Shown one piece after another: positions 1 through 64,000 of a DNA stretch of 64,000 bases (position 1 is the stretch's first letter; every line of letters starts with the position of its first letter). The notes under the pieces were generated by a model. That model saw nothing but the letters and a program-made list of their open reading frames with translations, did no database searches and had not been told where the DNA came from. The position numbers and the translations under genes are program-made. The DNA comes from Porphyra umbilicalis (Eukaryota; Rhodophyta; Bangiophyceae; Bangiales; Bangiaceae), in assembly GCA_002049455.2 (NCBI GenBank), contig KV918801.1, positions 62,001 to 126,000 of the forward strand, given 5' to 3'.

Positions 1-606
1 GCGGGGCCGCCCCCGCAGGCGGCCGCACCCACAGGCGGCCGCCCGCCGGCGGACGCGGCCCGCCGGCGGACGCGCGTGTCGAAAGGCGCGGCACGCGACG
101 CGCCCCGGCGCCGCCCGGCGGACCGCCCACGGGCGCCAAGCTGCACCCCGTGCACGTCGGGGCTGGGGGGGGCTGGCCGCCCCGCCACGCCCGTATTGCT
201 CCACTGCCACGGCCATCCGCATGAGGAGGACGGCAGGGCGCCACCCACATTGGGCGGGGCGTGCATGAATGGGCGCCCGGGGGGGGGGCGCCTGGCGGCC
301 GAGGAGGGGCGCGGCCCGAGCAGGGACCGCCCTTCACCGCCATCCGTGACACGGAGGTGGCGCGTTTGGCCAGCATAGATGGGGCGGCCAAAAGGGTACC
401 AAGGGGGGGGGGGGGGTGACAGCGCCCCCGCCCACCCCCGTCGGCGGGGGAGCACGCGGGGCGGGCGCCCACACGGCGCGCAGCGGGGGCGAGCCGCGCG
501 CGCACCCCCCCCGCGCCATGGATATCAAATTGGCCGAGCGCCATCAGCCGCCGACGAACCAAGCGGTACCGCAACAGACGGTTCCATGATGGAGACGGTA
601 GCGGCG
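1..606. repeat. Left arm of inverted duplication, outer part
   Basis: This stretch is similar, in reverse complement, to about 27580-28190. Shared landmarks in the same order are GCACGTCGGGG near 154, GGCGCCACCCACA near 239, CAGGGACCGCCC near 320, GTCGGCGGGGGAGCACG near 440, and ATCAAA...GCCA.CAGCC near 525-548. No convincing gene is seen. The arm runs to the window edge, so its outer limit is unknown. It stops at 606, where the large transposon begins, and resumes at 16971. Identity was judged by eye at roughly three quarters to four fifths. Confidence 0.75.
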
Positions 607-636
607 CAGTGGTGCTTAAACCGTGTCCTCGCGCAA
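607..636 (+). repeat. Left terminal inverted repeat
   Basis: It begins CAGTGGTGCTTAAACC and matches the reverse complement of 16941-16970 at 29 of 30 positions, with one mismatch at base 25. Weaker similarity continues inward for some tens of bases, for example TGGGCCGATTTC here against TGTGGTCGGTTTTC at the other end. Confidence 0.85.
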
Positions 637-1579
637 GGAGGTGGATGGGCCGATTTCACGTCGCAACAGCTTGCGGGCGACGCCGTTGCGGGCCGCAACG
701 CTCAAGAATATGTTGGCCGTGCACGCAAAATTTTGTGCTCTGGCCATGTGCGTGGATGCTGGATCTGGCCACACCATGAAATCCTGTTGTATCTCGCGCA
801 GAGGACGCTGCTGATAGCGAACATCCGCCAATCATCCTCCGTAACGATCCACACCGCGGGCCAATCGGAGGCATCAACCATGTGACAACCCGGACGACAA
901 GTGAAGGAAACTGACGAGTCGATTGGTCAGGGGATGGCAAGCGTGACGTGGGACTGCTCACGCGGACAGGCGATAGAATCGGAGAGAGCCTCTGGTCTTC
1001 TGAAGAAGCGTGAAGCGATGGGTGCTCATGGATACAGGTAAAACTCCTGGCGTCGCTCGTTGCCCGCGCAGGTCGCTCATTCAGTTACCGCGAAGCTCGT
1101 AGGTAAGAATCATCCTCCGTTGTCTCTGACGTGTTGAAAAGAAGTCCAAGAGATTAAGTGCATCAGGCGACTTCACATTCGAGATTATCCGTGCTACTAG
1201 CCGCTGCGACCGTCATCATCAAGACTTGGCATCAGGTTGAAAGCCACGGCATCCAACAGTTTGTGCAGGTGTTGCTCACTCAATGGACAGTACCAGCTTT
1301 CCCGCATCGTTGTCAAGAAATCAGGCCTCTCTTTCCAAAGGCAGCCCCCATTGTTTTTTAGCTTGATTCCACTCGCGCCCTGGATCTGCCTCTTCATGGG
1401 GGGCTAACTGTGCCACAAGGTCGTGCACGAATGAGCGGCAACGTGTCGGCCCTCTACCGTCCGAGCCTCTCTGTCTTCGCCTGAACTCGGCAAACCAGTT
1501 CGCCGTGGGCGCTGCCGACGCTGACGTTCTGGCAAGACCCTCCCCCCCGCATCACCCTCCCCCACGCCTTTTTCGCAAC
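637..1579. other. Subterminal region of the transposon, no gene supported
   Basis: Short open frames occur but have no recognisable domain, and the composition is less GC-biased than the flanks. Such a region may hold transposase-binding or regulatory sequence. No repeat beyond the inward extension of the terminal repeat was noticed. Confidence 0.4.
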
Positions 1580-1925
1580 TGCCCACGAGGGTGCCACCCC
1601 TGCCTACCACCGCCCGCCGCGACTGCTGCCCTTTCTCCCCAACCACGGGCGGGCTGCCGACGAGGGTGCCACCCCCGCCGACAACCGCCTGCCGCGACTG
1701 CTTCCCTTTCTCCTCAACCACGGGCGGGCTGCCGACGAGGGTGCCACCCCCGCGGACAACCGCCTGCCGCGACTGCTGCCCTTTCCCCCCAACCACGGGC
1801 GGGTTGCCGACGAGGGTGCCACCCCCGCCAACAACCGCCTGCTGGGACTGCTGCGCTTTCCCCCCAACCCCGGGCGGGCTGCGCACGAGAATGCCACCCC
1901 CGCCTACCACCGCAGCCGCGACTGC
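1580..1925. repeat. 75-bp minisatellite, about 4.5 copies
   Basis: The word AACCACGGGC (last copy AACCCCGGGC) recurs at 1641, 1716, 1791 and 1866, exactly 75 bases apart. Because 75 is divisible by three, several frames on both strands stay open through it and read as 25-residue repeats, for example VVGGGGTLVGSPPV on the minus strand (GTG-initiated frame, 1961 to 1404). No ATG-started gene could be chosen, so coding is uncertain. Confidence 0.85.
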
Positions 1926-2177
1926 TGCCGAAGTCGGCGCCAATCGAGGCGCATCCTCCACCCGCCGCCGCCCCCGCCGCTGCCGCTGGGTGGCTGGGTG
2001 GTGTTGCTCGCCTCCCCCCTCCGCAGTCGCCGACTGTGCTGAGTTATCCCGCAGCTACCGGCGTCGAAGTGCACTTTTGCATTTTAGAGGGTGGGTGTAT
2101 CTGAACTGTCGGTAGGGGGGGGGAGGATCTAGCTGCCCAGGATGCCCAGGATGATTGAAAGAAAAAGTGCACATCTG

Positions 2178-4211
2178 TCAAGCAACGTTGCACACGACCG
2201 GCACCACCGGAATCACAGCCCACAAGCGTCCGCCCTGGCGCTCCACATCAACTTCAAGTAAGCTCAAAGGCTTCGGGAAACAAAAACTCCACGAGAAAGA
2301 ATACTGTCGACGAGGGCTCGGCGGCCTGTAACGCAGCACCATGGAAGGTAAAACAGGCAGCGTCGGCCCGCCCACAACCACGTCAGCTCGCATGACGCTC
2401 GCCTCCGCCGTCTCATCAGTGTCATGACGCGCGACAGGGCCCTTCTCAAGGCCTCCCGACCAGTCGCCGTCCAATTCATCGACCATACCGTCCTCTCCAG
2501 TTGCCCGAAAGCGCGTATTGTCGACCTCCACGTCCGTCATCTCCGTGTCGCCAGCAGGGCCGGTCGCTGCCGCGGTGCCGCCGAGAGGGCGTGCGCGCAG
2601 CGGGCGTGCGCGCAGCGCTCTGCTCCGCAGAATACGCTCCGACATGCGGTCGACGCCGAGCATAAAGTCGACGTTCGCGCAGCCGGCCGACATTCCCCCC
2701 CCCACCTTCACACGCGCGGCGACATCCTCGAGCTCCGGGGTTGGGACAACCTTGGACTGCGTGATAGTGAGGATGAATGCATGCGGCCCCTCCTCGTCGG
2801 GCTCCCTCCTGCACGCCTGCAAGGATATCTGGAGGCTGATCTTGCCAGCCGCCGTTGTATCCAAACATGAAGCCAGGGGCAGCTGCACAGCCCACCCCCC
2901 GAGAGGCCAAGCGCGACAGGGTGCAACGTCCGACGTCACACATCCCGGCAAAGACGCCAGCGCAGGTACGTAGGCGGCAACCGCCCCGCCACGAGCCTTG
3001 GCCGTCGGACGGTCGACCTCTGCGGCGGCTCCGCCGCGCCCACGACAACGTCGCTTGCCGCCCGCGGCAGCCCTCGACGGGGTGGCCTCCGGGGTTGCGG
3101 GTGCCTCGATGTCGACATCAACCGGAAAGTCGGCCACAGTGGTCATGTAGTTATGCGGAGCCTTTTGCAGAGACTCGGTGAGCTCACGGACGAGGATGGC
3201 CGATGGGCTATTAGACAGCCAAGGCATGTCCCAATTGAAGACCAACCAGGCCATGTCGGTCCTCGTGCCAGACGGGTCGAGCCCCGGCACGATGGTGCAC
3301 TTGACCGCGACCGCCGCTGCCTGGCCTTCGGGCGTCGCCAGGTAGTCCCGCAGGCCGGCGAGCTCTGCAAGTGTCAAAGCGCCGTCGTGCCGTACGTCGA
3401 CGACCCAAAGATCAAGGCGCTCGCGTAGCCGTAAGCGACGCGACAGCCACTGCGCCGCGCCCGTCGCGTTCAGCAGCGTCTCCATGGCGCGCGGCACCGA
3501 GTTAGGCTGACCCATGAAATGGGTGAACTTCTTGCGCCGCCCGCCCAGAAACAGGCCGCGGGAGCACACGTGGAACATGCGGCACAGCGTCTCCCACCCG
3601 ACCTTCTGGGGCCCCTTCCTTGAGTCCACCTGCAAGAACATGCGCTTGAGCGTGTCGTGCACCGAGGCCCGGCTGTCACCGCGAAAGTCGCCGCCCAAGA
3701 ACGCCATTACTGAGGCGTAGTAGACAATGGCAAGCGCGGGAGTCGAGATGGTGTCGGTGAGAACGGCCGGCGTGACAAGGAAGATGATCCGCAGGACGTA
3801 TGACAGGAACAGCTCCTCCTCGGAGAGCGGGGGCGTGGTGGGCTGTGGGCTCAGCTGCGAAGCGTTCGGCGGCGCCGACGGCGGCAGCGATGCGCCGCGC
3901 TCCGACAAAGCGGTCGACGCGCCCAGTGGAAGTGCTGACGTTCTGGCCGCCGCCGCTCTTACGGTTGTAATGGTTGGGGTCAGCACAGCAGTCGCACCTG
4001 GCGATGCCAGCGCCGACCCGCCCAACGGCTCACTCGCCGCAGCCGCAGAAGCGCTCGGAGCCGCCGTCGCCGTAGTGTCCCCGCCGACAACCGCCGCGGG
4101 TAAATCGGTCCCGTCGATACCAGCCGGTGGCGGACCGGTGGGCAGAGCGGGGCGTGGCGAGGCGAGAGGTCCCTCCGTCGATGCGGGTGTCGCTTGCATC
4201 AGCGTGCTCAT
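2178..4211 (-). CDS. Unknown 677-residue protein of the transposon
   Basis: The family is not recognised. The start is the ATG at 4211-4209, the first ATG in a frame that opens slightly upstream at a non-ATG codon. About 130 N-terminal residues are rich in Ala, Pro, Thr and Ser. A hydrophobic stretch follows (around LSYVLRIIFLVTPAVL and ALAIVYYASVMAF), then a better-mixed central region of about 200 residues that looks like a folded domain (motifs such as WLVFNWDMPWLSN). A basic patch (GGKRRCRGRGG) and an acidic segment (DTEMTDVEVDN) lie in the C-terminal half. It is the leftmost gene of the element and points outward. Coding is supported by length, ATG start and varied residue use. It could be an accessory transposition protein or cargo. 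Confidence 0.55.
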   Translation of the reverse strand: MSTLMQATPASTEGPLASPRPALPTGPPPAGIDGTDLPAAVVGGDTTATAAPSASAAAASEPLGGSALASPGATAVLTPTITTVRAAAARTSALPLGASTALSERGASLPPSAPPNASQLSPQPTTPPLSEEELFLSYVLRIIFLVTPAVLTDTISTPALAIVYYASVMAFLGGDFRGDSRASVHDTLKRMFLQVDSRKGPQKVGWETLCRMFHVCSRGLFLGGRRKKFTHFMGQPNSVPRAMETLLNATGAAQWLSRRLRLRERLDLWVVDVRHDGALTLAELAGLRDYLATPEGQAAAVAVKCTIVPGLDPSGTRTDMAWLVFNWDMPWLSNSPSAILVRELTESLQKAPHNYMTTVADFPVDVDIEAPATPEATPSRAAAGGKRRCRGRGGAAAEVDRPTAKARGGAVAAYVPALASLPGCVTSDVAPCRAWPLGGWAVQLPLASCLDTTAAGKISLQISLQACRREPDEEGPHAFILTITQSKVVPTPELEDVAARVKVGGGMSAGCANVDFMLGVDRMSERILRSRALRARPLRARPLGGTAAATGPAGDTEMTDVEVDNTRFRATGEDGMVDELDGDWSGGLEKGPVARHDTDETAEASVMRADVVVGGPTLPVLPSMVLRYRPPSPRRQYSFSWSFCFPKPLSLLEVDVERQGGRLWAVIPVVPVVCNVA

Positions 4212-4929
4212 GTTGCGCGGGGCGCCAACCAAGAGAGGGGAAAGGTGTGGGGAAGGGCGTTACGCAGGGTGGAAGGGTGGTGGTGGTCGGGTGGCGGTGG
4301 CGCTCGAGTCCTGTCAGTGCTGGCGTAGAGGTGGCGAAGGAGGTCGGAGAAAGACGCAGTTCTTATAGGAGGGCGATGTGCCAGACGGAAATTCAGCATA
4401 GGCTGCCGGTAGCAGTGGCGCCGCGGTGGTGGTGGTGCTCTCATTCCACCCCGCGGCACACCCCGTGGCACACATGAATGCCAAGGTCCGCGGGGGGGGG
4501 GGGGGGCGTGGCGGATGGGGGGAGGGGAGACTGTTGACGTCCACAAGTGCGGGGGGGGGGGCGTGGCGGAAGGCGTGGCGGATGGGAGGAGGGGAGACAG
4601 TCAACGGCCACAAGTGCGGGGGAGGGGCGCGTGGCAGATGGGGTGAGGGGAGACAGTCGACGGCCACAGCGACGGCATGGACGCCGAGGGCGGCGAATGG
4701 CGAGTGGGCGGGGCGAGTGCGGAGAGGGACATTGAGACCGAACACAATCGGGTGTAGTGATTGAACAGATAGATACCACAGGATTCATGGTGTGTGGGAC
4801 AGTCATCGAGCCAATGGTCTAGCGACATCCCATCGATTGGAGATCAACTTGGGAACAAGCGCGGCTGATCAAAACGTCTGCACCTACCAGGTTGAGGGAG
4901 ATGGTGACGGCGGCCCCACTGTCGACGGG
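4212..4929. repeat. Intergenic, G-rich degenerate tandem repeats
   Basis: Between about 4485 and 4680 a block with GGGGAGAC, a CAAC/GACG core and CCACAAGTGCGG recurs three times at roughly 55-70 base spacing, with G runs of up to 14. The four-G clusters could form quadruplexes. No gene is supported. The promoter of the gene starting at 4211 should lie here. Confidence 0.6.
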
Positions 4930-5210
4930 TCGGCGTCGTCCCCCCCTCTGCCCGCCCCCACCCACCACTGCTGCTGCCGCGGCGCGCCCCAATCGCCGTC
5001 GGCGGCGGCGGCGGCCGCTGCGTTCCCGCCCACCCGCCGCGTCCTCGCCCCGTCCTCGCCCGACGCGTCGTCCCCCCCTCTGCCCGCCCCCACTCACCAC
5101 TGCTGCTGCCGCGGCGCGCCCCAATCGCCGTCGGCGGCGGCGGCGGCCGCTGCGTCCCCGCCCGCCCACCCGCCGCGTCGTCGCCCGACGCCGCCGCGTC
5201 GGCCGCGTCC
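4930..5210. repeat. About 132-bp direct duplication
   Basis: A block starting TCGTCCCCCCCTCTGCCC at about 4936 recurs at about 5068 with few differences. It contains CTGCTGCTGCCGCGGCG and a short GGC run. It sits just beyond the 3' end of the minus-strand gene at 5242-6291. Confidence 0.8.
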
Positions 5211-5241
5211 CTTCCCCCTCCACGAACATGCCGACGGGGCA

Positions 5242-6291
5242 CTATGTCTCCAACACCACATCCTCCCACAGCACGGCCAAACCGTCCTCCGCCATTGCCT
5301 TACTCGACACGCGACAGGTCACGTCTGAATAGACAACGAAAAGATCCGCAGAGGGGGGCGCCACGCCACAGGCCGGGGCGACCACGGCGCCGACCGCCGG
5401 GGCAGCGATGGCTTCGGCTGTACCAGCAGCAGCACCAGCTGGCGCGCCACCGACCGCGATGCCGGCCTTGCCGGCCACAAGAGAGCAAGCCGGTGCACCA
5501 CCAGACGGCTGCGCGCCCGACGGCGGCGCGCCCGTTGGCGGCGCGCCCGACGGCGGCGCGCCTGAAAACGGCGCACCCGAAAACGGCACGCCCGACGGCG
5601 GCGCGCCTGAAAACGGCGCACCCGAAAACGGTACGCCCGATAGTGGCGCGCCCGACAGTGGCGCGCCTGACAACGGCGCGCCCGACGGCGGCGCGCCCGA
5701 AAGCGGCGCGGCAGGCGCCAGTGCTCCAGACATTGCGCCAGTGACGGGCGTCCGCGGCGCGCTGGACGGCAACGCGCCCGACAACGGCGCGCTCGACGAG
5801 GGCGCGCCCGACAACGGCGCCCCCGACAACGGCGCCCCCGACAGCGGCGCGCCCGACAGCGGCGCGCCCGACAGCGGCGCGCCCGACAGCGGCGCGCCCG
5901 ACAGCGGCGCGCCCGACAGCGGAGCGGAAGTCTCTAGTGTTCCAGGCAGTGCGCACGCGACGGGCGTCACACCAATTGTCGTGGCAACGAAGGAGACGAC
6001 GCCGGGGGCGAACACTGCCGGGGTGACGACGTGTGCGGCGCTGGCAGAGGCAACGAGTGAGGACGGCCCGCCCGCCAGCGACCCAGCCGGGCGTGGCAGG
6101 GGGGCAGTCGGACGGCCTAAGCTGAGGCTAAGGCCCGTGACAACGGTGCCGTTCCGTAGACGAAGGCCCGCCATCACACCACCAATGACGCCGCGGACAG
6201 ATCGCGTCACGCGCCGCCCGTGGCCGCTGTTCTTCTTGACGCCCGGCGACCTCTTGAAGCCGGTCTTGGAAGCTGATGCACAGCGGTTCAT
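5242..6291 (-). CDS. Low-complexity SGAPL-repeat protein of the transposon
   Basis: The start is the ATG at 6291-6289; the frame opens further upstream but reads as low-complexity sequence without an ATG. The predicted 349-residue protein has a basic N-terminal 60 residues (motif KTGFKRSPGVKKNSG), then a long tract of 5-residue units (SGAPL and variants) encoded by a 15-bp minisatellite, and a more varied C-terminal 70 residues ending near LFVVYSDVTCRVSSKAMAED. No family is recognised. The non-repeat ends suggest a real but fast-evolving protein. It is the second leftward gene of the element and starts about 1.7 kb from the divergent gene at 8019. Confidence 0.45.
   Translation of the reverse strand: MNRCASASKTGFKRSPGVKKNSGHGRRVTRSVRGVIGGVMAGLRLRNGTVVTGLSLSLGRPTAPLPRPAGSLAGGPSSLVASASAAHVVTPAVFAPGVVSFVATTIGVTPVACALPGTLETSAPLSGAPLSGAPLSGAPLSGAPLSGAPLSGAPLSGAPLSGAPSSSAPLSGALPSSAPRTPVTGAMSGALAPAAPLSGAPPSGAPLSGAPLSGAPLSGVPFSGAPFSGAPPSGVPFSGAPFSGAPPSGAPPTGAPPSGAQPSGGAPACSLVAGKAGIAVGGAPAGAAAGTAEAIAAPAVGAVVAPACGVAPPSADLFVVYSDVTCRVSSKAMAEDGLAVLWEDVVLET
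5500..5935. repeat. 15-bp coding minisatellite (GGCGCGCCCGACAGC type)
   Basis: Units of 15 bases related to GGCGCGCCCGACAGC are repeated more than twenty times, nearly perfectly at 5835-5925 and more diverged to the left. The unit keeps the reading frame of the minus-strand gene and yields SGAPL repeats. The homogeneous end suggests recent expansion. Confidence 0.85.
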
Positions 6292-8018
6292 GTCGACGGC
6301 TGTGGCGGGATGAAGAAGCACCAGGACCACGCGGCAAGCAGCGGCAGGAGCACGCGCCGTCGGGCAGGGGGCGCGGCGCAAGGAAGCGAACGACCGCCGG
6401 GAAGGTGGACGCACGCGGAACGGGAAACAGGGTCCGAAGGCGGGGGGGGAGGGCGGGCACTCAACACCACCACCACTGTACCTCCACAGAACGGGGGGCA
6501 GCCCGGAAACTAGAAGGACGGGCCGTCGGCGTGTGCGCGTTAGCGTGTGGCGGATGGGGATCAAAACGCCTAGAACAGACTGAACAGACGTCTCTCTTGT
6601 ACTGCCACGCCGCTCCTTTTTTCGGCCCAACGCGAGCTGTCCGCTCACCCCTCCTCGTCCTCCCACGCGCGCAGACGCGTGCGCGCGGGCCGGTCTGACC
6701 AGCAGTGCTCGGCAGCGCTCAGCCGTACGAGCAGTGCCCAGAAGTGCCAAGCCGTACGTGCACCCAAGAGCCGTGGGCAGAAGATGACACCACGCCAAAG
6801 TCGGCCACGGCCACCAGCTCCACGCCGAACGCGTGGCATTCACTCAAACTCTCTCGAGACTCGCCCACGGGTGAACGTACTGTCGTGCGGGAGCCACGTT
6901 TGTCACCTCGGTGATAGGGCGTGACGGATGACAGTGGTACAAAGTTTGGATCTTGATTGTCATCTGACAATCCCCCTTGTCACAGCCTGAAGATGGATGA
7001 CGTTTGTCCCTGGAAACTCCACGCAAAGAACGTGGGTTTGGCTCTCCTGACGGAGAGGGACGACTGACGCCCCACGTCGTTGCACACCTTCTGGCAACTG
7101 TAGCTGTGGCTGCAGCTAGAGCAGGCGGCGCCGCCACATGACGCCGCGTGGCAAAGCCGCGGCCGCGGAGCCTTCAGGCGCAGCGAGCTTACATGGCGGT
7201 ACCACGCCAGCGTACCCTCCCGGGTACGTACACGCCCGGGTACGCTGGGGCCACACCAGCGTACCCGGGCGGTGCCACGGTACCCGGCGGTGGCAGCGGC
7301 GCGGCCGCGGCGCCGCGCCGCCTGCAGCTGCAGGCCCAGCCAGCTGGCTGCAGCTCACCTGGCAGTGCCACGCCTGCTTGCCCGCGAGCCAGCTTCCCTG
7401 GCGGTGCCACGGTGCCACGCCCGTTTACCTGGCGGCCCCACGCAGCGTCAGTGGGTCTAGGAGCCGCAGGATAGGTCCGCCGGCCGACCAGGCACGCCAC
7501 ATAGGACAGCCGCAGGCACGACGTAGTTGCGCCACAGTTGGTGTGCCACGCTGCCATCGCATGGGTGGCGCCGCGCGGGTGCGTAGGGCCTTGCGCTGCC
7601 ATGCCGCGTCAGCGAGCTGCAGCGGTAGCGCCATGCGTACGCCCGCACGGTCGCAGCTGGTGCGCCCACCAGAGGGCCCGTACACTGCGTAGAGCGGTCG
7701 CCGCGGTGTAGCGCCATTGCCACGGTGGCCGCCGCCGTCACCATCACGGCGGCGTTGTGGCGCCGTCGCCCCCCGGCCGCTACTACAACTGCCGCGGTTG
7801 GCACCTCAAAAGGGAATAAGAGGGCCCGGTGCCGCCGCCGCAGCCGCTCCTTCCTGGCCACGCCCCAGTGCTCACGAGTCGCACAGCAGCACCCATGCCG
7901 TCCAAGCTTCCAAGGACGCCACCGACGACCCTACCGCCTCCAACGCCTCCCCCGCATCCTCCAGCCGACCAACGTCCCCCCTGCTCAATCCCGCTTACGA
8001 CCTGCCACGGACGATACC
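6292..8018. other. Divergent intergenic region with palindromes
   Basis: This 1.7-kb region separates the leftward gene (start 6291) from the rightward gene (start 8019) and probably holds both promoters. No gene is supported. 7190-7440 is dense in GGTACC, GTACCCGGG and GCAGCTGCAGG palindromes, including the perfect hairpin at 7234-7270. Confidence 0.5.
7234..7270. promoter_or_regulatory. Perfect 14-bp inverted repeat with 9-base loop
   Basis: GCCCGGGTACGCTG at 7234-7247 is the exact reverse complement of 7257-7270. A related copy of the arm word, CCAGCGTACCC, lies at 7207-7217. Its place between two divergent genes of the transposon suggests a protein-binding or internal regulatory site; this role is inferred. 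Confidence 0.5.
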
Positions 8019-9983
8019 ATGGCCGCCGCCGACAAAGCGACAATCGCACGCCCAACTACCACACCCCATGCGGCGCTTGGCAGCATCGAGGTGAACGATG
8101 AGTGGGCGACGGTCGTCAACCACGGCGACGAGCAGGACGCGTCCGTCAATGCGCTAATGCGCGACGCCTCCCTGCCCAAGAAGGCTACGTCGTGCGACTA
8201 TGGAAGGCCGGGACGGCGCGAGCCGCCTGCACCAGTGGTTGTTCTCAACGCACGCAAACGCAAGTCGACTATCGCGGACAAGAGGCCGGCGGCGCCAGCG
8301 CTGGTCAAAGATGGCTCTTCCGCCGTGCTGGACGCGCTGCATAGGAAGCAGCGACGCACGGAAGGGACGCCGGCTCGCTCACCGCTCGTGCCATCACAAG
8401 GAGTACCGTCGGAGGCCGAGCCCTCTTTGCCCCCGTCGGTGGAATCACCGCCTCCGAGGCCACCGCCGCCACGGGCGCCCCCTTCATCGACACGGCCGCC
8501 CCCACCGTCGACAAAGCGGCATGCATCCTCACCGGCCAGGGAGGCACAGCCGATACAAGTCGAGTTCAGGCCGCCATCATCGGGAAAGCCGCCCGTTCGC
8601 TCGGCCCGGGATGCCAAGCGTACGTCGGAGGTGCCAGTCGAAGCAGAGACGTCCAAAAAGCACACCAGCGAGGATCACGTGCCGTGGATGTGGCCGCCTC
8701 CAGGCGTGCTGTTGTGGCCATCACCGCCAGGGGGAGCTCTGCTCCCGTGGCCAGCGTCACCTCCCCCTTCGCCCTCGGCGGCTGCCGGCGACCAGGCGGC
8801 CGATTTCGACGCGTCCGCCGGCGATCGGGATGCCAACGACGGCAGGGCGGCAGTCGCGGCGACGCGGGACGGCGACGCGGCCGCGCCCTGCGACCGGACG
8901 GCAGCCAAAGAAAAGGGCTCCACCGACAAGCAGGACCCCTCCAACGACAGCACGACCACTGGTGGCAAGGCGGCCTCCGAAGGCCAGGCGTCGTCCGGCG
9001 ACTGCTGTCCGCTGAACAGCCTGATGACAGCCGACCGTGCCGCCGATGCACCGCAGGCGCCCGCCCACAGGGAAGCTGCAGTGCTGCAGGGTGACCGGAA
9101 GGGCGATGTGGCCTCCGATCGTGCCGCCGACGCGCTGCCGCAGCCGGCGTCCGCCCGCGTGGCGACGTCCATGCCACTCGGCGACCGGGGGGCCGCGGCG
9201 GACCGGGGGGAGGCTGTCGCCGCAGACCGTGCCGCCGACGTGCTGCCGGCGTCCACCGACAGGGCGGTTCCGGTGGCCGTAGACCAGGCCGCGGACCAGG
9301 CCGCGGCGGCCATCGATGAGGCCGCGGTAGCCGCCGATGGGGTGACCGACGCGCAGCTGGGTGATCGAGCCGTCGCGATGGACGTCGACCATGCCTTCAA
9401 CGCGCTGCTGGCCTCCGACGGCGCGACGACCGCCGGTCTGCTCGGGGGCCGGGGGGCTGCGGGGGTCGCCAACCGCGCCGCCAACGTGCTGCAGGCTTCC
9501 GCCGACGGGGCGGTCGCGGTGGCCGTGGACAAGGCCGCGGTGGCAGCAGAGGACCTGGCAAAGGCGGGCGCCGCAATGGCCGCTTCCAATCGTGCCTTGG
9601 AGATGGCAGCGGCGGCTGCTACTCAAGCTACCGAAGCCATGGTCACGGCAGTCGCCGCTGTGGCAGCAGTCAAGGTGGCAGCGACGTCGACAGCATCGGC
9701 AGCTGCCTTCGTTGTCGCGGCCGCAGGGCGGCACGATGCAGCCGCTCGTGAAGAGATGGTGGTCAGAAAGGCGGCTGCCGACGCCAGAAGCGCCGAGTCT
9801 GCTGCAAATCGCGACCAAGCGGATAGTGACCGGGCTCGCGTCGTCCAAGCTGCCGAGGCCCGGGTGATGCACTTCCTTCGCGTTACTGTCGCCGGTGCGA
9901 ACATTGTCCACAATGGGCAGATCAAGTGGGACATCGTTGAGGACATGGAAGAGAGCGGGAGTGATTTGGGAAGCGTCAGGTAG
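8019..9983 (+). CDS. Unknown 654-residue Ala/Asp-rich repeat protein of the transposon
   Basis: The start is the ATG at 8019 in the context ACCATGG, which beats the non-ATG start 294 bases upstream. Residues 1-250 are polar and basic with proline-rich blocks and a basic KRK motif. Residues from about 330 on are a degenerate repeat built on DRAAD, LPAS and AVAVD units, likely helical, ending in a Glu/Arg/Ala-rich segment that could form a coiled coil (around REEMVVRKAAADARSAE). The last 40 residues are more conventional (VTVAGANIVHNGQIKWDIV). No family is recognised. Similar alanine-rich helical repeats occur near the C terminus of the next gene (11436-16253). Both point right and may be co-expressed. 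Confidence 0.5.
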   Translation: MAAADKATIARPTTTPHAALGSIEVNDEWATVVNHGDEQDASVNALMRDASLPKKATSCDYGRPGRREPPAPVVVLNARKRKSTIADKRPAAPALVKDGSSAVLDALHRKQRRTEGTPARSPLVPSQGVPSEAEPSLPPSVESPPPRPPPPRAPPSSTRPPPPSTKRHASSPAREAQPIQVEFRPPSSGKPPVRSARDAKRTSEVPVEAETSKKHTSEDHVPWMWPPPGVLLWPSPPGGALLPWPASPPPSPSAAAGDQAADFDASAGDRDANDGRAAVAATRDGDAAAPCDRTAAKEKGSTDKQDPSNDSTTTGGKAASEGQASSGDCCPLNSLMTADRAADAPQAPAHREAAVLQGDRKGDVASDRAADALPQPASARVATSMPLGDRGAAADRGEAVAADRAADVLPASTDRAVPVAVDQAADQAAAAIDEAAVAADGVTDAQLGDRAVAMDVDHAFNALLASDGATTAGLLGGRGAAGVANRAANVLQASADGAVAVAVDKAAVAAEDLAKAGAAMAASNRALEMAAAAATQATEAMVTAVAAVAAVKVAATSTASAAAFVVAAAGRHDAAAREEMVVRKAAADARSAESAANRDQADSDRARVVQAAEARVMHFLRVTVAGANIVHNGQIKWDIVEDMEESGSDLGSVR

Positions 9984-11435
9984 CGTGGGTTGGTTGTCAG
10001 TCGACCGGTAAAAGCACGGTGTCCACAACAAACAGCAAGGAATGACGATGTAGGAAAATGAAAGCGACAGGATATTGCAAGCGGGGCAGCGAGACGCGCA
10101 CACGTACCTGTTGCACGAAGCAGGCCGTGACGATTGACTCGGCACCCACCTCCACGTAGCGCCCTCATTCCACGGATTCAAGAACCCACCCCGTCAAGGG
10201 ACACCGCACGCGCACCACCGGCAGCGGACACCGATCTTCAGCTGCAGCAGGGTGGCTTTGGTCAAACAGCAGCAGCAAGGCAAGGGGGCGCTGCTTGCAG
10301 AGCACTGACAGCCCCGTCTGAAGACAAACAGCGTCAGAGCGAATCGACCTCGGTGAATCGACCTCGGTGAGCTGGCGGAGGAGTGGGAAAGAGATGACAA
10401 CGCCACGCCAGCCCGGTCCACCATCGAAGGGGGAGATGGCAACTTCTCATTCGCCGTCCGAGGCCGAGGTGTCAACGTCGCAGCGACGACTTCCGCCAGG
10501 GCATTCAGTCTGGGCGGGGGGTCCGCTGGCGAGAGCGAGCCAAGCAGCGCTGTGTGGCCTACCCGCGATGGGGCTATCGAGGAGTGGAGAAGGAGAGGAA
10601 CGAAAGGAGGCTCGCAACGGCGGGACGATGTGATTCGGGGACTCGGCGGCACGCGGAAGGAGGCGCGAAAGACGTGACGCTGCCAACTCAGCAGTCAGCG
10701 CCTTAGGGAATCTGCCATTCTGCCACGTTTTTCGTCGAACGCAATGAGTAAAATGCAAACCGAGACACTATATAGTGGTACCCCTTTTTTAGATTGAAAC
10801 GAGCCCTACTAGCTGCTATATGAAAGACAAACGAAACATTTGACCCTCTAACTGAATATTTCAACGGACTTAACTCTCTCTCCCTGTCATATTATATGAC
10901 ATTTGACGCGATTTGACAAATAGGTTCAGACTGCCCACCGTTCGACCTCATGAGTCCAGCTGTCGGGCGTCAATCTGGGCATGACTGACCACAATGCTCG
11001 CCAGGCCGCCGCGTGTCTGCCTGCCTGACTGTGCCTCATCCACCACGGCGAGCCTGTTCCCCTGTCTGTCCACTTGCGTGTCGTCTGTCGCTGACCCCGC
11101 TTTGCGTCTCTCCCGGCCCCTTTACGTGGCTATGTGTTCTCACCACTCGTGGTAACCCTCCCTCGATTCAGTGAACCGCCAGGTATGTCTGTCGGGTGTC
11201 CTGCGGGTTACCTCGAATGACCTCCCTCCCTCCGCCACACGCTCCATCCCCTCCTGGGGCCCGCTCAAAAGGACGAGGTCCTCGGCTGCGCCGCTGCCGG
11301 TTGTCACTCGCGGTTGGCGCTGGGCTTCCCTCCCCCGTTGTCGTGGCTCCGCCCACCTTCCTCTTTTAGACGGCGCGCGCGCTGCCTCGAGTCGTGCCCG
11401 ACGGCGCGACGCCGCCGCTGGCGGCGGCGCGCAAG
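9984..11435. other. Intergenic region, probable promoter of the large gene
   Basis: No gene is supported. A 14-base direct repeat (GAATCGACCTCGGT) is duplicated at about 10341-10368. An AT-rich island at about 10735-10925 includes the palindrome CACTATATAGTG near 10766, a possible TATA-like core, and several short AT words. It lies 0.5-0.7 kb upstream of the gene at 11436, which makes it the best promoter candidate for that gene. Confidence 0.4.
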
Positions 11436-14400
11436 ATGGTGTCGGGCGAGCCTCCTTCTCGGGGGGTGGCCGGTAACGTGCCGCATGACGATCAAGGGCC
11501 GCCGAGGCCACCGGTTGTGCCACTCGTGGCGGCTGCTGCCGCCAAGGATGCTGCGCTGTCGGCGAGAATGGCGCCCTCTACATCGCCGCCGCCGCCGCCG
11601 CCGCCGTTGCCGCCGCCGCTGCCGCTGCCGCCGCCGCCGCCGCCCCCGCCGCCGCCGCCGCCCCCGCCGCCGCCGCCGCCGCGGGCGGAGGTCGTGCCAC
11701 TCGCGGCGGCTGAGGTCGCCGAGGATGCGGCGCTGTCGGCGAGCATGGCGCCCTCTTCCTTACCGCCGACGCCGCCACCGTTGCCGCCGCCGCCGCCGCC
11801 GATCACGCCGGACGTTGACACGTCTCCGTATACGGAACTGGCGACTGGCGGAGTGGCCGACGCTGCAGCGGCTGCAGCGGCCGCCGGCCGCGCGGTGTCG
11901 CCAACGGTGGGGGCTCCTTGCACGCCGCTGCCTCGGTCACGCGTCGGTGGCGCGACGGAGGAAGGTCTTCCAGGTGCCAATGAAGCTGCTGTCGTCCACC
12001 TGCGTGATAAGCGCGACCGGCGCGTTTGTGCTCCCGCAGGCGACCTCGGAGACGTTCGGACGTGGTCGATTGTCGGGGTCGTCATGCCCTTGCCTGGTTT
12101 GGGAAGGGAAGTGAGGACGCCCAATGACGTCAACGCCGGCTCCTTCACTTTTTCCGCTCGCGTTACGGCGCTCCGCCGCCTGACCGGGCGCGAGGTGTTT
12201 GCTCGCGCCGCCATCAAGCTCATCAATCGTAAGAAGTACGACTCCTACTCGGCGGTGCACCATTCCATCCGCCTCCTCGCGCGTACACCCCGTTTGAGCG
12301 ACGATGATGGTAGCGAGGAGCCGTCGTGGGCGGGCATTCCGACAACGGGAGACCTGTCTGTCGCGCAGTGTCGCATCGTGCTGCGCCGCGCCGCGGCGAC
12401 AGTGCTCCGCACTTATCGCAAGGTGAACAAAGGAGACGTCACGGTCGACTCGGTGGCGGCCAGCGCGGTTGCACACCCGTGGTACAGGAACTCCCTGGCG
12501 GTCCGCGACCGCCAGAAAGTCAACGCCTTTGGCAAGAAGCTCCGGAATAATGCCAAGTTCAAGGTCCTGCCGCTAAAGCGGCGAATGGAGGTGGCCGCGA
12601 TTGGACCGGCACGCAGCATCGCCCTTCTCCGCACACTTCTTGAGCACCAACACTCGACGGACGGCGAGGAGCTGGTGGAGGATGGGGTGGAGATTGGAGC
12701 TCCGCGGCGGCGCAAGAGACGTCGCAAGCTGCTTCGTGGCATGACCATGCCTAAGGTCTTTCCGACGCCGGATGAGGTGCGCACGCTCGTGCGTGAGGCG
12801 GTCGATGTGCCTGGTCAGACTCCGCACGTGTTGCTTACTCTCGGTGCGGGCGGGACTTTACGCGTCTGGCGGTACGAGGTCGGCTCTGCCACGAAAGGTA
12901 CGCGCTGGTACAGGATGGACGATGGCACTCGCAAGCGCCTTGCCGCCCCCTACCACCGTCGACCTCGTCGGCCACCAGCAGAGCCCGGCCCACAACCAAC
13001 GGAATCGGCAACGGGCGCAATGGGCTTCCCCGTAGGTACAGAAGCGGACGGCGCGCATGGGTTCGGATTCTTCCCGGACGGCGTCGCCGGTGCCGGCATC
13101 TTGCCGCGCGTCGCTGTGGCTGACTCGGGCGGTGTCGACGCGAGTGCCAACTCGGCGGTCGATCCCGAGCTGTTGGAGACCTTCCAAATCACGCGCTCCA
13201 CCTACCTGGAGGACGTTGTGGACGTCAGTGGTACTCCCAGGGCGATGCAACGAGCGGCAATGGCGGGGGAAAGTGCCGAAGTTGAGGCGGCGGACGGGGT
13301 GGACGGCAATGCAGGGGAGCGCAGCGGGAGAGAGCTTGTCGTCGCGGTCGAGTTCGACCCGGTGCTCGCTCTACGTAACGCGTTTCGCCACGGATGCAAG
13401 CCGACGTCGATGGCCGACATCAAGCGGGCGCCAGTGGCGGTGACACTAGCTGGCGATGGTGGCCCCGTGAGACGATGCGCGATGACGGTATTCACGCTCA
13501 CGGCGTCGTCGCCGCTGTTTCCATCGGGCCGCACGCCCCTCATTCCCATCCTGTTCCTTCTGGGCGGGGAGCAGACCGTTCACTCGGCGGTCGGCGAGCG
13601 GTTGCGCGAGCGGCTCAAGGTCGCCCTGCGCACCACCTACATCGTGCCCGTCGCACCCGACGCCGTCCTGAAGCGGGGTCAGATCCCCCGGTCCACCGCA
13701 GCCAAGTCCCTGCCTTTCTTCATCCACGTGTGCGGGGACTTTGCTATGATCTCCCACCTGCTCACCCTAACGGGGTGTGGCGATGTGAACCGCTGCCCGT
13801 ACTTGTGGCCGTGCATGCCGGCGAGTTACCTGTCTGCGCTCATCCTCGACCGAGGGCGAGCGGCCCCCCGTGATGGGCCCTTCCTCTCAAACCAGTGGGA
13901 GCTCGCAGTTTGGGCGTTGGCCCGTTGGTGTACGCTTCGAGACGGCAACTGGCGTGCGCATGGCGGGCGTGTCCTGTGGTCTTGCCGCGGTTGCCGCCGA
14001 GACATGGTGGCTTTGTCGTCGTCGGTAGCAGTGCTGGCTTGCTCATCAACCAGCTGCCCGATGTTCGAAGAGCCTCAGGCACCGTTGCTGCCGCAGATTG
14101 CGTACACGCCCCTTTCTAAGATTTATCTGCAGCTGCGTCGGCGGTTAGGAGGGACGCGCGGGTATCCCCTGCTCGGCGACATCCCGTTCAGGATCATCGC
14201 GCCCGTGCTGCATTGCACGGGCAAGATTAGTAAGGGGCTCATGTTCTTCCTGCTTGCCATTATGCCGCTCACTATGCGCACAACAGCCCGCAACAAGATC
14301 TACCTGTTGATGGGCAGGTCTAATATGGGAGGCATGTACTTGCGTGAGTTTGGGCGCCTGGCGGCACTTGTGGTCGCCTTGCCGGGGGTGCTCAACAGGA

Positions 14401-16253
14401 TCAAGACGCGCAAGGGGCCGGCCTCTACGAGCGCGGGTGGTGGGAAGGACGACAAGGAGGAGGAAGTGGTCATCGATGGCGGTGCCCTTGTCATGCTCCA
14501 GCTCAGCCAGCTGCTGACCGCGGCGTGGCGGCGGGCCATAAGCACCAAGCCGGCCACCGAGCGGGAGCGCGCGGCGGCAGCACTGCAGCTAACGGCGGCC
14601 GTACTCGCCCCAATATACTCTTCGCTCAAGCCGCTAGACCCCGTCACCAAGAAGGCGGGCGTCTTCAACCTCTATCTTCACACGGCGTTGGCTCACGTCC
14701 GCTCAACTGTCGGCGAGGCGTACCCGACGCTCAACCACGTTTGTGATGACAACATTGAAGGCACCATCGCGATGCTGAACAAGTACTTCACCAAGCGGAC
14801 AAACAATGTCTCTCGCGGACAGTCCCTGATCAACATGCAGGCCATGGCGCCACTGGAGTTCAACGAGCCAAAGGGGCGCTCCGCCGCAGAGCTGCTCATC
14901 CTCACCGAGAAGCTTGTGCTGTGTCCGTGCCTTGTGCGCTTGGGTCCTTCTGTGCTGGATGAGTACAAGGCCATCGTGCGATTCGCGTGCAGGGAGCCCA
15001 CCCTCTCCATCTCCATTGACAACTTGCCAGTGTCCGACTTGGAGCAGACCGAAGAGGCCGCCGCTTTAGTCGCCACTGCGCTGTCGGCAACCGCGGCGGC
15101 CGCCGCGGCGGCCGCTGCGGCCGCGGCGGGGGTGGCGTCGGCGGCGATGACGTCGGCAGCGGTGGCGACGGCGACGTCGTCCAGAACAGCTGCTGCGGCC
15201 GCGGTGTCTTGTTCGCCGCCGGCCACGTCGACACATGTGGCGGCGGCCGTGGCCAGTGCGGCTGTCGCTGTCAAAGAGGCCGACGCCGCTGCTGTACAGG
15301 CGGCCGTTGTGGAGCAGGCCGCTCTTGAGGCTCTCGTTGGTGAGGCGCCAATCACTATCCACCTCGGCACCACCCCTGATCAGATCAAGACGCCAGAGCC
15401 GGGCGCCCCCGCCAGCGTGGAGCAGTCCCTGCAGCAGCACCTGCGGCGCGCGCAGCGGCATCTCGCTGTCTGCATGTGCGGCTCCTTGAGCGGCCGAGAC
15501 GCGAGCACCAAGGCCTTGGAGGCCGGGTTGAAGGCCGCGGATGCCTCAGCAGTCGCTGAGGAGGAGGCGGCCGGCACGAACAAGGCAGGTAGCCCGGCCG
15601 CCAGCGCGGCGCACGGGAACCAGGTGCCCATCGCCGCGTCAGTTGGCACGACGGCTGACGACCTGGCGGGCGCCGTCGGCGGCAAGCGCAGCTCCGATGT
15701 CGAGTCAGATGGAGACGACGACTTTGAAGTCTACGACGGTGACAACGGGGAAGATGTCCCGGTGTCAGGCGCGTCGGACGACGAAGACCACGGCGACGCG
15801 CCCGCGGAGGGCGACCGCTTTTACGGTCTCGACGACGCGGACCTGGCGCGAGCCGATAGTGACGAGGACCCAGCCATGGACGGCGATGACTCACACTTTC
15901 CCCTCGGCAGTGCCAGCGGCGTCGAGACGCAGAGCCATGCCGAGTTTTTGATGCAAGCGGCAACTGGTGACGACGCTGTGGCCAAGGTGCTACCGTCGGC
16001 GGACCTGGTCGACACTGTGCTTGGGGCTGTTCGCCCCATGCTCATGGCTCCAACTACGGACATTAGGGCGAGTGCTGCAGAAAACATCATGATGCTGCAG
16101 CTTTTCCAGGAGCGTTTGCGGACGCCTTCGCTTTTGACGTGGGCTAGTCGCGATGGTGTGCTCCTCCGCGATGTGGCGCTTGCCGCGGAGCGCGTAGAGA
16201 ACTCTTTGGTTGGGGTGTTGGCGAGAGCTGCCGATGGTGGGACGGTTGCCTGA
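11436..16253 (+). CDS. Putative DDE-like transposase, 1605 residues
   Basis: This is the largest and best coding frame in the window. The start is the first ATG (11436, AAGATGG); the frame opens 42 bases earlier at GTG. After a poly-proline tract encoded by CCG repeats (about 11580-11690) comes a basic region (RRRKRRRKLLRGM near 12710). The core contains LAGDGG (Asp codon near 13454), then VCGDFAMISHLLTLTG (Asp at 13737-13739) followed by CPYLWPCMP, then a His-bearing APVLHCTGKISKG segment near 14200, and CDDNIEGTIAMLNKYF (about 14740-14785). A GD...GD/CPxLW...H layout recalls transposase-like proteins with an RNase H-type fold; this is from memory and not tested. The C terminus has alanine-rich helical repeats and an acidic stretch (SDGDDDFEVYDGDNGED). 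It is the rightmost gene of the element and the likely mobility enzyme. Confidence 0.6.
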   Translation: MVSGEPPSRGVAGNVPHDDQGPPRPPVVPLVAAAAAKDAALSARMAPSTSPPPPPPPLPPPLPLPPPPPPPPPPPPPPPPPPRAEVVPLAAAEVAEDAALSASMAPSSLPPTPPPLPPPPPPITPDVDTSPYTELATGGVADAAAAAAAAGRAVSPTVGAPCTPLPRSRVGGATEEGLPGANEAAVVHLRDKRDRRVCAPAGDLGDVRTWSIVGVVMPLPGLGREVRTPNDVNAGSFTFSARVTALRRLTGREVFARAAIKLINRKKYDSYSAVHHSIRLLARTPRLSDDDGSEEPSWAGIPTTGDLSVAQCRIVLRRAAATVLRTYRKVNKGDVTVDSVAASAVAHPWYRNSLAVRDRQKVNAFGKKLRNNAKFKVLPLKRRMEVAAIGPARSIALLRTLLEHQHSTDGEELVEDGVEIGAPRRRKRRRKLLRGMTMPKVFPTPDEVRTLVREAVDVPGQTPHVLLTLGAGGTLRVWRYEVGSATKGTRWYRMDDGTRKRLAAPYHRRPRRPPAEPGPQPTESATGAMGFPVGTEADGAHGFGFFPDGVAGAGILPRVAVADSGGVDASANSAVDPELLETFQITRSTYLEDVVDVSGTPRAMQRAAMAGESAEVEAADGVDGNAGERSGRELVVAVEFDPVLALRNAFRHGCKPTSMADIKRAPVAVTLAGDGGPVRRCAMTVFTLTASSPLFPSGRTPLIPILFLLGGEQTVHSAVGERLRERLKVALRTTYIVPVAPDAVLKRGQIPRSTAAKSLPFFIHVCGDFAMISHLLTLTGCGDVNRCPYLWPCMPASYLSALILDRGRAAPRDGPFLSNQWELAVWALARWCTLRDGNWRAHGGRVLWSCRGCRRDMVALSSSVAVLACSSTSCPMFEEPQAPLLPQIAYTPLSKIYLQLRRRLGGTRGYPLLGDIPFRIIAPVLHCTGKISKGLMFFLLAIMPLTMRTTARNKIYLLMGRSNMGGMYLREFGRLAALVVALPGVLNRIKTRKGPASTSAGGGKDDKEEEVVIDGGALVMLQLSQLLTAAWRRAISTKPATERERAAAALQLTAAVLAPIYSSLKPLDPVTKKAGVFNLYLHTALAHVRSTVGEAYPTLNHVCDDNIEGTIAMLNKYFTKRTNNVSRGQSLINMQAMAPLEFNEPKGRSAAELLILTEKLVLCPCLVRLGPSVLDEYKAIVRFACREPTLSISIDNLPVSDLEQTEEAAALVATALSATAAAAAAAAAAAAGVASAAMTSAAVATATSSRTAAAAAVSCSPPATSTHVAAAVASAAVAVKEADAAAVQAAVVEQAALEALVGEAPITIHLGTTPDQIKTPEPGAPASVEQSLQQHLRRAQRHLAVCMCGSLSGRDASTKALEAGLKAADASAVAEEEAAGTNKAGSPAASAAHGNQVPIAASVGTTADDLAGAVGGKRSSDVESDGDDDFEVYDGDNGEDVPVSGASDDEDHGDAPAEGDRFYGLDDADLARADSDEDPAMDGDDSHFPLGSASGVETQSHAEFLMQAATGDDAVAKVLPSADLVDTVLGAVRPMLMAPTTDIRASAAENIMMLQLFQERLRTPSLLTWASRDGVLLRDVALAAERVENSLVGVLARAADGGTVA

Positions 16254-16940
16254 TTGTGCACGGCTCTGCGTCTCCTCGTATCATAGCTGCTCCTATCACG
16301 TCTTGGACGTGCTTTTTTTTTTCAATGCGGCAGTGCCGGCGGTAGCGCCGGCGACGACGGTGGTGGCGGTGAAACGGAGGGCGCCCGCGGTGTCGGCGTC
16401 GTCTGCTTTGGTGGCCACAAGCACCACGTGCAACACGCGGGGGCAGGCACGCGGGGGTGTACTATGTGGTTGTCTGCCACCGAAGTGTGGGCACGTGCAG
16501 CTGCACCTACACATGTTTCTGGACGTGTGCTCATGTTTCTGGACGTGCGCCTTCGCCCCCTGTGTCAAACCACGTCAGTAGTCAGTACGCACACCTACGG
16601 GATTGTCCCGGTTCCCGCATGCTTACCGTGGGGAGATTTTTCCACCTAGAGCGCGAGCGGGACAAATCTTTGCGCTTGCGGCACGTCCCACCGCGCGTTT
16701 TTGCGGCCCGCAAGACCCTTCTTTGTTGGCGCTTCATGAAGAGCCCTGGCGCACGATTTCCCTGCACGCAACCGGCACAGTCGCGTGCGTCTCGCCGAGA
16801 CGCTTCCGATGGTGTAAAGCAAGGTCATGGAAATGACCGCTACAAGCGACTCGGCCAATTTTCGTAAAAACATGCGTCCACGACATTGTGAATGGGGTAT
16901 CCGCAAGGTCTTGTGCGCCGAAAACCGACCACACAGCCAT
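16254..16940. other. 3' region of the transposase gene and right subterminal sequence
   Basis: A run of 11 T lies near 16311-16322, about 60 bases after the stop codon. A 20-base word, CATGTTTCTGGACGTG plus four bases, is tandemly duplicated at about 16513-16552. No gene is supported. The last 150 bases show weak inverted similarity to the left subterminal region. Confidence 0.5.
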
Positions 16941-16970
16941 TTGCGGGAGGACACGGTTTAAGCACCACTG
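16941..16970 (-). repeat. Right terminal inverted repeat
   Basis: Read on the minus strand it begins CAGTGGTGCTTAAACC and matches 607-636 at 29 of 30 positions. The flanking host-side sequence CGCGGGGCGTGCGGCACGG continues the inverted duplication. Confidence 0.85.
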
Positions 16971-18262
16971 CGCGGGGCGTGCGGCACGGCACCCGTCCAT
17001 GGGCCTGTTGCACTGCGCGGCGAATGCCACGGGCGCGAGCGCGTGGAGGGCGCCGCCGCGCGCGTGTGAGCCATTGGCGCTGACGAGTGCGGTGACAAGG
17101 AACGGACGAACCATGCGTTTTGATCCGCCTAAATCGCAGACGAGAAAAGGGGGGGGGGGGCGGCCGCCGGATGGGGGTCGCGCCGCGCTCGCGCCCATCA
17201 GCTGCGGGTGGTATTGGCTAGGCTGGCGCCCGCGTCAGCACACTGGACGAGCGCGCCCTGCCGCCTGCCGCGACTCTCTGCCGGGGAGCAATTCAATCTA
17301 CGATGCGGTCCTGACAGTCATGTCCAGGGTCCAACGGTTGACGACGCAGCCCCGCTGGTTCTTTTCCGCGCGCACGCCCACTCGCGCGCATCTGCAACGG
17401 CCCGTGGCTACCAGAGCAGTGACTCCAGGTAACGCTGTGGTCTTCCCGCCAAGCGGTGGATGCGTTCTTTGCCCCAATAAGACATGGAACGTCGGTGGTG
17501 AACGGCACAATGGCGGCGACCACCGGCTGCGTGCCGCGGCAGCCGCCGTGGCCGCACCGCCGAGCGCGTCCGCCGTGCCGTCGTCTCGACCGGAGGACGG
17601 GCGGCCACCAAAACACAGCGTGCCGCTCACCACTGCCCACCAGCGGGGGTAGGCCCTGCGGCCCCGTCGGCGGCGGCCGCTCCCGAGCCCCCCGCCCCAG
17701 ACCCGCCGCCCGCAGAGGTGCGGGCACTCGACCCGGTGGCGGCAGTCGCCGCCAGCCCTGACTCCGCGCCCACCCCAACCTCTCCACCAGCGTCCGAACT
17801 TACGGCGGGCATCACGCTCGGGCGCGCGTGGGCGACGCGCGGGGACTCCCCCGGGACGCCTTGCCCTCCAGTTGCCGGCGGACACCACCCACCGCCTACC
17901 GCCGCAGCCGCTTCCAGCGCATCGTAGGCAGCACATGCCCACACAGGCACGCCCCCCCCCCCCGGCGGGGTCGCCACATTGTGTAGGAGGCGGCCCCCCC
18001 CCCCTCCGTGGAAGCCGCGCCCTCACCACGAGCCGCCCGCGCCCGGCGGCGGAACATACACCGCCGCCGTGCCAGCCACAAACAGCTACCGCAGCACCTC
18101 TCACACGCTGCGCGCTGGCGCGCCGCGTCGGTGACGGGCGCGTCAAAGAGCACGGCCGCCACGTTGGCGGGGCGCCACGCGGTGCCAAACGGGCCCGCCG
18201 CGAGCAACCCGCCGACAGCTGCGCGAGGAGGAGGGCATACTCATCGTCGCCCGCGCCGTCGG
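16971..18262 (-). repeat. Left arm of inverted duplication, inner part
   Basis: In reverse complement this region matches about 26112-27566. Landmarks in order are GTGCGGCACGG, GCGTTTTGATCCGCC near 17113, CACTGGACGAGCG near 17240, CCTGACAGTCATGTCCAGGG near 17311, GCGTGTGGTCTTCCGCCAAGCGG-type sequence near 17440, and CACAATGTGGCG with its C run near 17950. On the minus strand it encodes a degraded copy of the third winged-helix-like domain of the 22307-26758 gene (GDDEYALLLAQLSAG ... AWRPANVAAVLFDAPVTDA) with frame breaks at homopolymers. It appears to be a decayed gene fragment. Confidence 0.75.
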
Positions 18263-18361
18263 GCTGCGCAGTGCTCACTAAAGCCAGGCTCGTGACAAGG
18301 GCTGATTTCTTGTCTCCGTCCAGGTGAAAATCTGCCACGGCTTGTCACGGATCTGACACGA

Positions 18362-18474
18362 CAAGAAGACAGCCCGGAGAGCTGCCGCAAGAAGACAGCC
18401 CGGAGAGCTGCCGCCCCCACTAGCCTAACAACCTACCAATGTCCGCCCCCACTAGCCTAACAACCTACCAATGT
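18362..18474. repeat. Two adjacent perfect short tandem duplications
   Basis: A 26-bp unit starting CAAGAAGACAGCC is present at 18362-18387 and 18388-18413. It is followed directly by a 32-bp unit starting CCGCCCCCACTAGCC at 18411-18442 and 18443-18474. Both pairs are identical by eye. Two independent duplications back to back suggest local slippage or break repair. Confidence 0.85.
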
Positions 18475-18584
18475 CTTTAAATCGACAAAGTAGTATGATT
18501 AAATTCAGTGCCAAGGCAAACTGACAAACGAAACAGAGCGCTGCAAGTCTATAAATAGCATGAGTAACTGCAACAAGAACTCCC

Positions 18585-18660
18585 CGTGGCCGGTCTACAG
18601 CGCCTGCTTCGGATGCGAGATAGCGCATGGCCTGGGTTCGATCCCCGTCGCGAGCCAGCA
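18585..18660 (+). other. tRNA-like remnant or SINE head with B box
   Basis: GGGTTCGATCCCC matches the internal B-box promoter consensus, and TGGCCGGTCTACAGCGCC upstream is A-box-like. The segment ends CGCGAGCCA. A full cloverleaf with a paired acceptor stem could not be drawn, so this is more likely a tRNA-derived repeat or pseudogene than a working tRNA. Confidence 0.3.
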
Positions 18661-20831
18661 AGAAAGTCGGTACTACCTGGGAGGCGTGATCACGGCCTTT
18701 TTGTCCGCGTGCGCCACGCGGTCATGGCCAAACCTGCAGGTGTGTGTGTGTGTGCACCTGCGTGTGTGTGTCCAGTTTCGGACCCGTACGAAAGTTCGCG
18801 TCGGCGGTGGATGCGGCGGCGCGTCGTTCGGCAGCCTTGTGGCATGGTGCAGAGGGCGGCGGCGGCGTTGGCGCCGGGGGTCGCGGCGCCAGCGGGGTCT
18901 GCCTTGGCGTTGTACTGGTGCGTGTGCGTCGCTGTCGCTTGAAAGATCGCGCAGTTTTGCTGTGCTCCGCCCCCTGGCCCACCTCCCCGCACCAGCGAGC
19001 GCGGCGCGCGTCTCCCCTCTGCGGCGCGGCGTTGCGCCCTACCCCCCCCCCGCCACCCCCCCTGCTCCCGTCGCGTCGTGGCTTGCCACCCCCCCCCCCC
19101 CCCCCCCGCCCGCCATGGATAGCAGGCCACTCGCCGCCCCCACCGCGACGGCGGCCGTCGGGTGCGGCGTGACGGCGCTGGTGGCCAACGCAGCCGCCTC
19201 CTGGGTGCCTCCCCCGCCTTGAGGCAGCCAACCGGCGGCACCGTCGTGCGAGGCGGCCGCTAACGCGCGCGGCGGGCAGCGGTGGCGCCGCCGCCGCCGC
19301 GTCGGCGGCGGGCGCCATGATACGGGTGCGGTGCCACGGGCGGCGACCGCGTGCGCGCCGGCGCGAGCCTGTGGGGCACGGTCGGGACCCCGCCCCCTGC
19401 GGCGGCAAGAGGGTGGTGAGCGTCGCCAGCGCGGCGGCTGCCACCGCAAGCGTGAGGAGCGAGCGGCGCCAGCGCGGCCGCCGCGGGCGACGGCCGCCGC
19501 CGTGGGCGACGGCGGCGGCGGGTCCGCGGCTCGCGCTCGTCGTTGGCGTTACTGCCGACTAAAGAGCGGCTGGCAACGCACCGGGGGTGGTGAGAGGGAG
19601 GGGGGGGGAGGGGGGGGGGGCGTGCTGGGCGGTGTGCCGCCCGTGCGCGTGCCGCCAGAGGTGCCGCTGCCCGTGTCGGCGGGGCCATGGCAGGCGCTGC
19701 CGCGCGGGGACGCCGCGGCCACGTGGCCGTAGGTGGCGGTTGTTGCCGGGCGCACCCCTGCGGTTGGCCGCAGGCGAGCGACGACGCGGGAGGTGGGGGG
19801 CGTCGTCGCCACCGCCGCCGCTGCGGCGCCGGCCGTGTGTGGCGGGGACGCGATGGCGGCGGCACGGGAGAGGTCGGGGGCGGGAAGGCGAAAGGCCACA
19901 CTACCTTGGTGCGCTCGGCCATTGTGCACCTGCCGCCGTCGGGCGGCGCGGGCCGCGGCGCCGGCACGCAGCTGGGCGACGCGTCCCCGTGGGTGGCTGC
20001 GCTCTCCTCCCCGTCCCCTACCCCGCCCCCCCGCCCGCTCCAAGAGCGTCGGTCGACCGGCGGCGATCCCGGTTGTGTCGCCACCGTCGTCACCGCCGCG
20101 GTGGCGGCCGCTGCCGCCACGGTGCCGCGTCGGCGGCGGCGGAGTGAACGGACGCTGCGCCGGTCGGGCGGCGTGGCAGCGGCCAGCCGGCATCGGCGGT
20201 CCCCCCGTGGCTGCCGCGACGGGCCCGACCGGCACGGCTGCTCGCGACGACCTTGGTGCGAGTCGGTGCGGTCGGGTAGGGGGGGTGGGAGGGGGGTGCG
20301 GTGGCGGCGTTGCGGCGGCGGTCGGCGACGCGCGCCGCCCGTCTGGGCGTATGGTTCGCCCCCCTCGACTGATGGATCCACTGAGTACTTTGTGCGGGCG
20401 CACGCGGGCGGGCGGGATACGACGCGCCTCTGCGCCACCTGTCAGCCGGCGGCGGGTGGCGGTCGGCCGCGTCGGCGGCCGCATCGGCCGCCTTTCATTG
20501 TCGCTGCCGACGGCGACCGGCCCGCGGGCCACTGCCGCGACGGGCGCGCGTCGGTCAGGCGGGTCGTCCCGGAGCGTCTACTGCCGTCCCGATGGGTTTG
20601 CATTGCTGTGCGGCGGCGGCGATGGCTAGACCGCCGCTACTCGGTGTTCTCGTGCACCCGCCTCGGGTGCCGCAGGGGAGGGCGTGCGCTGCGGGGGGGG
20701 GGTCCCCCACGGCAGCGCCACGGGAGGGGGAGCCGCCTCCCCTCGAGACTGGCGGCGCTGCCGAATGCGTCGATGGCGTCAGCGCGGCGTGGGGGGGGTC
20801 TTGGTACGTCTGGAGGGACTGATGCTCTGGC

Positions 20832-21062
20832 TTGGAACGGCAGTTCATCACGTTCACGGGGTCTGTCCTTTTTGTCTTCTTTTTTGTGGCGCTTGTCTTC
20901 TCCGGCTTGCTGGGGTGGCACGCTCCACGGCTGTTCGTTGCGCTTCGCGCCTTCTTTTATTGTGTTGGAGCGGCGACACCAGGGGGTCGTGGGGGTGGAG
21001 CCGCGTGGCGGCTGCTGCGACTGTGGCGCTACGTGGAAGCACAAGTGCACGAGACGCTATAG
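20832..21062 (+). CDS. Possible terminal exon of a membrane protein
   Basis: The frame reads FTGSVLFVFFFVALVFSGLL, a strong transmembrane segment, then a basic tail (AAWRLLRLWRYVEAQVHETL) and a stop at 21060-21062. It has no ATG. A 3' splice site at CGGCAG before 20849 is possible. It could be the last exon of a gene whose upstream part is not recognisable, or a chance frame. Confidence 0.25.
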   Translation: MERQFITFTGSVLFVFFFVALVFSGLLGWHAPRLFVALRAFFYCVGAATPGGRGGGAAWRLLRLWRYVEAQVHETL

Positions 21063-21239
21063 CCTGTACGCAATATTGTAGAGGGCGCTGACGGGCACGA
21101 GGGGGAGCCGCGTGCAGGCGGGGGCCCACGGAGCGCGCCCCCGTTGTCATGTAAATATCTACTTAGTGGGTGGCGAGGCCAGAAAGGAGAGACAGAAACA
21201 CAAGAAAAACACACCGCCACCCTACCACCCACACTCTCC

Positions 21240-21460
21240 ACACCCTGCACCGCTGTGTGGGCGCTGCTCGCCGCCGTCCCCGCCCGCGCGGCGTGGCGCC
21301 TGGCCTACATGGCCAGTGCTTTGTTTGTACGGCCGGCGTCCAACGCCGCGCGGCGGCCCGGGGACCCGCGGAGGTGGGTCGCCCGCGCAGCCGTCGTGGA
21401 GGCGGATGAGGTGGCCGTCGTCCCCCCGCCGCCGGGCGCCGCAGCTGCGGTCGGGGCCCG
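21240..21460 (+). pseudogene. Degenerate winged-helix-like domain fragment
   Basis: One plus frame reads ARAAWRLAYMASALFVRPAS followed by VEADEVAVVPPPPGAAA. This parallels AAWRPADVAAVLFDAPASDA ... VAAGTAAVVVPPPGAGG in the gene at 22307-26758. The similarity is partial and was judged by eye. It suggests that copies of this domain are scattered through the region. Confidence 0.3.
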
Positions 21461-22306
21461 CGCGCGGTGGGGGGCGGCCGCGTTAATGCGCACGCACCGT
21501 GCGCTGCCTGTGCCGCGCGCGTGCGGGGCGGGGGCGGTCGCATGGGCGGCCGCCACGGCGGATGCGCTCGCCGCTGTGGCGGGCGGGGGGGGGGGGAGGG
21601 GGAAGGGGGCCGCCCCTCTGGCGACGTGTGCGCACGGGGAGGGGCGCCTGGGTGGGGTACAGGCGTCGATACTGGCGGAATTGTGCGGCGCGGCCGACTC
21701 CGACGCCGGCCGAGGCGCGACTTCGTGCTGGCGCAACGGCCAGACCGCGGGGGAGGGCATGGCCCGTAGCTCCGTCCGAGTGCGCGCTTTTTCGGCGTGC
21801 TTGCCGTGCAACCGCGCCGACAGCACCGTGGCCAAGCCGTCCTTTTTCCGATGGTCGCGGTTGTTCGTTCCACCCAACAATTCTGTACGAAGGGTGTGCG
21901 TACGAACGTCCGAGGGCGCCGACGAGGAAACCTGTGCCTCGTTGTGGCGCTTGTGAAAATCTTACCTGCCAACATGGCACCAAGGCGGGACCCCATTGGT
22001 CCGTCCGAGATTGACTCCACTTGACACCCCCACCGCAAGCCCGTGGCGCGGTCGGCGGAGTTCCGGCCGCGCGGCCAAGTCGCCAGTGTCCGCCGCCGAC
22101 ACCGCGCCCACCCCCCTCCCCCTCCTGCGTTTGCGGCTGGCAGGCGGCGCTGCAAAGCGGGCGCGTCGGCCTCCCCCCCCCCCCCCCAATTGTTCTTGCC
22201 CCCCCCCCCCCCCCCCCCCTGCACTCCATTCCTTCCCTCTTTGCCTGCCCCTCGTTCCCCCCCCCACCCAGCGGCCCCGCGTCTCGGCGGCCGCGCATTC
22301 CCCCCG

Positions 22307-22582
22307 ATGAGCGCCCCCGCCCCCGGCGGCGCCCCCCCCGACGGCCCGCCGGCGGTGCGCCCGTCGGGCGGGCGGCCGCCGCCTGTAAAGTCACCTCCGT
22401 CCCCGCTGGCACGTTCGACGGCACGCGGCGGGGCGGTGGGGGCGCCCCCGCTCCCGTCGCCGGGCGCCCCGTCCCCGGTTGGGCGGCGCGCTTCCCTTGC
22501 CCCGCCGCCGGCCGCCTACGGGTCTGCGCTGCCGCCGGCGCGCCCGCCGGAAGGGGGGGACGCGGCACTGGGGGCGCCCGCG

Positions 22583-22637
<55 letters not shown>

Positions 22638-25600
22638 GCGTGCCCGCCGTGGAGGGGGGGGAGGGGGGGACGCTCTCCCGCCTCTTTGTGCTGCTCTGGG
22701 GGGGGGGCGCCGCCGCTACGGCCGCGTCCACGTCGGGGTGTGGAGGCGGCGGCGGCGGCGGAGGCCGACGGCCTTCGGCTGCGTCTGCTGTTGGGCGCGC
22801 CGGGGTCGCACGCGGCGCCCCCGTGGCTAACCGCCCTTGCCGTGCAATTGGGGGAGTTTGCTCGGGTACGTTCGCACGCATCGTGGGGGGGGTCGGCGCA
22901 CTGACGACGCCGCGCTTCTGACGTGGAGGGGCGGCCATGCTCGCTCGCGGGTGCGGTTTGGCGCGTGCACGTTTGTTGCTGCGTTCGAGCCGTTGCTGAC
23001 ATGCGCGTGCCGACCAATCGCGAAAAGCTACGACGCGCCGCGTCCCCCGCGCCCGTGCGCTGCGGGCCCGTAAAATCGCTACCGCCATTTATCTCTGCTG
23101 TGCTGGTGTGGTGTCCCCCCCTCCCCGCCCCGCCCGCGCAGCTGCGGACGGCTTCGGAAGCGGATGTGGCGGCAGCCGCGACTATCTGGACGCACCTGCA
23201 CGCGTCGCAAGCGCGGGGCCTTGGGGTGGCCCTCGCGGCCCGCCCCGACGTGGCCGCCCTGCACGCGCAGGCCACTGCCGGCGAGGCGCCGTCGGCGGCG
23301 GCGGCGGCACGCGCGACGCCCGCGACGGCGCGCGCGCCGCCGCTGGGCCCGTGGCGCACGGGCGGGGCGGGGGTGGCGGCCCCCCCGGCGGGCGCCGCCG
23401 GCCGCAAGCGGCGGTCGGCCGCGTCGACGCCCCCGTCGCCGCGGCCGCTGCGGCGGCGGCGGCGGGCGGCGGCGACAAGCGCCGTCGCGAGCGGCGGCGG
23501 CGGGGAGCGGCACGGCTCGGACGCGCGTGCGCGCGTCGGGGCCGCCCGCAGCGAGCCTGGCGGCAGCGCGTCGGACGGTTCAGACGCCCCCCTGAGGCCG
23601 TGGCTGCTTGGCGGCCGCCGCCTCCGCAGCCGTGACCGCCGCCTGTCGGCGGGCAGCGCGTCCGACGGTGACTTGGGGCGGGGCGGTGGCGGCTCCGCGT
23701 CGGCGGGGGGGGGGGGGCACCGACCGGCCCGACCGGCCGCCACCGCCGCCGCCGCCGCCGACGCGCCGCCGCCTCCGCCGCGGGCGCGACGGCGGCGCGT
23801 GCGCGCCGCCGTCGCCGCCGCCCAGCGGCGGAGACGACAGCGACGCCATCCGGCCCGTGCGGCCGTGGCGGCGAGAGCGGGGTCGGCCGCCGCCGCGGGG
23901 CGGCGGGGCCACCCCCCCCCCCCCTCCCCCGCGGCCGCGCGTGCGGGGGGCGGCGGCAAAGCAGCGGCGGTCGCCGCTGCGGCGGGCAGCAACCTCCCTG
24001 CCGACGGCCCCGACCTCCTCCGCCTCATTGTCAGGTCGGTGGCGGCGGTGACTGGGGCGCCCGCGCCGCCGGCGGCGCGGCTCGGCGACATTACGCGCCA
24101 CCTGCGGCTGCCGACCGGCCACAATGATTACAAGCTCGTGCACCACTCGCTCGCGGCGCTGGTGGATCTCGGCGCCCTCGCCCTCACGTTTACGCCGTTC
24201 AAGCAGCCGACGACCGTCAAGTCGAGCGCCAAGCAGGGCCACCGTGGCCACCGCTGGTATTCGGTCGTGGAGGGCGTGGAGGGCGCCGCCCTCGACGCCA
24301 TCGTCGGCGGCACGGCGGGGAAGCTGCCCCGGGGGCTGCGCGTCGCCGTCGGCTCGAGCGCGCCCGACGCGGCACGCTCGCGGCCGGGCCTGAGCACCCG
24401 CTGGCGGAGGGCGCCGCCCAGCCGGCAGGCCGACGGTGACGCGTCGGGCGGGCGGGCGGGCACCACCAACGAGGAGGAGGACGGGGAGGAGGGGCCCCCG
24501 GCGGGAGGGGGTACCCCGCCGCCGCCGCCACGCTCCGAGACGGCGGCGCACCTGCGACGGCCCTCCAACGCTGCCGGGGCAAGGGGGGCGTCGCCGCGAC
24601 CCAGCGTCGCTGGCCGGCCGGGCAAGACGGTGCCCGCGGCGGGGCGGACAGACGCGGATAGCGACGGCAGTGGTGTGCACAGCAGCGACGACAGCGATGC
24701 AGGCAGCGGCGACGGCGCCCACGCGGCTGCCGACGGCGACAACATCCGTGCGGCGGCGGCCGCCGCCGCCGCCGCCGCCGCCGGCCTCGGCGACGGGGCG
24801 ACACGGACGCCCTTCCGGCGGTCGCGGGGCACCCCCTCCACCGCCCTCCACGCCGCGCCCGCGACGCGCGCGAAGCGGGCCCCCCCCCTCTCCTCAGCGC
24901 TACCACCGCCGGCGATGGGAGGGGGTGGGATGGGGGGGCCCTTCCCGCCGACGGTCCCGGCCTCCTCGCGCTCGTCCTCGACACGGTGACGACCATCACG
25001 CGGCCGCCCGGCCCGCCGGCGGTGCGCACGGGCGCCGTCACGCGGCACCTGGGGCTGGCCACCCGCGGCCGCGAGTACAAGATTGTGCAACACGGGCTGA
25101 CGGCGCTCGTCGAGCGCGGGGGGCTGCGCCTGGCGGGCCCCGACGGGGATGCGGTGGGCGCGGAGGGGGGCGCCCCCACCCGCCGCACCCCGTTCCGCTG
25201 GTACGCGCCCGTGGCGGGGTTGGACGCGGCGGGGCGCGCCAAGGCTGTGGACGGAGTGGTCGTGCTGCCAGACGGGCGGCGGGTGCAGCTGGCGCCGGCG
25301 CACGGCTTTTTTTTTCGGCCGGGGTCGGGGGGGGGGTTGCCCGGGGGGGGGGGGGGGTCGCCGCCGCCGCGCGCCGCGGGCGAGTAGTGGCTCGTCGCGG
25401 GGGCGAGGCAGCTCAGCGGGGGTGGGCGATGCGTCGGACGGTGATGGTGGCGGCTCGTCGAGCCGTGACCGCGACGGCTCGTTCAGCCGTAGCGGCGGCC
25501 GCTGGTCGAGCCGCCGCTCGGCGTCGAGCCGCAGCTCTTCCTCCCGCCGCAGCTCCCCGTCGGACAGTGGCCGCTCGCGCCGCGGCGGCAGCTCGTCGTC

Positions 25601-26758
25601 AGATGCCAATGGCGGCGCCAGGGGTGATGAGAGCGCTCTAGACAGCCCTGCGGCCGCTAGCTCCCCGCCGCCGGCAGGCGCGTCGGAGCAGCTGCCCACG
25701 GGCGCGTGCGAGGTGCCCCCCCGCGCTCGGCGTCGCCGCCGCCGACGGCGGCGGCCGTTGCCGCCGCCACCGCCGTCGGCCTCCTCTCCTCGGCAACGGC
25801 GTCGCCCGCCGCGTCACCGCCGCCGCCACCGCCCGCGCCGCCGCCACCGTTCACCGCGGCGGCAGACGCGTCGGTGGCGGCCGTCGCGGCGGCCGTGTCC
25901 TTCGGCGGCGGCGCGTCCGACCCGCCGCCTGCGGCAACGGTCGCCGAGGCACCCGCCATCGACGCAGCGGCGAACATTTACGCCGCCACCGCCGTGAGGC
26001 TGCTCGGCCGTCCCCGCTACACGTGCCGTTCGTTTTACGGAGCCGCCGCCGCTGCCGCCGCGCCCGCCGCCGGCGCCGCGGCCAGCGGAGTTGGTCTCCC
26101 CCCCCCCCGCCCCACGGCGCGGGCGATGATGCGTACGCCCTCCCCGCCGCGCACCTGCGTGCCGCCGTTGGCGGGCTGCTGGAGGCGGGCCCCCCCGGCG
26201 CTGCGTGGCGCCCCGCCGACGTGGCGGCCGTGCTCTTTGACGCCCCTGCCTCCGACGCGGCGCGCCAGCGCGCCTACCGCAACGTGTGGGAGGCGCTGCG
26301 GTCGCTCGTTGCGGCGGGCACGGCGGCGGTGGTGGTGCCGCCGCCGGGGGCGGGCGGCTCGGGGCGGGGGCGCGGCTTTCACGGGGGGGGGGGGACCGCC
26401 TCCCGCACTATGTGGCGTCCCCGCCGGGGGGGGGGGGGCGCCCGTGTGGGCAGGTGCTGCCTACGATGCGCTTGTGGCGGCGGCGGCGGCGGGCGGTGGG
26501 GGTGATGTGCCTTTGGCGGCCGGACAAGGTGTCCCTGGGGGGTCCCCGCGCGGCGCCCACGGGCGCCCGGGCGCGGCGCCCGCCGTGGGTGCGGACGCTG
26601 GGGGAGAAGCGGGGGTGGGCGCGGAGGTGGCGCCCGCGGCGTCTGTCACCGCCAAACCAGTTGCTCGCGCCACGGCTGGCGGCGGGTGTGGGGCGGGCGG
26701 CTCGGGAGCGGCCGCCGCTGGCGGGGCCGCAGGGCCCGCCCCCGCTGCTGGGCAATGA
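22307..26758 (+). CDS. Winged-helix-like repeat protein gene, frame broken
   Basis: The model begins at ATG 22307 (MSAPAPGG), runs through a poly-proline tract and a first exon ending at 22865, then continues from 23142 after an intron with phase 0. It contains three domains of one pattern: D(I/V) ... HL ... Y-hydrophobic ... LxAL ... G ... RWY. These lie at about 24000-24290 (ARLGDITRHLRLPTGHNDYK), 24941-25215 (RTGAVTRHLGLATRGREYK) and 26120-26420 (WRPADVAAVLFDAPASDAAR). The pattern fits small DNA-binding winged helices; this is inference. Ser/Arg-rich linkers separate them (SSSRDRDGSFSRSGGRWSSR near 25450). The frame changes near 22700, 24930, 25350, 26105 and 26430 all fall in G or C runs. 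Either the gene is decaying at homopolymers or the assembly has length errors there. A nuclear regulatory role is possible but unproven. Confidence 0.45.
22866..23141 (+). other. Predicted spliceosomal intron, 276 bp, phase 0
   Basis: The donor is CGG|GTACGT and the acceptor is a C-rich tract ending CCCGCGCAG|CTG. Joining gives continuous codons from LAVQLGEFAR to LRTASEADVAAAAT, and the unspliced frame has a TGA at 22902. The donor hexamer GTACGT is shared with the intron at 28877. Confidence 0.55.
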
Positions 26759-28190
26759 TGAGAGGCACGCTGTGTTTTGGTGGCCGCCTGTCCATACGGT
26801 CGAGACGACGGCGCGGCGGACGCGCTCGGTGGTGCGGCCACGGCGGCTGCGGCAGCACGGTGGGGGAGAGCCGGTGGTCGCCGCCATTGTGCCGCCCGCC
26901 ATCGACGTGCTATTTAATTTTGAGGAAGCGGACGCATCCACCGCTTGGCGGAAGGACCACAGCGTTGCCTTGCGTCACTGCTCTGGCAGCCACGGGCTGT
27001 TGCAGATGCGCGCGGGTGAAACGAGCGCGCGGAGAACAACCGGCGGGGCTGCGTCGTCAACCATTGGGCCCTGGACATGACTGTCAGGACCGCGTCGTCG
27101 TATCATACGATACACTGGACGAGCGTGCCCTGCCTTGCCTGCCGCGATTCTCCGCCGGGGAGCAAGTCAACATGATGTTGATGATGTTGACTTGCTCCCC
27201 GGCGGAGAATCGCGGCAGGCAAGGCAGGGCACGCTCGTCCAGTGTGCTGACGCAGGCGCCAGCCCGACCAGCACCCCCGCGTCTGGCTGGTGGCCGCGAG
27301 CGCGCCGCGACCCCCATCGGGGGGGCCGCCGCGGGGGCGGCCCCCCACGCCCTGTTGTGAACACATCGTTTGCGATTCTGGCGGATCAAAACGCGCGGCC
27401 CGTGCGATCCTTGTCACCAGACCCGCAGCGCCAATCAGCGTGCCCGACGGGACGCACCTCGTCAACGGCCATTCGCGCGAGGCGGCAGACGGGCTTCCAC
27501 ACGCGCGCGGCCGTGGCGCGCTCGCCGCGCATCGCCACCAACCTCGGGCACGGGCGCCGTGCCGCACTCCCTGCTACCGTGTGTACTGTACTGTGCCGCT
27601 CGCGTCGGGGTGCGTGTGGCTGGTGGCACTCGCGCGTTTTGATGGGGACGGCCTGAGGGGGGGGGCGGGTGGGCGCGGCTCCCCGGCACGCGCCTCGCGG
27701 GCGCCCCCGCCCCTCGTGCTCCCCCGCCGACGGATGTGGGCGGGGCCCCGTCAGCCCTCCCCCCCTGGTACCCATTGGCCGCGCCGTTGCTGCCGGCCAA
27801 GCGGGCCATCTCCACGGCATGGATGGCCGTGGGGGGCGGTCCCTGCACGCGCCGCGCGCCCCGCCTCGGCCGCCGAGCGCCGCCCCCGTGCGCCCATCAA
27901 TGCACGCGCCGTCCCGTGTGGGTGGCGCCCGCGCCCCGCCGTCCCCGGTCATCTGGGTGGCTGGTCGTGGAAGGGATGTGGGCGCCTGCGGGCGTGGCGG
28001 GGCGGCCACCCCCCGACGTGCGCGGGGGGTGGTGCCCCGCCACCCCGCACGCGCCGCCCCCGCGGCGCGGGCGCATGGACCCGTGACGAGGCAACGTGGC
28101 GCCTGTGGGCGGTCGCCCTGGCGTCGGGGGGGGGGCGTGGCATGCCGCGCCGACACGCGCCCGCCGCCGCTGCCCGACGCCTCGGCGTGG
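26112..28190 (+). repeat. Right arm of inverted duplication, with empty transposon site
   Basis: The reverse complement of this arm aligns with 1-606 joined to 16971-18262. The junction maps to about 27566-27578 (ACTCCCTGCTA), where nothing resembling the 607-16970 element is present. The arm includes the third winged-helix-like domain and 3' part of the upstream gene, a 62-bp fold-back at 27112-27245 and a GC-rich stretch to about 28190 with no secure gene. It is about 8 kb from the inner end of the left arm. Confidence 0.75.
27112..27245. repeat. Perfect 62-bp palindrome with 10-bp spacer
   Basis: 27112-27173 is the exact reverse complement of 27184-27245; the arms start ACACTGGACGAGCGTG. 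The left duplication arm has this sequence once (near 17238-17296), in the position corresponding to the right half, so the left half is the added inverted copy. It would form a stable hairpin or cruciform. Confidence 0.9.
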
Positions 28191-28430
28191 CGGCCGCCTA
28201 AAGGCGTTGACCCCCCCGGCAGGTGCGGGCGGCGTCGCGTCGACGCCCCGCCCGCGTGCGGCCGCGCCCCCGCGTCGACGACCGTCGGTGTGTCGCCGCG
28301 CCGCCGCGTCGACGACCGCCTGCGCGACGCCGTGGCGCCGGCTGGACGACCGCCCGGCTGCCGCTGCGTCGACGCCCCCCGGTTGGGGGGGTGGCCGCCG
28401 ACCCGCCCGCCTCGCCGACGGCGCGCTGCC

Positions 28431-30544
28431 ATGCGCGGGCGTCGGCCCTGTGCGCGCGTGGCCGCCGTCCTGCTCGTCGGCGCCACCGCCTTGGCGGCGC
28501 CCCCCGCCGCGGTCGGCGTGCCGCTGCCGTTGCCGGTTGGGGGGCGGCGCCCCCCCTCCCCCCCGCCGTGCTCGACGGCAGGGGGGCTCCCCCCCCCCAC
28601 CGCCCGCCGCGTGCACCTGCCGATCAAGGGCGCGCACGTCATTTGGGTGACCTTCCTCACCCTCCTCCCGTGGACGATTGTGGCGGTGTTTGACGCGATT
28701 GACCACACCCTCCGCCGCCGGTCGGTGGTGGCGCTCCGCCTCGGCGTCAGCACCACGTGCATTGCGGTGGCCTACGCGGTGGGCACGTGGTACGTCGTCG
28801 AGTTGGTGGCGCTGTCGCCGCGCGACGGCCGGTGGGACGAGTGCGCGACGGTGCTGGTGGCCATGTTTTTCAACCTGTACGTTGGGCGGCGGGGGCTCGG
28901 TGTGGGGGTGGGTATAGGTGTGGGGGTACCAATCCCGCGCGTGGTGGTGGGGGCACGGCCACCGCGGTGGGCTGGTCCCCCTGTTTCTGTTTACAAGGGA
29001 GTGGCTGACTCAGGGTCGTTGCCGCCTTTCTCGCTTTTTGCTCCCGACGACGCACGAATGCGACATACTGGCCTTGTGCGTTCCTGTCGTTCTTTCCCCC
29101 TCTCGCTCCGCACAGGTGGCTCGTCGCACGCAACATCCGCGGCTGGACGCAACTCGCCGCCTTGCGGCGCCTCGACACCCACTTTAGCCGCATCCTCCAC
29201 AACTTTTTCGTGTCTGTTCCCAACGAGTCGCACCGCCGGTCGACGCCCGCCATCAGGGCGGCGTTGCTCGCGCAGCCACTCTCCACCCTCCGCGTCTCGT
29301 CTGCGCTCATTGACAACAATGTCACGTCGGCAACGCCGTGGCTCAACCCCTTTGCGGCCACCTCCCGCACGTGGGCCATTGCCTTTTGGCGCGCGTGGTG
29401 GACCCAAGACCCCACCGGGCGCGCGACGCTGAGCGCGCCATCGACCTACAACACGACGCTCCACTCCATTGCGTTTGACTTGGACATAAACCACTGGCCC
29501 GAGGCGGTGCACGCGGTCGACGGGTGCCAGCCGCACAGCCCCGTCATCCGCTCCGCCGACGAGTGGGTTCACGCGCTCAAGGTGTATGGCGACGAGCCGC
29601 CGCTGACCCCGACGGGGGCGCCCAACCCGCGCTTCCCGGGACCCGCCGCGGGGATGCAAGACACGGCGGGGACGTTGACGCTGCCGCGGCCACTGCTCGA
29701 CACGGCCGGCACGCGCGGGGTGGTGACGCTCGTGTATGAAAAGACGGCGCACGTGCCGCACCGGATGAGCTCCCTCTGGTACGGCACGACAACGTTTACA
29801 GACCGCTTTCACGAGGCATCCCGCCGCGCGGACGGCGGCGGCCGCTCCCTGCGCATCCCGTCGCTCTCGTCGTGGCGCGTCATGGCGGTGGGCATTGGGG
29901 AGCGCTCGCCCGTCCCCCTCTACCTGTCTGGGATGGATTTGGAAAACTACGCGTGCGAGCTGGCCGCCACGTCCCTGCTGCTCGCGCGCTTCCCCACCGC
30001 CTTTAAGCGCCTCTGCGACCAAATCTACGAGGACGGGCGCAAGGCACGGTGGACGTTTGGGTGGAGCGGCCTCCTCGCGTGCTTTTCCAACCTGTGGACG
30101 CGCGAGCGCGTGTACGTGGCCGCCGCCAACGGGCTGTCCCTCCTCGCCCTCGGCTGCGCGCCGTCCGTCGTCAAAATCCCCGACTGTGTGCGCTCCACCC
30201 TCGTCGCCTACACGTCGTTTGCCGTGTCCACGCGGGCGATCGGGCGGCGCATCGCGCCGGCGCGCCAAGTGGAGCTCCTCCGCCGGTACGCGACCAACCG
30301 GGGGCGCACCTGCCGCGGCAGCGGCGTCGACGCCATCCGCCGGGGGTGCGCGGTGCTCGGCCTGCCGGGGGCGGCGAGCCACATGGACGGCCTGCCGGCA
30401 TTTACGGCGGGCTGGTGTTTGGAGTACATGGAGCGGCAGCCGGGCAACCAGCCGCCGGCGTACGGGGCGGACCACGAGGAGGTGGAGCGGCGGTTGGGGA
30501 GCGGCACCGCGTGGCGGTACCCGTCTGACTGCCCGTTTGTATGA
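28431..30544 (+). CDS. Unknown secreted/membrane protein, two exons
   Basis: Exons 28431-28876 and 29116-30544 encode 624 residues. ATG 28431 gives a likely signal peptide (basic RGRRPCAR, then VAAVLLVGATALAAP). After a proline-rich linker come hydrophobic segments VIWVTFLTLLPWTIVAVF, LRLGVSTTCIAVAYAVGTWY and ATVLVAMFFNL, probably two or three membrane spans. The large second-exon region (about 470 residues) is well mixed, with Trp-rich and charged motifs (WAIAFWRAWWTQDPTGR, MDLENYACELAATSLLLARF, WTFGWSGLLACFSNLWTRE). The family is not recognised. The second exon is among the most convincing coding sequence in the window. It lies just beyond the right duplication arm. Confidence 0.7.
28877..29115 (+). 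other. Predicted spliceosomal intron, 239 bp, phase 2
   Basis: The donor is AACCT|GTACGT and the acceptor CTTTCCCCCTCTCGCTCCGCACAG is preceded by a clear pyrimidine tract. Splicing joins ...VAMFFNL to WLVARNIRGW in frame. Exon lengths 446 and 1429 sum to a multiple of three. No other donor nearby gives the needed phase. Confidence 0.75.
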
Positions 30545-31250
30545 GGCAGGTGGGGGGGGGGGGGGGGGGACGGCAGCGTGGATAGGGTGGGTGGCTGAGA
30601 GAGGTTAGGAGCTTCCTGCAGTTGCTCTCTTTTTGGTTGCCGTCGGCTGCCCGCATGCTGGCACCCGGCGTGGCGCTGGCCGCCTGCGCGCCACTCCGCG
30701 CGGCTCCGCCGTCTGTAGTGTATCTGGCGCTGCACTCTTGACGTGGGCTTATGCGTGTGCGGCGGCGTCGCACGGTGGCCTCATGTCTGCCATTACCAGT
30801 GGGTGGCGTCGGCCACCGTCGCCACCCCGCCGAGGGCGAACGTCTGCGCCACGTCAACGCCGTCGCCGCTGCCGAGACGGTCGGCGGGCGGTGTTGTGGA
30901 GGGGCGCGAAAAGGGGAGCACGTCGGCCGGGCCCACCGGCGTGGCGGCGGTCGGAAGGCAAGCGCCGCGGGCCCACTGGCGTCGGCGTGGTGTGGTTATT
31001 TTATTGGGTACGGCTCGTTCCTCCCAGTCGTTTGGGGTTTGTGGCGGGGCGGCGGGCGACCCTGCACCCCGTCACTGGCGGTAGCCGGCTGACCACATTG
31101 GCCTGGGGCTTTCCCTGGGGTTTGCCGGGAGGCACGTTGTGGCGGAAGGAGCGTCTGCCCCGCCGCGGTCTTGGGGGGGGCGCAACGGCGCGGCCGTGAC
31201 CGTGGTGCGCGAGCGGGGCCAGCGCCGGTGACCGTGGGTGGGCTCAACAC
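30545..31250. other. Intergenic, G18 homopolymer, no gene supported
   Basis: A run of 18 G begins at 30552, directly after the stop codon of the preceding gene. The rest is GC-rich with short overlapping frames only. Confidence 0.5.
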
Positions 31251-31990
31251 GGGCAATCCACCCCTGCGCTCTTCTTTTTCGAGGTTGATCTCGCCCATAA
31301 AATTGAATCTTCGTTGACAGAGTGCCCTGACAAGACAAATTCTATTCCTCTTCCATTCTTTTTCCATTTCATTGTACGGCTGAGCCACGAGTAGGGTTGT
31401 GCAACACGCCCGGTGCGTGCTGAAGTGCACGCCTGGAACGCCTAGTCAACTGGCAGTGTTCCTGCTCTTCTGAGTTTTGAAGCGATTTGCGGGTCTTGGT
31501 TGGCTGCTCCGTCCAAATGTGAGAGCTCATTGGTCACAAATGAGAGTGTCAGATCGGGCATCTGTAGTTTCAACCGTAGTACCACGTGGAGAACAGCACC
31601 CCCTCTCACCAACCCTGCCGGGCAGTACAGCGTGATCGTTTCGAGGGGATCTCGTGAAAATCTGGTCGTAGAGAAGCGGTGTTTGAACGGCCCCGCTACT
31701 CCGTCGGAAGCGACGCACATCACTGCAGAACGACAGAAACGGCAACAACTCCGACACTGTTCACGCTGTGGCAGCATTCTTAGGCTTATTCTGCTGCACT
31801 GTGCGGTGTATCGCATAAACCGGCACCGCCAGAGCATGTGCATTTCCCACAAAAAAGATAGCTGGCAGCCCTATGGGAACAGATGCAGGATAAAACCCGG
31901 ATATCCCAGGATCTGGGGACTCCTGCCGCAAGAAACGAGCAGTCATTGCGGGTGCTGTGTGCTTACAAAAAAGCGATGCTCGCCACAGGT

Positions 31991-32329
31991 GTGGCGCTTT
32001 ATTTTAGAATTCTCATCTTATGAGGCTTGACGAGTTTGCAAGATGAGACACACACCTTATGCTCTTTGACGTGCTCTTTCTGATGGTGCTCCCTGCGATC
32101 TTCATGCTTCTCTCCTTGTCACGTAGCGCTTGTATCTGTCCAAGAACAAATGTCAGGTACGTTTGACCTGGACGGAGAGCCTTGCACGAAATCGCTGTCT
32201 CAGGGGCAGTCCGCATGGATTGGTAGGCTACTTCTGAACCAAGCGGCCCTGGAGGCCTCGACCTTTGAATGCCTCAAGCTCCGTTCGGCACTGCACAAAA
32301 AAAATGAGATTTCTAAAGTAAAGCGCCAC
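31991..32329. mobile_element. 339-bp inverted-repeat element (MITE-like)
   Basis: The ends GTGGCGCTTTATTTTAGAA (31991) and the reverse complement of 32303-32329 match over about 27 bases with two or three differences. AGGT flanks both sides (31987-31990 and 32330-32333), a possible 4-bp target duplication. The interior has no coding capacity. Confidence 0.6.
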
Positions 32330-32491
32330 AGGTGCTTCTGGGCGCCTTCCAGCACAGAATGACAGTGTGGACTTTTTTTCGACATCTGATTGGTCGGTCG
32401 GCTCACGTTGTTTGACCCTTGGAGAGCCCAAGTTGGCGACTGCACGTCTTGGCCGCGGCGTCCCGTCCACGACGAACTGATCTGCTCCGTA

Positions 32492-32520
32492 TTGCTGATC
32501 CCCCAATTTTGTCCTCATCG
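32492..32520 (+). repeat. Lone 29-bp TIR of the 62900-63328 MITE family
   Basis: This matches the MITE ends at 62900-62928 and 63300-63328 (TTGCTGATCCCCCAATTTTG start) and is preceded by TA at 32490-32491. No matching right end was found downstream, so it is a truncated element. Confidence 0.7.
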
Positions 32521-32930
32521 AACGGGAACGCGACTGCTTGTGTTTTGCACCTAATAGATCTTATGTGAAACATTCTTGAATAGTTAGCGACTTTGCTGCA
32601 GGACTGACAATCGTTTCTATCCTAAATGCGACACGCGTCCTCATCCGGACATGACAATTGCAGCCATTGTACCCCCTGGCGGTACGGCTGGCGTGCCACC
32701 TGCCTCCAAACAGGCAAAATGCCAGACAACCGACGAGCGTGCCGCCTGACAGCCACCCAGGCCACAAAAGGGGGTACTACCATTTTCATGGGGGTGTCGC
32801 CGTCGTCGACACCACCGTCGTCCCCACCAGCACCGTCGCCGTCCCGCACACTGTCGCTGTCGACCCACTACCAGTGTGCTTCCGGTCGCCTCGTCCCGCG
32901 TGACAGAAGCAGCGCGCCTCACCCGGCACC

Positions 32931-33764
32931 ATGGATCCGGATGCCCCCGCTCCCGCGGCGTCTTCCGAGACGTCTTCAACATCTGGTGATGCTACCCCGA
33001 ACGCTGCCAGCCCCGCAGGTGAGTTTTCTTGATCATTCTTCCATCTTGCGACGTGCGTCGTCCCAGCACTGTGTGTGGTACATCCTGGACATCGGTTTCT
33101 TCTCCTATATCCTTTTGGCTGAAGCGATCGTATCTGACCTGAATCATGGGCGCTTTTCTGTGATTTCGTACATGCATGGGACTCTCGACTATGATTTCGT
33201 GCATTTCCAGGCGTGTCGGACTCTGCAGGTCAATCATCCCAGGGCAAGCGGAAGTGCCGAGTGTGCCGGATGCAAGGGCACACCATCACCACGTGCCCGC
33301 TCCACATGAACGCCACCTACTTCTGTGGCTGCGGCCGGCACACATGCACTGTGTGCCCGGTCGCATGCAAGACGTGCAACGTGCCCGGCCACAGCGAGGA
33401 CACGCAAGTCGCCAAGATTCCGAAAGGATCACGCCAGCGAACCGCATTTGTTTGCGGTAAGCACAGCATGAATGACATGCACGCACGCTTGACGGAGATT
33501 ATGCGCAAGCGACCCCTGACGGCGCGTCAACAGAAAGAGAAGCGCAAGAACGGCAAGGCGGCCCTAGCCGCGGCATCTAGCGATAATGGTGGCAGCTTAT
33601 TGGCAGCTCACGTCACGCAGGCTACTATTGTCGACGAGTGGGGCCTCGGAGGCGCGGCAGCTGGGCCGCGGGCGCGACATGCGGACGCGGTAGTGGCGGC
33701 CACGAAGGACGCTGGAGCAACAGCTGGAGGCGCCCGCCTGGCCGGCGCTATCGCGGCGGACTAG
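32931..33764 (+). CDS. Zinc-knuckle protein, two exons
   Basis: Exons 32931-33018 and 33211-33764 give 213 residues from an ATG in a good context (CACCATGG). The 29-residue first exon is Ala/Pro/Ser-rich. The second exon starts with a CCHC zinc knuckle (CRVCRMQGHTITTC, spacing C-2-C-4-H-4-C) followed by a Cys/His-rich run (CGCGRHTCTVCPVACKTC, then GHSED) that could bind further zinc. Then comes a basic segment (RKRPLTARQQKEKRKNGKAA) and a low-complexity tail. CCHC knuckles bind nucleic acid and are common in transposon proteins. The next ORF starts four bases after this stop, and a KDZ-like transposase remnant lies downstream, so it may belong to the same mobile element. Confidence 0.6.
33019..33210 (+). 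other. Predicted spliceosomal intron, 192 bp, phase 1
   Basis: The donor is CCGCAG|GTGAGT, an excellent match to consensus, and the acceptor is GTGCATTTCCAG|GC. The splice keeps the frame across ...NAASPAG and VSDSAGQSS. Confidence 0.75.
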
Positions 33765-33767
33765 AGC

Positions 33768-34307
33768 ATGCACGGCGACCGGGCGGTGACGGCGCCACCG
33801 GTGGCCCTCTCTCGCCCGTCGAGCGCTGGGTCGACGGTGGAGGAGGAGTGCTCGGCCGCGCTTGCGACTTTTGATGGGGCCTTTCGGGCGCTGCAGCAGC
33901 CCAAGTACACTCCCACCAAGCGCAAGTCTATGAAGGACGTCCTGGGCGAGGTCAAGATCAACGCGGCGCGTATGGGCTCCAACGTGGAGATTTACGGCTC
34001 CAGCAACCCCTTTTCGGTACGTACGAGCGCCCAGTTGCGAACCGCGAGTATGAGGTTTGTGAACATATCTGATGTGGAGCTGTCATCTCAGGTGAGACAA
34101 ACGATGAACGCCTTGTTTGACGACCCCCACTATTTTAGCGGGTGCTCACTGACGGCCGAGACGGTGACGACGGATGCTGTAATCGCGATCCTGTCCGAGT
34201 GCGCCGTCAAGGCGGGCCTTTGCGACGTTGCTGCTCTCTCGTCCGTGAAGCAGTTCATCCTGGAACTGCGCCGCGCCAACGACAACCTTAGCGCCTTCTT
34301 CTCTTAG
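33768..34307 (+). CDS. Unknown 179-residue protein beside the zinc-knuckle gene
   Basis: ATG 33768 lies four bases after the stop of the zinc-knuckle ORF. The product has ordinary residue use, a basic segment (KYTPTKRKSMKDVLGEVK) and predicted helices (VRQTMNALFDDPHYFSG, VKQFILELRRANDNLSAFF). The stop TAG is followed by GTACGT, and the sequence before it (TTCTTCTCTTAG) resembles a 3' splice site, so this could instead be one exon of a longer gene. The family is not recognised. It may be a transposon gene together with 32931-33764 and 35108-36173. Confidence 0.5.
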   Translation: MHGDRAVTAPPVALSRPSSAGSTVEEECSAALATFDGAFRALQQPKYTPTKRKSMKDVLGEVKINAARMGSNVEIYGSSNPFSVRTSAQLRTASMRFVNISDVELSSQVRQTMNALFDDPHYFSGCSLTAETVTTDAVIAILSECAVKAGLCDVAALSSVKQFILELRRANDNLSAFFS

Positions 34308-34522
34308 GTACGTGTCGCTCCTTTACCGGCAAGCCACCAAAGGCGTTAGGACAGTGAGGAGCATTGTGACAGCCTCACCATGCCCCAAACACGAGCACGA
34401 CTGCGCCGGTGTCCAGCCAGCACCGCCGGACGCGATGCGCGCTCAATCTTTAACGAAATTCCGACCGGGCATTTGGATCTATCCAATTATCCGTCCTTTT
34501 CTGCGCATTCTCATGGCCTGTG
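34308..34522. other. Short intergenic segment before the satellite
   Basis: I see no gene or repeat in it. The 484-bp satellite unit begins at about 34523. Confidence 0.4.
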
Positions 34523-35107
34523 ACATTTTCTGACCCCACAAGTGAACTCCTTCGGCCCGAAACAGGTCGGGGTTTGGGGAGGCGGCGGCGCCGTCGGATT
34601 GCGTTTAACACGAGAGCACAGTTGCACGCTGTTCAGCGGCGCCCGCCGCGCCCCTGGTTCTGGGGCTGACTGTGTGGAGGAGATTGTGGGGGCCGGTGTG
34701 GCCGGATTGTTGGAGTCGGTGGGACGACCAGGTATGTAGACAGCGCGGGGTGCTGGCTGTTGCGATCGTATTGCCTTGCGTACGTCCTGTGTGAGTGTGC
34801 GCCACTGTGTGCGGACGGGGCAGGTCTAGGGAGGGCCTTGATAGCCTTAGTCCGCACGGTGGGACGGTACAGTTGCACGAGCGCCAATGCCGCTGTACAC
34901 TTCATGCAATATGGACATGTACTGACTCTCTGCGTTTTGCTGTGCCAATGGCCGTTTATTCGCTGCTTCCCGTGTTCTGCGTTTTTTTCGGTGCATGCCC
35001 GTAGTCTGTGACTTTTTCTGACCCGACCAGTGAACTCCCCCGGCCGGAACAGGTCGGGGTTTGGGGAGGCGGCGGCGCCATCGGATTGCGTTCAACACGA
35101 GAGCACA
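34523..35107 (-). repeat. 484-bp satellite, about 1.2 copies, minus orientation
   Basis: The word GTGAC.TTTTCTGACCC recurs at about 34523 and 35007, and CAGGTCGGGGTTTGGGGAGGC follows in both. The unit is the reverse complement of the array at 61787-63715. The array ends at about 35107, directly against coding sequence of the KDZ-like gene, which suggests insertion into that gene. Confidence 0.85.
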
Positions 35108-36173
35108 GGTGCCCACGAGCCGGGTGTCCAACCGGCCGTGTCGCTCGGTCGCGCCAAGGCGCTGGCCGGTTGCAAGACAAACTACGTCGACGATATTGAG
35201 GTGGACGACACGGGCGCCCTGCCGGTGGCGATTGTAGTGTCTGGCACGGGGCTGCGGCGTCTGGCACGGGGCTGCGGCGACTGCCGGCGCCGATGAAGTG
35301 CGCGCGCAAGGCCACGCGGTGCTGCTACTGCGACTCGTCCCGGTCAACGTCGTGCTCCCACGTCCTGCAGACGCGGGCGCTACGGCAGAGCGACGCTGCG
35401 CGGCGGCCGACCCGCGTCCCTGCTCGGGCGGGCGACTCCAAGCCGCGGTACACCTCCGTGTCGCAGCAGCCAATATCCTTCTTCAATTGCAAGCGGAGCA
35501 TCTTCGTGGACGTGGACGTTTTCGATCACGCGCGGCGGAAGCAGCCGTACACCATCCCGGCGCCCACGCACTGCGACAAGTGTGGGGCGGCGAGGGGCGC
35601 CGCCGAGTCCAAGCCGGCGCCCGAGGGCACGATGTTGTCGCACATGGGCTTTGGAACCATGATCCTGGACGGCTACAAGTGCGCCAGCTGCAATGTGCGG
35701 GTGTGCGTGGACGGCCGGGAGGATGGCATCGTGATCCTGTCGCCCGCCACGGCGGCGACAGCGTCCCTGGTCCGCCACTTTTGCCAAGATGTGTCGGTGG
35801 AGGGCGACCCCTTCACCAAGGTTTTCCGCAGTTAGTGGGTCCTAGCCAAGGGGCGGTCGGCGGCGGGGGTGATGCGGTCGGTCTCCGCGTCGCGGAGCCG
35901 CCGAATCGTCTCGCGGCTGATGTCGACCGGGCTGGCGCTGATGGGCAAAAACCCGCCCGACTGGCCTTTCGACTGTGGCCAAACACTGTCGCACATGAGC
36001 AGCGGAACAGGACTATCAAGCTCCTGGCCCGTGTGCTCCGAGCGAGTGGGCAGGGCGATTACACCCGTGTGCTTGCCTACCATATGTTTGTGCACAATGT
36101 CAGAGCGCATGCCCGGTCGGCTGCCGCGGCAGCTTTGCCTGACGTGTATGACTTTGGCCGTTTCTATTTCTAG
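35108..36173 (+). pseudogene. KDZ-like transposase remnant
   Basis: From 35108 one frame reads VDDIEVDDTGALPVAIVVSG, is broken by a 20-bp tandem duplication at 35240-35279 (a +20 shift that moves it into the next frame), and continues as ATRCCYCDSSRSTSCSHV, a Cys/His cluster. Further on come CDKCGAA and DGYKCASCNVRVCVDG with paired cysteines. A second shift near 35833 leads to HEQRNRTIKLLARVL ... YHMFVHN, which resembles the C-terminal Glu-Gln-x-Asn region of KDZ (Kyakuja-Dileera-Zisupton) transposases. The assignment is from memory of that family and tentative. The 5' part is missing or displaced by the satellite. Confidence 0.35.
35240..35279 (+). repeat. Perfect 20-bp tandem duplication causing a frameshift
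   Basis: TCTGGCACGGGGCTGCGGCG occurs twice, at 35240-35259 and 35260-35279. Twenty is not a multiple of three, and the flanking frames are offset by exactly this amount, so the duplication is the lesion. Confidence 0.9.
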
Positions 36174-36320
36174 AGGGAGGCATGTCTCTGTGGGTGTGGG
36201 CATGTGGAGGCTGTTCCCTTCGGCGAGGAGCTGGCTGTCTCGTCCTCGGAGGATGAGGAGGATGTCCCAGTGATAGGCTCCTCCTCCTCCTCGAGTGACG
36301 AAGGGGGCAGCGAATAATTG
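36174..36320 (+). other. Possible acidic serine-rich C-terminal segment
   Basis: One frame reads SSSEDEEDVPVIGSSSSSSD and then stops at TAA near 36316. It may be the tail of the upstream transposase-like gene in another frame or exon. Evidence is weak. Confidence 0.25.
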
Positions 36321-38700
36321 ATCTATCCTCTACCTTCTTACTCTGCCGGACATTGACATTTGCTCATCGGATGCGGTGCCAGGAAAGGACGGAACTCACC
36401 CATGACCATAGCATTTCAATGTGAAATTGACTTCGAAAGAGAAGCGGATTGCGCTGGTCCCGGTCGGTAGGAGCAGCCGCCCGGTCGCCACGCTGCCGCG
36501 CCGTCGCCTGCCGTGGCACCCTTGATGGGTGCCCTGGCGCCCGCGTAGCAGCCGCTGTCCATCGTTTCCCCGGCGAGCACGCTGCGTACGGGGCAGAGCG
36601 GCGAGCCCGCGCCGACGGCGACGACGCGGCCTGCCGCGGCGACAGGGGCGGCACGGGCAGCGGCACGCCGGCGGAGACGGCCGGGCGGGCGCCGGCGGCA
36701 ACGCCCTCGCCGGGCGGCTGCGCAACCTCTACCCCCTCCCCCCACCGCGATCACCTGGAGGGTCGCGCCGCCCCCCGAGCGCCACGCCCGCTCGGGCGGC
36801 GGCTCGACCGTTGGGGGGGGGCACGGCAGCGGCAGCCGCGACGCCGGCTCCCGCGGCCGCGATGGGCCGCCCATCGCCGCCACCCCGACGTTGAGGGCGG
36901 GAGGGAAAACGCGTAGCGTCGGCGCCGGCGGATCGTCCCGCGCGACCCCCCCCATGCACGACGGGGAGAGCGCGGACCGGGTCGCCCACTCGTCGTAGCT
37001 GTCGGTGGGCGCCCCGGAACGCGAGCTCGTCGTGGCGGCGGGCGGCAGCGGCAGCGGGCCGGTGTCGGCGAGGGTGAACAAGGGCGGCCCGCAGGCACTG
37101 GCGCAGGCGTCGTGCGTCGCTGCCGCCACCCGATCGGCGGGCGGCGACGCTGGCGGCGATGCCGACCGACAGCGTGGCGGCCACGCCACCCCCGACTACC
37201 CGCCCCTTGGCGGCGACGGCGAAGCTGACAACGGCGACCCCACGGCGGGGAGCGTCCCGTCGGCGGCGGGCGCCAGAGACAGCGGCGGCAAGGTGGCGGC
37301 CGACGGCTCTTCCCCCCGTTGGAAATGGGGGGGTGCGTCGGCAACTCGGCGGCGGCGTGGAATGCGACGCCTATCGCGCCGGCTGGCGAGCCCGACGAGG
37401 CGGCGGATTCGCCGGGCAAGAGCAGCTCGATGGCGGTTCCCGCCACCGTCCGCCATAGGGGGGGGGAGGGGGGCGTCCGCGGGGTTGGCGCTTCCCCCCG
37501 CAGCCAAGGTCACGGTCTGCGCGGCGGCGGCGTCACCACTGCCGCGTGCCCACCGGCACGGCCCCCGACCGTCCCCCCGTCCGCGGGGCGCGCCGCCGGC
37601 ACGACGGGTGGTGGCGGCTCGAGACGGCAGCGGCGGGGCAGTCCGGAAGGCCCACAGAAAGCAGGAGACGGACGAGGCGGTCGGCGATGCCGACGATGAG
37701 CCGCGCAGCGCCGACGCCGATCGCCGCGTCCGCGCCGGCGGGCGGCCGCCCGCAAGGCATGTCGCACCGGTCGCGCCAACGGAGACAGCTGAGGTGGGAA
37801 GGTGAGCGCGGCGATCGAGGTGGTAGCGCTCGGCCGCAGGGCGAGGGGGGGGCGTAGTGATGCCACCCCCCGCCCCGCCGAACGGCGTTCCGTCGCCCGC
37901 TGCCAGTCCCGCCCGCCCCGGACCGCATGAGCGGCCTAGACCGGCCCGCTGCACCCTTCAAGTGCTTGGCGGCGCGTTCGTCGGAGGGCGGCGGTCAGCA
38001 GAGGCGGGGGAGGCTGATCGGCGGCTAGCCAGCGCCGCCGCCGGCTCCCGGCGTGTCGGTGCTCTTCCCCATTTGCAATGGGGGGCACAGTCCGCGGCCC
38101 TCGGCGAGAAGCGGCACGGCGCGGGGCCGATCTCGCCGAGCGATGATGTATGCCGTCGCCGCCGCCGCAGCCGACGCCGACGTGCTCGTCGAGCCGCGTG
38201 GGCCCTGACGGTGCGCGTTGTTGTCGCCGCTGCCGCCAACGACGCGCCGTCGAGCCGCGTGGGCCCTGACGGTGCACGTCGTTGTCGACGTCGCGCCCTT
38301 CGAGCCGCGTGGGCCCTGACGGTGCGCGTCGTCGTTGCCGCTGCCGACAACGACGTCGGCGGTTCTGCCCACGCGCTTGTTTGGTTACTTCAGTGTATTT
38401 CGAGAGTGCCACCGCGTGGTGCTCCCGGGGAATGTGCCATTCCAGACTGGAGAAGGACTGTCGAGAGATTGGTGCTCCTCAGACTACGGCTCCATCGACC
38501 ATTCCGAGGCAAAGGCAATGGGAAAGCGCTGTGTGCGGCCAAGTCCCTGCGTCCTGGGCTACTTTTCGTCCAATTCGGGATCAATCGGAGCATACAGTGC
38601 TCGGAACGCTGTGCAATTGCAGCACAGAAGGCTCATTGCTGCGACTCCGATGTTAACAGCGACTCGGAAGGCAGAAGAGCGACGCCAGTACTAATGCGTT
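36321..38700. other. GC-rich region without a secure gene
   Basis: Many overlapping Ala/Pro/Arg-rich frames occur on both strands and none stands out. A tandem block at about 38189-38330 repeats CGAGCCGCGTGGGCCCTGAC three times, with spacings of about 63 and 50 bases. Confidence 0.45.
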
Positions 38701-40776
38701 CCACGAAGCCTTTAAATCATGCTTGGATTGAATGCTCGGGTGCGCCTGAGGGCCCTGGGAGAGAGCTCGTATGAATCAGTTGAATCAGACCGGCTGACAG
38801 CATCGCTGACCCCAAGAGCCTGGTCAGTTGTGACCCTTACGCGTTCATCTGGCCCGTGCGATCCGCAGACTGTAATCCCTGATTGCTGGCATTCTTCTTG
38901 CCACAGTATTTGCCCCTGAGCTGTAATCACTCGTGCGGTGACGTGCTGTCGCGACCCTCCAGTAGCGCAATTTCGGGGAGGTGTCGATAAAGTGTTCTCT
39001 TTGCACCCGCGCTTGTCGGACGCCTCCAGCGTCGCCCAATGACGGTGCCGCCGAGCCCGCCCACCACTCTCCCGCCAGCATCTGCGCCCACTGCGGGGCG
39101 CACTATTCCGCACTCTCGTCTCTGGACCTCATGAGGCCGCCAGGCGGGGGATTGGCGCAAGCCTTCACCAGCAACCACGAGGTGGGGGCGGCAGCCGCTC
39201 TATGTGGCCGCGCGCCCACCAACCGGGCGCCCTCGTCGCCTCCGCAGCCCGCGGTGGGGCGCCGTCGGGCCGCCTTCGGAGGTGCCGCAGCTGGCTTCAC
39301 CCCCCCCCCCCCGACGTCGCGGCGCCCGATTGGGTAAGGGGCACGCCCGACCCTGCCTCCCGCCGCCGGTGGTCCTCGGCACCCCCAGCGGGTGAATCCC
39401 CGTCGACGCCGCGCGTGGGCGGTCATGGGGGCGCCCTGTGGCGGCCGCCCCGATGGCCGCCGGCGCCGCGCAGTGCCCGCACCGCCCCGCCCCGCGTGAA
39501 AGCGGCGGCGGGCACAACGCGGCCGCCCCGCCGGCCGACGGAGTGGGGACCCTCGGTCGGGCGCCCCCCAAGCCGCGCCCCGCACCGAAGCTCCGCCGCG
39601 AGTGTGCGCTCGGGCGGTGCGGCGTCCGCGCGCCGCCGCCGACGCCGCGGCCGCGCGGCCGCGGCGCCGACGCCGCCTGGCGGCGCCGTCGCCGCCGGCG
39701 CCGGCGGCGACGGCGGCGCCGCGCGGCGTCGGCGCACGCTCGCCACGGCGCGCGTGCGCGGGTGCGGGGGTGGCGGCGCGCGCGCACGCGCCGCTGCGGC
39801 GGCGCGCCCCCGCCCGTGGTCGGCCGGCGGGGACGGCGGCGGCGCAGCTGACGGTAGGTGGCGACGCGCCGTAGCCGCCGCGGGCGCGGCGGCTGCCGCC
39901 ACCCTCACGGATGCCGCCTCGGGCGGCGGCGGCGCGCGGCGGCGGCAAGCCACCGGGGGGGTCCACCCCCCGCCGCGGCGGCGGCAACGGCGGCGGCGGC
40001 GGCAGCGGCGGTGGCGGCGGCGGTTTCGGCGGCGGCGGCCGTCGCCACCACGGCGGCGGCGGCCGTCGCTTCCGCCGCCACATCGTCGGCGCGCACCGGT
40101 GCCGCCCCCGGGAGCGCTGCCCCGCCTCCCACAGGGACGCACCCGCTTCCGGCGCCGGCGCGGTTCGCCGCCCCCCCCCCCCCCCGCCGCGGCCACCCCC
40201 TCCCTCCCCCCCTCCCCCCGTGCCACTCCGCCCGCCCCCCCCCCCACCCCCCCACCGCCGCGGCCGTCCTCACCGGCGCCACCCGCCGGGCGCTCCCCCC
40301 CTCGGCGGCGACCGCCCTGCTCGCCGCCGCCGCGGCCGCCACGCCCGCGCGGGTTGCGGCGGCGGCGGCGGCCGGCGCCGGCGCCGCCCTGCCCCCGCGT
40401 CGCGCGGCCGCGTTGGCGGCCGCCCCTCACCGCCGCCGCCGTCAGTGGGAAGGTGACGGGGAAGGTGGCGCTCCAGGCGCACGTGCCGCAGCTGACCGCC
40501 GTGCGGTTGCACGCCGACTGGCGGGACTGGGGGGGGTGGGGTGCCCTCTGGCGCGGCGCGGCTCGTCGGCCGCTTTTTGCGCCGCCTTTGCGAGTGAGGG
40601 GAGGGGGTGCGCCGCCGACTTGTGCTGTAGTGCGGCAGGGGGGGGGGTGGGGGCTGCAGGGCTGCAGGGCTGCCGCAGGCAGTGTACGTCTGAGGGGGCG
40701 TGTGTGACCCGCACGCGCGAAGCCTTGCCCGGGCACGCCACCGCCGCCGCCATCGCCACCCCCCCCCCTCCCCCCC
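38701..40776. other. Region with no secure gene, possible exon fragments
   Basis: A plus frame near 38984-39130 reads KCSLCTRAC and then CAHCGAHYSALSSLDLM, which could be two zinc-binding pairs but has no ATG. A plus fragment near 40445-40540 (KVALQAHVPQLTAVRLHADW) follows a plausible acceptor (GCCGCCGTCAG). Otherwise the DNA is low complexity with long C runs (about 39301, 40180-40250). Confidence 0.35.
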
Positions 40777-41905
40777 TCACACAAAGTCTGGGTGCTCCGA
40801 GCCCGGCAACGCCACCCACTTGGCCAGCAGCGCCGGGCTCGCCATGTTGTCCCCACACACGACAATGACCATCACCCCCCCCCCCTCTGCCGGCGGCGGG
40901 GCGGCGTCACCATTCCCCCCGCCCCCCCCCCCCCCCCGGTGGGTGGCCGCCCACGCGAGCCCCCCCGCCACCGCCGCGCCGCACGCCACCTCCACCAACA
41001 CCCGCTGCTCGATGGCGAGGGCGACGCACCCCTCCACCGCCGCCCGGTCCAACACGACGACGGGCGTGAGACCCCCCCGACAGACCCGTCGCGCACGAGG
41101 GCGCGCGCCGCCACGGCGACGCGCACCGCGCTGGGGGAGGACGCGAGGGAGGTGATGGCGGGCAGCGTCTCGTGCGCGGCGCCGCCCGTGGCTGCCATGG
41201 CCGCAAACGACGCGGCGCCTTTCGTCTCGGCGGCGACGTGGGTGGTGCGGCCCCATGCGGCGGCGGTGGTGGCGGCCGCCGCCGCCGTCGCGTCGCCGTC
41301 GTCGCCGCCGTCGCCGCCGCCGCCCGCCGCGGCGGCGCGCGCCAACCCCCGGGCGGTGCCGAGGAGGAGCCCCCCGCCCCCTACCGACACAACGACCGCC
41401 GCCGGTGGCGACAGTCGCGTGCGCGGCCAATCCGCCACCATCTCCTCGACGAGCGTCGACGCGCCGTCCCACAGCCACGCATCGTCAAACTGGGACACGT
41501 AGACGGTGGACCCCCCGCCCGCGACGACCGCCGCCCGCGCCGCCGCGTCGGCATCATCTCACACCGCCCCCGCCGCAGCGACGGTGGCGCCGAGCGCCGA
41601 CAGGCGGCCCCGCATGTAGGCAGGCGTTGTTGTCGGCACGTAGATGGTGGCGGCGACGCCGAGCGCGGCGGCCGCCGCGGCCACGGCGGCGCCGGCGTCG
41701 CCCCCCGAGGAGCACACAAAGTGGGTCGCGCCGTCGGCGGCAGACGCGGACGCGAGGAGGTGCGCGTGGCCCCGAAGCTTGTACGAGCCCGCCGCTTGGG
41801 CCGTCTCCATTTTGAGGTGGACGGGCATGCCCGCCGCGGCGGAGAGAGCGGGCGAGTATACGAGGGGGGTGTGCACGTGGAGGGGGGTGGAGGGGGCACC
41901 GGCGT
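40777..41905 (-). pseudogene. L-serine/threonine dehydratase-like gene, frame broken
   Basis: Three minus-strand segments read through the PLP fold II family in order. TPLHVHTPLVYSPALSAAAG (near 41870) is followed by KMETAQAAGSYKLRG with the PLP lysine codon at 41780-41778. Next come CSSGGDAG and IYVPTTTPAYM, then FDDAWLWDGASTLVEE, the phosphate-binding VVSVGGGGLLLG, LVEVACGAAVAGG and a C-terminal VMVIVVCGDNMASPALL. This matches eukaryotic serine dehydratase (deamination of L-Ser to pyruvate, cytosolic) in order and spacing. The lesions are an in-frame TGA at 41559-41561 and a frame change at the C7 run near 41071-41077. No clear ATG was found upstream; an upstream exon is possible. It could be a real gene with assembly errors or an intron, or a pseudogene. 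Confidence 0.7.
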
Positions 41906-41959
41906 GGGATGGGGGGGGGGGGGGGCCTCTGCCGCCCGTCGACGGCGCCGTCGCCGTCA

Positions 41960-42785
41960 CCCAACACGGCCTGGTCCCGCGGCGGCGTCGCCGCCCCGGG
42001 CGTGGCCGGCTCGCACCGCCGCAGCAAGCGCGCGCGCCGTTGGCGACGCGGCGCGGACCACCTGGTTTTCCATCTGATGGCGGCGGCATTGGCCCTCGTG
42101 GCGGTCGCTGCCACGCGGCGGGAGGGGCGTGCGTACAAGGCGGCCACGCCGCCGCTGCCGCCGCTGCCCGCCGCTGCGGGCGGCATGGATGCCGCCGCCA
42201 CCTGCGCCGTCCCCGCCGTGGCGCCCGCCCCCTGCGCCGCCGACGTGACGGCGCCATCCGCCGCCATCGCCGCCTGCTCCTTTAGCACCGCCGCGTTGCC
42301 CGCGGCGGCGCCTGCCCCCCGCGCCGTCGCGTCGGTCGCGCGCGGCTCCCTGTCGGCTGCCGTATCCGTCGCCACCGCCGCGCCGCCCGCGACGGCGCCC
42401 GCCGCGCGGCCCGTCGCGACCGACACCAAGTCGACGGCGGCGCCCGCCGCGTCGGCAGCTCCGTCCTTGGCCGCCACCACGGTGCCGGCAACGGCGCCCG
42501 CTGCGCGGGCGGCCGCGTGCGTCGCTGCCGCCGCCTTCGCGACAGCAGCGCCGCCGCGGCGGCCGCCTGCTCCTTGACCGCCACCGCCGCCGACAGCGCC
42601 GCGTCCTTGGCCGCCACCGCCACGCCCACCACGGTGCCGGCGGCACGCGCGCCGCCAGAAACGGTCGCAGAGACCGCCGCCTCGGCGCCGACCGCCGCCT
42701 CGTCCGTGGCGCGGCCGGCCGCGGACCGCGCAGGCGCGCCGCCGCCGTCCGCCGCCGCGCAGTCGCCGCCGCCTGCAACCGCCAT
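41960..42785 (-). CDS. Alanine-rich helical repeat protein, LEA-like
   Basis: From ATG 42785 (MAVAGGGDCAAADG) the minus strand encodes roughly 11-residue amphipathic units such as GVAVAAKDAALS, AVAVKEQAAAA, TVVAAKDGAAD and AAVLKEQAAMA. These recall LEA group 3 or similar amphipathic proteins that coat membranes or protect on drying; the assignment is by pattern only. A frame change occurs near 42550 within a GCGGCGGC run. It lies just upstream of, and parallel to, the serine dehydratase-like gene; a fused or multi-exon arrangement cannot be excluded. Similar repeats occur in the transposon genes at 8019 and 11436. Confidence 0.35.
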
Positions 42786-44167
42786 ACCGCCGCCCGCCGC
42801 CGGCGCCACCGGCCAACCGAGGCCGCCCGACGCTGCCGGTTGCCGCCGTGGCACCCGCGCAGGCCCTGCCGGCGACGCCGGGAGCTCTGCGGCCGACCGC
42901 CCCGGCGGGCCACGCGACGGCGAGGGCGGCACTCGTTCCCGGTGTCCCCACGCCGCTGGCGACGCGGGGCGCGCCGCCCGCGTCCCGCGCGGGGCGCCCG
43001 GCCGACTGCCCCGCGCGCCGGCAGAAGGCGGCGCCGGCGCAAGCTGGCAGACACTGGGTGGATCGGCCGTGGGTGCCGGGTGCGGCGTGGCTGCTGGCAC
43101 CCAGGCGGCGGGAGGCGGATCGCCGCCCGGTTCTGCCTCGCGCCGGGCCCGCAATTCGGCCGGCCGACGCGTCGCGGCGGCGGCGGCGGTTACGCCCCGC
43201 CCGCCGGCCGGCGCCGACCCTGCTCGCCCCGCCGGCCGCCGGTCACCGCCGCCGCCCCCGCCACCTCCCCCGCCTCAGCCCGCAGTCCCGCCCCTGCCCC
43301 GCCCCGCCGACCCCGATGCCCCCCGCCTCGAACGTGGCTGCCGCTCTCCCGCCTAGGCGGGCCCCGCGGCGCCATCCGCCCCCCTGCCTCGGCCCGTGCC
43401 CGGCCGCTGTGCTGCCGCCGCGGCCGCCGCTGCGCCGCTTGCTGCGGGGCCGGCGGGCGCGGTGCTCGACGTCGGCGCCGCCCCGGCCGGTTCTCACCTG
43501 CCCCTCTTCACGCCCTCGCCGCGTGCGGTGTCACCCCCGCGTGCCGGCCTCTGGGGCCCTCTCCTCCCCCGCCTGCACGCCGCAGCGGCGGCACACGCCC
43601 GCGCCTGCGCCCTGCCGGTCCCCCGCCCTTCTAAGGCCGCCTCGGCGGCGCCACGCGCCTCCGCGCCCGCCGGTGCGCGCTCCCTCCCGCCCGCCACCGC
43701 CGGCGTGGCTGCTCCGCCCGCGCGCCCCGCCGACGGGGGCGCCGCCCGCGCCGCCCCACCCCCTGCCTCTTCCTCCGCCGACGCGCACAACGTGGCCTCA
43801 GGCATACCAAGCGCGGCGGGGGACGACGGGGGGGGTTGAGCGGCCATGCCGGCGGCGCCACACCCACCGATGCAGCGGGACCTGGCGTTGGGGGTGCACC
43901 GCGCTGCTCTCGCGCGGCTTACCCCCCCGCTGTCCCGGCTGGACAGCGGCCGCCCCGACGTCGTGCGCGGGCACGGCGCCGGCGCCTTGCTGGCGGCGCT
44001 GCCGACTGCCGGCGTCACCGGCACGCGCCTGCCGGGGCCGCTGATGCGGGCGGCGGTCCGCCTGTGGCTGGGGGTCCCCCCGGTCGCCACACACACGGGA
44101 AGGCGGAGGCGAAGCGCCCCGCGGCTGCGGCAGCCGACACGAAGACAGACTGGGCTCTCTACCTTTC
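42786..44167. other. GC-rich region, possible non-LTR RT tail
   Basis: A plus frame at about 43867-44090 reads MQRDLALGVHRAALARL ... GALLAALPTAGVTGTRLPGP then LMRAAVRLWLGVPP. This loosely resembles the C-terminal part of some non-LTR retrotransposon proteins (GPGAxAFLxALP ... RLRLGLP), from memory only. It ends abruptly at the LTR at 44168. The rest is low complexity. Confidence 0.3.
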
Positions 44168-44712
44168 TGTTGGAACGTCATGCTCAACGCCGCTGTAAGC
44201 CCTCCTGCTGTAAAAAGCAAAATTCAAGAAACCAGGTATTGACAGGGTTCGAACCCCCGACTCCCGGACGCGACCCGAAGGTCACGCCTAATGAGAATGG
44301 GTGCCTTACTTCCCACTAGGCTACCCATGCGACTTCCTCGCGGTTTGGTGACCGCTGGTGCATTCGACATTTGTACCCGTGCGATTTTGAGTGAACTTTT
44401 TGCGATTTCACATTTTTTGTTCTTGCGCTTCTGATTCTTTGATTTGCGTGGGCTTTGCTTTGATCCCTGATGCTTTGATTTGGTGAGCGTTTTGATTTAG
44501 AGTGTGGGCGGGCGCGTGCGCGGGCGAGCTGCTTGGGCTGCGTGGTGGGCTTGAGTGCTCCGACTTGGACTACTTGAGGAGTGCCCTTGATGGGAAGAGG
44601 GGCGCTTTGGAGAGACAACCAACAAAGCACGTTCGCACACATACACAAAAGCTCAAGCCACTCAACCACTTCACCGTGGTCCCCCATACCCTATCCCCAC
44701 TGCGTTTCAACA
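44168..44712 (+). repeat. Solo copia-type LTR (545 bp), plus orientation
   Basis: The sequence has TGTTG...CAACA ends and is the reverse complement of the LTRs at 46857-47401 and 51115-51659, with the same length. It reads in the element's sense direction on the plus strand, opposite to the full copy. The flanks CTTTC and GCATC do not match, so no target duplication is left. Immediately downstream is gypsy gag coding sequence, so the LTR marks a truncation or insertion within that gene. Confidence 0.9.
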
Positions 44713-46115
44713 GCATCCGTGCGGACGTCGAGGCCTTGATGCACACCTCGCAGCAGTTTGCGGGCGACACCCCGTTGGGGTTGGTGGCGTTTCTTGGGCA
44801 CTTCCAGACGGCATGCGACGGCAGCGGGCCGAACGAGGGTACGGCAGTGACACTGCTGCAGTACTTCGTTACGAGCGAAGTGCTCGGCGTGCTCCAGCGC
44901 GCCAAGGACACCCACGCCTCGCGGCAGCTCACGTACAAGCGTGCGGTCCACGCCCTGCTCAACGAGTACCTCGACGGGGACGACCTGGTGGACCACCTCC
45001 AGTCCCTCATGCAAGCATCCCAAGAGAAGTGGGAAGACAAGCACGAGTTTTCGAACCGCATCCTCGATGCTAACCGTGCCTTGGGCTCGGTCCTACAAGA
45101 GGCCGAGCTGAAGAGTATCCTACTCAAGGGCGTTGGACGGGAAGTCCGGGCCCTGAGTCGGAACTTCAAAACGCAGGGCCGGACCTTCCACAAGCTGCGC
45201 TAGTTCCTTGCCAAGACGGGAGCAGCCACCCGGGAGGCCCGGGGGGTCAAGCTCCAGGCCAAGTCCAAGGAGAGCACCTCCCGGTCGGTCGGCGGCGAAG
45301 AACGGGAGCCCCGTCGGGCCCGGCCGGCGGCATCCGTCGCTCTCCCGGTGGGACCCGCCTCGGTCGCGGCTGCTCTGTCCGTCACGGACTACGGTACCGA
45401 GGCGGAGGGGGCCGAGTGGGCCGCGGTGTTGGCCGCGTCGGGGACGCCCGTTGAGTACGGGTCCCCGGGCGACGTCTCGGTATTACCGGTGGACAGTCTG
45501 CCGCACGCGTCGGGCTGGCAACAGCAGGCCGCGTGGGGCGGGCGCCCAGAGTTGTACCCCGTTCTCACGGGGGCGGGGCGCCGGCGCGGTACCCTGGCGC
45601 CGGGCACCCCGGTGCCTCCACGGGCGGGAACCGTCTTCCCGCACTCGGATCGCCCCCCGCGGTTTCCCCGAGGCGGGGCGCCTCCACCGCGTGGCGGATG
45701 ATGGAGTGGGGCACCCGAGGCGGGGCCCCCGCCACGTCGGCGGGGGGCCTGCTCGTTCTGTGGCCGGCTGGGGCACTGGGTGTGGGAGTGCCTCGCCCAG
45801 TCTCCCAAGGTGCGGGCCCACGGGCGCGCGCTGCGCGAGGCAGTCGCGGTAGACCGCATCGGGCGGGGACCACCGCCGGCACCCCTGCCCCTGGGCGCGG
45901 GACCGCCGGTTCCACCGGTACCGCCGACAGGGGCCAACCATGGGACCGTCCCGCCGGGCACGGCTGCCTTCGTCCACGCCGTGGAAACGGATGACCGGGC
46001 GTACCCGGACGTAGCAGGCGACGAGGGGGAGAGTTCCTCCGAGGAGTGGATCGCGGGCGCCGACGGCGCGAGTCACGGGAACGGCCGCGTTTGCCACGCG
46101 CAGGGAAACGAGTAA
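44713..46115 (+). pseudogene. gag: Gypsy gag, N-terminally truncated, two internal stops
   Basis: One frame runs from the LTR edge to the TAA at 46113-46115. The capsid-like part reads FLGHFQTACDG ... LTYKRAVHALLNEYLDGDDL with regular helices. A CCHC knuckle (CSFCGRLGHWVWEC) lies at about 45748-45790, followed by a proline-rich and acidic tail. In-frame stops are TAG at 45201-45203 and TGA at 45699-45701. The start codon is missing because of the LTR at 44168-44712. The frame overlaps pol from 46046 to 46115, one base back. Confidence 0.7.
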
Positions 46116-46160
46116 GGGGCAGCCCCCTCAGTGGGATGCCCACGGACGTCGTCCGTCTCA
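46103..46160 (+). promoter_or_regulatory. Candidate -1 ribosomal frameshift signal, gag to pol
   Basis: GGGAAAC at 46103-46109 fits the slippery rule X XXY YYZ in the gag frame (G GGA AAC), and the gag stop TAA lies at 46113. Downstream, GGGGCAGCCCC and GTGGGATGCCCAC can form small hairpins. Pol is in the -1 frame and opens before this point, exactly as needed. Confidence 0.5.
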
Positions 46161-46856
46161 AGGCACACCGGCACTGCTACATCACGGCGACCCGCCTGCG
46201 CCAGGTACGCAAGCGGCGGGCCGCAGCGGGATTACCGCCAGCGCCCGCCTTCTGCCCCCGCATCCTCGCGCGGCCCGGGGGGGTCGGCCACGCGACGGCG
46301 GACGTGCCGGACCGCCGCCCAGTCCCAGCGACGCCGGTGGCCACCGAGGCCGTCCCTCCGTCTCCGCCGGTCGCCGCGTCAGTCCTGGCCCTGGGCCACT
46401 CCGACCCCCGGCCGTGGGGTGGCGAAGATGGCATCCCGGCGGACCTACCCGCCAATGGGGCGCGCACCGGGCCGGGGCTCCGGCGGCGCCTCGGGGGACG
46501 CGATCGGCGCGAGCGTACCCGCTTTCGCCGCCACGCCGCCGCCGTCGCGAACACCACGCACGCGCCGGGCACCCCGCCCGGGGGCGGGGAAGTGCTGCTT
46601 TTCAGTCTGCACAACTACCGCATCGTGGCCTCGCTGGGGCTGGACAAGCTGTCCCTCCGTGCGTTCGGCGTCGTCGTCGACACGGGGGCGGGCCCCAACT
46701 TGGCCCGCCGGAACGCCCTCGCTCCTGACTGGCTCCGCCAGGTGGTCGCCTCCAAGGAGGAGGAACAGGTACGTCTACGAGACGCCAACAACGCACGGTT
46801 ACGCACAAGCGGTACCGTCACGCTGTGGCTCCAGACGGGCGAACGGATCGTCCCGG
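46110..46856 (+). pseudogene. pol: Gypsy pol, 5' part with first half of the protease
   Basis: The -1 frame continues through a proline/alanine-rich linker into a retroviral-type aspartic protease. The catalytic motif VVVDTGAGPNLARRN is present, with DTG codons at 46679-46687. Coding stops inside the protease at 46856, where the copia LTR begins. The second half resumes at 51665, and the frame offset across the insert is consistent with a 5-bp target duplication. Confidence 0.75.
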
Positions 46857-47401
46857 TGTTAAAACGCAGTGGGGATAGGTGATGGGGGACCACGGTGAAG
46901 TGGTTGAGTGGCTTGAGCTTTTGTGTATGTGTGCGAACGTGCTTTGTTGGTTGTCTCTCCAAAGCGCCCCTCTTCCCATCAAGGGCACTCCTCAAGTAGT
47001 CCAAGTCGGAGCACTCAAGCCCACCACGCAGCCCGAGCAGCTCGCCCGCGCACGCGCCCGCCCACACTCTAAATCAAAACGCTCACCAAATCAAAGCATC
47101 AGGGATCAAAGCAAAGCCCACGCAAATCAAAGCATCAGAAGCGCAAGAACAAAAAATGTGAAATCGCAAAAAGTTCACTCAAAATCGCACGGGTACAAAT
47201 GTCGAATGCACCAGCGGTCACCAAACCGCGAGGAAGTCGCATGGGTAGCCTAGCGGAAAGTAAGGCACCCACTGTCATTAGGCGTGACCTTCGGGTCGCG
47301 TCCGGGAGTCGGGGGTTCGAACCCTGTCAATACCTGGTTTCTTGAATTTTGCTTTTTACAGCAGGAGGGCTTACAGCGGCGTTGAGCATGACGTTTCAAC
47401 A
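46857..47401 (-). repeat. Copia 3' LTR
   Basis: The ends on the plus strand are TGTTAAAACG and CGTTTCAACA. On the outer side it is flanked by CCCGG (46852-46856). It carries the antisense tRNA-like segment at 47241-47335. Confidence 0.95.
47241..47335 (+). other. tRNA-like segment with A and B boxes inside the LTR
   Basis: GGTAGCCTAGCGG resembles an A box and GGGTTCGAACCC a B box. A D-arm (GCCT/AGGC), a long variable-arm hairpin (CGTGACC-TTCG-GGTCGCG) and a T-arm can be drawn, but the acceptor strands (GCATGGG and TCAATACC) do not pair. It is antisense to the element and present in all three LTR copies (also 51499-51593 and, inverted, 44234-44328). Confidence 0.6.
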
Positions 47402-47410
47402 CCCCCCCTT
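47402..47410 (-). promoter_or_regulatory. Copia polypurine tract
   Basis: On the element strand the sequence AAGGGGGGG directly precedes the 3' LTR, the position where plus-strand DNA synthesis is primed. Confidence 0.75.
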
Positions 47411-47559
47411 GCTCGACGCCGCCTGACAGCTGACCGCCCTTGAAGTACGTGTCGAGCAGTAAGTCCGCCTAGAATCTTGATGTCCCAAATCCGATGCCGC
47501 CCGTCGTGGCCGCCTTGGAGGAGCAATGTACTTACATCCGGATGTACTTACGGCGCGTA

Positions 47560-48020
47560 CTTGAAGTCAACACATCCCCATCGTCTTGGCATGCTTGTCG
47601 TGCTTGACCTTGGCGAGCTCCTTCGTCATCGGGTGTGCCGCCATCTCGTCCGTTGTCAGTGCTCGAGGATGACCTTGTTCCTCGTGATCGCATCCCGCAC
47701 AAAGTGGTAGCGAATGACGATGTGCTTGGTGCGCTTGTGCTCGACGGGATTCTTGGCGAAGTCGATGCAGCCGCTGTTGTCGACCTTGATGTTAACCGGC
47801 CCAACCAAGTTGTCCGTCTGCGTCACGAGCATGGTGACGCGTCGGATGAGCTTGTCGAGCCAAACAGCTTCCTTGGTGGCCTCGCAAAGAGCCATGTACT
47901 CCGCCTCCATGGTAGATAGCGCCACCGTCTTCTGCAACTTCGAAGCCCAGCTGACGGCCGCCCCGCCAAAGATGAACATGAAGCCCGTCGTAGACCGCCG
48001 CGTCTCGTAGTCACCTGCCC
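47560..48020 (-). pseudogene. Copia RNase H region, frameshifted
   Basis: The frame reads DYETRRSTTGFMFIFGG, then ALSTMEAEYMALCEATKEA, DNSGCIDFAKNPVEHKR and the HIVIRYHF segment, all typical of copia RNase H. It is out of frame with RT because of the upstream deletion. A TGA at 47656-47658 interrupts it, after which the conserved TDEMAA and HDKHAKTMGM-like end continues in another frame, so a further 1-base indel lies there. Confidence 0.8.
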
Positions 48021-48454
48021 GATGGTGATCTCGTCTGCGACTTGAGGAAGGCGTCGAGCTTGGCGTACCACATCTTGGGGGCTTGCTTAAGCCCATACAG
48101 CGCTTGGAGAAGACGGCACACCTTGTCCGGATACGTGGGATCGACGTATCCCTCCGGCTGCTCCATGTAGACCTCCTCGTCAAGGTCGCCGTTCAGGAAG
48201 GCCGTCTTGACGTCCATCTGATGCAGCTCCCACCCGTTCGCCGCCGTCATCGCCAGGATGCATCGGATGGTAGTGAACTTGGCCACCGGCGCAAACGTCT
48301 CGTTGAAGTCAAGCCCCTTGATTTGCCGATTGCCCATAAAGCACAGGCGCACCTTGTGCCGCGTCGTGTTGTTCCCGACCTTGTCCAGCTCGTCCTTGAC
48401 CTTGTAAACCCACTTGCCCTTGAGCACGTGTCGGCCGACCGGGCGATCCGTCAA
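48011..48454 (-). pseudogene. Copia reverse transcriptase, N-terminal part only
   Basis: Fingers and palm motifs are present: DFNETFAPVAKFTTIR, HQMDVKTAFLNGDL with the first catalytic Asp, EEVYMEQPEGYV and LYGLKQAPKMWYAKLD. The sequence then jumps to RNase H near 48020. The YVDD catalytic block and thumb are absent, a deletion of several hundred bases, so the enzyme cannot work. The frame is shared with integrase upstream through the TAA at 48482. Confidence 0.9.
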
Positions 48455-48481
48455 ACGCCATGTCTTGTTCTTGCGGATATA

Positions 48482-49756
48482 TTACATCCCCTGGTCCATT
48501 GCGGCCCGCCACTTGGTCGACTCTTGTCCTTGAACTGCTTGCCCATACGTCATGGGAGCCTCGTGAGCAACGAGGCTCACTGGACGCCAGTACTCAACCG
48601 GCGGCCTCCGCGATCTGCGGCTCCGACGCAGCGTGTCTTGAGATCCGGCAGAACCTTGATTGTTGTCTGCCGATTTGTCCGAGCCATCATCTTGCTGGTC
48701 GTCTCCGCCGTCATCTTCATCGCCGACTTCTTGGTCGTCTTCAGCGTCGACGTCTTGGTCGTCGCTGCCGGCGTCCAAGCCCCTCTCGCCTTCCACGACT
48801 TCGTCCACGGGTGAGTCCTCTGGAACATCTGTAACCTTGCTTGAGTTGTTCTCGGAGAAAACGACGCTTCGCGCCTTGACGACCTTGCCGTCGTCAAGGA
48901 TGACCTTGTACGCCTTGCTGCCGTCGGGATAGCCCACGAAAATGCCCTTTGCCGCCTTGTCTCCGAACTTTCCATCGACGTGGCTCTTGTGCAGTACCAC
49001 CCAGCATGTTGACCCAAACACCCGCATGTGGCTTACGTCGGGCTTGTTCCCGGTCCATAGCTCATGAGGCGTCTTGCCTACGGGAAGCGCACGGCTGGTG
49101 ACTCGGTTCTTGATGTAGACCGCCGTCTTGATGGCATCCGCCCAAAGATCCTGGTCGACGTCCTTGTGTCGCATCATGGTGCGTGCCATCTCCACGAGAA
49201 CTCGGTTGAGTCGCTCAGCAACCTCGTTCTGCTGCAGCGTTTCGGGCACCGTCGTCTGGTGCGTCGTGCCGTTCTCATCGTGAAGTGCCTTGAACGCGGA
49301 CGACACGTACTCGCCGCCGTTGTCGGACCGGAGCACCTTGATCTTGTTGCCGGTGTGCAGCTGTGCCTTGGTCAGCCACTTCTTGTACACCGCGAGAAGA
49401 TCGCTCTTCTTGTGCAAGAAGACCACGTCCGTCCAGCGGGAGAAGTCGTCGGTGAACGTGCCAAAGTAGAGCGCTCCGCCTCGAGAGGGTTCTGACATAG
49501 GTCCACCGAGGTCCGAGTTCACGAGCTGTAGCCGCCTGGTCACAAGAGCGCCTCTTGCGCTAGTCATAGGCGTCATTGCCGCCTTGCCGTACACGCACGG
49601 CTCGCAGATGTCGTTGACCACCATGGAAGTGCACTTGAGTCCGTCTACGTCCTTGTTCTTGATCATCCTCTTGACGCCGGCCGCGTTCACGTGGCCAAGA
49701 CGCTCATGCCGTAGCTGCAGAGAGGCCACCGCAGCAACATCCGACATAGGGGTCAT
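48482..49756 (-). pseudogene. Copia integrase
   Basis: This segment has the pre-integrase zinc site (LRHERLGH ... CEPCVYGKA), then the catalytic core NSDLGGPM, FTDDFSRW, LRSDNGGEY and NEVAERLNR, keeping the D, D and E of the integrase triad. It is followed by the GKTPHELWTGNKP and VFGSTCWV region and an acidic linker (DDQDVDAEDDQEVGDEDDGG). It is bounded by TAG (49805) upstream and TAA (48482) downstream in one frame; both fit CAG or CAA changed by C-to-T. Confidence 0.9.
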
Positions 49757-49804
49757 GTCCAGGTGGTAGAGCCCATTCTTACGCGTGCCGCACGCAGCAA
49801 TCTT

Positions 49805-50308
49805 CTAGTTCATCTTGATGATGGACATACCGCGCTTGAACGACACTTCCGCACCGCGTTCCTCCATTATGCCGACCGACATGAGGTTGAAACCCATAGT
49901 AGGAACATGGAGCACCTTCTCCAATTTGATCTTGCGCGTCTTGCCTTGAGCGATGACGTTGAGGACGACGGTTCCGACGCCCGCCGTGGCCACGGACCCC
50001 TTGTCACCCATCGTGACGCTCCGTCCCGTGGTCGTCTTGTAGTCATCGAAGCACGCACGCATCCAGCACATGTGTGCAGACGCCGCAGAGTCGACAAGCC
50101 ACGACTTGGAAATGTCATCGTTGTGATCCGCGTTGCCAACGAGACAGATGGCGTCGTCGCTGTCGCTACCGTCATCAGCCGCAATCGCGGCCACCTTGTC
50201 CTGTCTCTGCTTCTTGGCCTTGAGCTCTGGGCAATCATGAGCGATGTGCCCAAACTTGTGGCAGTAGTAGCACTCGATCTTGAAAAGGTCACCACGGCGG
50301 CCTTGACC
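49805..50308 (-). pseudogene. Copia zinc knuckle and aspartic protease
   Basis: Directly after the TGA at 50309-50311 the same frame gives CYYCHKFGHIAHDC, a C-2-C-4-H-4-C knuckle, then the protease motif SWLVDSAASAHM and GKTRKIKLEKVLHVP. It ends at TAG 49805-49807, after which integrase continues in frame. The DSA form of the active site also occurs in other copia elements. Confidence 0.85.
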
Positions 50309-50950
50309 TCAATAGTTGGCGCCGACGAGTGCCATGTCACCAATGCGCTTGATCGCCGGTGACTTATCCGCCTGACGCCGCTTCTCCTGAAGCAAGCGGC
50401 TCTTGACAAAGTCGAGGCTTAGCTCGTCCTCGCCCTTGGCGTCCAGAGCCACCAGCAGGTTCTCATACTTTGACGTCAGCCCGTTGAGAACGCTCATGGC
50501 GACATCCATCTCCGTCACCTCGCCGCCCATGGCCTTGAGGTTCTCGCCAAGGTTGCGCACGCGGTTGATATAGCCCAGCATGCCCTCGCCGACGTTCATC
50601 GCGACGGTGTAGGATTCGCGTCGCGCCTTCATCTTGTTCATCAAACTCTTGCGCTGGAAGACGCCTTGCAGGGTCGACCACATTTTTGCCGTCGTCTTGC
50701 AACCCGACACGTGCTCCAGCTGCTCGTACCCAAGGGTGAGCCCAATGATGGCGCTCGCCTTCGTGTCTCGACGCTTCCACACCGCCAACGCGCGGTCCTC
50801 CGCGTCCGTCGGCTTGCCGTCATCGTCAAGCATGTCGTCCAGATCGCGCAGCGCCAGGATCATCTTGATCCGCTGGCGCCACTCGTGGAAGTTCGTCTCC
50901 GTCAACTTGTCAATCTTGATGCCGCCCATGCCGGCAGCGCCACCGTCCAT
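50309..50950 (-). CDS. gag: Copia gag, capsid part
   Basis: The genuine ATG at 50950 starts MDGGAAGMGG, followed by the classic LTETNFHEWRQRIKMIL, KTTAKMWSTLQGVF, YINRVRNLGENLKAMG and LDFVKSRLLQEKRR features of the UBN2/copia gag family. The 213-residue frame ends at a TGA just before the zinc knuckle. This is probably a mutated CGA rather than a natural terminator, because the knuckle follows in the same frame. Confidence 0.9.
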   Translation of the reverse strand: MDGGAAGMGGIKIDKLTETNFHEWRQRIKMILALRDLDDMLDDDGKPTDAEDRALAVWKRRDTKASAIIGLTLGYEQLEHVSGCKTTAKMWSTLQGVFQRKSLMNKMKARRESYTVAMNVGEGMLGYINRVRNLGENLKAMGGEVTEMDVAMSVLNGLTSKYENLLVALDAKGEDELSLDFVKSRLLQEKRRQADKSPAIKRIGDMALVGANY

Positions 50951-51099
50951 GATGCCTGCTCGTCGTAGCGCGTCCCGATCTTGCCGAACCTCGCGCCTTG
51001 ACCGTCACGTCCTTGAACCACCTTGCACTCGTCTTCTTCGCACTTGTCGCGACCGCCGCGACGCCGTCTGGTACACCTTGCCCTTGTCACAGCCCCGGC

Positions 51100-51114
51100 T
51101 CTGGGCCCATAACC
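51100..51114 (-). promoter_or_regulatory. Copia primer-binding site, half-tRNA iMet type
   Basis: CTGGGCCCATAACC on the plus strand, touching the LTR at 51115, equals the anticodon arm (CAT anticodon) of eukaryotic initiator tRNA-Met. The element RNA would therefore pair with an internal tRNA fragment, as known for Drosophila copia, and not with the tRNA 3' end. Confidence 0.85.
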
Positions 51115-51659
51115 TGTTGAAACGCAGTGGGGATAGGGGATGGGGGACCACGGTGAAGTGGTTGAGTGGCTTGAGCTTGTGTGCATGTGTGCGAACGTGC
51201 TTTGTTGGTTGTCTCTCCAAAGCGCCCCTCTTCCCATCAAGGGCACTCCTCAAGTAGTCCAAGTCGGAGCACTCAAGCCCTCCACGCAGCCCGAGCAGCT
51301 CGCCCGCGCACGCGCCCGCCCACACTCTAAATCAAAACGCTCACCAAATCAAAGCATCAGGGATCAAAGCAAAGCCCACGCAAATCAAAGCATCAGAAGC
51401 GCAAGAACAAAAAATGTGAAATCGCAAAAAGTTCACTCAAAATCGCACGGGTACAAATGTCGAATGCACCAGCGGTCACCAAACCGCGAGGAAGTCGCAT
51501 GGGTAGCCTAGCGGAAAGTAAGGCACCCACTGTCATTAGGCGTGACCTTCGGGTCGCGTCCGGGAGTCGGGGGTTCGAACCCTGTCAATACCTGGTTTCT
51601 TGAATTTTGCTTTTTACAGCAGGAGGGCTTACAGCGGCGTTGAGCATGACGTTCCAACA
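51115..51659 (-). repeat. Copia 5' LTR
   Basis: The ends on the plus strand are TGTTGAAACG and CGTTCCAACA. It is followed by TTTGG (51660-51664), where the target duplication should be; the other side has CCCGG. It contains the tRNA-like segment at 51499-51593. Confidence 0.95.
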
Positions 51660-51664
51660 TTTGG

Positions 51665-51930
51665 TTCCCTTCCTCGTCGTCGACGACCTGTCGGTCCCAG
51701 TCATCTTGGGCTGCACGTTCATCGACGACAACGCCCACGCCATCCTGCCTCAGGAAAGGTCCATCCGTTGGACGGACGGGTCCGTCACGGCGATCCTACG
51801 GGGGCCGTTGGACGATGGTGACCGCTCATTGGGCGTCTCCTGCGTTCTCCGCGCGACGCACAAGACGCGGCTTCCGCCGTCGGCGGCCACGGTCGTCTAG
51901 GTCCGGACTATTTGGGGGGGCCTGGGCCAG
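51665..51930 (+). pseudogene. pol: Gypsy protease second half and linker
   Basis: VPFLVVDDLSVPVILGCTFI is the C-terminal half of the aspartic protease, with the hydrophobic-ILG motif at about 51700-51711. The frame then meets TAG at 51898-51900 and continues after it without shift into the RT ORF. The frame relation to 46110-46856 fits one 4803-bp insert plus a 5-bp duplication. Confidence 0.75.
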
Positions 51931-54140
51931 GTGTTCGGCGCCTCGCGCCTCTTCACAACGCATGGGGTCACCATCGCCAACGGCGTGCACGATATCGTGC
52001 CGGGGCTATCTTTACCGGTCATCGTGACCAACTTTGGCGCGCGCGAGGTCATCCTCCGGCCGAGGGCCAACGTTGGCTACGTCGAGCTGCTGACGACGGG
52101 CGTCGTACAGGTGCCCCCCGGGGCACCCCCCGGTGCACCGGCCGCCCCGGCCTTCGCGCCAGCCACGGCCGCCGAGGGCGTCGTGGCGGCGGTGTCAAGC
52201 ACCCCAGACGACCCTGCGCCGGGGCGGAGCCTGGACCCGGCGACGGCCGCGGGCAATGGGGCTGCGACCCCCGCGCGACCCCGGGACCAGGGCGAAGAAG
52301 GCGCCGTGGCGGGCGCAGCGCTGCCCGCGTCCCCCCCGCAAGTGGAGGACGTGGACCTACCAGACGTCGACCCGACGCTGCACACCCGGATCCGCCGCAT
52401 GCTGGACCAGCACAAGGCAATGTGGACGGGCCAGGCGCTCGGCGTCATCAAAGCCACCCAGCACCGCATCGACCTCAACGCCGGCGCCCGGCCCGTCCGC
52501 TTCGCGCCGCGCCGCGCGGGGCACACGGCGCGGGCGGCCGAGACGGCCGATGTGAAGCGGCAGCTGGAGGCGGACGTCATCGAACCGACGTCGTCGGAAT
52601 GGGGCTTCCCAGTCGTGCGCGTCCCCAAGAAGGATGGCACCCTCCGCTTCTGCGTTGATTATCGACTGCTGAACGTCGTCACCAAGAAGGACTCGTACCC
52701 GCTGCCCCGGATGGACGAATGCATCGACAGCCTCGGTGAGGCGACCATCTTCTCGACGTTGGATTGCAACGCCGGCTACTGGCAGGTTGCCATCGCACCC
52801 GAAGATATGGAGAAGACGGCTTTCGTGTGCCACGAGGGTGCGTACCAGTACAAACGGATGCCGTTCGGCCTAACACACGCCCCGGCGACGTTCCAGCGGG
52901 CGCTGGACATCATCCTCTCCGGGTTGAAGTGGCAAAGATGCCTCATCTACCTCGACGATGTCATCGTGTACTCCAAGACGGAGGAGGAACACGTCGGCCA
53001 CGTCGACCGCGTTCTGCGCCTGCTTTGCGACGCGGGAGTGACACTCCGCCTGCCCAAGTGCCGGTTCTTTCGGAAGACCGTGGAGTACCTCGGGCACGAA
53101 ATCAAGCCGGACCGGCTCGGCGTGATGGACGCGCACACGCGCGCCCTGCGCGAGGCGCGCTTCCCCACGACCCGCACGCAAGGACGGAGCTTCGTGGGGA
53201 GTTGCAACGTCTTCCGCCGGTTCGTGCTGAACTTCGCAAGGATGGCGGCGCCATTGACGGACCTCAAGGGGTCCACGGCCCCTGTCATGGTGCCCCCCGC
53301 CGCGCTATTGCAGCAGGAGGCGTTCGACGGGCTCAAGGAGGCACTCACGTCCCCGCCGGTCCTCGCACTCCCGCGGCGCGGGCGGAAGTACGTCCTCGAC
53401 GTGGACGCCTGCGGGACGCAAGTGGGCGCCGCCCTGCTGCAAGAGCAAGAGGACGGGAAGCTCCAGCCGGTCGCGTATATCAGCCGGCGGCTGGCAACGA
53501 ACGAGCTCCCCTACGGGGTCACGGAGAAGGAGTGCCTGGCAGTCGTCTGGGCGTCGCTCAAACTCCTCCCCTACCTCGAGGGTGATCGTTTCCTCGCGCG
53601 CACGGACCACGACTGCCTGCGGTGGATCCTCAACATCGAGGGTTCGGGGAATCCCCGCTTGGCACGCTGGCGCCTTCGCCTAAGCGAGTTGGAGTTCGAC
53701 ATCGCCTACAAGCCGGGGATGACGCACTACATGGCCGACAGCATCTCCCGCCTGGAGTCCGGGGCCAGCGACGAGACCGCGTTCGACGACGCGGTCCCCG
53801 TCTTTGCCGTGCGAGCCAACACGGTCCGGGGTCTCGCCGCCGCCAACTACGTTGGCGGCCCTGCGGTCCGTGGCATTAAGTGCGACGCGGTGCTCTCGGC
53901 CCAAGTCGGCGACGGGTACTGCAAGGAGATCGTGAAGGCCCTGATCGACGGGCGGCGCATCCCGTTCTTTGAGGACCCCGATGGGGTCCTCCGGCGACGC
54001 GCGGCGCAAGATGGCGCCCACCAGGTGGTGGTCCCAACCTCCTTGCAGGTGCAGGTCCTCCACCTGGAGCACGACGCGACCCTCGCTGGGCACCCCGGGG
54101 AGTCCCGCATGTATGCGGCGATGCGGCGTACTACTAGTGG
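51931..54140 (+). CDS. pol: Gypsy reverse transcriptase and RNase H
   Basis: The open frame reads KDGTLRFCVDYRLLNVVT, LDCNAGYWQVAI, YKRMPFGLTHAPATFQRALD and IYLDDVIVYSKT, with the catalytic YLDD codons at about 52948-52959. Connection motifs FRRFVLNFARMAAPL and RNase H (YVLDVDACGTQVGAALLQ, ISRRLATNELPYGVTEKE, RTDHDCLRWI) follow. The integrase zinc-finger start (LEHDATLAGHPGESRMYAAM) begins before the frame breaks near 54135. Catalytic residues look intact. Confidence 0.92.
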
Positions 54141-55463
54141 GTGGGGATGGCGGCCGACGTCGTCTCCTATGTTAGGAAATGCGACAGCTGTGCCCGGCAG
54201 CGCGTGCGCCCTTTGGCGCGGCGCTCGCCCCTGACCTTGTTGCCCGCCATCATGCCCTTCCAGGACATTGCTGTGGACCTCTACGGGCCCCTCGCACGAA
54301 CGGCCGCCGGCCACCGGTTCATCCTGGTGATCATTGATCGATTCACCAAGCTGGTGCGCGCCATCCCGATGGACGGTACGTCGGCGGTGGACTGCGCCTC
54401 GGCCGTCCTGGACTATTGGGTGGGCGCTTATGGTCCGCCGGACCGGCTGCTCTCTGACGGGGGACCCCAGTTCACCAGCCACTTCTGGGGCCAGGTTTGC
54501 AACCTGCTCTCCATCGAGCCGAAGGTGACGTCGCCGTCACACCCGCAGACGAACGGGCAGGCGAAGCGGTTCAACCGCACGATGCATACGATCCAAAACC
54601 ACTACGTGGCGGAGCATCCGCGGTCCTGGGACCAACTCCTTGGGGCCCTGACGCTGGCGTATAACAGCCGCCCCCACCGTAGCACCGGGGTTGCCCCGCT
54701 GGAACTGGTCAACCCCATGGGGGTATCCAGCTGGGCTTTCAAGGACATCTCCAGTTCCGGGGCGTACCCCATCACGACGCAACGCGGCACCGCCGCCGAG
54801 AAGCGGGCCCAAGCCACCCTCCTGACCCGCCTCGTGCAGCTCATCCCGCAGATGCGGGCAACGCTCAAGGCGACGCAGGGGCGCTACAAGCGCGACCACG
54901 ACAAGCGTCTCGCGCTGCGAGCGGGGAAGCTCACCGTGGAGGGCTGCGCGTGGCTGCGCGACCACGCCAAAGAGGAGGGTGCCGGTGGCAAGTGAACACA
55001 CGTCGCCCGCGGACCGTATCGCGTGGTCTCCACGGACGGCCCGACGGACCTCCTGGACGTTGACAGGGAGCACCGCCGTGCGAACGTCGCGCACGTCGTC
55101 CGCGCCTCGGGCATGGCCGCCGAGTCCCCTTCCCAACACCCCGCGTTGCGGGCAGCGCGCTCCTTCCATGGGGCGGAGGCCGACGGCCAGCGGTACGCCG
55201 TGGACCGCATCGCGGACCACGCGACGCTGCCCGACGGCACCCTCCGGGTCCAAGTTTACTGGACCGGATACCCGCAGCCCACCTGTATGGACGCCGCGGA
55301 CGCCCCGCACGAGACGCTGCGCATCTGCCTGCGCCGCGTTGCGCGCTTGGGGCTGCCCCACACGTCCGCCGACCCGCCGCTGGCGGTCCCGCAAGACGCG
55401 GCTCCCGACGGCGGCGCCGCCTCGGGCGGCGCCGCCGCGCCGCCCCCGGCCATCCGTGCCTGA
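54141..55463 (+). pseudogene. pol: Gypsy integrase and chromodomain
   Basis: This completes the zinc finger (YVRKCDSCARQRV) and carries the core DIAVDLYGPL, IDRFTKLVRAIP and LLSDGGPQFTS. The expected E in the TER motif is replaced: the sequence reads QTNGQAKRFNR with Lys codon AAG at 54564-54566. A GPYRVVSTDGP module and a chromodomain (YAVDRIADHATLPDGTLRVQ then VYWTGYPQPT) follow, which direct insertion to marked chromatin in chromoviruses. TGA at 54993-54995 separates the core from the C terminus in the same frame. The product would be inactive. Confidence 0.85.
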
Positions 55464-55705
55464 CCCCTTGGGTCGGCGCGGTGGCCGGGCGCGGCGGGGG
55501 AGGGGGTTGGGTTATTTGGGTTTTTGGGGCCTTGGGGCCGTCGTGGGGGAGGGGAATGCGTACCAGCGGCCAAGGAGTGGCGGGGCCACGACGGGCAGCG
55601 GACGCTAAGTGGTACTAAGAGCAAGCCCACGGCCTTATTCTACGGCGGACGACGACATCACGCCGTCGGACTGAGCGCCACACCTACGGGGCCAGAGCGA
55701 TGCCC
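55464..55705. other. Region after gypsy pol, possible polypurine tract
   Basis: It contains GGCGGGGGAGGGGG near 55492 followed by TTGGGTTATTTGGG, a possible tract and LTR start. No matching LTR was found at the other end of the element, so the boundary is unproven. Confidence 0.35.
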
Positions 55706-58288
55706 TCACTCGTGACGACGATACTCCCATACGTAAACGGGGCATCCCGCCTTGCGTAGGACGCGTCGCAGGGCGGCGTGAAACCGCTTCGACCGCGTCC
55801 GCGGGGACTCCAGGCAGGGGGGGACGTCGGCGGCGAGCCCGATGCGGGCGTACTCGACCATAGCGGCGGTGATCTCGCAGGGCCCCACCTCGGACCGGTT
55901 GATGGACGGGTCGTATTTGAACAAGGCAACAACCTGCCCGGACGTCAGCGAGTCCCGCCACTCTGTGGCCGTCACGGGGGTAGGGGGCGTCCACGACGCG
56001 GACAACCAACAATCGAAGGCGACGTCCGGTTGCCCCGGAACGGGGGTCACGACGGAACCGGCAACCCCCAGCTCCATCGGCGCCATGGCGGGACCGTCGT
56101 TGGCGGGGACGGCATCCCAGCGCGCGGGGCGCGGACCGGCGGGCGCCGCGGCTTCGCCGGCGGGGCGGTACTCGGACCGCCCGTAGCATCCGCCGCTAGC
56201 GCCGCCATCGCGGCCCTGGCCGCCGTCGCAGGGCCATGCGGGCTCGTCACGGCCGGCGGCCATATAGCCGCGGCCATCACTCGGACCGGCCGCCGACCAC
56301 ACGTGGTCGTCCGGCACGTCAGCACGGCGGCCGGGGCCGCCCTCCCAGCGTTCGTCGCGGTCGCGACGGGTCGCAGCGGCGCCGCCGCCCGACTCGGACG
56401 CCCACCCACGCCCGGGCCGGTAACCGGCAGTGTCGGCGTGGTCGCTGCGCCACGTCGCGTCCCAGCGCTCGCCGTGAGCCGTGCCGGCCCTGTCCTCGCG
56501 GACCGCCGCGCGCGGGCCCCACTCGGCGCTGCCGGCAAGGGTCGACGCGGAGAAGCCGCGGGAGTAGGCGTCGGGACCTCCGGGGTCGCCGGCGCTGGCC
56601 TCCTCCTCATCCCCCTCGGGGTCCCGGGGCCCCGGGCGGTGGGGAACAGGTAGAGCCGGGCCGCCGCGCGCCATGTCGGCGTGGCGCCGCTTCCGCGCAC
56701 GGTACGCGGCCGACGCGGCCGCCTCCTCCGTCGACGGCGGGACGGCGTCCGGGTCGGGCGAGGTGAAGCCGGCCGGTATCGCCCATGGCTCCGTCGTCAC
56801 GGGGAATGCCCGCGGGGCGACGTCCGCAAGCCGCGGCTCCGCGAGCATGACCCCCAACGGGGCCTGCGGCGACCGCAAGACGCTCACGACGCGGACGTAG
56901 TGGCGCCGGCCGTCCGCCACGGTACCCCCTTGGTGGGGCAGCAGGGTGCTGGGGGCTTGACGGGTGGTATCGTGGTGGTAGGGCAGTAGGTCATGGACAG
57001 CCGCCCAGGGCACCGCCCTCACGATGGCGTCGTACTCCTCTAAGGCGTCGGCGGCACCGCTGTCGCCCGGCGCGAGGTCGTCGACCTTGAACTTCCGCGT
57101 CAAGTCGTAGTAGCACGGCGACGGCTCGAAGACGCGGTGCGTCTCGCGGTACGCGCGCAGCAACCCCGACACGATGGCGGCCGTCAGCATGACATAGGCC
57201 GTGCCCTGGATGGGTTGGCAGGGGAACGCCTGGAGCAGCGACTGCTGCTGGTGCACAACGGGCGGGTACTCGTACGTCAGCAGCCGCGGCGTCGCACACC
57301 GCGTGGCCATTGCCGGCGGCAAGGGAGCACGCGCCGGCATCAAGGCAATGTTGGAACGGACGGACAGGAAGATGGCCCCGTGCCCCGCCCGTCGGGCGCT
57401 TACGAGCTCGCCGCGCGCGCGGCGCGCGGCCCCTAACGCAAAGTCCGCCGGGGCGGTCGCGGGGCCCACCGACGCCAAAGCGATCAGGGGGCCCACGCCC
57501 CCGAAGTTGGCAAGCGCCAAGGAGTGACCGAACGAGACCGCAGGGCGGTGGCGAAGGCGTGCGTGCCAGTCCTCGAGGTAGGCGTACTCCTCTTCGCCGG
57601 CAACGAACGGGAACTCGGCCGCGGGATGCGGGACCAAGAGCACCCGCCCCAGGTTGCACCGCAACATGCAGCGCAGCCACGCCGCGCTGTCCCCGACGGA
57701 GCGGACGAAGAAAGCGTAGTCGCGCTCGGCCGCCGGCCGGGTACCGTAACCCGCTACCCTGGCGAACTCCTTGAAGGCCCGCCACACGACGGCTGCCTCG
57801 CCTGCGTCGTGGGGATGAGCCGGGAGGAAGACGTCGCTGACGAGCAGCCAGTCGGCCGAGGCCACGGCCGGCCCCAGCGGGGCGAGCCGCGCTCGGACGG
57901 CGGGCGGCGCCGGGCGTGGCGGGAGCGCGTGGGCCGACTGCCCCGACAACGGCGGGCGCTCCTCCGGCTCGACCGCCGGACCCCCGCTGGCGGAGGCAGC
58001 CGGGCAAGCCGCGGACTCGGCCCCGGCGCTGGCCGCGGCGGCGGCGCCCGCTGGGCGGGGCGGCTTCCGCCACTCCCGGCCGTTCGGGTCGTACGAGAGC
58101 CGCATACCCGGCGGCACCGACGGACGGACGGGGACGTTTGGGCGGCGCCCGGGCGGTCCCGACGCGGGCGGCGCGACGGCCGCCGGCGCCGGCCCCGGAG
58201 CGGCGGCCGCCGTGGGCGGCCACGCCAGGGGCGCGGGGGACGGAGCCCTGACGGGGCTGGCGGGGGGCGTCGCCGGGGACGGCTCCAT
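55706..58288 (-). CDS. Large unknown ORF antisense and downstream of gypsy pol
   Basis: From ATG 58288 (MEPSPATPPASP) the frame stays open for 860 codons. The first 200 residues are Pro/Ala-rich. The middle (about residues 200-520) is a well-mixed, probably folded domain with motifs LLVSDVFLPAHPHDAGE, YAYLEDWHARLRHRP, ALANFGGVGPLIALAS and VFEPSPCYYDLTRKFKVDDL. A Gly/Arg/Asp-rich linker follows, and a C-terminal domain (DVAFDCWLSASWTPPTPV, VEYARIGLAADVPPCLE, VLRKAGCPVYVWEYRRHE). The family is unknown. It lies between gypsy pol and a broken host gene, so it may be an antisense accessory gene of the gypsy element (known in some plant elements) or a host gene. Codon use and mixed composition argue that it is real. 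Confidence 0.6.
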   Translation of the reverse strand: MEPSPATPPASPVRAPSPAPLAWPPTAAAAPGPAPAAVAPPASGPPGRRPNVPVRPSVPPGMRLSYDPNGREWRKPPRPAGAAAAASAGAESAACPAASASGGPAVEPEERPPLSGQSAHALPPRPAPPAVRARLAPLGPAVASADWLLVSDVFLPAHPHDAGEAAVVWRAFKEFARVAGYGTRPAAERDYAFFVRSVGDSAAWLRCMLRCNLGRVLLVPHPAAEFPFVAGEEEYAYLEDWHARLRHRPAVSFGHSLALANFGGVGPLIALASVGPATAPADFALGAARRARGELVSARRAGHGAIFLSVRSNIALMPARAPLPPAMATRCATPRLLTYEYPPVVHQQQSLLQAFPCQPIQGTAYVMLTAAIVSGLLRAYRETHRVFEPSPCYYDLTRKFKVDDLAPGDSGAADALEEYDAIVRAVPWAAVHDLLPYHHDTTRQAPSTLLPHQGGTVADGRRHYVRVVSVLRSPQAPLGVMLAEPRLADVAPRAFPVTTEPWAIPAGFTSPDPDAVPPSTEEAAASAAYRARKRRHADMARGGPALPVPHRPGPRDPEGDEEEASAGDPGGPDAYSRGFSASTLAGSAEWGPRAAVREDRAGTAHGERWDATWRSDHADTAGYRPGRGWASESGGGAAATRRDRDERWEGGPGRRADVPDDHVWSAAGPSDGRGYMAAGRDEPAWPCDGGQGRDGGASGGCYGRSEYRPAGEAAAPAGPRPARWDAVPANDGPAMAPMELGVAGSVVTPVPGQPDVAFDCWLSASWTPPTPVTATEWRDSLTSGQVVALFKYDPSINRSEVGPCEITAAMVEYARIGLAADVPPCLESPRTRSKRFHAALRRVLRKAGCPVYVWEYRRHE

Positions 58289-58917
58289 CACAGCCGAAGG
58301 GGATGTAGTACTACGGGGCCCCCTATGCGCCAGGGGGCGACCGCGGGGACGTCGGCGGCGACGGGGGACGCGGTTCCCGACGTGAGGTGGCGACGCCAGC
58401 GGCGGTGGTGGCCGACGGGTCGGCGACGCGGGGGGCGGGGCGAGGAGGCGGCCCCGCTGTCCGGCTCGGGCCACCCGGGGGAGCGTATCCGATCCGTCGC
58501 GCCCGGCACGCGGGCCCCGCGGGAGGCCGGATTGGCGCGCCCGAGAGGGCGCGGCAGGCGACGGCCGACCGGGCGCCACGCGGCGGGTGCAGCGCGTTGC
58601 GCGCGGGACGGTTTCTCCCCCCTCGTCTGTAATGATCGCCTCGGGGGACTTGACATGCATTGAGGGAATTATCTGCATTGGTTGGTGACGGCCCAAGTCA
58701 ATTCCCATTTGGGGAAATTGGGCTCGGGCGACGGTTTCCGCCCTTTTAGGACGAAGGGCGACGACGGTGGGAGGCACCGTCGTCGCCGGCAAGTAAACCG
58801 TGTCTTGATGTCTTGGCGTTTCGATCGGCCCGACTTCCCGGACCACGAGTCCCATAGCGGGTGTCGCGCGAGCGGCTAAGACGGCCGGTACTTCCCTCCT
58901 TCTGAGGTAACCCCCTA
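58289..58917. other. Intergenic region upstream of the antisense ORF
   Basis: The ORF frame stays open here but without a preferred ATG. The sequence around 58640-58920 is less GC-rich (TTATCTGCATTGGTTGG, AACCGTGTCTTGATG) and could be LTR or promoter sequence. GTAGTACTAC at about 58305 is a short palindrome. Confidence 0.35.
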
Positions 58918-59625
58918 GATTGTGGTACTACAAGGGTCGTCACACCCGTCCAGTAGAGCACCGCCAGCGCCGCCTCGTGCGTGCGCGTGTTGGCCGCGAG
59001 CGGCTCCTCCCGCGCCCAAAACGTCGGCGCGACACGCGCCGCCGTCGCCGCCAAATGCGGCACGGTGGTCGTCAGCCCGAGTTGATAGTCGAGGTGGTTG
59101 AGTGGCTCCCGCAGCAGCAACAACGTCATGTGTGGCACGGGCATGCTGCGGGGGGACCACCTGCACGTTGGCGTGCACTCGTACCAGTGTTTTGGGGGCG
59201 GCTGGGCGGCCGCCTGGGTCGCCGACATCCGCCTCACCTGGGCCCGGGGGGCGGCGGCTGCGGTGGCGGCGGCGGAGGTGGCGGCCGCGGGCTCCCCGGA
59301 AAGCGCATGGCAGAGCTGGCCGCCGCCGGCACAATGGTGCCACTCTGCACAGCCGCCAGCCCAGTGCCCGCCCAGCCCGAGAGACCGGCGTACAGGCCGG
59401 CCGGCCACGCCACCTGGGCGGGGACGGAGAGCTCCCGCTGCGTTGCCCCGTCTGGGGCCGAGAGGAGCCGCCGCCACGTGAGCGACGCGGGCAGGGCCCC
59501 CCCTGTTCGGCCTCGGGCCTGCTCTTGGTGGGGGGGGCAGCCAGCAGTGGCGGCCGGGGCAGCAAAGGCGTCAGCAGCAGGAGCAGCGCGGGCGCGACCG
59601 CGGCGCGGCGGCGCACAGAGCGCAT
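58918..59625 (-). pseudogene. Broken gene for a secreted or type II membrane protein
   Basis: ATG 59625 gives MRSVRRRAAVAPALLLLLTP, a basic start plus hydrophobic stretch typical of a signal anchor. Coding then continues in two other frames, changing at G/C runs: SLTWRRLLSAPDGATQRELS, then HWYECTPTCRWSPRSMPVPH and LLLREPLNHLDYQLGL ... FWAREEPLAANTR. It ends abruptly at about 58918, where sequence of different character begins. The Cys/Trp-rich luminal part might be a glycosyltransferase start, but no family is claimed. It may have been cut by the neighbouring retroelement insertion. Confidence 0.4.
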
Positions 59626-59711
59626 GAAGTACTGCAAACAATCGGATCTGCAAATGAACGGATCGTACAAATAAAAAAGAGTGGACTGCTAGCGTCTCAT
59701 GACAGCATCGC

Positions 59712-61450
59712 CTAGGACATCGAAGAACGTGGTTCACATGGCGGCAGGTTCTTGCGAGCTCGTTCGATCCACGGCGCTACGGCTGCGTGCTTCATCGTAG
59801 GAACAGTGACTTGGGTGAAGCCGACGGGGACGAATGCCTTGCTGCGTTTAGCCACCCCTTGCAGCAGCAGCTTGAGGTGAGGAATGGTGGCCGCATCACC
59901 CGCGCGGATCTTGCCTGTCGTGGGCGCGTTCACCAAATTGGCATCCTGTTGCATCCGATTGAAGATAGCGGCTCGTTGATGGGCAGAAATCTTGATGGCC
60001 AGCGCCTACGCTCGCGTCCGCCCGGCATCGTCTTCAAGCGCACCTGGGACGCCCGGCACGTCTTCCTTGAGCCACAGCACAATGAGTAGGAAGCTGACGG
60101 CGTACGTCTGCATGTTCTTCATTTTTGTAGTCATCGCCGCGTTCACAGTCGGCGGACGGCGGTCGTGGATCTTGACCTGCCCCAGACGCTACGCATCGTA
60201 CACCTGCGCAACCGCAATGGTCCCGAAGACGCTAGGATGCCCGGGCTCCGTGTGGCATCACCCGACGACGTGTTGGAGTTGCTCAATCAGACCGACGCCG
60301 GTGTCCATGTCGTCCAGCAGCTCGGGCGCCTCGAAAAAGTCATCAGCGCGGGTAGCAGGAAGACCCTTCGGCGCGAAGGGAACTTCCACCGAACCAGGAG
60401 GCTTTGGTGGCATGAAGCCCGCTGCCTGCTGCTGTCTGCTGCATGGCATCAACAGCAGCAGAGTAAGAGCACAAACGCTTCTTAGCACGCCCAAACAGGT
60501 TCCCGCACTCGCACAGCCGCTTGCCGGTAGCGCCGTGTGCCGCTGTAAATGCAATCGTGTGCCGTACATCTTGGAGACCGCGGTGCATGCCGGTGCTAAC
60601 CGCTGTCACTCGCGCTCCTACCTGGGCATTGTCCGAGCGCATCCCTTCAAGCGTCGCGGTCAGGCCGCTCTGACGCTTGCGCATGACAAATGCTGTTCGA
60701 AAAGCACCAAGCACATGTTGGGATGCATCCACTCCGGCGAGCTTCCTCACATGCGCCTCATCGTCGACGGACAGGCTGTCGTGGCCGGAAGGAAGAGAAG
60801 AATCGGGAGGGAGCGCGGCGACGGGTACCCGATCTTGGATGCGCGCGGATGGCCTTACCTTTGTCCCGTGAGACAGGAGAGCGACTTGAAATAGCAACAG
60901 GCGGGGGTGCTTTAGCTGCTCCCTCTTGAGGAAGTTCATGTACGACTTGGCTGTCGCGGCCTCACCTGTTGCGATGCTCTGGAAGTGTGTGGTGAGGATC
61001 TGGATAAGACGAGTCTTGTTGTCCGCGGCATGGAAGGACAGCACTCGATCACGACACATCCGCATGAGGTCATCACGGGTCGTGGTTGACCTTATAAGCA
61101 AGGGCAGAGGCACAACGGGGTAGTCCGCACCAGGCGCCCGAATTGCAGCCGTCGACGCCGCAGGTGGAGCCGCAGGGGAAGCCCCAGGGGCCACAGAGAT
61201 CACGCCATGCGGAGTAGCCGCCCCTGGTGACGGAAGTGAGTCGTCTGTCGCTCGTCGCAGTGATGAGGGGGAAGACCCTCCGTGGCCTTGCTCTAAAGTA
61301 GGCACGGGCAAACTGCGTCCGAGGACAACGCGAGCCGATAATGTTGCTTGGCGGCTCCAGTACTTCCTGGTCAAGTACTTGCTGCTGCCGGCGACCTCGC
61401 CGTGCCGCGGACGACGTCGGACGAGGCAATAGCGCTGGAGGGCCGCCCAT
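59712..61450 (-). CDS. Unknown gene, probably several exons, minus strand
   Basis: The likely start is ATG 61450 (MGGPPALLPRPTSSAARRG). Coding character then moves to another frame, the best segment being 61374-60343 with RDDLMRMCRDRVLSFHAADN, AKSYMNFLKREQLKHPRLL and DASQHVLGAFRTAFVMRKRQ. A further segment near 60430-60258 reads KGLPATRADDFFEAPELLDD and a last piece at 59954-59712 reads LLLQGVAKRSKAFVPVGFTQ. CCATGCAG near 60453 (minus strand, after TTACTCTGCTGCTGTTGATG) is a plausible acceptor. Introns are likely but donors were not fixed. The family is not recognised; helices with many Arg/His suggest a nucleic-acid or protein-binding role at most. Confidence 0.35.
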
Positions 61451-61786
61451 GACGATCGTAGATGTTGCCAGACCGTCGGGGTCGCATGGGTTGATCGTCA
61501 GAAGAGCACAACAACAACAGTCCCGTACGAGGACGAACGGGACAAGAATGGACCTCGGCAGGGTAGCAGGAAAAGACCGACAGGCCAAGCTGTGCAGCGG
61601 CCGTTCTCCTCTTCGAAAATCAGCTGCGGCCAGTTGAACTGCAAGCCCTGCGTCTGCTGAAAGCGCCCTAAAATGCCGTCAAATGTTTGACTGTCAGTGA
61701 AAAGAAAACAAAATATGATGCAGATATTTATTTGACAGCACGCATGAGTTGTTACAGTACATATACGCGCGTGCTGCAGTTTTTCA
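61451..61786. other. Upstream region before the satellite array
   Basis: No gene is supported. 61680-61770 is AT-richer (AAAGAAAACAAAATATGATG) and may include the promoter of the minus-strand gene. Confidence 0.35.
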
Positions 61787-63715
61787 CCCCGACCTTATCC
61801 GGCAAGGGGCGTTCACTGGTGGGGTCAGAAAACGTCACAGACTACGGGCATGCACCGAAAAAAACGCAGAACACGGATGCAGCGAATGAACGGCCATTGG
61901 CGCAGCAAAACGCAGCGAGTCAGTACATGTCCATATTGCATGAAGTGTACAGCGGTATTGGCGCTCGTGCAACCGTAACGTCCCACCGTGCGGACTACGG
62001 CTATCAGGGCCCTCCCTAGACCTGCCACGTGCGCACACAGTGGCGCACACTAACACAGGACATACGCTAGGCAGTACGATCGCAACAGCCAGCACCCCGC
62101 GCTGTCTACATACCTGGGCGTCCCATCCACTCCAACAACCCGGCCACACCGGCCCCCGACAATCTCCTCCACACAGTCAGCCCCAGAGCCATGGGCGCGG
62201 CGGGCGCCGCCGAACAGCGTGCACCTGTGTTCTTGTGTTGAACGCAATCCGACGGCGCCGCCGCCGCCCCACACCCCGACCTTATCCGGCAAGGGGCGCT
62301 CACTGGTGGGGTCAGAAAACGTCACTGACGACGGGCATGCACCGATAAAAACGCAGAACACGGATGCAGCGAAAAAACGGCCAATGGCACAGCAACACGC
62401 AGCGAGTCAGTACATGTCCATATTGCATGAAGTGTACAGCGGCATTGGCGCTCGTGCAACTGTACCGTCCCACCGTGCGGACTACGGCTATCAAGGCCCT
62501 CCCTAGACCTGCCACGTCCGCACACAGTGGCGCACACTAACACAGGACGTACGAAAGACAATACGATCGCAACAGCCAGCCCCCCGCGCTGTCTACATAC
62601 CTGGTCGTCCCATCGACTCCAACAACCCGGCCACACCGGCCCCCACAATCTCCTCCACACAGTCAGCCCCAGAGCCATGGGCGCGGCGGGCGCCGCCGAA
62701 CAGCGTGCACCTGTGCTCTCGTGTTGAACGCAATCCGACGGCGCCGCCGCCGCCCCACACCCCGACCTTATCCGGCGAGGGGCGCTCACTGGTGGGGTCA
62801 GAAAACGTCACAGACTACGGGCATGCACCGACAAAAACGCAGAACACGGGCAGCAGCGAATATTCGGCCATTGGCACAGCAACACGCAGCGAGTCAGTAT
62901 TGCTGATCCTCCAATTTTGTCCTCATCGGCCAAGACCGGGACTGCTTTGTAAAACAGGCCAACCATTGGTCTAGAACAGCATCAAACAGCTGTTGAGTGC
63001 GTATCTTCGACGCGCCATTGGCTCTCCAACCGCTAGGTCCGTGCAGAATCGAGATTCTCCGTTTTCTTGAGATATTCTTCCTTTCTCAGTCGTCTCATGT
63101 GGTAAAGTAGCCCAGAGCCGTGAGTTATCGAGATTTTCTTCAGGATTCTCAGATAATCTCAGAAGAACGAGTGCGCCGATTGTGCGTTTGCGGGCCGTAC
63201 GGGCACATTCTGTAAAGATGGGACCCGACATGCACTGCTGTTGCTCCTCTTGGCCAATCACAAACGTCCCTGCATTGCTGTTGCACTCCCGTTCTCTGGC
63301 GATGAGGACAAAATTGGGGGATCAGCAATACATGTCCATATTGCATGAAGTGTACAGCGGCATTGGCGCTCGTGCAACTGTACCGTCCCACCGTGCGGAC
63401 TAAGGCTATCAAGGCCCTCCCTAGACATGCCCCGTCCGCACACAGTGGCGCACACTAACACAGGACGTACGCAAGGCAATACGATCGCAACAGCCAGCAC
63501 CCCGCGCTGTCTACATACCTGGGCGTCCCATCGACTCCAACGACCCGGCCACACCGGCCCCCACAATCTCCTCCACACAGTCAGCCCCAGAGCCAGGGGC
63601 GCGGCGGGCGCCGCCGAACAGCGTGCGCCTGTGCTCTCGTGTTGAACGCAATCCGACGGCGCCGCCGCCTCCCCAAACTTCGACCTGTTCTGGCCGGGGG
63701 ATTTGACTGATGGGG
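61787..63715 (+). repeat. 486-bp satellite array, about three copies
   Basis: CCCCGACCTTATCCGGC starts units at 61787, 62274 and 62760, spacing 487 and 486. A fourth boundary with CTTCGACCTGTTCTGGCC lies near 63675, at the same spacing once the 431-bp MITE plus TA is removed. Units share GGTCAGAAAACGTCAC and TACATGTCCATATTGCATG. The array is inverted relative to 34523-35107. No coding function is evident. Confidence 0.9.
62900..63328. mobile_element. 429-bp MITE with 29-bp TIRs and TA target duplication
   Basis: The ends 62900-62928 and 63300-63328 are inverted repeats with one mismatch (start TTGCTGATCC). TA flanks both sides (62898-62899, 63329-63330), and the neighbouring satellite units show the uninterrupted site CAGTACATGTCC. 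This is a Tc1/mariner-style footprint. There is no coding capacity. Confidence 0.9.
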
Positions 63716-64000
63716 TCAGAGAATGTCACAGGTTTCGGGAATGCCAAGATAGTAGAGCATTTGATGGGCAGCCGTACACAATGCAGATCGCCGAGCGAGT
63801 ACCAAAGTGTCAGTTATTCCGCGCGTTGTTCGTCCTACGGTATGGTGGCTGTGGAAGTGTGCTTACTCGCTCGTGCGGGCTGCGTGGGCGCCAGAACAAG
63901 GCCCGTCCGGCCGCCACGTCAGCCTTTTTTACTCAAGCGGTGACTCACCGAAGACCGGTGCAGATGCATCCCTCCCTCTTCCGTACAGACCGCACCCGAC
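63716..64000. other. Right edge, no gene seen
   Basis: The first bases still resemble the satellite boundary (GGGGTCAGAGAATGTCACAGG). After that I see no repeat or convincing coding frame. Confidence 0.4.

Follow-up and report, generated by a model that had tools for sequence, protein, structure and literature searches.

The best-known RAG1-type recombinases are those of animals, represented by Transib and the RAG-like (RAGL) transposons, and the EnSpm/CACTA elements and some fungal lineages are considered distant, motif-sharing kin of RAG1 (available parts of PMC7204232 and PMC12730594). In the accessible text of PMC12730594, the CACTA-Transib-RAG (CMCT) clade is characterized by duplications of 2-5 bp, by termini that in most cases read CA..TG, and by the motifs C(2)C and H(3-4)H; the EnSpm relatives ESTA, Plavaka and Lanisha are described as deeply diverged, with ESTA linked to RAG1 by structure-based comparison, and Kyakuja is reported with 7-bp target-site duplications (TSDs) and CA..TG termini and without terminal inverted repeats (TIRs). 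CACTA elements terminate in CACTA/TAGTG, duplicate 3 bp of the target and contain two ORFs, encoding the transposase and ORF2; what ORF2 does during excision and transposition was established for specific families (PMC4158355, in the part available). RAGL and Transib elements have 5'-CAC termini; their duplications measure 5 bp, in RAGL almost always (PMC7204232, as far as its available text goes). A 3-bp CWG duplication is found in NuwaI (PHIS), most members of which have two ORFs, a Harbinger-related transposase and a Myb/SANT protein, within an average of about 4.5 kb and with TIRs usually starting GGG (PMC4482050, available portion). The fold predicted below for the transposase resembles that of the enzyme that cuts antibody genes in the human immune system.

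Here, we describe a transposon in a 64,000-nucleotide stretch of Porphyra umbilicalis DNA (the window; contig C41:62001-126000), for which a genome of 83.8 Mb in 665 contigs was searched. G+C ranges from 58 to 82% across 2-kb blocks of the window. The transposon is real, cleanly defined and of wider extent than the first-pass annotation saw. That annotation proposed a multi-gene DNA transposon inserted as a single unit, which is borne out by the TIRs and by an empty site in an inverted duplicate of the flanks. The element and its site consist of the following features:

605..16972, no strand assigned: whole transposon, 16,368 bp, defined by TIRs, 3-bp TSD and empty site
602..604, no strand assigned: left copy of the TSD, CGG; the empty site reads CAG at the same place
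605..636, plus strand: left TIR, starting CGCAGTGGTGCTTAAACCGTGTCCTC
16941..16972, minus strand: right TIR, 31/32 identical to the left TIR
16973..16975, no strand assigned: right copy of the TSD, CGG
26112..28190, minus strand: inverted duplicate of the flanks with the empty site, junction at about 27570

The boundaries had initially been placed at 607 and 16970. The TIRs recognized there are real (29/30 identical between 607-636 and 16941-16970), but the true ends lie 2 bp farther out on each side, where the identity becomes 31/32 and the termini begin CGCAGTG. The ends were set at 605 and 16972 because the CG is present at nearly all related ends and because the 3-bp TSD appears only when this CG is counted inside the element. 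CG adjoins CAGTG at 8/8 ends of the first four elements (the window element and those on C440, C372 and C59), and across 36 fetched related ends the terminal dinucleotide is CG in 32, CA in 3 and GG in 1. The size of 16.4 kb, at first called exceptional, loses that status among CACTA-type elements, since plant CACTA elements reach a similar length. CACTA-like subterminal repeat arrays were looked for in the element, and just a few short repeats were seen. Close to its left end lies a 75-bp tandem repeat of 4.7 copies (window 1579-1929). Elsewhere in the window, an ORF at 51931-54234 (plus strand) encodes reverse transcriptase and RNase H (RVT_1, E 6e-34) and is presumably Gypsy-like by its domain order; another at 48482-49756 (minus strand) encodes an integrase with the domains rve and SH3_retrovirus, and we take it to be Copia-like.

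The empty site claimed for the inverted duplicate was recovered at the corrected junction. The 5' flank (236-512) aligns to 27930-27661 of the duplicate with 79% identity (E 7e-47), and the 3' flank aligns piecewise within 27435-26109 with 82-84% identity. When the flanks are joined (481-604 + 16976-17120), they cross the junction gap-free, GACGGTAGCGGGGCGTGCGGCACGGCACCCGT against CACGGTAGCAGGGAGTGCGGCACGGCGCCCGT, with an alignment score of 176, whereas none of 200 shuffles scored above 97; the alignment contains several gaps, the nearest of which is 8 bp long and ends about 12 bases from the junction on its left side. The empty copy has a single CNG (CAG) where the filled site has the duplicated CGG, and no footprint is visible. 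An inverted repeat at window 27112-27330 lies inside the duplicate; its two segments, 27330-27187 and 27112-27170, match part of one flank stretch, each in the orientation opposite to the other. That the element was inserted after duplication of the flanks, as had been proposed, is likely in view of the single CNG and the absence of a visible footprint. Precise loss of the element from the duplicate is the alternative, under which the interval would once have been present there; the flanks are just about 80% identical and the order of duplication and insertion is not directly fixable, but the junction consists of one CNG with no visible scar, and we consider such a loss improbable.

The first-pass annotation had proposed to look for further elements with such ends, and the genome contains them: C30, C440, C372, C59 and a set of short elements. 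The 24-base end of the 16.4-kb element occurs exactly twice in the 83.8 Mb, both times as its own ends (control matches, 0), and one further place, on C440, matches it with 3 mismatches. A relaxed search returned 9 matches versus 6 for the control pattern, namely the 2 window ends, both C440 ends, one end each on C372 and C59, as well as three others (C16, C27 and C263) that were judged to be chance; the partner ends of C372 and C59 were located in fetched sequence. A second full element of the same plan is C30 (90550-107932), which is 17,383 bp long, is flanked by CTG on both sides and has the end CGCAGTGGGTCTTAAAGCGTGGGCGC. With this end as query, 18 matches were obtained and 0 for the control; they comprise the partner end, at a distance of 17.4 kb, and the ends of short elements. 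The end of the short elements as query matched 79 ends, including both of C30, again with 0 for the control. The short, non-autonomous elements are mostly about 490 bp long, have the ends CGCAGTGCTCCTTAAAGCGTGGGCGC and are found on C5, C38, C120, C162, C114, C138, C140 and others; as they share the end class, they would probably be mobilised by transposases of the window/C30 type or by related ones.

Only two full-length copies were confirmed, the window element and C30. C100 was rejected as a full-length element, with no partner end in 19.6 kb and the second gene absent. C100 and C625 (L037, L042) carry the same end and the same outer flank on two contigs, and this is, judging from the shared flank, a duplicated or doubly assembled locus. 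C298:56341-72674 was rejected as well: it probably pairs two unrelated ends, because these are flanked by CTG and CTT and neither gene was found in two 2.4-kb samples. The short element C440:3268-4849 holds a Tim10/DDP-family gene (C440:4127-4396, L003:804-1073; Pfam PF02953, E 1.2e-19), with the CCG duplication lying outside the element, so that this transposon family may have captured a host gene here.

The duplicated target is a 3-bp CNG. For the first four elements, with the CG counted inside, a 3-bp TSD is present in 3/4, a result that random pairs reached at any offset in 0.025% of 20,000 trials. The larger set comprises 30 two-ended elements, 18 of which were taken from the 79 listed matches as pairs of ends that share a contig; a mispairing on C148 (6 mismatches), a duplicate C5 row and single ends were dropped, and C298 (16 kb, probably a false pair) and C395 and C74 (near-identical flanks) were kept. 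Within this set, 22/30 have an exact 3-bp TSD (CTG 8, CAG 6, CGG 5, CCG 3), compared to a mean of 0.73 and a maximum of 6 in 2,000 random-pair trials for 30 elements, and CNG stands at 52/60 flanks versus a background of 11.3%. The eight elements that lack an exact TSD include all three of C298, C395 and C74. The flanks of the latter two are almost the same (CGGCAA / CTGGAATCGGCT and CTGGAGTCGGCT), and they therefore probably represent one insertion inside a duplicated segment.

Other duplication lengths do not account for these flanks. The first-pass annotation expected 8-bp duplications, and CAGTG ends had initially suggested a hAT element; an exact 8-bp TSD is seen in 0/30 at any of six boundaries. 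A 7-bp TSD is likewise exact in 0/30, with a mean match of 3.8/7 bases, and an exact 5-bp TSD at the CG-inclusive ends occurs in 1/30 (C59). The 2-bp CG flush with CAGTG is exact in 23/30 and the 2-mer one base farther out in 24/30; a 2-bp CG TSD was nevertheless rejected, because the empty site would need an extra 5-bp indel and because the varying outer 3-mer (CTG, CAG, CGG or CCG) agrees between left and right in 22/30. A terminal CG that belongs to the element explains the 23/30.

Four genes had been predicted inside the element. The transposase and a second gene are supported, whereas two further ORFs are unsupported:

11394..16253, plus strand: transposase ORF, 1,619 aa as listed, GTG start, first ATG at codon 15, RAG1/Transib-like predicted fold
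13455..13457, plus strand: predicted catalytic D1 (AGDGGPV), placed by fold position; D in 26/28 homologues, gap in 2; strand end in the model
13737..13739, plus strand: predicted catalytic D2 (CGDFAM), placed by fold position; D in 27/28, gap in 1; after a strand
13794..13814, plus strand: Cys pair C-x5-C, ZnC2-like, in 28/28 homologues; first Cys 19 residues after D2
14679..14696, plus strand: H-x4-H (LYLHTALAHV), ZnH2-like, in 28/28 homologues; best RAG1 match KITNYFHKTLAHVPEI at 931
14757..14759, plus strand: predicted catalytic E (DDNIEG), placed by fold position; 28/28 homologues; in a helix
2178..4232, minus strand: second conserved gene, 684 aa as listed, divergent from the transposase gene
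5242..6843, minus strand: repeat ORF with a 15-bp tandem repeat of 27 copies, unsupported as a conserved gene
7725..9983, plus strand: low-complexity ORF, unsupported as a conserved gene; alignment to the C30 ORF at this place scores 186, with shuffles reaching 221

The transposase appears to be a single-ORF DDE enzyme of about 1,600 aa with a predicted DDE core. Among the 7,986 best word-sharing candidates scored, 21 database proteins match it at E<=0.01 with 96% to 32% identity, and a second search with a four-sequence alignment as query returned 18 proteins, 5 of them new. None of the 21 carries a precomputed Pfam domain; no Pfam transposase family was found at E<=1 in 27 family proteins, and Pfam searches of 22 alignment members gave scattered single matches only (best E 0.022). 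One relative, P0035 (872 aa), has a C-terminal CobT VWA domain (PF11775, E 3.1e-45), reflecting either a fusion or a chimeric contig. Searching at the DNA level with the transposase core, we obtained 15 further matches, which fall into 13 loci on 12 contigs; tblastn showed each of them to be a protein relative. No relative is encoded in any of the 21 pattern stretches from viral contigs or the 591 from prokaryote genomes. The C30 transposase is 52% identical to that of the window over 1,437 aligned codons, with a divergence of 0.60 at third and 0.31 at second codon positions.

The second gene occupies the same place, order and orientation in C30, with 46% identity over 615 aligned codons and a divergence of 0.60 at third and 0.39 at second positions. 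The higher third-position divergence in both genes indicates that both evolve as proteins, as expected. Three database homologues of the second gene were found (96, 82 and 39%). The transposase and the second gene are both present in 2/2 confirmed full-length elements; beside 12 other transposase loci, no homologue of the second gene was seen within the short flanks of about 2-3.5 kb each. No Pfam domain was found in the second protein, and its structure model (pLDDT 31) is useless; by analogy to CACTA ORF2, it is probably an accessory factor of comparable role. We count two supported genes because the other two ORFs are repetitive or of low complexity and lack a supported counterpart in C30. 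Homology of the 7725-9983 ORF to its C30 counterpart was rejected, its score lying below the shuffle maximum, and no counterpart of the 5242-6843 ORF was seen among the frames shared with C30. A Pfam Pentapeptide match on the latter repeat passes the cut-off (22.9 versus 20.2 bits).

The RAG1/Transib-like fold predicted for the transposase is the unusual part of this element and goes beyond what the first-pass annotation could see. Foldseek matched the model to RAG1 and Transib over about 370-440 residues, pairing model residues 161-950 with about 459-1001 of RAG1 and with 21-496 of Transib. The model has a mean pLDDT of 62.7 and a pTM of 0.52, and the TM-scores, which do not exceed 0.45 by target length and 0.26 by query length, are low. 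The distance of 19 residues between D2 and the first Cys equals that from D708 to C727 in RAG1. The Cys pair (C577-x5-C583) stands at the RAG1 position in 28/28 homologues, and farther along the chain lies C640-x2-C643 (C640 in 27/28, C643 in 28/28), with shorter spacing in some. H872-x4-H877 is present in 28/28. A link to RAG1 at the sequence level was rejected: the hhalign score of 21.6 is not significant, being reached by 3/40 shuffles (highest 24.9), and the motif blocks are weak, as only H-x4-H stands out among six (p 0.02 for that block alone, uncorrected for six) and the best RAG1 position is collinear for only two of the six. Sequence searches of the PDB returned nothing for query A1 at E<=1 and four chance matches for query A3 at E<=10. 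Thus, it is from the model that the transposase is predicted to carry a RAG1/Transib-type DDE core.

With a probability of roughly 0.8, we interpret the element as a cut-and-paste DNA transposon of an apparently undescribed lineage of the CMCT clade. It shares with this clade the 3-bp TSD (22/30) and H-x4-H (28/28), and differs in its CG termini (32/36 ends) from the usual CA, a feature that the available description gives for most cases and that is not strictly defining. Since the predicted fold, the TSD length and the H(4)H motif agree and CACTA or CAC ends are missing, the element fits the CMCT clade but none of the named members compared here; for C(2)C, the candidates are C577-x5-C583 and C640-x2-C643. 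With CACTA/EnSpm it has in common the 3-bp TSD, a transposase paired with a second ORF, a DDD/E clade with RAG1-like motifs, and large size. Its CGCAGTG ends in place of CACTA, the strong CNG target preference and the lack of a Pfam transposase match in the 27 family proteins set it apart, the distinction from EnSpm being drawn here by description. An ordinary, diverged CACTA/EnSpm element with transposase, ORF2 and 3-bp duplication would agree with two features that define CACTA (PMC4158355, available part) and with the motifs that EnSpm shares with Transib and RAG1 (PMC12730594, likewise in part); given the ends, the Pfam results and the CNG preference, we consider it unlikely. ESTA is linked to RAG1 by structure, as is our element, but has TA duplications, and Plavaka has 2-3 bp duplications with other termini, compared to the 3-bp CNG here; the available text of PMC12730594 reports neither CNG nor CGCAGTG ends for ESTA, Plavaka or Lanisha. 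NuwaI resembles the element in its 3-bp TSD, and CTG and CAG make up 14/22 of the duplications found here; CGG and CCG make up the other 8/22, and the TIRs start with CGCAGTG instead of GGG.

The match of the predicted fold over most of the RAG1 core and the two-gene plan could also suggest a true Transib/RAG-like element, akin to ProtoRAG, with the second gene as RAG2 counterpart. H-x4-H and the D2-to-Cys spacing of 19 are shared with Transib/ProtoRAG, but the Cys pair is spaced by 5 instead of 2 residues, an extra four-cysteine cluster is present, and the 5'-CAC ends and 5-bp duplications (PMC7204232, in its available text) are replaced by CGCAGTG and 3 bp. Unlike the convergent RAG2-like gene of RAGL, the second gene is divergent from the transposase, and its product is unrecognised, with neither a Pfam domain nor a usable model. 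This kinship is therefore hardly probable. Finally, a Kyakuja-like (KDZ) affiliation, with 7-bp duplications directly adjoining CAGTG, is very improbable. Ends at 607/16970 would give an empty-site length difference of 7 bp, as for the Kyakuja TSDs, but 7 bp is exact in 0/30 compared to 22/30 for 3 bp, and the CG behaves as part of the repeat, at 32/36 ends. Moreover, Kyakuja is reported without TIRs (PMC12730594, available part), which are present here, and among the structures compared, those matched in fold are RAG1 and Transib.

The element would work like a CACTA element with a predicted RAG1/Transib-type enzyme, but its ends fit neither family. By analogy to the RAG1, Transib and CACTA families, from which its chemistry is inferred, the transposase would bind the CGCAGTG terminal repeats and excise the element; the excised ends would be joined to the target at CNG, staggered by 3 bp, and gap filling would leave the 3-bp duplication.

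What makes this transposon unusual is the enzyme, the target rule and the association with a second gene of unrecognised kind. No description of it was recognised in a literature search, Repbase being outside that search. Tentatively, and at somewhat less than even odds, the elements may form a group at superfamily level, of giant transposons with two genes, in which the transposase has most of the RAG1-type core, as predicted, together with an extra four-cysteine module and is paired with a dedicated second protein of unrecognised kind. They would then be an independent counterpart, outside RAG1-RAG2, of a RAG-type recombinase with a recruited partner gene, and would have a strong CNG rule of their own. 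A lineage with a predicted RAG1-type core, for which no link to any named family was made in this genome and which is defined by complete elements, a clear target rule and a conserved partner gene, would provide an outgroup for how the RAG core was assembled and would help to ask how RAG-type transposases acquire second proteins, and the CGCAGTG ends together with the 3-bp CNG duplication would serve as an annotation signature for genomes that carry it.
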